Shown here piece by piece: positions 1-29,732 of a stretch of 29,732 nt of DNA. Position numbers and translations under genes: made by a program. The first letter of the stretch is position 1. Each line of letters begins with the position of its first letter. This stretch comes from a virus: positions 1 to 29,732 of IMG/VR virus record IMGVR_UViG_3300037264_003269. The stretch is one strand, 5' to 3'. The notes under the pieces are model-generated. The model had not been told where the DNA came from. It worked only from the letters and a program-made list of their open reading frames with translations, and ran no database searches.

Positions 1-18
1 ACGCTCCTGGCTGACGAC

Positions 19-618
19 GTGGCGCACAACGCGCCGTGTGACGTGACCCCCGGCTCCCCCTCTCTCCAGCAGGTTCCCGCGGACGACTCCTCCTCGGCCG
101 CGGGGACCAGGGGGGGGCCGGTCCCCTGCCCGCCTCCGGAGGAACTCCCCCTTCTCTTCGCGCAGGAAGCGGTCGCGCAGGCCTGGACGGAAGCGACCCC
201 GCTCATGTTCGCGAACCACGACGAGACGGGAGCTCTCGATCGCTCGTTCTTCCAGCCCGACCAGGCCCGCTACCTGGCCCTGGAGGCCGCGGGGAAGCTC
301 GTCGTCTTCACCATGCGCCGCGGTGGCCGTTTGGTCGGCTACTCGGCGATGCTGCTCAGCGATCACCTGGACTATCCGGGCGTGCTGTGGGGGATGCAGC
401 TCGCGCTCTACGTCGTCCCGGCGGAGCGGTCGCTCAAGGTCCTCGGGTTCCTGCGCTGGCAGGACGAGCAGCTCCAGGGCGCGAGCGTCCGCTACTCCTA
501 CCGGCACAGCACCATGGCCCACCCGTACGGAAAGCTCCTCACGCGCCTGGGCTACAAGCCCCAGGAGCTCCGCTACGTGCGGGAACTCCCGCGGCTCCCC
601 GAGGGAGGGTCCCCCTGA
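19..618 (+). CDS. GNAT-like acyltransferase, possibly 5'-partial
   Basis: Encodes a 199-residue protein. The recognisable part begins near residue 45 and resembles the GNAT-like N-acetyltransferases found beside the portal gene in many podoviruses: an LMFANHDETG segment near residue 62, a YLALEAAGKL helix, the strand pair VVFTMRRGGRLVGYSAM, and a C-terminal RLGYKPQEL motif typical of the last GNAT helix and strand. The family moves an acyl group from acyl-CoA to an amine, but the substrate in phages is unknown. The first ~45 residues are Ser/Pro/Gly-rich and look non-conserved. The frame is open to the window edge, so the GTG at 19 is uncertain and has no clear Shine-Dalgarno. A TGA at 12-14 in another frame could end an upstream gene. 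An eight-G run at 110-117 lies in the weak N-terminal part. The stop overlaps the next start (TGATG). Confidence 0.72.
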   Translation: MAHNAPCDVTPGSPSLQQVPADDSSSAAGTRGGPVPCPPPEELPLLFAQEAVAQAWTEATPLMFANHDETGALDRSFFQPDQARYLALEAAGKLVVFTMRRGGRLVGYSAMLLSDHLDYPGVLWGMQLALYVVPAERSLKVLGFLRWQDEQLQGASVRYSYRHSTMAHPYGKLLTRLGYKPQELRYVRELPRLPEGGSP

Positions 619-941
619 TGGGTCTTGAAGTGGCCTTGATCGTGGGTGCCGTGGCGGCCGCTGCGTCGACGGGGGTGAGTATCCACCAGGGCGAGCAGCA
701 GCGTAGCCAGGCCAATAAGATGGCCGAGGCCCAGCGCCTGGCCGCCGAGAAGCAGCGCACGGAGCTCGAAACGAAAGAGCGCCGCGACGAGGCGACGGCA
801 GGGGCCCGGGCCGACCGCGTCCGCCAGCGCGCCCGCGCGGGTCTCGCCGGCGGCCGACGTTCCACGCAACTGACGGGACCCCTCGGGCTTCCCGACTACT
901 CGAGCTACTCCGGTCCCACCCTCGTCGGGGAGGCGCGCTAG
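618..941 (+). CDS. small phage virion-associated protein, membrane-like N terminus and Arg-rich coiled region
   Basis: Encodes 107 residues. Residues 3-20 are hydrophobic (LEVALIVGAVAAAASTGV) and could be a membrane segment or signal anchor. Residues 25-75 are strongly charged and likely a coiled coil, followed by a basic stretch and the motif STQLTGPLGLP. The end resembles the R-rich plus (S/T)xLTGPxG tail seen on small phage proteins next to portal genes; this is recognition by pattern only and no function is established. The ATG overlaps the previous stop by one base and the gene's own stop overlaps the next GTG, so all three first genes look translationally coupled. Its central part resembles the next gene (RRDEAT, then an Arg-rich run, then GLPDYS/GLPDFS), suggesting duplication. 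Confidence 0.65.
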   Translation: MGLEVALIVGAVAAAASTGVSIHQGEQQRSQANKMAEAQRLAAEKQRTELETKERRDEATAGARADRVRQRARAGLAGGRRSTQLTGPLGLPDYSSYSGPTLVGEAR

Positions 942-1204
942 TGGGGCTCGTCCCCGTCTCGGGCCCGATCCGCCGCAAGGATCCGGGGGCGGCCGAAGAG
1001 GCCGCGCGGCAGCTCCAGCAGCGCCGCGACGAGGCGACCTCGGCGTCTCGCGAGGCGCGGGGGCGCGCGCGCTCGCGAGGGCTTCCGGACTTCTCCGGCA
1101 CGGCGACCCTCGGGATCCCCGGGGGAGGCGGCCTCACGCTGCAGCCCCTCGGTCTCCTCGGCGGGCACCCCGGGCTCCGCCGAACCCTCGGGGGTAACGT
1201 ATGA
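941..1204 (+). CDS. small Arg/Gly-rich phage protein, partial paralogue of the preceding gene
   Basis: Encodes 87 residues from a GTG that overlaps the previous TAG (TAGTG), and ends in an ATGA overlap with the portal gene. No domain is recognised. It has the order QQRRDEAT, an Arg-rich stretch (REARGRARSR), GLPDFSG, then a Gly/Leu-rich tail. This repeats the order in the gene before it, and the DNA at 779-795 and 1022-1038 reads the same (CGCCGCGACGAGGCGAC). It lacks the hydrophobic N terminus of its neighbour. The tight overlaps on both sides are the best evidence that it is translated. It could be a minor head-tail junction protein, but that is only a guess from position. Confidence 0.55.
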   Translation: MGLVPVSGPIRRKDPGAAEEAARQLQQRRDEATSASREARGRARSRGLPDFSGTATLGIPGGGGLTLQPLGLLGGHPGLRRTLGGNV

Positions 1205-2955
1205 CCTCCGACGCCTATGATCCCAAGCGCGTGTCCGCCGTTGTGGCGGGCCTGGTCGCCGAGCGGGAACCCTACGAGGCCGGCTGGCGGGAGACCGACA
1301 AACTGGTCGCGCCGGGGATGGCGCGTCTGGACCTCGGGGACCTGGATAAGGGCGAGGTCGACGACTCCGAGATCGTGAACTCCACGGCCGACCAGGCCCA
1401 GGAGGTCTTCGAGAACGGCATGGTCGCCTTCACGGTCAACCCCAGCCAGCCGTGGATCCGGATCGAGCCGGAGGATCCCTCCCTCGCCCGGCGTATCTCG
1501 GTCTCGGACTGGGCCGACCAGGTCGCCCAGGTCCTCCTCGACGTCACCGAGGAGTCCGGGACGTACGAGCAACTGAAGAGCCTCTACGGCTACTCGGGCA
1601 AGTTCGCCAACGGCCTCCTCTGGACCGAGGAGAGTTACCGGACACTCGTCCGGACGCGCTCGATGGCGGTGGGGTCCTGGTGGATCGGCCGCGACGAGGA
1701 CGCGGTCCCGAGCACCATCTTCCGGCGCTTCCGCATGAGCGTGCGTCGGCTGGTCGAGACCTTCGGTCGCCGGACGCGCTCGGGGAGCTACGACTGGAGC
1801 AACTTCTCGACCGAGGTCCGTGAGGCCTGGGACGACTCCCACTACGAGCGTCAGGTCGACGTTGGGCAGCTCGTCCTCCCGAACGAAAACTGGAAGCCGG
1901 AGTACCAGAACGCCCGCGAGAAGCGCTTCGCGAGCTGCTACTTCGAGCTGGCCGGCGAGCGGAGTTCCTCCTCGAGCGGCCACTCCTACGCGCCCATGGA
2001 CGGGCGCTTCCTCCGGGAGGGCGGCTACGACGTCTTCCCGGGCCTGTTTTTCCCGTGGGACCTCTACGGCGACGACGTCTACGGGGTGCGATGCCCCGGG
2101 CGCATGTGCCGCGGCGACATCCGCGAGGTCCAGCATTGGAGCCACAAGACGGGGGCGGCGATCGACAAGATCCTGGACCCCCCGCTCTACGGCCCCCCCT
2201 GGGCGAAGATGCTCCGCGTTGGCTACCTCCCCGGGCAGGTGACGGCCGTCCCCGACTCGGATCTCCAGCGGGGCGGCCTCCGGAAGGTCGTCGAAGTCGA
2301 CCCGAAAGTCCTGGAAGCCCTCGACCGCACCGAGCGCATGGAGAAGCGGATCGAACGCGCCTATCACGTCCCGCTCTTCCGGATGCTCGAATCCCTCGGG
2401 GACGCGACGGGCCGGACCGCGACCGAGATCGCCCAGCGGAAGCAGGAAAGCCTGATGGGCCTGATCGGGCCGGGCGTCCGCGTGAACCGCGGCGTCCTCA
2501 TCCCGTACGTCCAGCGCATCTACAACGCCGCCGCGGCTCTGGGGCGTATCCCGCCTCCTCCCCGGGAAGTCGAAGGGAAACCCCTCAAGATCCGCTTCGT
2601 GTCGGTGATGGCCCAGGCGATGCGATCGCTCAACCTTGCCGCGATCGAGCGGGTGCTCGAGACCGCGGCGGTCGCCGTCAAGGTCGATCCCGCGGCCGGC
2701 CGCAACCTGCACGTCCGGAATCTCCTGGAAGAGATGCAGCGTGCTTCCGGCGCCCCCGCCCGGATCCTCCGGACCGAGGAGGAGATCGCGGCGATGGACG
2801 AGGCGGACCGGAAGGCCATGGCCATGCAGGCCCAGGTGGAGCAGGCCGAGCGCCTGGCGAAGACGGTGAAGACGCTGTCGGACGCGGAGCCAAGCTCGGA
2901 AAGCGTGCTGGGCAAGGTCGGCCAAGCCCTGAAGGGCGCAGGAGGCCGCAGGTGA
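1201..2955 (+). CDS. portal protein (T7-type head-to-tail connector)
   Basis: Encodes 584 residues, close to the size of T7 gp8 (536). It matches the pattern of the bacteriophage head-to-tail connector family: a charged N terminus with a WRETDKLVAPGM segment near residues 29-40, a STADQAQEVFENGM helix, then VNPSQPWIRI near residues 80-90, a long stem/wing region, and a C-terminal helical region with GRTATEIAQRKQESL near residues 405-420 followed by coiled, Ala/Glu-rich helices. The portal forms the dodecameric ring at one capsid vertex through which DNA is packaged and ejected. It sits at the head of the capsid genes, as expected. Start and stop both overlap the neighbouring genes by four bases. 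Confidence 0.93.
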   Translation: MTSDAYDPKRVSAVVAGLVAEREPYEAGWRETDKLVAPGMARLDLGDLDKGEVDDSEIVNSTADQAQEVFENGMVAFTVNPSQPWIRIEPEDPSLARRISVSDWADQVAQVLLDVTEESGTYEQLKSLYGYSGKFANGLLWTEESYRTLVRTRSMAVGSWWIGRDEDAVPSTIFRRFRMSVRRLVETFGRRTRSGSYDWSNFSTEVREAWDDSHYERQVDVGQLVLPNENWKPEYQNAREKRFASCYFELAGERSSSSSGHSYAPMDGRFLREGGYDVFPGLFFPWDLYGDDVYGVRCPGRMCRGDIREVQHWSHKTGAAIDKILDPPLYGPPWAKMLRVGYLPGQVTAVPDSDLQRGGLRKVVEVDPKVLEALDRTERMEKRIERAYHVPLFRMLESLGDATGRTATEIAQRKQESLMGLIGPGVRVNRGVLIPYVQRIYNAAAALGRIPPPPREVEGKPLKIRFVSVMAQAMRSLNLAAIERVLETAAVAVKVDPAAGRNLHVRNLLEEMQRASGAPARILRTEEEIAAMDEADRKAMAMQAQVEQAERLAKTVKTLSDAEPSSESVLGKVGQALKGAGGRR

Positions 2956-3284
2956 GCGAGAAGCTCCCCGTCGTCCCGAATACGCTCGTCATGCGCCTCA
3001 ACCTGGCGGGCCGTGCCTACAAGGTCGGCTTCGCCGAGGGCGTCCTCATGGTCCACGAGTGGCACACGGGTGCGGCCGTGTTCCAGACGGAGACGCGCTA
3101 CTCCGATAGCGAGATTCCCCAGCTCGCCCTCCGGGGCGTGCGGGGAGCGCTCATCGTGGCTCATCCCATGCATCCCCCCTACCGGCTCGTGCCGGTCAGT
3201 CATCGGTCGTGGGTCTTCGAGCGGCTGGAGATCGCCCCTGCCCGCCGCCATCTGAAACCGGGGGCTCAGGAGGAAATCCGATGA
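2952..3284 (+). CDS. small conserved-looking phage protein of unknown function
   Basis: Encodes 110 residues from a GTG overlapping the portal stop (GTGA). The frame is open further upstream inside the portal gene, but the GTG at 2952 is the coupling start and begins SEKLPVVPNTLVMRL. The protein is beta-rich with alternating hydrophobic residues, a YKVGFAEGVLMVHEW segment, and a basic C terminus. It has no cysteine pattern, membrane segment or recognised catalytic motif. Its position between portal and capsid genes suggests a head or head-completion protein; this is inference from context only. Confidence 0.6.
   Translation: MSEKLPVVPNTLVMRLNLAGRAYKVGFAEGVLMVHEWHTGAAVFQTETRYSDSEIPQLALRGVRGALIVAHPMHPPYRLVPVSHRSWVFERLEIAPARRHLKPGAQEEIR
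3268..3273 (+). promoter_or_regulatory. Shine-Dalgarno for the two-repeat structural protein
   Basis: AGGAGG lies seven bases before the ATG at 3281 and decides that start over an in-frame ATG further upstream at 3209, which lies inside the preceding gene. Confidence 0.75.
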
Positions 3285-4117
3285 GGGTGATCAAGGTCCA
3301 CGACTTCTCCGGCCCGCTCGGCAAGGAACACGTCGAAGCGCCGGCCGCCGGCAGCGGCGCCGCCGTCACCGAAACGGCGACGCAGACGCTTCAGAACAAG
3401 ACCCTCGACACCCCCGCGATCACGAACGGCGTGACGCACGAGGTCGCGGCCGTGGTCGCCGCCGGCACCGTTCAGGGCGACGCGGCGGCGCTTGCCGGCG
3501 CCGTCATCTACGACGTGACGGCCGCCGACGGCACGAAGGGCGTGAAGCTGCCCGCGGCCGCCACCGGCAAGAAGATCGTCGTCTACAACAACTCCGCGAA
3601 CGCGCTCAAGGTCTACCCCGCCAGCGGCGACGACATCAACGACGGCACCGTCGACGTGCATGTCACGATCGCGCCGAAGTGCTGGGCGGTCTTCGAGGCC
3701 GTGGATGCGACGACCTGGGCGTCGAGCGCCGCGCTCGCCAGCCTGGCGGGCACGGAGACCCTGACGAACAAGACGCTCACCGCCCCGGTCCTGGTGGGCG
3801 ACGTCCAGATCCTGGCCGCCGCCGGCACCGTGCAGGGCGACGCGGGAGCCATCACCGTCAAGTCGGGAGGCCTCGTGCATGTGACCGGCGCCGACGCCAC
3901 GAAGGGCGCCCGTCTCCCGGCGGCCGCGGCCGGCCTGATCGTCGACCTCAAGAACGACGACGCGGCCAACGCCATCCTCAAGCTCTACCCCGCCACGGGC
4001 GACGAGATCAACGCGCTGGGGGCGAACACGGAGATCAGCCTCGCCGCCAAGGTCTCGGCCCGCTTCCGCGCGATCGACGCGACGACCTGGTTCAGCATCC
4101 CGCTCCTCCCGAGCTAG
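3281..4117 (+). CDS. structural protein made of two 124-residue repeats
   Basis: Encodes 278 residues after a strong AGGAGG. After a 25-residue lead the protein is an internal duplication: NKTLDTPAI / NKTLTAPVL, AAGTVQGDAAA / AAGTVQGDAGA, GTKGVKLPAA / ATKGARLPAA, LKVYPASGDDIN / LKLYPATGDEIN, and ATTWAS / ATTWFS occur once in each half. The two halves keep exactly 372 bases of register from the NKTL to the TTW motif with no indel. Such beta-rich modules are common in phage structural proteins; the NKTL motif is also familiar from tail-fibre and virion surface proteins. Placement between portal and scaffold favours a head-surface decoration or head-fibre role, but a tail role cannot be excluded. 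Confidence 0.7.
   Translation: MRVIKVHDFSGPLGKEHVEAPAAGSGAAVTETATQTLQNKTLDTPAITNGVTHEVAAVVAAGTVQGDAAALAGAVIYDVTAADGTKGVKLPAAATGKKIVVYNNSANALKVYPASGDDINDGTVDVHVTIAPKCWAVFEAVDATTWASSAALASLAGTETLTNKTLTAPVLVGDVQILAAAGTVQGDAGAITVKSGGLVHVTGADATKGARLPAAAAGLIVDLKNDDAANAILKLYPATGDEINALGANTEISLAAKVSARFRAIDATTWFSIPLLPS
3395..4096 (+). repeat. tandem in-frame duplication, 372-bp period
   Basis: Two copies of one coding module. Matching anchors are 3395 and 3767 (NKTL) and 3707 and 4079 (ATTW), each pair 372 bases apart. DNA similarity is highest around 3460-3480 and 3832-3852, where GCCGGCACCGT and CAGGGCGACGCG recur. Confidence 0.75.
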
Positions 4118-4120
4118 TGC

Positions 4121-4474
4121 ATGAAGAAGTCGCCCCACGTCCCGGAGGACTGCGGAAGATGCGCCGAGCGCGCGAAGAAGCGCTACGACCGCTTTCAGCG
4201 CTCCCTCCAGGCCGTCATGGCGACGACCGAGGGCCGGCTGGTCCTGGACCAGATCCTCGACTGGACCGGGCAGAACCAGCGGAGCCTCTGGGATCCGAGC
4301 TCGCGGATGCATTGGCTCGTGGGGCGGCGCGACCTGGGCAAGGAGATCGAGGACGAGCTCCTGGCCGCCGCGCGCCCGAGTTACTTCACGATGCGCGACG
4401 AGCGCGTGAAGGCCGCCGAGATGGAAGAGGCCGATAAGCGCGTCGACGAGGAAATGCTGAGAAAGGAACGCTAG
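4121..4474 (+). CDS. Bbp19-family phage protein
   Basis: Encodes 117 residues. It matches what I recall of the family named after Bordetella phage BPP-1 Bbp19: a central FQRSLQAVMATTEGRLVLDQIL helix-turn near residues 25-46, then HWLVGRRDLGKEIEDELLAA near residues 64-83, and a charged C-terminal helix. The function of the family is not firmly known; it lies with capsid genes in related phages and may act in head assembly. N-terminal CGRC (two cysteines) is a mild oddity and could bind metal. The ATG follows the previous stop by three bases without a strong Shine-Dalgarno. It is immediately followed by the scaffold gene. Confidence 0.75.
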   Translation: MKKSPHVPEDCGRCAERAKKRYDRFQRSLQAVMATTEGRLVLDQILDWTGQNQRSLWDPSSRMHWLVGRRDLGKEIEDELLAAARPSYFTMRDERVKAAEMEEADKRVDEEMLRKER

Positions 4475-5251
4475 ATGACTCTCAAGACGGCACCCCCGGA
4501 CGTGAAGGCCCAAGCGGCCACGACGCCCCCGGCGACCCCCGCCGCGCAGGTAACCCCGAAAGCGGCGGCCGTGACCCCGGAGGGCAAGGCGGCTCCCGCC
4601 GATAAGGCGGCCGCGGAGCTGCTGGATCTCTCGAAGACCGCACCGGCGGCGCCGGCAGCGGCCGCGGCCCCCGTGAAGCCCGACTCCCCCGAGGCCGGGG
4701 AGAAGAAGCTCCCGGAGGGGCAGGAGCCCGCGAAGGAGACCCCGCCGGCCGAGGCGACGTATGACCTCGCGCTCGCGGAGGACTCGGCGCTCGACCCGGA
4801 GGTCGACGTCCCGGCGGTGCTGGAGTTCGCCAAGGCGGAGAAGATCTCCCCGGACCTGGCCAAGAAGGTCCTCCTCCAGCGCGAGGACGCCATCAAGTCC
4901 TGGAAGGTCCACCAGCAGGCCCTGACGAAGGCGATCGTCGAGGGCTGGGCGAAGGAACTCCCGACCGATCAGGAGATTGGCGGGGACAAGCTCCCCGGCG
5001 CCCTGGAAGACGCGAAGCGGGCCCTGGCTCGCTTCGGCGACGACGAGATGCGGAAGGTCCTCGAGCAGACCGGCCTCGGGAACAACCGGATCTGGCTCAG
5101 GATGGCCGCGCGGGTCGGGAAGACGCTCCGCGACGAGGTGCTCGTCGACGGCAAGGAGTCCGGCGCCGGCGGCGCGGGGAAGTCGGCCGCGGAGGTCCTC
5201 TTCCCCCTGGAAGAGATCGGCCGGACCCAGGATCCGGGGCCCCCGACCTAG
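4475..5251 (+). CDS. capsid scaffolding protein
   Basis: Encodes 258 residues and starts one base after the previous stop. Residues 1-90 are Ala/Pro/Lys-rich and likely disordered. From about residue 92 (YDLALAED) a helical acidic region follows, including DVPAVLEFAKAEKISPDLAKKVL, a WAKELPTDQEIGG segment, a KRALARFGDDEMRKVLEQTGLGNN motif, and a final SAAEVLFP. This order is typical of podovirus scaffold proteins, which template capsid assembly and then leave the procapsid. The gene sits directly upstream of the major capsid gene, as in T7-like and BPP-1-like phages. No protease motif is seen. Confidence 0.85.
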   Translation: MTLKTAPPDVKAQAATTPPATPAAQVTPKAAAVTPEGKAAPADKAAAELLDLSKTAPAAPAAAAAPVKPDSPEAGEKKLPEGQEPAKETPPAEATYDLALAEDSALDPEVDVPAVLEFAKAEKISPDLAKKVLLQREDAIKSWKVHQQALTKAIVEGWAKELPTDQEIGGDKLPGALEDAKRALARFGDDEMRKVLEQTGLGNNRIWLRMAARVGKTLRDEVLVDGKESGAGGAGKSAAEVLFPLEEIGRTQDPGPPT

Positions 5252-5276
5252 ACGTGAGACGGAGATCATGAAGTCC

Positions 5277-5304
5277 GGGCGCTGGGCCCCTCTGGCCGGC
5301 GCCC
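5277..5304 (+). other. GC-rich hairpin in the capsid leader
   Basis: GGGCGC (5277-5282) pairs with GCGCCC (5299-5304), and GGCC (5285-5288) can pair with GGCC (5294-5297). It lies in the 69-base gap before the capsid start and is not followed by a T run. It may be an mRNA stability element or processing site. Confidence 0.35.
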
Positions 5305-5307
5305 TTG

Positions 5308-5313
5308 AAGGAG
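5308..5313 (+). promoter_or_regulatory. strong Shine-Dalgarno of the major capsid gene
   Basis: AAGGAG seven bases before the ATG at 5321, directly below the leader hairpin. It is one of the strongest sites in the window, consistent with high capsid production. Confidence 0.75.
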
Positions 5314-5320
5314 AAGAGCC

Positions 5321-6328
5321 ATGGCTGTTCTGAGCGGAATGCTGTCGCAGATGGAGATCGCGAAGCGTCGCGACCCCTCCGGCAAGACCATGAAGATCGT
5401 CGAGATCCTGAACCAGGTCCTCGAGATGGGCCGGGACGCGATCTACAAGGAGGGCAACCTTCCGATCGGTCACCAGCTCGCGAGCCGGACGTTCATCCCC
5501 CGCCCCTCGTGGGTGGCGATGGGCGAAGGCGTGACGAGCGTCGTGTCCGAGACCGAGCAGGACGTGGAGACCTTCGGCCAGATGCTGGCCAAGAGCGACG
5601 TTCCGAAAGACGTGGCCGAGATCGGCGGGAGCGTCCAGGAGAACCTCCTCGCCGAGAGCGTCCCCATCCTCCACGGCATCGAGCAGGAGTTCGAGGAGAC
5701 CGTCTGGTACGGCAACCGGGGTCTCGCGCCCAAGGAGTTCGACGGCTACACGATGCGGTTCAACGACCTCTCCGGCCCGACCGCCGACAACATCATCGAC
5801 GGCGGCGGCGTGGGCTCCGACAACTGCTCGATGTGGATGATCGGGTGGGGCGAGATGACCACCTGGATCGGCTACCCCCAGGGCTCGAAGGGCGGGATCG
5901 AGATGATCCCCCGCGGCCTCCAGGACGTGACGGAGACCGCCGGTTCCAACTCCAAGACCTTCCTCGCCTACCGGACCTACTGGTCCAAGAAGTGCGGGGT
6001 CGTGGTGCGCGACTGGCGGACCATCATCAGGGGCGCCAACATCGACGTCTCGGAGATGCGGACGAAGTCGGCCGCGGCGAGCGACCTGACCGAGATGCTG
6101 ATCAAGATGTGGCACCGCGCGCGGCGGGTGAAGGGTCTCGCGAAATTCTGGCGCATCTACATGAACTCGACCTGCAACCAGTACCTCGACATCCAGAAGC
6201 GCGACGACGTCGGGGTCGGCGGCGGCCTCTCGTACGTCAACGTCGACGGCGAGGAGGCGGAGGCCTTCCGGAAGATCCCCGTCCGGATCTCCGACAGCCT
6301 GCTCCCGACGGAGTCCGCGGCCGCCTAG
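5321..6328 (+). CDS. major capsid protein (HK97-like fold, GP7/Bbp17-type)
   Basis: Encodes 335 residues. Motifs match podovirus major capsid proteins of the BPP-1-like group: MEIAKRRDPSGK near residues 11-22, KEGNLPIGHQLASRTFIPRP near residues 46-65, the E-loop-like region, a YGNRGLAPKEFDGYTMRFN stretch near residues 128-146, IDGGGVGSDNCSMWMIGWGE near residues 157-176, and YPQGSKGGIEM. The protein forms the icosahedral shell. A long leader with a hairpin and a strong Shine-Dalgarno precede it; scaffold lies upstream and the cement protein downstream. No clear slippery site for a T7-like 10B product was found at its end. Confidence 0.92.
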   Translation: MAVLSGMLSQMEIAKRRDPSGKTMKIVEILNQVLEMGRDAIYKEGNLPIGHQLASRTFIPRPSWVAMGEGVTSVVSETEQDVETFGQMLAKSDVPKDVAEIGGSVQENLLAESVPILHGIEQEFEETVWYGNRGLAPKEFDGYTMRFNDLSGPTADNIIDGGGVGSDNCSMWMIGWGEMTTWIGYPQGSKGGIEMIPRGLQDVTETAGSNSKTFLAYRTYWSKKCGVVVRDWRTIIRGANIDVSEMRTKSAAASDLTEMLIKMWHRARRVKGLAKFWRIYMNSTCNQYLDIQKRDDVGVGGGLSYVNVDGEEAEAFRKIPVRISDSLLPTESAAA

Positions 6329-6411
6329 TAGGCGTGGCCCTGGACGTGTGGCGTGACGTGAGATGTGCCTGAACCAGGAACGACGAATCAGGATGTAGCG
6401 AGGGCAAGAAC

Positions 6412-6840
6412 ATGATCGACCAGAGCCTTTTCTTCGCGGACGCGCAGGCGGTGACGGCGGACGCCGCCACCGCGAACAGCCACCTCTCCTCCTCGGCCCG
6501 GAAGATCGGGGTGGGGACGCCGCTCTACTTCCACGCGGCCCTGCTCGTGGCGATGACCGACGCGGGCAGCAACTCGACCTGCACGGTCACCCTCCAGGCG
6601 GACGACGATGTCGGCTTCGGCGGCCTGATCACCATCTGCACGCTCCCCGTCTTCGCGGCCCTCTCGCCGGCCGGGACGGTGCGCTGCGAGCCGGTCGGGA
6701 TGGGCTTCGCCGGGAAGCTCCGCCTGCGCGGCTTCTTCACGATGGCGAACGGCAACCTCACGACGGGCACCTTCAGCGTGTGGCTCTCGAGCGTCCAGAA
6801 GTCCTGGTCGGCGAAGCCCCAGGCGATCAGCATCGGGTAG
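6412..6840 (+). CDS. Bbp16-family capsid cement protein
   Basis: Encodes 142 residues. It follows the family pattern: start DQSLFFADAQAVTADAA, then HLSSSARKIGVGTPLYFHA, a TCTVTLQADDDVGFGGL strand region near residues 57-75, and a LRLRGFFTMANGNLTTGTFSVWL end. Cement proteins of this family bind the outer capsid of BPP-1-like phages and stabilise it against internal DNA pressure. The 83-base gap upstream holds no clear gene. A perfect hairpin lies just downstream. Confidence 0.85.
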   Translation: MIDQSLFFADAQAVTADAATANSHLSSSARKIGVGTPLYFHAALLVAMTDAGSNSTCTVTLQADDDVGFGGLITICTLPVFAALSPAGTVRCEPVGMGFAGKLRLRGFFTMANGNLTTGTFSVWLSSVQKSWSAKPQAISIG

Positions 6841-6868
6841 TCGCTGGTCCCGGAGATCTCGCGATTCC

Positions 6869-6901
6869 GGGGCGGCGGGGAGCCTCGCTCCCCGCCGCCC
6901 C
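6869..6901 (+). terminator. perfect 15-bp hairpin after the capsid genes, probable terminator or attenuator
   Basis: The arms GGGGCGGCGGGGAGC (6869-6883) and GCTCCCCGCCGCCCC (6887-6901) are exact reverse complements around a three-base CTC loop. Only two T residues follow, so classic rho-independent termination is uncertain. The position, right after capsid and cement genes, matches the T7 terminator after gene 10. Confidence 0.55.
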
Positions 6902-6949
6902 TTCGGTCGTGTGTCGTGCGTCTTGTCCAGGTGAGAAAGGAGAGCTACT

Positions 6950-7303
6950 GTGGCGGATCCGAAAGCCCCCGCGGCCCCTGTCGCCCCCCCCGCGCGGCGG
7001 GCCCGGCCCATGCTCGTCGTCTCGACGGCCGAGGGCGTGTACAACGGCCTCCGCGTCCGGAAGCCTGGCTTCAAGTTCTACCTGGACGACCCCACGCACT
7101 TCTCCTGGGAGTGGATGGAGATCGTCGACGCCACCGACGAGCAGCGCTCGAAGATCCGGAAGGACACGCGGACCCTAGTCAAGAAGCGGAGCCGGAGCAA
7201 GAAGCCCGTCTACCGCGTGGACGGCCGGCCCGTCCGCGCCGGGGGCCCCGTCTCCTCGGGCAACCCCGCGGCGCTCGACGAGGACCTGGCCGGCGTGGAG
7301 TAG
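6950..7303 (+). CDS. small head-associated phage protein, unknown function
   Basis: Encodes 117 residues from a GTG with AAAGGAGAG about seven bases upstream. The N terminus is Ala/Pro-rich. The core reads MLVVSTAEGVYNGLRVRKPGFKFYL followed by HFSWEWMEIVD, a pattern I associate with small proteins just downstream of capsid genes in many podo- and siphoviruses (a GxxFxL beta hairpin followed by FSxxWM). The C-terminal half is basic and flexible. It is the first gene after the hairpin at 6869-6901. The role could be head completion or decoration; not proven. Confidence 0.65.
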   Translation: MADPKAPAAPVAPPARRARPMLVVSTAEGVYNGLRVRKPGFKFYLDDPTHFSWEWMEIVDATDEQRSKIRKDTRTLVKKRSRSKKPVYRVDGRPVRAGGPVSSGNPAALDEDLAGVE

Positions 7304-7342
7304 AGGGCAAGGAACCCGGAAGACCGATCGAGGAACGAAGCC

Positions 7343-7684
7343 ATGACCGACAAGCGCGCCTGGGGCCAATGCGGCCCGACCATCGTTGTCCCCGCGGACA
7401 ATCCCGCGCCCCTCGGCGTCCAGGCGGCCCAGGAGGGCGCCACGGAGAAGCAGCAGTACCGGATCTACAACTCCTCCCTGAACGTGGTCCACCTCGGGAT
7501 CGCGGGCACCGGCGCGGACGCCCAGGCGAACGCCGTCGCCGCCGCGGCGGGCGTGCCGGACATGGGGATCCCGCTTCCCCCGGGGATCGTCGAGATCCTG
7601 ACCGCGCCCGCGAACTCCTTCTTCAGCGGCTTCGCCGTGGGGGCCTCGAACGTGTTCATCACCCCGGGAGCAGGCGGGATCTGA
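7343..7684 (+). CDS. small beta-rich phage structural protein
   Basis: Encodes 113 residues. The order is PTIVVPADNP, QQYRIYNSSLNVVHLGIAGTG, a conserved-looking AQANAVAAAAG, PLPPGIVEILTAPANSFFSGF, and a final VFITPGAG. Small proteins of this layout recur among podovirus head/tail genes as likely virion components. There is a GAGGAACGAAG ribosome-binding region before the ATG. There is no enzymatic motif or membrane segment. Confidence 0.65.
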   Translation: MTDKRAWGQCGPTIVVPADNPAPLGVQAAQEGATEKQQYRIYNSSLNVVHLGIAGTGADAQANAVAAAAGVPDMGIPLPPGIVEILTAPANSFFSGFAVGASNVFITPGAGGI

Positions 7685-7687
7685 CCG

Positions 7688-8032
7688 ATGCCGCTCGAAT
7701 TCGCCAAGCCCGGCAACCGCGCTGACCGCCGGAAAGCCCGGCGGGATCCGGCCGCGCTCGGGCTTCGCTGGTCGAGGCCCAAGCGCCCTGAGTCCGGGCT
7801 GCGGGCGACGCAGGTGACGGTGAATGTACCTCCGAAGGACGGCGTAGGGCCTCCCGAAAAGGTCGTCAAGGTCGTCCCCACGGGCGACATGATGGCGGGC
7901 ATCGCCAGGGTCCAGGAGGAATTCCCGGTCAACAAGGGCTTCCAGGTGAAGACCCTCAACCTGGGACCCACCGCCGACCTTGACCGTCTGCTCGAAGAGG
8001 CGCTCGGGAAGCCGAAGAAGGGGGCTCTGTAG
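7688..8032 (+). CDS. small basic phage protein, unknown
   Basis: Encodes 114 residues. Residues 1-40 are basic (RADRRKARRDP) and the C-terminal half contains QEEFPVNKGFQVKTLNLG and a helical end DLDRLLEEALGK. No family is recognised. It follows the previous stop by three bases and its TAG overlaps the next gene's GTG, so it belongs to the same coupled set. It may be a small partner or chaperone of the large repeat protein encoded next, as inferred from coupling alone. Confidence 0.6.
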   Translation: MPLEFAKPGNRADRRKARRDPAALGLRWSRPKRPESGLRATQVTVNVPPKDGVGPPEKVVKVVPTGDMMAGIARVQEEFPVNKGFQVKTLNLGPTADLDRLLEEALGKPKKGAL

Positions 8033-11000
8033 TGGCCACCCGCACCTGGATCGCCGTCGCCGACCAGAACTGGTCCGACCCGACCGCGTGGGACGGCGGG
8101 GTCGCGGTTCCGGTCACCACGGACGCCATCGTCTTTGGCCCCAACGACGGCAACTGCGCCATCGACAACCTCGGGACCTGGACCGGCGGGACCGTCACGG
8201 TCAACTCGACCTACGCCGGTGTGATCACACAGGCGAGCGGCGTCAACTTCACGAGCGCCGCCTATAGCCAGGTCGGAGGCACCTTCACCTGCCACTCGGC
8301 GGCGACCTTCACGAGTACGACGTTCTCGGTGACGGGCGGCGCTTTCAACCAAGGCGGTGCCTTTGTCTCGACCACGTTCCTCGTCGGGGCCGGCACCTAC
8401 ACTGGGGCGTCGGCCACGATGTCGACGACGGCGGTCACGGTGAACTCATCCTCCGGGTCGATCACGGCGACGAGCGGGATCTGGACCCTCGCGGGCAGCT
8501 TCACGCGCACGAACTCCCCGACCTGGAGCGCGAACGGCGGAACGATCAACATCACCGCCGCGAGCACGTTTAACCCGGGGAACTTCACGCTCAATCTGGT
8601 GACGCTCAACGCGGCGGCGGCGATCACCATTTCGAGCGGGGTGACCTGCCCCCTTGGGGCGGCCCCGACGTCGGCCATGAGCACGTCCACGCTGACCGTC
8701 ACGGGTGTCGTAACGTGGTCCGGGCTCTGGACCCACACCGGGCTCCTGACCGTCACAACGGTGACGGGGACACTGACCGGCAGTAGCAGCCCCACGTTGA
8801 CCATCAGCGATGACCTGGACGTCGGCGTCGCGGCGGTCATTACCAACCCGATCGCCACGATCACGATGAGCGGGACGGCGACCGCGATCCTCACCGACAC
8901 GGGGGATAAGCTGTCTGGAACGACGTTCGTGCTCGGGAGCGGGAGCACCAAGGGGATCACGGTGGCGGCCAACACGATCTGTCGGCTCGGGGCGGCTCCG
9001 ACCAGCAGTGTTGGGACCGGCACGGTCGGCGTGAACGGGACCGTGACCTGGAGCGGGCTCTGGACCCTCACGGGCCTTTTGACGGTCAGCGGTGCGGGGT
9101 CGACTTTAACGGGTACCAGCAGCCCGACGCTGACCATCAGCGATGACCTGAACGTTGCGTCGGTCGCGACGATCACGAACGCCATCGGGACGATCACACT
9201 CTCTGGGACGGCATCGATGACGTTGACCGACACTGGGGATAAGCTCTCGGGGACGACGTACATCATCGGTAGCGGCGGCGTCAAGGCCGTCATCATCGCG
9301 GCCTCCACGATCTGCCGCCTGGGCTCCGCGCCGACCAGCAACATCAGCACGAGCACCCTGACCGTCACGGGCGAAGTCCGCTGGGACGGCCTCTGGACCC
9401 ACACGGGTTTGATCACGGTGAGCGCGACCACGGGCATCCTCACCGGAACCACCAGCCCGACGATCAGCCTCACCAGTAGCCTGAACGTGTCCAGTACCGC
9501 GACGATCACGAACGCCATCGGGACGATCACCTGGACCGGGACGGCGAGCCCGACTCTGACGGACACCGGGGACAAGCTCGCGGCCACGACCTATGTCCTG
9601 AACAAGACCACCGGCACCTTCACGGTGGCGGCCAACACGATCATGCGCTGGGGAGCCGATCCCACGTCGGTCCAGACCGGGGGCGCTCTCACGGTGACCG
9701 GCACGGTGACCTGGAGCGGCACTCTACAGCGCACCGGGACCGTGACGGTGAACGGGACGATGACGTGCGGGACGACGTGGGTGCAAAACACGAGCAACGT
9801 TACGATCGGAGCCGCCGGGGTGGTCACGGGGCTGACCGCCATCAGCGTGGTCGCACACCTTACGGTGACTGCGGGGGCGACGTGGCCCGCCACCGTTGAC
9901 GTGACCGTCCTGGGAACCACGCGAACCGACCTCATCATTCCCTCGGGCGTCGTCAACCTGACGGTCGCCAAAGTCAACCACGACGTCCAGCTCTACGGTC
10001 CTAATGCGGTGTATCACCTGGGGACCAATCCGGTCACGACTTGCCAAACTACGGGGAGCGGGTCGATCGCCGTCTACACCGCCACACTCGATTGGACGGG
10101 TTTGTGGACGCACGCGGGCGGGTTTTACATCTACGATGCAGCAGCGGTTATCACGGGTCTAGGCTCCCCGACGATCAGCATTGCCGATGGGATCTATGTT
10201 GACCCTGGATGCACGATCACGAACCCAATCCCCAGCATCACAGTCACCGGATATCAGGTTGGAGGGGCGGAGTTCTATACCGACACGGCTGACAAGCTGG
10301 CCGCAACGACGTTCACGATAACTCGCTCCGGCAGTTGGATTGTCGACGCCAATACAATCATGCGGCTCGGGGCGAATCCGACGTCGACCGTGGGGACGCT
10401 CAACTTCAACATCTTCGGCACCCTCAACCTCAGCGGGACGTGGACGCACACCGGCTTCATCTACATCGACGCAACCGGCTCGGTGACGGGGGCGCTGACA
10501 ACCCTCAACATGATCGTGTACGGTTGGATCACCATCAGCACAGGCTCCACATGGCCGTCCGGGGTGAATCTGAACTGGACGCCGTCCGATGGGTCTGACC
10601 ATGAGTTTCTCCTGGACGGCAGGACGTTCGGCACCTTCCGCCGTATTGGCTCGGCGTCCGCCCAGCTCATGATCGCCGGCTCCAACACCTTCACCACCTT
10701 CCGCGACAACGACGGCCTCGTGGCGCACTCGCTCAAGTTCGCGCAAGGGACGACGCAGACGGCCGCCCTCTGGCTGCTTGGCGGGTCCGGCGGGAAGCTC
10801 CTCACGATGGACACGGACACCGGGGCGGGAGTTTTCACGCTCAGGAGCACGGGTAGCGCCGTCCGCGCGTCCTACTGCTCGATCACACGCTCGACGGTCG
10901 ACGCCTCTCCGACCTGGACCGCGGATCCGTCCTGCACGAACGGCGGAGGCAACACGAATTGGATCTTCGGGAGCCTGTACTTCGATCAGTCCCGGCAGCG

Positions 11001-11037
11001 GAAGCGTGGGCGTCGTTGGATTCCGCTGGTGGCGTGA
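8032..11037 (+). CDS. 1001-residue repetitive beta-rich (beta-solenoid-like) surface protein
   Basis: Starts at a GTG overlapping the previous stop. Residues 1-45 (RTWIAVADQNWSDPTAWDGG, then DAIVFGPNDGNCAID) resemble the lead of secreted parallel-beta proteins that use NWS..W motifs. Residues ~60-205 are low-complexity Thr/Ser/Gly strands. From ~206 onward at least six copies of a module appear, each carrying a (R/P)LGxxPTS-like motif at 8647, 8980, 9313, 9643, 10012 and 10360, with TVTWSGLWTHTGLLTV, ATITNAIGTITxSGTA and DTGDKL segments between. The end (NGGGNTNWIF near residue 970, then a basic tail) is common on phage surface proteins. A fibre, spike or head-fibre role is likely. Base use from about 10000 to 10400 looks less GC-rich than its surroundings. 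Confidence 0.8.
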   Translation: MATRTWIAVADQNWSDPTAWDGGVAVPVTTDAIVFGPNDGNCAIDNLGTWTGGTVTVNSTYAGVITQASGVNFTSAAYSQVGGTFTCHSAATFTSTTFSVTGGAFNQGGAFVSTTFLVGAGTYTGASATMSTTAVTVNSSSGSITATSGIWTLAGSFTRTNSPTWSANGGTINITAASTFNPGNFTLNLVTLNAAAAITISSGVTCPLGAAPTSAMSTSTLTVTGVVTWSGLWTHTGLLTVTTVTGTLTGSSSPTLTISDDLDVGVAAVITNPIATITMSGTATAILTDTGDKLSGTTFVLGSGSTKGITVAANTICRLGAAPTSSVGTGTVGVNGTVTWSGLWTLTGLLTVSGAGSTLTGTSSPTLTISDDLNVASVATITNAIGTITLSGTASMTLTDTGDKLSGTTYIIGSGGVKAVIIAASTICRLGSAPTSNISTSTLTVTGEVRWDGLWTHTGLITVSATTGILTGTTSPTISLTSSLNVSSTATITNAIGTITWTGTASPTLTDTGDKLAATTYVLNKTTGTFTVAANTIMRWGADPTSVQTGGALTVTGTVTWSGTLQRTGTVTVNGTMTCGTTWVQNTSNVTIGAAGVVTGLTAISVVAHLTVTAGATWPATVDVTVLGTTRTDLIIPSGVVNLTVAKVNHDVQLYGPNAVYHLGTNPVTTCQTTGSGSIAVYTATLDWTGLWTHAGGFYIYDAAAVITGLGSPTISIADGIYVDPGCTITNPIPSITVTGYQVGGAEFYTDTADKLAATTFTITRSGSWIVDANTIMRLGANPTSTVGTLNFNIFGTLNLSGTWTHTGFIYIDATGSVTGALTTLNMIVYGWITISTGSTWPSGVNLNWTPSDGSDHEFLLDGRTFGTFRRIGSASAQLMIAGSNTFTTFRDNDGLVAHSLKFAQGTTQTAALWLLGGSGGKLLTMDTDTGAGVFTLRSTGSAVRASYCSITRSTVDASPTWTADPSCTNGGGNTNWIFGSLYFDQSRQRKRGRRWIPLVA
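8647..10389 (+). repeat. six-copy in-frame repeat array, ~330-370 bp period
   Basis: The anchor motif recurs at 8647, 8980, 9313, 9643, 10012 and 10360, giving periods of 333, 333, 330, 369 and 348 bases. Copies 1-4 are the most alike; the last two have diverged and gained length. Confidence 0.8.
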
Positions 11038-11051
11038 GATAGGGGACCCGC

Positions 11052-11711
11052 ATGGCCTGGAACGACACGGAGATCGCGAACCGCGCCCTCGGGGACCTGG
11101 GGTATCGGGACGCGATCGTCGACCTGGCGACGGACACGAGCCTCCAGGCCCGGGTCCTGCGCGGGAACTTCGACCTGGCGGTCGAGGACGTCCTCTCCGA
11201 CGCCCCCTTCGGGGTGGGCCTCCGGATGGGCGAGCTCACGATCGTCTCGGATCCCGACGTCCCCTACAACGATCAATACTGGTTCGCCTACCGCTACCCG
11301 ACCGGCTCGGTCCTCTTCCGGGGGGTGCTGCCGGAGGGGCAGGCCGGCCGCATGGCCACGGAGAAGTCGCAGATCCCCTGGAAGATGCAGTCCGACGCCT
11401 CCGGCCGGCTCATCCTGACGGACCAGGAGAACGCGGAGGGCGAGTGGGTCGTGGCGCCGGCCTCCGGCTTCCTGACCGCGAAGCTCGTCCTGGCCGTCGC
11501 GCTCCGCCTAGCGCTGCTCTCGGCGCCGCGCCTTCGCCGCGAGAACCAGTCGGCCGTCGATCTCGAGGCCCCCTATCAGCGGCTCCTCTCCGAGGTGAAG
11601 GCCCACAATGCCGCCGAGAGCGGCTTCGAGCCGGCGCCGGATCCGCCGTTTCTCCGGGCCCGCCGTGGGCAGACGGGGCCGGGCTGGCCGACGCGGGGGT
11701 GGCTCCCGTGA
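11052..11711 (+). CDS. tail tubular protein A / adaptor (T7 gp11-like)
   Basis: Encodes 219 residues (T7 gp11 is 196). The start MAWNDTEIANRALGDLGY and the LQARVLRGNFDLAVEDVLSDAPF segment near residues 34-56 are hallmarks of the family: helical proteins that bind the portal ring and connect it to the nozzle. A FAYRYP segment near residue 79, an EWVV/PASGFLTAKLVLAVALRLA helix, and a final YQRLLSEVKAHNAAE helix complete the usual order. It is directly followed, with GTGA overlap, by the gp12-like gene, as in T7. Confidence 0.9.
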   Translation: MAWNDTEIANRALGDLGYRDAIVDLATDTSLQARVLRGNFDLAVEDVLSDAPFGVGLRMGELTIVSDPDVPYNDQYWFAYRYPTGSVLFRGVLPEGQAGRMATEKSQIPWKMQSDASGRLILTDQENAEGEWVVAPASGFLTAKLVLAVALRLALLSAPRLRRENQSAVDLEAPYQRLLSEVKAHNAAESGFEPAPDPPFLRARRGQTGPGWPTRGWLP

Positions 11712-14683
11712 TTCTCGTCAACCGAGGATTCCCGAAGGGAGAGCTCTCCGACTCGCTCTACGGCCGGGCGGACACGGTGGACTACGCGCTTGGGGCGAGG
11801 ACCCTCCGCAATTTCCTGGTCGGGAGGGACGGAGGGATCCGGAAGCGCGCCGGGTTCAGGCACGTCGACGAGAGCCGCTTGCCGGCGAAGGAGACGCGGC
11901 TCATCCGCTTCGTGTTCTCGACGGCCACGGGGGACACGTACATCGTCCAGGCCGGGGACCTCTATTTCGAGTTCATCCGCGACGGGGCGCGGATCACCGA
12001 GACCCCCAAAAGCATCACCGCCGCCAGCCAGGCCAACCCGTGCGTCCTCACGTCCGTCGCCCACGGCTTCCTGAACGGCGACGACGTCCTCCTCTCGGGC
12101 TTCCTGGTCGGGATGCTCGAGCTGAACGGCCGGCGCGTGCGGGTGGCCAATAAGACGGCCGACACCTTCCAGATCACCGACACGAGCGGGACGAACATCA
12201 ACTCGCTCGCGTTCGGCGCCTACTCCTCCGGCGGCCAGGCTGCCCGGGTCTACAAGATCGCCTCCCCCTACCTCGAGGCGGATCTCCAGGACCTCCGCTT
12301 CGCCCAAAGCGCCGACGTGATGACGATCACGCACCCGGACTACCCCACCCACGAGCTCTCCCGGACCGCTCACACGAGCTGGAAGCTGCTCGACCGCACG
12401 ATCCCCGTCGACCCGGCCACGGGCGACGTGATCCCGGTCTACGCGGCCGAGCGGATCTTCGATTACGTCTCCGGCGCCCTCGGCGCCGCGGGCGCGAAGA
12501 GCTTCCGCTACCGGATCACCGGCCTGACCCCGAACGGGGAGACCGTCCCCATCTTGGAGGCGGTCCGCGCTATCTCCAACGTCGAGCTGCTGGATCCGGC
12601 GAGGATCACGACCGCGGCGCCCCACGGGTTCACGACGGGCGACGAGGTCGCGCTCCACTTCATCCAGGGCACGGTCGAGCTCAACAAGCGGCTCTTCCGG
12701 ATCACCGTGACGGCCGCGGACAAGTTCACCCTGGACGGCGTGGACGGCACGGGCTACACCGCGTACATCGCGGCCGGCGATGCCCAGCGGACCTACATCC
12801 GGATCGACCTGGCGGCTGACCCGACCCTCGCGCTGCCGAACGTCCTCACGATCGTCCGCAACTCGTCGATCGGATTCGAGAACGACGTCCTCTTCTACCT
12901 GATCTACAAGCAACTTCCGAGCGGCCTTTACGGCTACATCGGCGAGGTGGATCTTCGGGCGTTCGTCCTGGTGTACACGTTCCGAGACACGGGCGAGGTG
13001 GCACCGGATCCGGGGGACAACCCTCCCGAGGCGGGCCCGCGCTTCGACGCCGCGGGCGAATACCCGGCGTGCGTCGCCTATCACCAGCAGCGCCTGGTCT
13101 TCGCGCGGACGGGCGACCAGCCGGACGCGCTGTTCCTCTCGCGCCTGGCCGGCTACCTGAACTTCAGCTACCACGATCCCCTCGACGACCGGGACGGGAT
13201 CGAGGCGGGCCTGGGGTCCCAGGAGATCAACCCGATCATGCACCTGGTCCCCCTGCGGCGCCTGGTCATCCTGACGGGGGCCCAGGAGTGGATCGCCGAA
13301 GGGAACGACGCCGGCACGATCACGCCGGGACAACTGAACATCCGGCCCTACACGAATCACGGGGCCTCCCGCGTGCGCCCCGCCGTGGTCGAGAGCGACA
13401 TCCTCTACGTCCAGGCCCGCGGGAACGAGGTCCGGAATCTCTTCTGGGACTTCGCGAACGACACCTACGGCGGCCAGGACGTGACGCGCCGGGCGAGCCA
13501 CCTCTTCCGGGAGCAGTCCGTCCGGGACATGGCCTTCTCGAAGACGCCCGACGGGATCCTGTGGGTGGTCCGAAACGACGGGACGCTCCTCTCGCTCACC
13601 TACTCCCGCGCCGAGGAGATCCTCGCCTGGTGCCGGCACGAGACGGCCGGCCAGGTCGAGCAGGTCGCGAGCATCCCCGAAAGCGACGACGCGATCCGGG
13701 GCGGCGAAGACGCCGTCTACATCGTCGTCGTTCGGGTGGTGAACGGCCGCACGATCCGAGCGGTCGAGCGGCTCACCGAGCGGACGGTCGACGAGGACCT
13801 GCGGGCGCGCTATCCGTGGTTCGGGGACGAGTGGCTGATCGAGTACCACTTCCTGGACTCCTTCCGCTCCTATAACGGCTTCAACCTGGCCGCGACGACC
13901 CTCACCCTGACGGGGGCCGGCTGGACGCCCGCGGCAACCCTGACCCTGACCGCGAGCGTCGGGACCTTCCTGGCGGGAGACGTCGGGACGGGCGTGGCCG
14001 CGCGGAAGTTCCACCTGTGGGATGCGGGAGGCAACCTCGTGGTGCTCGAGGTCGTCGGCTACACGAGTCCGACGGTGGTCTCGGTGCGGTCGGATCGTAA
14101 CGTCCCCGTCTCGCTCCAGGCGGTCGCGCGGAACACCTGGGCGGCCGCGGTCCGCCGGGTGAACGGCCTCCCCCAGCTCGAGGCCGCCGAGATCTCCGCG
14201 ATGGGAGACGGCCGCCGGATCGCGAACGCCTACCTGGACGCCGCCCCCGTCGTCGTCGCCGGCGGGATGGCGACCTTCGGCGTCGACCTCTTCTCCGCGA
14301 TGATCCATGTGGGCCGGCCGGCCCACGCGGATCTCGAGCTGCTCGACGTCGAGAACGGCGAGGGCGACAGCATCTACGGCCGCATGAAGACGGTGCGGAA
14401 CGTCGGCGCGTACGTCCGGGGCACCCGGACCTTCTGGGCCGGCCGGGAGCTCCCGGAGGACGACGGGACGCCCGGGGCGCTCGTCCTGGGCATGGACGAG
14501 CTCCAGGCCGACGACGCCGCCGAGGTGGTCTCCGGAGACCTGCCGGCGCCGCTCCTCGGGGGCCACTTCGACATCCAGATCGAAGGGGAACCGACCGAGC
14601 ACGGGCGGGCCGCGATCCGCTGCGTGGAGCCGACCCCCCTTGAGATCTCGGCCGTCTCCCGAAGCGTGGAACTGGAGGGCTGA
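11708..14683 (+). CDS. tail tubular protein B / nozzle (T7 gp12-like), enlarged
   Basis: Encodes 991 residues (T7 gp12 is 794). The start is the coupled GTG at 11708, although the frame is open further upstream. The N terminus (NRGFPKGELSDSLYGRAD, YALGARTLRNFLVGRDGGIRKRAGFRH) is the family signature; QRLVFARTGDQPDALFLSR near residue 460 and LTGAQEWIAEG near residue 523 follow. It forms the lower tail tube through which DNA leaves. It carries two related inserts, near residues 97-183 and 295-365, each with an AHGF/PHGF..GD(D/E)V motif, a later ELN, and an F(Q/T) strand before a Gly-rich end. These inserts and further beta segments near residues 725-815 explain the extra length. Confidence 0.9.
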   Translation: MILVNRGFPKGELSDSLYGRADTVDYALGARTLRNFLVGRDGGIRKRAGFRHVDESRLPAKETRLIRFVFSTATGDTYIVQAGDLYFEFIRDGARITETPKSITAASQANPCVLTSVAHGFLNGDDVLLSGFLVGMLELNGRRVRVANKTADTFQITDTSGTNINSLAFGAYSSGGQAARVYKIASPYLEADLQDLRFAQSADVMTITHPDYPTHELSRTAHTSWKLLDRTIPVDPATGDVIPVYAAERIFDYVSGALGAAGAKSFRYRITGLTPNGETVPILEAVRAISNVELLDPARITTAAPHGFTTGDEVALHFIQGTVELNKRLFRITVTAADKFTLDGVDGTGYTAYIAAGDAQRTYIRIDLAADPTLALPNVLTIVRNSSIGFENDVLFYLIYKQLPSGLYGYIGEVDLRAFVLVYTFRDTGEVAPDPGDNPPEAGPRFDAAGEYPACVAYHQQRLVFARTGDQPDALFLSRLAGYLNFSYHDPLDDRDGIEAGLGSQEINPIMHLVPLRRLVILTGAQEWIAEGNDAGTITPGQLNIRPYTNHGASRVRPAVVESDILYVQARGNEVRNLFWDFANDTYGGQDVTRRASHLFREQSVRDMAFSKTPDGILWVVRNDGTLLSLTYSRAEEILAWCRHETAGQVEQVASIPESDDAIRGGEDAVYIVVVRVVNGRTIRAVERLTERTVDEDLRARYPWFGDEWLIEYHFLDSFRSYNGFNLAATTLTLTGAGWTPAATLTLTASVGTFLAGDVGTGVAARKFHLWDAGGNLVVLEVVGYTSPTVVSVRSDRNVPVSLQAVARNTWAAAVRRVNGLPQLEAAEISAMGDGRRIANAYLDAAPVVVAGGMATFGVDLFSAMIHVGRPAHADLELLDVENGEGDSIYGRMKTVRNVGAYVRGTRTFWAGRELPEDDGTPGALVLGMDELQADDAAEVVSGDLPAPLLGGHFDIQIEGEPTEHGRAAIRCVEPTPLEISAVSRSVELEG

Positions 14684-15351
14684 TGGGCCTCGAAGGCGGC
14701 GGTCTTGCGGACCTGACCTTCCTCACGAACCTCGTCTCGGGCGGGGGCCGGATGGCGAGCTCGTTCAGTCGGGCGGGGGCGCTCTCCGGGATGGGCCGCT
14801 ACGAGGGCCAGCTCGCGAAGGACCAGGCGGCGCTTCTGGACATCCAGGCCCGCCAAGTCGTGCGGCAGGGCGACGAGCGGGCCGGGATGGTCACGCGGGA
14901 CGCGCGGCTCCTGGCCGGGAAGCAGGCCGCCGCGGCCGCCGGCCAGGGCGTCGACGTCACCTCGGGCACCGCGGCGCTCATCCAGGAACAGACGATGGTC
15001 CACGGCGCGCTCGATGCGGAGACGGAGCGAAACAACGCCTGGCGCGAGGCCTGGGGCCTCCGCGCGGAGGCCCAGAACGTCCGCTTGGCCGGCCAGGCCG
15101 CCCAGTCGACGCGGAACTACGAGGCGGGGGCCACGGCCGCGACCGGGGGCTATCAGTTCGGGGTCGACCTCCTGCGCGCGGCGGACCTTCACGGTCAGAT
15201 GCAGCTCCGCAGCGTGGGGAATCCCGGCTCCTCGAGCATCTTTGCCGGCGCGTCCGACGCGGCGCTCTACGGCGCCCAGGGCGGCGCGGGCGGCCGCCTG
15301 GCCAACCTCGGCACGTCCGCCAGGTCCGCCCGTCGGGGGCGAAGCCCGTGA
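14683..15351 (+). CDS. internal virion protein (T7 gp14-like)
   Basis: Encodes 222 residues. After a Gly-rich hydrophobic N terminus, most of the protein is a long Ala/Gln/Arg-rich helix: YEGQLAKDQAALLDIQARQVVRQG near residues 43-66, then LLAGKQAAAAAGQGVDVTSGTAALI near residues 76-100, a family hallmark, then TERNNAWREAWGLRAEAQNVRLAG and a Tyr/Gly-rich end. Such proteins are stored in the head or core and are ejected to form part of a channel through the outer membrane. The ATG overlaps the nozzle stop and the gene ends in GTGA overlap with the first fibre adaptor. Its usual partners (gp15/gp16-like) lie about 8 kb downstream. Confidence 0.82.
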   Translation: MGLEGGGLADLTFLTNLVSGGGRMASSFSRAGALSGMGRYEGQLAKDQAALLDIQARQVVRQGDERAGMVTRDARLLAGKQAAAAAGQGVDVTSGTAALIQEQTMVHGALDAETERNNAWREAWGLRAEAQNVRLAGQAAQSTRNYEAGATAATGGYQFGVDLLRAADLHGQMQLRSVGNPGSSSIFAGASDAALYGAQGGAGGRLANLGTSARSARRGRSP

Positions 15352-16253
15352 CCCTCCCGAACGAACAGGGCGCCGCCCGCTACACGGGCGACGGCCTCAC
15401 GTCGGACTACGCCTTCGGCTTCTACACGCAGAACCTGGACGACGTCCGCGTGCTGGTCCAGAACGCCGACGGCCTGATCAGCCTCCTGGTCCGGAACACC
15501 CACTACACGATCACCGGGGAGCGGCAAGACACGGGCCTGGTGACCCTGATCGCCGGCTACTCTCCCCTCCCCGACGGCTGGGGGCTCGCGATCCTGCTCT
15601 GGCCGGAGCTGAACAACGAATCGGTCTTCCGGAACTCCCCCACCGTCTCCCGCGCCCAGCTCGAGGACGCGATCGACCGGATGAGCCAGCGGATCATCCG
15701 CCTGGCGGACGCCGACACCCACGCGCTCCGCGTCTCCGAGATGGAAGCGGGAGGGGCCGACCTCGTCCTTCCTCCCCCCGCGAACCGGGCCGGCGGCCTT
15801 CTGGGCTTCGACGTCGACGGGGTGCCGGAGATCTTCCCCGGGCCCGGCCAGACGGTCGACGATCCGGACGGTCCGGAGTCGGCCTTCACGGCGGAAAACA
15901 AGGACTCCGTCACGATCCAGAAGGGGCAAGCGGTCACCATCCACAGCTCCGGCGTGGGCGTCATCCGCGCGGATGCCGACCTCCCCGGGGCCCCCTGCGA
16001 CGCCATCGCGGGCGAAGACGTGGCGCCCGGGTTCAGCGGGACCTTCATCACCGCGGGGTCGCTCGATCAACCCGACTGGACGAACGTCATCGGCGCCCCG
16101 AGTCTCGCGGCCAAGGCGACCTATTACCTGAGCCGCACGCCCGGGCGCCTGGTCGCGACGCCGGATCCGGCCGGCTTCTTCACCCAGTCCGTCGGCCGCC
16201 AGGTGGGCCCGACGACGCTCGACGTGAGCATCAAGAGCAAGATCACCTACTAG
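15348..16253 (+). CDS. tail fibre/spike protein 1, T7-type adaptor N terminus with beta C-terminal domain
   Basis: Encodes 301 residues from a coupled GTG. Residues 1-125 match the T7 tail-fibre N-terminal pattern: ARYTGDG, DYAFGFYTQNLDDVRVLV, TYTITG-like core (HYTITG), LVTL, and the SVFRNSPTVSRAQLEDAIDRMSQ helix. This part attaches the fibre to the tail. Residues ~195-301 form a beta domain that ends YYLSRTPGRLVATPDP and TTLDVSI, also found as a free protein in the next gene. A near-identical N-terminal region occurs at 17950-18981. With only 301 residues it is short for a full fibre, so it may be an adaptor that carries other appendage proteins. Confidence 0.83.
   Translation: MTLPNEQGAARYTGDGLTSDYAFGFYTQNLDDVRVLVQNADGLISLLVRNTHYTITGERQDTGLVTLIAGYSPLPDGWGLAILLWPELNNESVFRNSPTVSRAQLEDAIDRMSQRIIRLADADTHALRVSEMEAGGADLVLPPPANRAGGLLGFDVDGVPEIFPGPGQTVDDPDGPESAFTAENKDSVTIQKGQAVTIHSSGVGVIRADADLPGAPCDAIAGEDVAPGFSGTFITAGSLDQPDWTNVIGAPSLAAKATYYLSRTPGRLVATPDPAGFFTQSVGRQVGPTTLDVSIKSKITY
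15411..15707 (+). repeat. dispersed repeat, copy 1 (fibre adaptor N terminus)
   Basis: Matches 18012-18309 in the second fibre gene. By eye 15411-15459 differs at one position and 15584-15707 at four of 124, with more divergence between. The offset from each gene start is identical, so there is no indel. Confidence 0.85.
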
Positions 16254-16274
16254 GATTTTCTCGAAGGAGCTGGT

Positions 16275-16757
16275 ATGGCCCTCCGCAAGCCGCTGGTCGT
16301 GAACTCGGGCGAGGTCCAGCAACTGCAGTCCGGCGACACCCTCGACGCCCCGCAGGCGGGCGGCGACGACGTCACCATGACGAACGGCAACGCCGGGGCC
16401 CTGGTCATCGGGACGCCCGTCTACGTGAGCGGGAACAACACGGTGGACAAGGCGAAGGCGGACGCCTCCGGGACTTCGAAGGGCTTCGGCTGCATGGTCC
16501 CGGTGAGCACCGGGGCGGCGACGCCCGGCGCCGTCCGCCGCGACGGCGTGCTCGCCGCCACGACCGGCCAATGGGACACGATCACCGGCGGCGCCGGGGG
16601 TCTCGTGGCGAACACGGAATACTACCTCGACCCCGCGACGGCCGGGAAGCTGACCTCGACGCCGCCCAGCACCGTGGGCCAGTACCTGGTCAAGATCGGC
16701 CGGGGGATCTCGACGACCGAGCTGGATATTGCGATCGAGGATCGGATCCTCTTGTAA
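16275..16757 (+). CDS. free-standing fibre/decoration domain protein
   Basis: Encodes 160 residues after an AAGGAG site. It resembles the C-terminal domain of the fibre gene before it: TMTNGNAGALVIGTPVYVSG, VDKAKADASGTSKGFG, DGVLAATTGQWDTITGG, YYLDPATAGKLTSTPPS and TTELDIAI line up with the corresponding parts of that protein in the same order. Domains of this type are frequent at fibre tips and in small phage surface proteins. The close sequence relation and adjacency suggest it assembles with, or replaces, the domain of fibre 1. There is no membrane segment or catalytic motif. Confidence 0.72.
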   Translation: MALRKPLVVNSGEVQQLQSGDTLDAPQAGGDDVTMTNGNAGALVIGTPVYVSGNNTVDKAKADASGTSKGFGCMVPVSTGAATPGAVRRDGVLAATTGQWDTITGGAGGLVANTEYYLDPATAGKLTSTPPSTVGQYLVKIGRGISTTELDIAIEDRILL

Positions 16758-16786
16758 GCCGCGCGTGAGAGAAGAGGCATAGAGCG

Positions 16787-17020
16787 ATGAGCGACGTCCG
16801 TCCGCTGGTCCTCGAGGAGGGGCTCCTCCAGAGGATGCAGCCCTGGCACACGATCGACGAGGACACGCTCCCGCCGAAGATCGACGAGACCCGAATGCTG
16901 GTGAGACTGCTCGTCGTGTACCTTTGCGAGCAGGGATTCGGGGATATCCCCGAGGCCCTCCTGATAGACGCTTTCAGCGACGAGACGGAGAGCCGCGTAC
17001 CCAACGAGACTGAAACGTAG
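16787..17020 (+). CDS. small acidic phage protein, unknown
   Basis: Encodes 77 residues, acidic overall. It has a WHTIDEDTLPPKIDETRMLVRLLVVYL segment in which the last part is hydrophobic and probably helical, then an acidic C terminus. An AGAAGAGG site lies upstream. No family is recognised. Position among tail-appendage genes is the only clue; a small assembly factor is possible. Confidence 0.55.
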   Translation: MSDVRPLVLEEGLLQRMQPWHTIDEDTLPPKIDETRMLVRLLVVYLCEQGFGDIPEALLIDAFSDETESRVPNETET

Positions 17021-17037
17021 GAAGAGGAGAAGCCGCC

Positions 17038-17703
17038 ATGGCCATGACCATCAAGGGAATCGTCCGCGGATCCGCGCAGCCCAACCTCGCGGAAGGCTCC
17101 GAAGCGGAGCTGCAGGTCAACAACCGCGCCGAATTGCTCATCGCCGCGGGACTGCCGCCGCTCGCGACGGTCACGAACAAGGGCAACTCCTGGTGGGCGT
17201 CGACGACGACGGCCGCGGCGCCGGTGGTGGCGATCCCGACGACGGCGGCGCTTTTGGGCCTCTGGAACGGCGAACCCGACAATGGGAAGTCGTACATCAT
17301 CGACTCGATCTTCATGGTGGTCGTGGTCGTCACCGCCGCCGTCCAGAACTACGGGATCCTGGGCAACGTTTCCCAGGCGCAGATCCTCACCGCGATCGCG
17401 GACACCATCACCAAGCGCCCGCTCAAGGGCGGCGCGGTGTACGGCGGGTCGGCGCGCGTTGCGGTCGGGATCACTCTCGGGGGCACCGACGGCATCGCGG
17501 CCAACTGGATGCCGATGGGCTCGACGGGCCCCGGGCAGAACACGCTCCAGATCGGCACGGTGATCGACTACGACGTGAAGGGGCGGATCATCATCCCCCC
17601 CAAGAACCAGTTCTCGATGAGCGTGCTCGCCGGCGCGGCGACCGCCTCGTCCATCCAGGTCGGCGTCCGCTGGCACGAAGCGATCCTCTCGCCCACGGTC
17701 TAG
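17038..17703 (+). CDS. beta-rich phage structural protein, unknown
   Basis: Encodes 221 residues after GAGGAG. The N terminus contains QPNLAEGSEAELQVNNRAELLIAAGLPPLATVTNKGNSW-like order (spread over residues 14-53), followed by a WNGEPDNGKSYIIDSIF segment and a Val-rich strand. The C-terminal half has RIIIPPKNQFSMSVLA and a final GVRWHEAIL. Proteins of this outline recur in phage tail regions, where the second half resembles a jelly-roll-like virion protein, but I cannot assign a named family. It is probably a virion component of the tail appendages. Confidence 0.65.
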   Translation: MAMTIKGIVRGSAQPNLAEGSEAELQVNNRAELLIAAGLPPLATVTNKGNSWWASTTTAAAPVVAIPTTAALLGLWNGEPDNGKSYIIDSIFMVVVVVTAAVQNYGILGNVSQAQILTAIADTITKRPLKGGAVYGGSARVAVGITLGGTDGIAANWMPMGSTGPGQNTLQIGTVIDYDVKGRIIIPPKNQFSMSVLAGAATASSIQVGVRWHEAILSPTV

Positions 17704-17715
17704 GAGGGCACAGGG

Positions 17716-17946
17716 ATGGACTTTCAGAATGGCGGTCTCTTGTCCCGGGTGGCCGGGAGCCCCGAGCAGTTGATGAACGCGGCCTCGCGGGAGATGGCCT
17801 GCTCGAAGGGGCTGGAGGAGCTCCTGAAAAAGTACGGGTGCGACCTCACGATGCAGCCGACGCTGCTGCCGGTCACCTTGCCCAACGGGCAGGTCGTCTT
17901 CGCGGTGAGCGGGCAGATCCAGTTGACGGCCAGGGTGAAGAAGTAG
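17716..17946 (+). CDS. small phage protein, unknown
   Basis: Encodes 76 residues after GGAGGG. It is amphipathic: residues 18-40 are helical (PEQLMNAASREMACSKGLEELL), then a beta-like half with TLLPVTLPNGQVVFAVSGQIQL. No domain is recognised. It lies tightly between the structural protein before it and the second fibre adaptor three bases after it, so it belongs to the same transcript. Confidence 0.55.
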   Translation: MDFQNGGLLSRVAGSPEQLMNAASREMACSKGLEELLKKYGCDLTMQPTLLPVTLPNGQVVFAVSGQIQLTARVKK

Positions 17947-17949
17947 GCC

Positions 17950-18981
17950 ATGACGCTTCCCAACGAGCTCGGCGCCGCCCGGTATACGGGAAACGGGGCG
18001 ACGTCAAATTACGCCTTCGGCTTCTACACGCAGAACCTGGACGACGTCCGCGTCCTGGTCCTGGACCTGAGCGACAACGTGATCCTGCTGGTCCGCGGCG
18101 TCGACTACACGATCACCGGGGAGCGCCAAGACGCGGGCCTCGTCACGCTGATCGGGGCGTACGCGAACCTGACCCTCAACTGGAAGCTCGCGATCCTGCT
18201 CTGGCCGGAGCTCAACAACGAGTCGGTCTTCCGGAACTCCCCCACCGTCTCGCGCGCCCAGCTCGAGGACGCGGTCGACCGGATGAGCCAGCGGATCATC
18301 CGCCTGGCGAATGCCCAGGACGCGGCGCTCCGCGTTTCGGAGTTCGAGGCCCCGAGCGCGGCGCTGACCCTCCCCCCCGTGGCGGACCGCGCCGGGGGGG
18401 TCCTGGGCTTCGACCTAAGCGGCAACCCCACGATCTTCGATCGGACCGGGACCTGGCGCTCCGGCGCCGGCGCCCCCGCGGGGGGCCTCGGGGAAGACGG
18501 GGACTACTACCTCAACACCACGAACGGCGACATCTACGCCCGGGTCGCCGGGTCCTGGGGCCTCATCGGGAACCTCACGGGCCCCCCCGGCGCCGCTGGA
18601 GCTGCCGGCGCCCCGGGCGCCCCGGGTGCCGAAGGGGAGAGCGGCGAGTGGCTCTCCTGGACCATCCCGGGGGCGCTCAACCTCGAGCGAAACGAGCGGA
18701 TCCTCAACTGGCAGATCGAGGAGGCCGACGACTACGACTATGCGGACGTGCGCGTCGAGGAGCTCCCCGTGGGGGCGAACGCCGTCTTCGAGGTCGTGAA
18801 GAACGACGCCGTCGTGATCGCGACCCTGACGGTCGTCCCGGCCGGGCCCAAGCATGTTGAGGTGTCAGGCATCTCGGGTGCGGTGATCGCGGGCGATCGC
18901 CTGCGCGCCAGGATCGCCGGAGTGGGTTCGATCACGCCGGGGGCGGGCGCCCTGGTCCGGATCAAGCGGACGGCTCCATAG
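17950..18981 (+). CDS. tail fibre protein 2, T7-type adaptor N terminus with collagen-like linker
   Basis: Encodes 343 residues. Residues 1-160 repeat the N-terminal domain of the fibre at 15348 without a gap. Then follow a fibre-type DGDYYLNTTNGDIYARVAGSWG segment near residues 178-199, a short collagen-like Gly-X-Y run (GPPGAAGAAGAPGAPGAEG, near residues 206-224), and a beta-rich tip domain to the C terminus with EDRLR-like acidic turns and RARIAGVGSITPGAG. Collagen-like runs give trimeric fibres a rod. Unlike fibre 1 the C-terminal domain is different, so the phage carries two adaptors with distinct tips. Confidence 0.85.
   Translation: MTLPNELGAARYTGNGATSNYAFGFYTQNLDDVRVLVLDLSDNVILLVRGVDYTITGERQDAGLVTLIGAYANLTLNWKLAILLWPELNNESVFRNSPTVSRAQLEDAVDRMSQRIIRLANAQDAALRVSEFEAPSAALTLPPVADRAGGVLGFDLSGNPTIFDRTGTWRSGAGAPAGGLGEDGDYYLNTTNGDIYARVAGSWGLIGNLTGPPGAAGAAGAPGAPGAEGESGEWLSWTIPGALNLERNERILNWQIEEADDYDYADVRVEELPVGANAVFEVVKNDAVVIATLTVVPAGPKHVEVSGISGAVIAGDRLRARIAGVGSITPGAGALVRIKRTAP
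18012..18309 (+). repeat. dispersed repeat, copy 2 (fibre adaptor N terminus)
   Basis: Partner of 15411-15707. Most differences in the two best-matching blocks are at third codon positions, so the protein has been kept after or during duplication. Confidence 0.85.
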
Positions 18982-18989
18982 GAGATCAG

Positions 18990-19757
18990 ATGGCCACCGA
19001 CAGCTACCTCGCGACGACGTACCAGCACGACCTGGCCACGGTGGACGACGGGGCGGAGCTCCTGGCGGCGATCGAAACCGTGCTCACCGCCGCCGGCTGG
19101 ACCGAGACGGCGGCCAACGTGTGGAAGAGTCCCGACGCGGCGCGCTTTATCGAGGTGACCTTCACCCTGCCGGCCGCGGACAAGCTCCAGTTCGTCGTCG
19201 AGGACTACGTCTCCCGCACATTCTCCGCCCGCCGGGTCGGCACGGTCGACACCGGCCTCTGGTCGATCCATGCGGGTCCGTACTTCCTCTACCTGGGCGG
19301 GCCCGACGCCAACCGCTGGGGCTTCATGGGCCTGGTCGATCACTTCCCGGCCCCGGCCGACTCGCACAACCGGGATGCCTACTGCGGCGCCCCCCTGGAT
19401 AGCGCGGACGTCGCCACGTCGGAGAATTTCGGGGACTATCTCAACTGGGACGAGACGGGCACGGAGTACACGGCCACGGTGCAGCGAGTCGCGCTCCTGG
19501 TGGAGGCGACGAACAAGGTCGTCACCCGCTACCTGAACGGCGTGGGCTACGATTGGCCGGATGTGATGTACGCACGGGCCAACGTCGGCGGAGATCTCCA
19601 CCTCGCGGGGGTCTGGTACCAAGCGATCGTCGTCGATCCGGCCATGAACATCGGAGAGGAGTTCCAGGCTCCGCTCGACATCGGGACACTCGGGACGTTC
19701 CGCGTGCTGTCGTTCCCCGCGCATGAGTCCTGCAAGCTGGCGGCGAGGGTAGCCTGA
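18990..19757 (+). CDS. tail-appendage protein, twin A
   Basis: Encodes 255 residues. It shares an outline with the next gene: an N-terminal helix, a WTETAANVWKSPDAARFIEVTFTL segment near residues 37-60, a HAGPYFLYLGGPD strand, and a C-terminal block ending DIGTLGTFRVLSFPAHESCKLAARV. That last block (GTxxxFxVLxxxxxxSxKxAxR) is a pattern I have seen in phage tail proteins, but I cannot name the family. AGGAG lies upstream and the stop overlaps the next start. A tail-attached receptor or fibre-tip component is the most likely role from context. Confidence 0.68.
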   Translation: MATDSYLATTYQHDLATVDDGAELLAAIETVLTAAGWTETAANVWKSPDAARFIEVTFTLPAADKLQFVVEDYVSRTFSARRVGTVDTGLWSIHAGPYFLYLGGPDANRWGFMGLVDHFPAPADSHNRDAYCGAPLDSADVATSENFGDYLNWDETGTEYTATVQRVALLVEATNKVVTRYLNGVGYDWPDVMYARANVGGDLHLAGVWYQAIVVDPAMNIGEEFQAPLDIGTLGTFRVLSFPAHESCKLAARVA

Positions 19758-20545
19758 TGGCGATCGCATCGTATTGGGCGTCCGGGTGCTTCGTGAAGGA
19801 GCTCTTGGCCGTCGTCGACGTCCAGGACGTCCTCGACCAACTCGTCCAGCAGTTCACCGTGAACCATGCCGTCGCGGATCGGTGGACGTCGCTCGGCGGG
19901 GGGGTCTACCGAAGCCCCGCGATTTCCGGCGTCTACCTCGAGGTGACGTTCGCGGTGCTGGATACCGAGGACATCGCGATCACGGTGAAGCGGAACTCGA
20001 TCACCCTCATGGCTGGGCGCTTCCGCATCGACGACACCGGCACCGATGTCCGGGTCTACTCCGGGCCCAGCCACTTCGCGCTCGTGTGCTCGACCGACGT
20101 CGTCTGGGCCGCGCTCGCGGAAACGGCTCCGATCCTTCCGCCGCCGTGGCCCTATCGGGCCGGGTGCTTCAGCTTGCTCGATTCGGCCGGGAATCCCCGC
20201 GGCGTCGTCGCGTGCAACTACGTGTTTTCAGAACACGCGGCGGGGGTGGCGCTCACGGCGACCCTCGCGGGGATTTGGGCTCAGGGGGCGACCGGCTGGT
20301 ATCTCCAGGGGCTCGGGGGAAAGCAACTCAAGTCGACGGTGGAGCTCACCTGGACGAACCTGGCGGGTACCCAGTCTTACCTGCTCGGAACGCTCTTCGG
20401 GCTCGCGCTCGTCGACCGCGACCAGGTCGATCTGGTCACCGTCGTAGTCGAGGTGGACGTGGGCACCACGCGGGATTTCGACGTGCTTCCGCTCGCGAAC
20501 TTCAACTCCGGGAAGATGGCGATCCAGCGGGGGACGGTGCTCTAG
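19757..20545 (+). CDS. tail-appendage protein, twin B
   Basis: Encodes 262 residues and starts in a one-base overlap with twin A. Shared features in the same order are a W..LGGGVYRSPAISGVYLEVTFAV segment near residues 43-67, a VYSGPSHFALV strand, and a C-terminal VDVGTTRDFDVLPLANFNSGKMAIQRG block. Overall identity by eye is low, so the duplication is old. Three cysteines occur in this copy at places the other copy lacks. The stop abuts the GTG of the Calx-beta gene. Confidence 0.68.
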   Translation: MAIASYWASGCFVKELLAVVDVQDVLDQLVQQFTVNHAVADRWTSLGGGVYRSPAISGVYLEVTFAVLDTEDIAITVKRNSITLMAGRFRIDDTGTDVRVYSGPSHFALVCSTDVVWAALAETAPILPPPWPYRAGCFSLLDSAGNPRGVVACNYVFSEHAAGVALTATLAGIWAQGATGWYLQGLGGKQLKSTVELTWTNLAGTQSYLLGTLFGLALVDRDQVDLVTVVVEVDVGTTRDFDVLPLANFNSGKMAIQRGTVL

Positions 20546-21916
20546 GTGGGCTACTATCACCATTCCGCCACCCGGCCGCCCACTCCTCCAGGCTTGCTTG
20601 CGGTCGTGACGCTCGAGAGCATCTGGCGCGAGGGCATGGTCGCCGTCATTCGGGTGGCACGGCTCGCGAGCGACGGGGGCCCGCTCCGGGTGACCTACGA
20701 GACGGACGATTCCGGCGGGGGGGAAACCGCGGTCGCGGGGGTCGACTACACGCACGTAACCGGCCTCCTTACCTGGGCGGATTATGACCGCACCTCGCGC
20801 TACATCAGCGTGCCGATCCTGGCTCGCGCCGGCGCCCAGGGACAGCGCTTCTTCACGTTCCGAATCAAGAACGCGACCTTCACGGAGCTGCAGTTCGGCT
20901 ACGGGCCCCCGTTCTATCCCGGCCTGATCTCGATCCCCGAGACGTCGGTCTTCATCCTGGACGCCGACTACACCCAGGTCGCCCCCTCGGCGATCCGGGT
21001 CGCCTCCGTCGCGTACGTCGTCCGCGAGAACGGTGTCTCCCTCGACGTCAAGGTCGTGCGCGCGGGCAACCTCCAGGGGGAGGTCCAAGTCGACTACGAC
21101 ACCGTCGACGACACGGCCCAGGCCGGCGTCCACTACGGCGCGGAAAGCGGTACGCTGACCTGGGCCGACGGGGTGGGCGGGGAGCAGACGGTCACGATCG
21201 ACATCACCGATAACGCCACCGAGGACGGGGCGGTCCAGTTCTTCTTCGACCTCTCGAATCCCGTGGGACCGGCCTACATCGAGGAGGACTGGGACCGCGC
21301 CACCGTCGTCATCGAGGACGACGAGTCCGATGATCCCGGGGTGGCGGGCACGATCGCGCTCGTCTCGGCGGCCTACGCCGGCGTGGCCGGCGAGTCCGTC
21401 GTCCTCTCCGTGGCCCGCACGGGGGGGAGCCTTGGCGCCGTGGGCGTATCGTTCCGCGCCGACGACGGGACCGCCGTGGCGCCCAACGAGTACACGGACG
21501 TCTCGGGGACGCTCTCCTGGGCGAACGGCGAGCTGGGCGTGAAGACCATCACCGTCCCCCTCGTCGACGCCGACTCGAATCCGGAGCCGGATAAGACGTT
21601 CACCGTCGTCCTTCACACGATCACGGGCGGGGCGACGCTCGGTCTGGCCACGGCCGTCGTCACCTGGCAGGACGATGACGAGGTTTCCCACTACGCGCGC
21701 TTCCCCTTCAACATGACCGAGGACCGGCTCCGGGACGCGCGGTTCCCCGCCATCATGTCCGCGAGGCGGGTGCGCGGTCGGCCGTTCTCGCTGATGGTGG
21801 GCGCCGGGATCTCAACGGGCGCGGGGACGTCCGTCTACAACAACTCCCCGAACATCCCGACGGAAGGGACGGGTCTCGTGCCGATCGACGACGAGGCGCT
21901 GGTGAGAAGGGTTTAG
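20546..21916 (+). CDS. tail protein with three Calx-beta domains
   Basis: Encodes 456 residues from a GTG abutting the previous stop. Three copies of the Calx-beta pattern are visible near residues 15-135, 150-255 and 267-380: an xVxEN/REG start, a GVDYTHVTGLLTW / GVHYGAESGTLTW / PNEYTDVSGTLSW strand with W or F, a TVTIDITDN or TITVPLVDAD strand, and an F(T/F)xxL segment. Acidic turns (DDESDD, DNATEDGA, DADSNPEPD) fit calcium binding in the family. Calx-beta domains act as adhesion or spacer modules. The last ~75 residues are different (FPFNMTEDRLRDARFP) and may anchor the protein. A role in binding the host surface is likely. Confidence 0.85.
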   Translation: MGYYHHSATRPPTPPGLLAVVTLESIWREGMVAVIRVARLASDGGPLRVTYETDDSGGGETAVAGVDYTHVTGLLTWADYDRTSRYISVPILARAGAQGQRFFTFRIKNATFTELQFGYGPPFYPGLISIPETSVFILDADYTQVAPSAIRVASVAYVVRENGVSLDVKVVRAGNLQGEVQVDYDTVDDTAQAGVHYGAESGTLTWADGVGGEQTVTIDITDNATEDGAVQFFFDLSNPVGPAYIEEDWDRATVVIEDDESDDPGVAGTIALVSAAYAGVAGESVVLSVARTGGSLGAVGVSFRADDGTAVAPNEYTDVSGTLSWANGELGVKTITVPLVDADSNPEPDKTFTVVLHTITGGATLGLATAVVTWQDDDEVSHYARFPFNMTEDRLRDARFPAIMSARRVRGRPFSLMVGAGISTGAGTSVYNNSPNIPTEGTGLVPIDDEALVRRV

Positions 21917-21918
21917 CC

Positions 21919-22302
21919 GTGTTCTACAGCCTGGAGGGCCCCATGCGGAACGGCGACATCCTGGCGGGCCTGGCGGTCTTCGTGGCCCAGGTCACCGGCC
22001 AGGCGGCGACCGATCCCCTCGGGATCCTGATCGAGTTCCTGAAGGCGGGGGTCCTGGGCGCGATCATCGCCTGGCTCTTCTTCGAGCGCTGGCAGGAGCG
22101 GAAGCTCGACCGGGGCGCCCGGCACCGGCACGCGGAGATGCTCCAAGACAACACCGCCGCGGTCGACCGCCTCCGGGGCGCCGTCCGTGAGAACAGCGGG
22201 CTCATGCATCTGACGCTCGGCCACCTGGGCCACCGGCTGCCGCCGCTCCTGGAAGAGGATCCGCCGGCGCCGGCGGGGGCCCGAGAGGCCGAGACGAGGT
22301 AG
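21919..22302 (+). CDS. holin-like small membrane protein
   Basis: Encodes 127 residues from GTG 21919 or 119 from ATG 21943. The second start has GGAGG five bases before it; the first has GAGAAGG eight bases before it. There are one or two hydrophobic segments (DILAGLAVFVAQV and, stronger, LIEFLKAGVLGAIIAWLFF), then a basic stretch (RWQERKLDRGARHRH) and a helical, charged C terminus. This topology fits small phage holins, but size and motifs alone do not prove it. It lies after the tail genes and before a signal-bearing membrane protein. No endolysin is in the window. Confidence 0.55.
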   Translation: MFYSLEGPMRNGDILAGLAVFVAQVTGQAATDPLGILIEFLKAGVLGAIIAWLFFERWQERKLDRGARHRHAEMLQDNTAAVDRLRGAVRENSGLMHLTLGHLGHRLPPLLEEDPPAPAGAREAETR

Positions 22303-22314
22303 GAGGATTTCGCC

Positions 22315-23082
22315 ATGAAGATCCCCGGGTGGACCCTGGTCCTGATCCTGGCCCTGGCAGTAACGGGAGGGGGATGCGACGCACGGAACGCCGTGACGGA
22401 GGAGGACCGCGCGGTCCTCTCGATGAGCCGGCAGGCGGCCGAGATCCAGGAGGCCTCCGTGGGGGCCCTGGTCGCCTTCGTGCGGGGGGCGGCGGTGCCG
22501 ATCCCGGTCACGGTCGAGCAACTCATGGGCACCCTGACCCAGGTGAACGCCGACCAGCGGGAGAACCTGGAGGTCCTCGAGGAAAACTGGGGGGCCCCCA
22601 AGGCGCCGGTCACCTACAGCTCCGCCGCAGCGAAGGCCGCTCGGGAGGCCTCCCGGAAGTCGCACACCAGCGTGGGCTTTTGGGCCGGCGTGGGCGCGTT
22701 CGTCCTGACGGCCCTCGGCATCGGCTGGAAGATCCTGCGGAGCCCCCTCGTCAAGGCCATCCCGATCGTCGGCACCTACGCGAACGTGGCGGACGCCCTG
22801 GTCGAGGGGGCGGAGCGCTGGATGGCCCGGGAGAAGCGGGAGGGCCGGCCCGACGCCGCCGACGGCCTGGCTGAGGAACTCGCCCGGACCCAGGCCACCC
22901 GGAAGCTCGAGGGCTTCGTGGAACCCCTCCTGCTCGCGGCGAAGGCGCGTCTCGCGAAGGTACTGCCGCCGACCGTGGCGGGGGGCCCGGCAGGCGCGCC
23001 GGCCGTGGAACGTCCCCCGGGCCCTGCCGAGGCGCCTGCGGCCCCTGGCGGGGCCCTGGCGGCTTCTGCGGGGCCCCCGTAG
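22315..23082 (+). CDS. membrane protein with lipoprotein-like signal and second transmembrane segment
   Basis: Encodes 255 residues after AGGAGG. The N terminus is KIPGWTLVLILALAVTGGGC: a short positive start, a hydrophobic core, and GGGC, a weak lipobox (position -3 is not the usual Leu). Residues ~25-110 are helical and charged, residues ~121-140 (GFWAGVGAFVLTALGIGWKIL) form a second membrane segment, residues ~150-215 are a helical charged region, and the last ~40 residues are Pro/Ala-rich. It could be a spanin-like or envelope-linked lysis accessory protein, or an unrelated membrane protein; placement beside the holin-like gene is the reason to suspect lysis. Confidence 0.55.
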   Translation: MKIPGWTLVLILALAVTGGGCDARNAVTEEDRAVLSMSRQAAEIQEASVGALVAFVRGAAVPIPVTVEQLMGTLTQVNADQRENLEVLEENWGAPKAPVTYSSAAAKAAREASRKSHTSVGFWAGVGAFVLTALGIGWKILRSPLVKAIPIVGTYANVADALVEGAERWMAREKREGRPDAADGLAEELARTQATRKLEGFVEPLLLAAKARLAKVLPPTVAGGPAGAPAVERPPGPAEAPAAPGGALAASAGPP

Positions 23083-23103
23083 GGAGATCCTTTCTCAGCT
23101 TGG

Positions 23104-23150
23104 CCCGGTTGGGGTCGGCTCCGTCCCTCGGACGGCCCCGCCGGGTTTTT
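23104..23150 (+). terminator. rho-independent terminator after the membrane genes
   Basis: CCGTCC (23121-23126) and GGACGG (23130-23135) pair around a CTC loop. GGGG (23111-23114) with CCCC (23136-23139) and CCCGG (23104-23108) with CCGGG (23141-23145) extend the stem with a bulge, and TTTTT (23146-23150) follows at once. It lies in the largest non-coding gap of the late region (23083-23176). Confidence 0.78.
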
Positions 23151-23176
23151 CGGTTTGAGATAGACTGGAGGCGAAG

Positions 23177-25018
23177 ATGGCCGAGATCCCCCGGTCGGGA
23201 GGCATCCGGGCCCTGCCCGGGGTGGCTCCCACGGTCCGCCGCCGCCCGAGCCTCGGGGAGGAGTCCTTCGGCGGGGGGGCTGCCGCGGCCGGCGCCATGG
23301 CGGCCGCCGGCAAGCTCGCCCAAGGGGTCGAGGACATCGCCGTCCGCGCCCATGAGCGGGCCGAAGAGGCCCAGTTCAACGAGCTGGTCGCCCGCATCGA
23401 GAACCAGGAGGTCACCCTCAAGACCGAGCTCTCCCGGGTCCAGGGCAAGGCCGCCCTCCAAGCCGCCGACCAGACCATCGTCAAGTGGGACGAGTTCGGG
23501 GGGGAGCTCCTGGACGAGGCGATGACCGACCGGACGCGAGCGCGGCTGGCGTCGACGCTCGACCGCCAGCGGGTGGCCCTCCGGGCGTTCTCGGAGCCCC
23601 ACGCCCAGCGGGAGATGGTGGCCTTCGAGGCCCAGTCCCTGGAGGAACGGGTCACCGGCGCCGAGAACGCCGCGATCGTCTCCGGGGATCCCCTGCGGGT
23701 CGGCCTGGCCCTCGAGGACCAGTTCATCGCCCTCTCCCGCTTCGCCCAGCTCACCGGGAAGCCTCCCGAGTGGCTGAAAAACAACGTCGCCGCCCGGGAG
23801 AGCCGGATCCACCGGGGCCTCCTCGTCCGCATGATCGGGCAGGGGAAGGGCCTGGCCGCGAAGGAGTACCTCACCGCGAACAAGGAGCACCTGGTCGCCG
23901 GCGACCTCCTGGCTGTCGAGGACGACGTCCTGCGGGGCTCGGCCCTCGGCCAGGCGCAGAACCTGGCCGACCAGATCGAGGAGAAGTACCCCGACCCGAA
24001 GGACCAGACGGCGCTCCTCAAGAATCAGCCGGACCTGGACCCCCAGGTCCGCGCGATGGTGGAGGACATGCTTTGGACCCGGGGGCAGCGCCGGAAGGTC
24101 ATGGAGGCCGGCGACTACGCGGACCTCCAGGACGAGGTCATGAAGGCCATCACGGGTCCTCGGCCGCTCGCGGGACTGCCGGGGATCCTGGGGGGCCTCG
24201 GGAGGCCCGACACCGCGGAGCAGGCCGTCGGGCCGGACCGCTGGGCGAAGCTCTCGGCCGACGACCAGGCGAAGGCCGCCAAGGTCTTCCGGCAGATGGA
24301 ACTCGGCGCCGAGCCCGACATGCGCGCCGGCGGCGGCTCCGGCTGGCAGGCTTGGACCAAGTGGAGCGGCATCCCCGTGGCCGATCGAGCGAAGATGACG
24401 GACGCTCAAATGTGGCTCCAGCTCCGGCCCCTGCTCGACGACCAGTTCTACGCCGCGGCCCTCAAGGACCGGGAAGACGCGAAGGCCGCCCTCGCGAAGG
24501 GGGAGAACGGGCTGTCCGACCTGGGAGGCTGGGAGGCGACGGTCAAGGACTTCCTCCGCGTGAACGGCGTCACGACCGGAGACTCCGGCCCCAAGAACGC
24601 CGCCGAGCAGAAGACGGCGGCGGAGCTCGAGATGCTGATCCGCTCGCGCGTCTGGGCCTTCGAGAAAGTCAAGAAGCGCCCGGCGGATCCGCAGGAGCGG
24701 GTCGACATCATGAAGGCGGCCGTGAAGGAGAAGGTGATCGCGCGCGCGGAGGCCCCGCCCCTCGCGCAGATGCTGGGAGGGGTCTTCGGCCAGGGACGCT
24801 ACGTCTACCGCGAGGCCCCCCGGCTCGGGGTGCTCGCGCGCACCGAGGTCCCCGTCATTCCCCTGGACAAGATCTCCGAGGCCCAGCGCACGGAGTTCCG
24901 GAACCTCCTCCTGGGCCGGGGGCGCCTGGCGACCGACGAGAAGATCGAGCGCTTGGCCGGTGCATGGTCCAAGGACGACGACGCTCTCCTCGAAAGCATC
25001 CTCGAGGAGAAGGACTGA
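23177..25018 (+). CDS. internal virion protein (T7 gp15-like)
   Basis: Encodes 613 residues after GGAGG. After a short flexible N terminus it is almost wholly helical: AMAAAGKLAQGVEDIAVRAHERAEEAQFN near residues 40-70, a core with FEAQSLEERVTGAENAAIVSGDPLRVGLALEDQF near residues 150-183, LVRMIGQGKGLAAKEYLTANKEHL, and a C terminus with GQGRYVYREAPRLG and a final SKDDDALLESILEEKD helix. This repeats the tetratricopeptide-like pattern I know from podovirus gp15-type proteins stored in the head and ejected into the periplasm (T7 gp15 is 747 residues). It follows the terminator and overlaps the giant gene by one base (TGATG). Confidence 0.78.
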   Translation: MAEIPRSGGIRALPGVAPTVRRRPSLGEESFGGGAAAAGAMAAAGKLAQGVEDIAVRAHERAEEAQFNELVARIENQEVTLKTELSRVQGKAALQAADQTIVKWDEFGGELLDEAMTDRTRARLASTLDRQRVALRAFSEPHAQREMVAFEAQSLEERVTGAENAAIVSGDPLRVGLALEDQFIALSRFAQLTGKPPEWLKNNVAARESRIHRGLLVRMIGQGKGLAAKEYLTANKEHLVAGDLLAVEDDVLRGSALGQAQNLADQIEEKYPDPKDQTALLKNQPDLDPQVRAMVEDMLWTRGQRRKVMEAGDYADLQDEVMKAITGPRPLAGLPGILGGLGRPDTAEQAVGPDRWAKLSADDQAKAAKVFRQMELGAEPDMRAGGGSGWQAWTKWSGIPVADRAKMTDAQMWLQLRPLLDDQFYAAALKDREDAKAALAKGENGLSDLGGWEATVKDFLRVNGVTTGDSGPKNAAEQKTAAELEMLIRSRVWAFEKVKKRPADPQERVDIMKAAVKEKVIARAEAPPLAQMLGGVFGQGRYVYREAPRLGVLARTEVPVIPLDKISEAQRTEFRNLLLGRGRLATDEKIERLAGAWSKDDDALLESILEEKD

Positions 25019-28000
25019 TGCCCCAGGAACTCTTCGCGGACTGGTACGCCCGGAAGCGCGCCGCGCGCGGCGAGCGCCCCGGGATCACCGCGCCCGTGCC
25101 CCAGGCCCCCGCGACCGACCCCCCCGCGTCGACGTTCGGCGACTGGTACGAGAGCAAGCTCCGGAGCAAGGCGGCGATCCTCCAGAGCTCCCTCGAGGAG
25201 GGCCAGAAGATCGACGTTGACCGCGCCGCCCGCGTGCTCCGTATGCAGCTTCGGACGAGCGGAAGCCTCGACCTCCTGGGCGAGCCTGGGGTCCTGGAAG
25301 AGGCCGAGGCCGCGGCGGCGCGCGCGGACTTCGACGCGAAGAGCTTCTTCCGGCGCTCGCCGGGGGTTGCCCGCTACGTCCAAGCGAGCCCCTACTACGC
25401 CGCCCTCGCGAAGGAGGACGTCGGCAAGCTCTCCAACCTCGAGGACCTGCTCCGGCGGCCGCGGGAAGAGTGGCCGAAGCCCGACGAGTTGATTCGCAAG
25501 GAGTCGGCCGCCGCCGGCCTGCGCCGCGCGGAGGCGTACTTCCAGCAGCCCACGATGACGCGCCAGCAACTCGAGGATAGCGGCCTTCCCCCGGGCTTCG
25601 TCACCGCCCAGGAGGATCTGCCCCACAAGACCCCGGAGGCGGCCGCCAAAGCCTTCGAGGCGGAGGAGTACCTGGTCCGCCGGCGAGAGGAGGACTTCGT
25701 CGCGGGGACCCAGGAGGCGGGCGTCGGGGAGACCCTCGGCCGGCGCCTCCAGGAGAATCCCCTCTTCATGTTCCCGGGCTGGTCCGGGGTGGTCGGCGCC
25801 GGGAACGAGCGCCGAGCGCTCGACGCACTTCAAGCGATGGCGGCCGAAACGGCGACCCCCGAGCAGGAGGATTTCGGGGAGCGCTTCGTGCGCCTGGGGG
25901 CCGCGGCTGATCGCCGGGGGACGACCTTCCTCGCGAAGACCGCCTCGATCATGGCCGAGATACCGGCGTTCGCGGTCGAGTTCGGGGCGACCGGGCCCGT
26001 CTACCGGGGGGCCAAGGTCGCCGCCGAGATCGCGCTCCGGGGACTCTTGAAGCGCGCCATGGCCCGCGGGCCGGCGAAACTCGTCCGGACGGGCCTCGGG
26101 ACGCTCGCCGGCGTGGCCGGCCAGGCGGCGGCCGCCATGCCGATCCGCACCCTGGAAGACGCCCTCCGCCGGCAGATCCCCCAGGTCACCTTCGGGGACG
26201 CCGGCGAGGTCCAGGTCCAGCCGGGGACGGGGGACAGCCCGGGCCTCGCATGGGCCCGGGCGGCCCTCGGATCCTTGATCGAGGTCGGGACGGAGCGCCT
26301 GGGCGCCTCCGCGGCCGCGCGTTGGCTGGACAAGCAGGCGAACCGGGTCCTCTTCGAGAGCTGGGCGGGGAAGGCCGCGGGGCGGGACTTCGGGGGCTTC
26401 CAGAAGCTCCTCCGCGCCGGCGGCGTGAACGGGGTCCTGGGCGAGGTCGGCGAGGAAGAGGCGGCGAAGATCCTCCGGGCGGCCGGGGGCCTCGAGGCCT
26501 ACCGGACGACGACGGCGGAGGAGTTCTTCGCACAGGGTCTGGCCTTCGGCGCGCCGCACGTCCCGGGGGCCGTCCTGGACCGCCTCAAGCGTTCGCCCGT
26601 CTCCAATCCCGAGGTCCTGAAGCGGGTGGGCGACCTGGTCCAGGCGATGAAGCTGGTCGAGACGGCGCCCGACCAGGCGGAGAAACTCTTCCAGGAACTC
26701 GCCCCCAGCGTGAAGTACAGCATTCCCGTCGAGGCCTGGACGCGCTACTGGGGGGGCAAGACGGACGAGAAGACGGGCCGCCCCGTGGATCCCCGCGAGA
26801 AGGCCTTCGAGGTCACCGGCAACGTCGAGGCTTACGACAGCGCCGTCCGGGGCGGGGGCGACATCGACATCCCCTTCTCGCGCTACGCGGTCACGATCGC
26901 GCGGGACGCCCAGGCGAACGCCTTCTTCTCCCAGGAGTACCGCCAGGATCCCCTCGAGCGGACCCCCCGGGAGGCGGAGGTCGAGCTCGCCCGCGGGCAG
27001 AAGGAGATCGACGAGGAGGACCGTCTGGCGCAGCGCGCGGTCGAGCGCCTGAACCGCCGGGAGGAGGACGTGAAGGCGATGGCCGTCACCGTCGCCCGGC
27101 AGGAGGCCCGCCGGACGCTGGAAGAGCTCGAGGCGAGCGACCTGATCGCCCAGGTGAAGCAGCAGGTGGGCTCCCGCTTCTACTGGACCGCCGGGAAAGC
27201 GAAGAACGTCGAGGAGCTCGTGCGCTCCGGGGTCCCCCGGGACATGATCGCCGATCCCGCGGAGTCCGCGCACAGCGGCCGAGGACAGGCCCTGTCGATC
27301 GACACGGCCGCCGATCACTTCGGCATGAGCTCCGACGAGCTGGTCGACGCCCTTGGCGAGGCCGCGAATCGCCGGCGGGAGGCGCGGGAGGCGAGCAGCG
27401 GCCAGAACGTCCCCGAGCACGTCATGAGCGCGGTCTACGAACGGGAATTCGAGCGGACCCTGGAAGAGGTCGGGGCAGAGGAATCCGGGGGCCTGGAGGC
27501 GGCGCGCGAGACCATCCGCCGGATGTCGAAGCGTCGCCTCTCGGTCTCGGGGTTCACCGAGGAGGAGCGTGACGCGGCCGCGGAAATCTCGGCGTCCTTC
27601 TTCCGGGCGACGGCCGCTCGAGCGAACGTCTCCCCGACGGCGCTCTACAAGGAGTTCGGGCCACGGATCCGGCGCGCGAAGCGCCCCGGCGCCGCCGCGG
27701 TCGAGCTGGCGCAGACGACGGAGGAGGGCTACCAGAAGCTCTCGGCCCTGCACAACCTGACGGCCGAGGACCTCGTGAACGCCGACAAGATCGGCGGCCT
27801 GGCTGTCCCGTCGATCGCCATTGTCCCCGAGGGGAAGGCTCAGACGAGTTTCGGCCCCATCACCCTGATCGGCACCAAGGACCTCGGGGATCCAGAGAAG
27901 GTGCCGGTCTTCGACGCGGACGCCTACTCCCCCGTGTTCCCCACGGCGGTCTACAAGAAGGTCCCCTCCGCGGTCGCCCAGGAGATCGTGGAGGAGTTCA

Positions 28001-29732
28001 AGCCCTTCGCGAAGGACTGGAACGATGCGAGCGCCAGGGAGGAGCTGTGGGACCGCACCGTCAACTCACCCGACCCTGCGGTGCTCATCCGGCACCTCTT
28101 GAATTCGCGGGCGGGGATCGCGTGGTATCTGGACAGCCAGGGGCAGAGGATCGAGCCCGTCCTAAAAACGATCGGGACTCGCGACGTGGGGACTGCGTTT
28201 GCCGGGCAGCCGGCGATCGACGACCTGGTCGCCAAGCGGGGGCCGCTCCTGAAACTCGACTATCACGACGAGGACCTCATGCGCGAGGTCGGGGCCGCTA
28301 TCCGGAAGGCGATCGACGAGTACGCCGCTTCCGGGGGAGCCGCGGAGGACGTGGATGTGCGGGGGGCCTACTGGGCGGCCGCGGTCTCCGAAGACGGCAC
28401 GGTGGGGGTCGGGACCTTGGATAGACTCGCTCGCGATCGCGAGCGCTTGGGGAAAGTCGAGGTCGACCTGGGGGCTTCCTGGGACGTTGCACGCGAGGCG
28501 ATCAAGGGCAAGGAGGCGGACTTCAAGGACTGGCTGGAAGAGAGGATCCTCCCCCTCTTCGGAGAGCCGAAGCTCGAACTCCGTGGGCGGAAGGTCCCCT
28601 ACACGCTCGAGAACATCGTCGAGGCCATGCAGGGCCGGATCCGGAATCAGGACAAGGGGATGACCTTCGGGGAGGGTGCCGCTCGAGCCAGCGTCTCGAA
28701 GCGGTTCCGCGACCTCGAGCAGATGCGCCGTTCGATCGGCCAAGTCAAGGGAGAGCAGGAGGTTTCCGCGGCCAGGGACAAGGCGAAGGAGCTGCTCGAG
28801 CGCTACCGGGAGAAGGCGATCCAGCACACGGATCTGGACACCTGGAACGCGCTGGACGCTTCGATGAAAGCGATCGCGGACTTCGTCAAGGGAGCGAAGA
28901 CCCTCGGTCGTCTCCGCGGCGCCCTGGCGCGGAACGGGTTCAAGGACGTTCCGGATGACGTCCTCGAGCTCGGGCGCCAGGCGGCCGAGGCCTGGCTCGA
29001 TGCGCCGGTCCCCTACTTCGAGGCGAAGCCGCAGCGCGCCGTCGCGATCTCCGAGTTCGCCGGCGCGGTGGTGCCGGAGGATACCCCGAAGAAGGCCTTC
29101 GAGGTCCTCGAGCGCCACGGTGTCCCAGTCCGGACGTACTCGAGCGAATCGGCGCAGGGCGGCCAAGCGAAGGCCACGGATGAGTTCCGGCGCGAGCTCG
29201 CCGGCAAGGGCGCCCAGGTCCTCTTCCAGCGGGAGGCCGCCGGCGAACGCGCCCAGGAGTTCTTCCAGCCGGCCTTCCACGGGTCGCCCCACCGCTTTGA
29301 GCAGTTCGACCTCTCGAAGGTCGGCAGCGGAGAAGGGGCGCAGGTCTACGGGTGGGGGCTCTACTTTGCGGGCAGGAAGGAAGTCGCGGAGTTCTATCGG
29401 GACAACCTCTCCAAGCGGATAACGATCCCCGGGGCTTCGACCGGCGGCTCCGAGTGGGTCATCGAAGGCGCTGAGTTCCCTGAAGGGCGCTCCGGGCATC
29501 GGGCGCTCGACACCGGCCAGGATATCGACTCGCTTCTGTCCGCCGTTAGGACCGGCTCCGCCGAAATGGAGAAGTACCTTCGCGGGAGGATTGAAAGGAG
29601 AATTGCGTTCTGGCGGGAAGAGGGCGCCCCCGAGGGGAGCGCCGGCGAGGACATGCAGGCACTCGTGGACTTCTACGAGCGGCATGTCATCGCCGTCACC
29701 CCAGACAAGATCAAGCAGCGTCCCGGGGGCCG
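25018..29732 (+). CDS. giant polyvalent internal virion protein (gp16 position) with ADP-ribosyltransferase-like domain; 3'-partial
   Basis: Open from ATG 25018 to the window end (1571 residues visible, no stop). Two FxDWYxxK motifs at the start (ELFADWYARK, TFGDWYESK) may dock it to the core. Residues ~300-385 and 395-520 are Ala/Gly-rich amphipathic or membrane-prone helices. The segment YDSAVRGGGDIDIPFSRY (residue ~606) and the segment LHNLTAEDLVNADKIGGLAVPS (from residue 911) followed by FDADAYSPVFP are patterns I know from phage polyvalent proteins. Near residue 1420, AFHGSPHRFEQFDL and YGWGLYFA (1444-1451) match the ADP-ribosyltransferase domain of polyvalent proteins, with the expected His and Tyr motifs; the catalytic Glu may lie near or beyond the window end. 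No lytic transglycosylase motif like that in T7 gp16 was seen. Confidence 0.8.
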   Translation, partial: MPQELFADWYARKRAARGERPGITAPVPQAPATDPPASTFGDWYESKLRSKAAILQSSLEEGQKIDVDRAARVLRMQLRTSGSLDLLGEPGVLEEAEAAAARADFDAKSFFRRSPGVARYVQASPYYAALAKEDVGKLSNLEDLLRRPREEWPKPDELIRKESAAAGLRRAEAYFQQPTMTRQQLEDSGLPPGFVTAQEDLPHKTPEAAAKAFEAEEYLVRRREEDFVAGTQEAGVGETLGRRLQENPLFMFPGWSGVVGAGNERRALDALQAMAAETATPEQEDFGERFVRLGAAADRRGTTFLAKTASIMAEIPAFAVEFGATGPVYRGAKVAAEIALRGLLKRAMARGPAKLVRTGLGTLAGVAGQAAAAMPIRTLEDALRRQIPQVTFGDAGEVQVQPGTGDSPGLAWARAALGSLIEVGTERLGASAAARWLDKQANRVLFESWAGKAAGRDFGGFQKLLRAGGVNGVLGEVGEEEAAKILRAAGGLEAYRTTTAEEFFAQGLAFGAPHVPGAVLDRLKRSPVSNPEVLKRVGDLVQAMKLVETAPDQAEKLFQELAPSVKYSIPVEAWTRYWGGKTDEKTGRPVDPREKAFEVTGNVEAYDSAVRGGGDIDIPFSRYAVTIARDAQANAFFSQEYRQDPLERTPREAEVELARGQKEIDEEDRLAQRAVERLNRREEDVKAMAVTVARQEARRTLEELEASDLIAQVKQQVGSRFYWTAGKAKNVEELVRSGVPRDMIADPAESAHSGRGQALSIDTAADHFGMSSDELVDALGEAANRRREAREASSGQNVPEHVMSAVYEREFERTLEEVGAEESGGLEAARETIRRMSKRRLSVSGFTEEERDAAAEISASFFRATAARANVSPTALYKEFGPRIRRAKRPGAAAVELAQTTEEGYQKLSALHNLTAEDLVNADKIGGLAVPSIAIVPEGKAQTSFGPITLIGTKDLGDPEKVPVFDADAYSPVFPTAVYKKVPSAVAQEIVEEFKPFAKDWNDASAREELWDRTVNSPDPAVLIRHLLNSRAGIAWYLDSQGQRIEPVLKTIGTRDVGTAFAGQPAIDDLVAKRGPLLKLDYHDEDLMREVGAAIRKAIDEYAASGGAAEDVDVRGAYWAAAVSEDGTVGVGTLDRLARDRERLGKVEVDLGASWDVAREAIKGKEADFKDWLEERILPLFGEPKLELRGRKVPYTLENIVEAMQGRIRNQDKGMTFGEGAARASVSKRFRDLEQMRRSIGQVKGEQEVSAARDKAKELLERYREKAIQHTDLDTWNALDASMKAIADFVKGAKTLGRLRGALARNGFKDVPDDVLELGRQAAEAWLDAPVPYFEAKPQRAVAISEFAGAVVPEDTPKKAFEVLERHGVPVRTYSSESAQGGQAKATDEFRRELAGKGAQVLFQREAAGERAQEFFQPAFHGSPHRFEQFDLSKVGSGEGAQVYGWGLYFAGRKEVAEFYRDNLSKRITIPGASTGGSEWVIEGAEFPEGRSGHRALDTGQDIDSLLSAVRTGSAEMEKYLRGRIERRIAFWREEGAPEGSAGEDMQALVDFYERHVIAVTPDKIKQRPGG

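Follow-up and report, generated by a model that had tools for sequence, protein, structure and literature searches.

Virion gene block and the giant polyvalent gene

We analysed a 29,732-base IMG/VR record, hereafter the window, meaning the whole of this stretch. On its forward strand it carries a podovirus morphogenesis block from portal to GP7-type major capsid protein (1201..6328), in which the portal gene lies at 1201-2955 (Pfam PF12236, E = 1.7e-88) and the major capsid protein gene at 5321-6328 (PF20911, E = 8e-78). The same strand encodes tail tubular proteins A and B (11052..14683; phrog_394 and phrog_376), an internal virion protein at the position of T7 gp14 (14683..15351; phrog_418, E = 1e-25) and a 613-aa internal protein (23177..25018; phrog_1044, 7.9e-10). 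Directly downstream of the latter, also on the forward strand, the ORF of a giant gene begins with the ATG at 25018 and runs off the contig end (25018..29732), with 1571 aa visible. The contig end cuts this gene near the middle of an ADP-ribosyltransferase (ART) domain; intact relatives of its product are mostly 2,500-4,000 aa in length. Carin1, Ab9, PfDIW6 and vir555 arrange their tail, internal virion and giant genes in this order as well, and LS06 does so for the most part. The giant gene had been placed at the site of T7 gp16 by the first-pass annotation. This was borne out for position, as each protein is the final large internal protein encoded in its morphogenesis block, but not for the type of protein: no lytic transglycosylase domain or gp16-type family was found among the Pfam or PHROG matches of the giant protein.

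The 1001-aa protein encoded at 8032-11037 is made up of Thr/Gly-rich beta-type repeats (GTxTWSGLWTHTGLLTV) and is perhaps an adhesin or a decoration protein. Two genes, at approximately 15280-16253 and at 17950-18981, have N-terminal starts that are almost the same (TLPNE.GAARYTG.G.TS.YAFGFYTQNLDDVRVLV), resembling a duplicated tail-fibre adaptor, and a 255-aa protein with a lipoprotein-like signal at its start (LILALAVTGGGC), possibly a spanin or another lysis or envelope protein, is encoded at 22315-23082. The 613-aa protein is a homolog of Carin1 gp33 (“putative lysozyme”) but lacks the middle section in which the lysozyme-like motif is found; a peptidoglycan-cutting function may therefore be located elsewhere in the phage.

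Within the giant protein, residues 58-150 (25189..25467, forward strand) matched large polyvalent protein associated domain 22 (LPD22; Pfam PF18834) with E = 3.7e-6 and 27.5 bits against a Pfam cut-off of 28.6, and Carin1 gp32 and PfDIW6 have LPD22 above the cut-off at the matching place. Residues 903-1051 (27724..28170, forward strand) matched the PBECR5 nuclease-type domain (Pfam PF18814) above its curated cut-off (E = 3.8e-25, 89.6 bits against 25). The structure model of residues 870-1417, the PBECR5 region, had a pLDDT of 91 and places the invariant His, residue 912, in a predicted strand, whereas PBECR5 nucleases are recognised by a catalytic His in an N-terminal helix together with a C-terminal Ser or Thr. 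Foldseek with this model gave nothing significant, profiles of the PBECR5 region and of the N-terminal part found no solved structure (best E across the ART, PBECR5 and N-terminal profiles 0.11), and NCBIfam gave no matches.

Because PBECR5 and LPD22 occur in the same chain, we assign the window protein to the polyvalent proteins. These are recognised by at least two domains of disparate activity in one polypeptide, here PBECR5, ART-PolyVal and LPD22, and by being encoded among late virion genes, which is the setting that the Pfam and PHROG matches of the neighbouring genes describe. Polyvalent proteins were predicted to be packaged and injected by Iyer et al. in 2017, who give ART as their commonest protein-modifying domain (PMC5512222). 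A zincin-like metallopeptidase is common but not obligatory in the class, and is absent from the visible 1571 aa of the window's giant protein. The first-pass annotation was silent on LPD22 and on PBECR5, the match of which is stronger than that of the ART domain, and it is these two domains which identify the protein class. The finding that it reported holds true, as a case of a protein class which is already known; the ART domain is itself of less interest than the slot and the border motif which were found through it.

The ART-PolyVal half-domain

Both motifs which had been read as part of an ART fold are in frame in the giant ORF, AFHGSPHRF at residues 1419-1427 (29272-29298) and GWGLYFA at residues 1445-1451 (29350-29370). 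They lie in the first half of an ART-PolyVal domain (29257..29732, forward strand), located by Pfam, by a custom HMM and by the alignment of relatives, and the second half lies past the contig end. Pfam ART-PolyVal (PF18760) matched residues 1420-1464 with E = 1.3e-3 when the whole protein was searched and E = 7.7e-5 when only the fragment was. The score of 23.9 bits (gathering threshold 31.2) is weak because only half of the domain is present, the match covering model positions 10-48 of 140 only. An HMM built from 50 relatives, the window excluded, scored 97.8 bits over residues 1415-1472 (E = 6e-26, Z = 1e6), while the best of 200 shuffles reached 4.9 bits. Every position invariant across 51 aligned sequences, the window among them (H, G, P, F, G, G, E, G, Q, G, G, Y and Y), is present in the window, and the first 50 or so residues of the domain are up to 70% identical to those of relatives. 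The window ends at approximately the strand which reads GrLYxVxIP in relatives, its last visible residues, PGG, aligning with the start of this strand; PGG was placed by eye, as the automatic alignment is loose in that gappy stretch. It is all but certain that the segment is an ART domain of the ART-PolyVal type, as had been proposed. Viral contigs yielded no near relative in direct searches with the ART half or with the complete giant protein, and a degenerate DNA pattern taken from close to the contig end found none either.

His 1421 (29278-29280) and Tyr 1449 (29362-29364) occupy the places of the strand 1 His and the strand 2 Tyr by which PF18760, of the Tox-ART-HYD2 clade, is recognised. 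Loss of these residues in relatives was not seen, both being identical in 67 of 67 complete relatives. The catalytic triad had been put forward as His/Tyr/Glu; this needs correcting, since Iyer et al. give the ART-PolyVal active site as His-Tyr-Asp (PMC5512222). The third catalytic position of the window ART, according to the literature an Asp in strand 5, falls past the contig end. At this position relatives mostly have FDD or FDE, but the pattern used to find the domain end favours D, S or N. The last conserved strand of the relatives reads N-Y-V-[VI]-F-D, with Asn as its first residue in 64 of 67. In PARPs this place is taken by the catalytic Glu, and with a near-invariant Asn there transferase activity is not assured.

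The fold was examined in L123, a complete relative ART (273 aa, modelled from a 51-sequence alignment, with the same zincin neighbour). Its model had a pLDDT of 87 and carries the His in strand 4-10 and the Tyr in strand 35-38. The sole Foldseek match below E = 0.001 was 9k3a_B from the cyanophage A4 pre-ejectosome (E = 5e-4, probability 1.0). VIA-align gave a Z of 10.1 and an rmsd of 6.4 over 162 residues for 9k3a_B residues 1419-1607, a Z of 8.7 and an rmsd of 3.1 over approximately 105-115 residues for tankyrase/PARP domains, and a Z of 8.0 for diphtheria toxin. Structure prediction therefore finds an ART fold in this complete relative, rather than in the half copy of the window. Chain 9k3a_B is identical to ORF27 of Anabaena phage A-4L, with a match over all 1717 residues, and it reads LYHGT...GSGTYFS in the stretch matched to L123. 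By sequence, the ART profile found no match among solved structures, and the ART-PolyVal and 9k3a_B families remain unmatched.

An ART fold could also serve the ejectosome by giving it structure or by binding NAD, and have no transferase activity. This would agree with the cyanophage A4 structure, where the ART-fold segment is visible as an ordered element of the pre-ejectosome, and with the Asn at the start of the last strand. We nevertheless consider it improbable, as the His and Tyr have stayed identical while the rest of the domain diverges to approximately 35% identity, and as the module is optional (the place which it occupies is empty in 24 of 38 homologs, see below), which is ill-suited to a structural part.

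A cargo slot and its [LF]FQ borders

Similarity between the window protein, Carin1 gp32 and the Ab9 giant protein ends at window residue 1417, directly before the ART domain. The conserved end of the backbone, YFEAKPQRAV...VLFQ, together with the linker to the ART lies at 29014..29268 (forward strand). A backbone profile search returned 80 viral and 22 genome loci; YFEAKPQRAV is present in nearly all of these, and in most it is followed by F-Q or F-S approximately 65 residues later (of 78 proteins, 41 have F-Q and 22 have F-S). Matches to PF18760 were found in 12 of the 78 slot regions, those of relatives included (best E = 2.2e-47). Among 38 homologs which bear a zincin, the zincin directly follows the junction in 24, ART-PolyVal stands between the two in 4 (L013, L079, L082 and L089, with the zincin after the ART in 4/4) and other cargo does so in 10. 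Comparing an empty slot (L078) with a filled one (L082), we found an insertion of approximately 320 aa in L082 only, with 60% identity before it and 50% after it. The zincin region of relatives has HExxH in 62-63 of 67 family matches; it has no clear match in Pfam, and we assign it because of HExxH and a conserved Glu downstream. We are confident that these proteins have a conserved backbone with a swappable cargo place between PBECR5 and a zincin-type peptidase.

The ART of the window sits at a contig end, as would be expected if its join to PBECR5 were an assembly artefact. However, the same PBECR5-FQ-ART join was found in the independent contigs L079, L082 and L089, and the position and class of the giant protein match those of packaged proteins (PMC9144972; 9k3a). 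It is thus very improbable that the join is artefactual or that the protein goes unpackaged and acts late in the cell.

A second cargo place lies just upstream of PBECR5, where other ART-like motifs occur approximately 525-610 aa before YFEAK. ART-like sequences of the VVYHGT type were seen at this place in L022, L026, L062, L069, L074, L089, L093, L105 and others, and in Ab9 it holds a GNAT (residues 785-857). In Carin1 gp32 the insert of approximately 115 aa in the slot itself (L002, residues ~1494-1610; VFRGIGGDSGEGRFYT...IFVLDDSALF) resembles a further ART-type domain, one without a name.

The window has two copies of a border motif, [LF]FQ, flanking the ten-residue linker before the ART: VLFQ, with LFQ at residues 1402-1404 after the PBECR5 region (29221..29229, forward strand), and EFFQ, with FFQ at residues 1415-1417 directly before the ART (29260..29268, forward strand). 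We counted the motif in 139 dereplicated giant ORFs from L009-L190, Carin1, Ab9, vir555, PfDIW6 and the window. In giants with a zincin it was found 97 times against 32 expected, while in giants without a zincin there was no enrichment (37 observed, 36.3 expected). It also precedes PBECR5, precedes and follows the ART and follows the zincin region, thereby bordering unrelated modules. The presence of a zincin goes with the type of border: a zincin was found in 37 of 42 proteins in which PBECR5 ends in FQ and in 2 of 34 with other endings, and among ART giants without PBECR5 a Gln stands at position -4 in 21 of 21 with a zincin and in 6 of 34 without. Where a giant carries a zincin, the borders of one and the same ART module are of the Gln type, and where it does not, they are mostly FS or other. 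In giants without a zincin, F-S was also seen to replace [LF]FQ at many borders.

We considered whether [LF]FQ merely marks ordinary ends of strands and linkers, or recombination seams inherited within lineages, rather than cleavage sites. The motif does cluster at module edges, 77 of 134 occurrences lying within 25 aa of an ART, PBECR5 or zincin edge against 8.7 expected at random positions and 5-13% for control [LF]FX motifs, although the clustering is in part a product of the method, the end of the PBECR5 profile being the junction itself. This, the bordering of unrelated modules and the different borders of the same ART with and without a zincin speak against ordinary ends or seams. The Fisher tests of the association between zincin and FQ (p = 1e-13 and 4e-10) ignore ancestry, however, and when the tree was controlled for the tests were not significant (median p = 0.125 and 1), with few independent events and pairs in the predicted direction of approximately 4 to 0 and 1 to 0. 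Additionally, P1 DdrB, a polyvalent protein which is known to be processed, has no FQ motif. The chances of the non-cleavage reading are about even.

A link between zincin and FQ which is independent of ancestry is not established, and we treat the motif as a lead rather than a proven cleavage site. That the zincin uses FQ as its release site is a tentative suggestion from sequence, slightly short of an even chance. We hold with similar reserve the broader possibility that podovirus ejection proteins may be modular polyproteins in which a built-in zincin would cut at [LF]FQ borders and free effectors, with slots on either side of PBECR5 exchanging ARTs and other enzymes. As a universal mark of polyvalent proteins the motif was rejected, there being no enrichment without a zincin and no copy in P1 DdrB, DarB or DarA. 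Zincins were proposed to process polyvalent proteins by Iyer et al., who name no cutting site in the part of the paper available (PMC5512222). The FQ borders offer a candidate site and a testable rule for such processing, as well as a way to delimit modules in giant proteins which are mostly annotated as “hypothetical”.

Probable packaging and delivery, and comparison with known systems

Taken as a whole, the best explanation of the locus is probably a packaged and ejected polyvalent protein with an ART as cargo in its slot and release at FQ by a zincin. The giant protein, at the T7 gp16 position, would be assembled into the internal core of the virion. Its backbone would carry LPD22 and PBECR5, most likely followed beyond the contig end by a zincin-type peptidase and an extended C-terminal region, with ART-PolyVal inserted as cargo between PBECR5 and the zincin. 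The protein would be ejected with the DNA, the zincin expected past the contig end could free the modules at VLFQ and EFFQ around the linker before the ART, and the ART would probably use NAD to modify a host molecule early in infection.

Packaging and ejection are very probable. A giant protein of the same kind has been detected by mass spectrometry in podophage virions, namely a 4515-aa DarB-like protein (gp69) with 51 unique peptides in the virion proteome of Burkholderia podophage JC1 (PMC9144972). The match of the fold to 9k3a_B is the strongest support for delivery, which is plausible by analogy, as this fold is thereby seen in a pre-ejectosome chain solved for a podophage, albeit in families that do not match by sequence.

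Whether the ART would act on a host target is, in our estimation, evenly balanced. An active ART need not modify RNA polymerase as Alt does: it could instead deplete NAD, modify nucleic acid or hit a defence protein. The ART superfamily does include nucleic-acid modifiers and NADases (PMC9503650), and the domain adjoins a PBECR5 nuclease domain, a type for which action on host RNA or CRISPR RNA has been proposed (PMC5512222). On the other hand, the clade is grouped with the protein-modifying ARTs by Iyer et al. (PMC5512222), and the target cannot be read from sequence; we regard this alternative as rather unlikely. Naming host RNA polymerase or a defence system as the target, as was done at first, is speculation. 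If delivered and active, the ART would be at work ahead of all phage gene expression. It would in this resemble T4 Alt, with the difference that the phage is T7-like.

T4 Alt is a packaged ART which is injected with the DNA, as is proposed for the window ART, but Alt has an R-S-E active site and belongs to another clade and another protein (PMC5512222). Cyanophage A4 ORF27 (9k3a_B) is alike in being a podophage pre-ejectosome chain whose ART-type fold carries His-Gly-Thr and Gly-x-Tyr-Phe motifs; it differs in having no sequence match to the family and in that its ART lies close to the C-terminus of the 1717-aa chain. Cobetia phage Carin1 gp32 and the Acinetobacter phage Ab9 giant protein have LPD22 (weak in Ab9), PBECR5 and the junction at matching positions. 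Neither has ART-PolyVal in its slot, Ab9 going straight to the zincin and Carin1 having its insert of another kind. The polyvalent proteins of Iyer et al. share with the window protein an ART-PolyVal in a large multidomain protein of the virion block, and PBECR and LPD domains also occur in the class; the slot and FQ borders are not described in the available part of that paper, the term LFQ being absent from its main text (PMC5512222). The role of such domains in podoviruses had been called little known, but the ART-PolyVal prototype is itself a podovirus protein, from Roseovarius Plymouth podovirus 1 (PMC5512222). In this prototype the fusion partner is a virion RNA polymerase of the N4-like kind, whereas in the window it lies in a slot after PBECR5, within a T7-like gene order.
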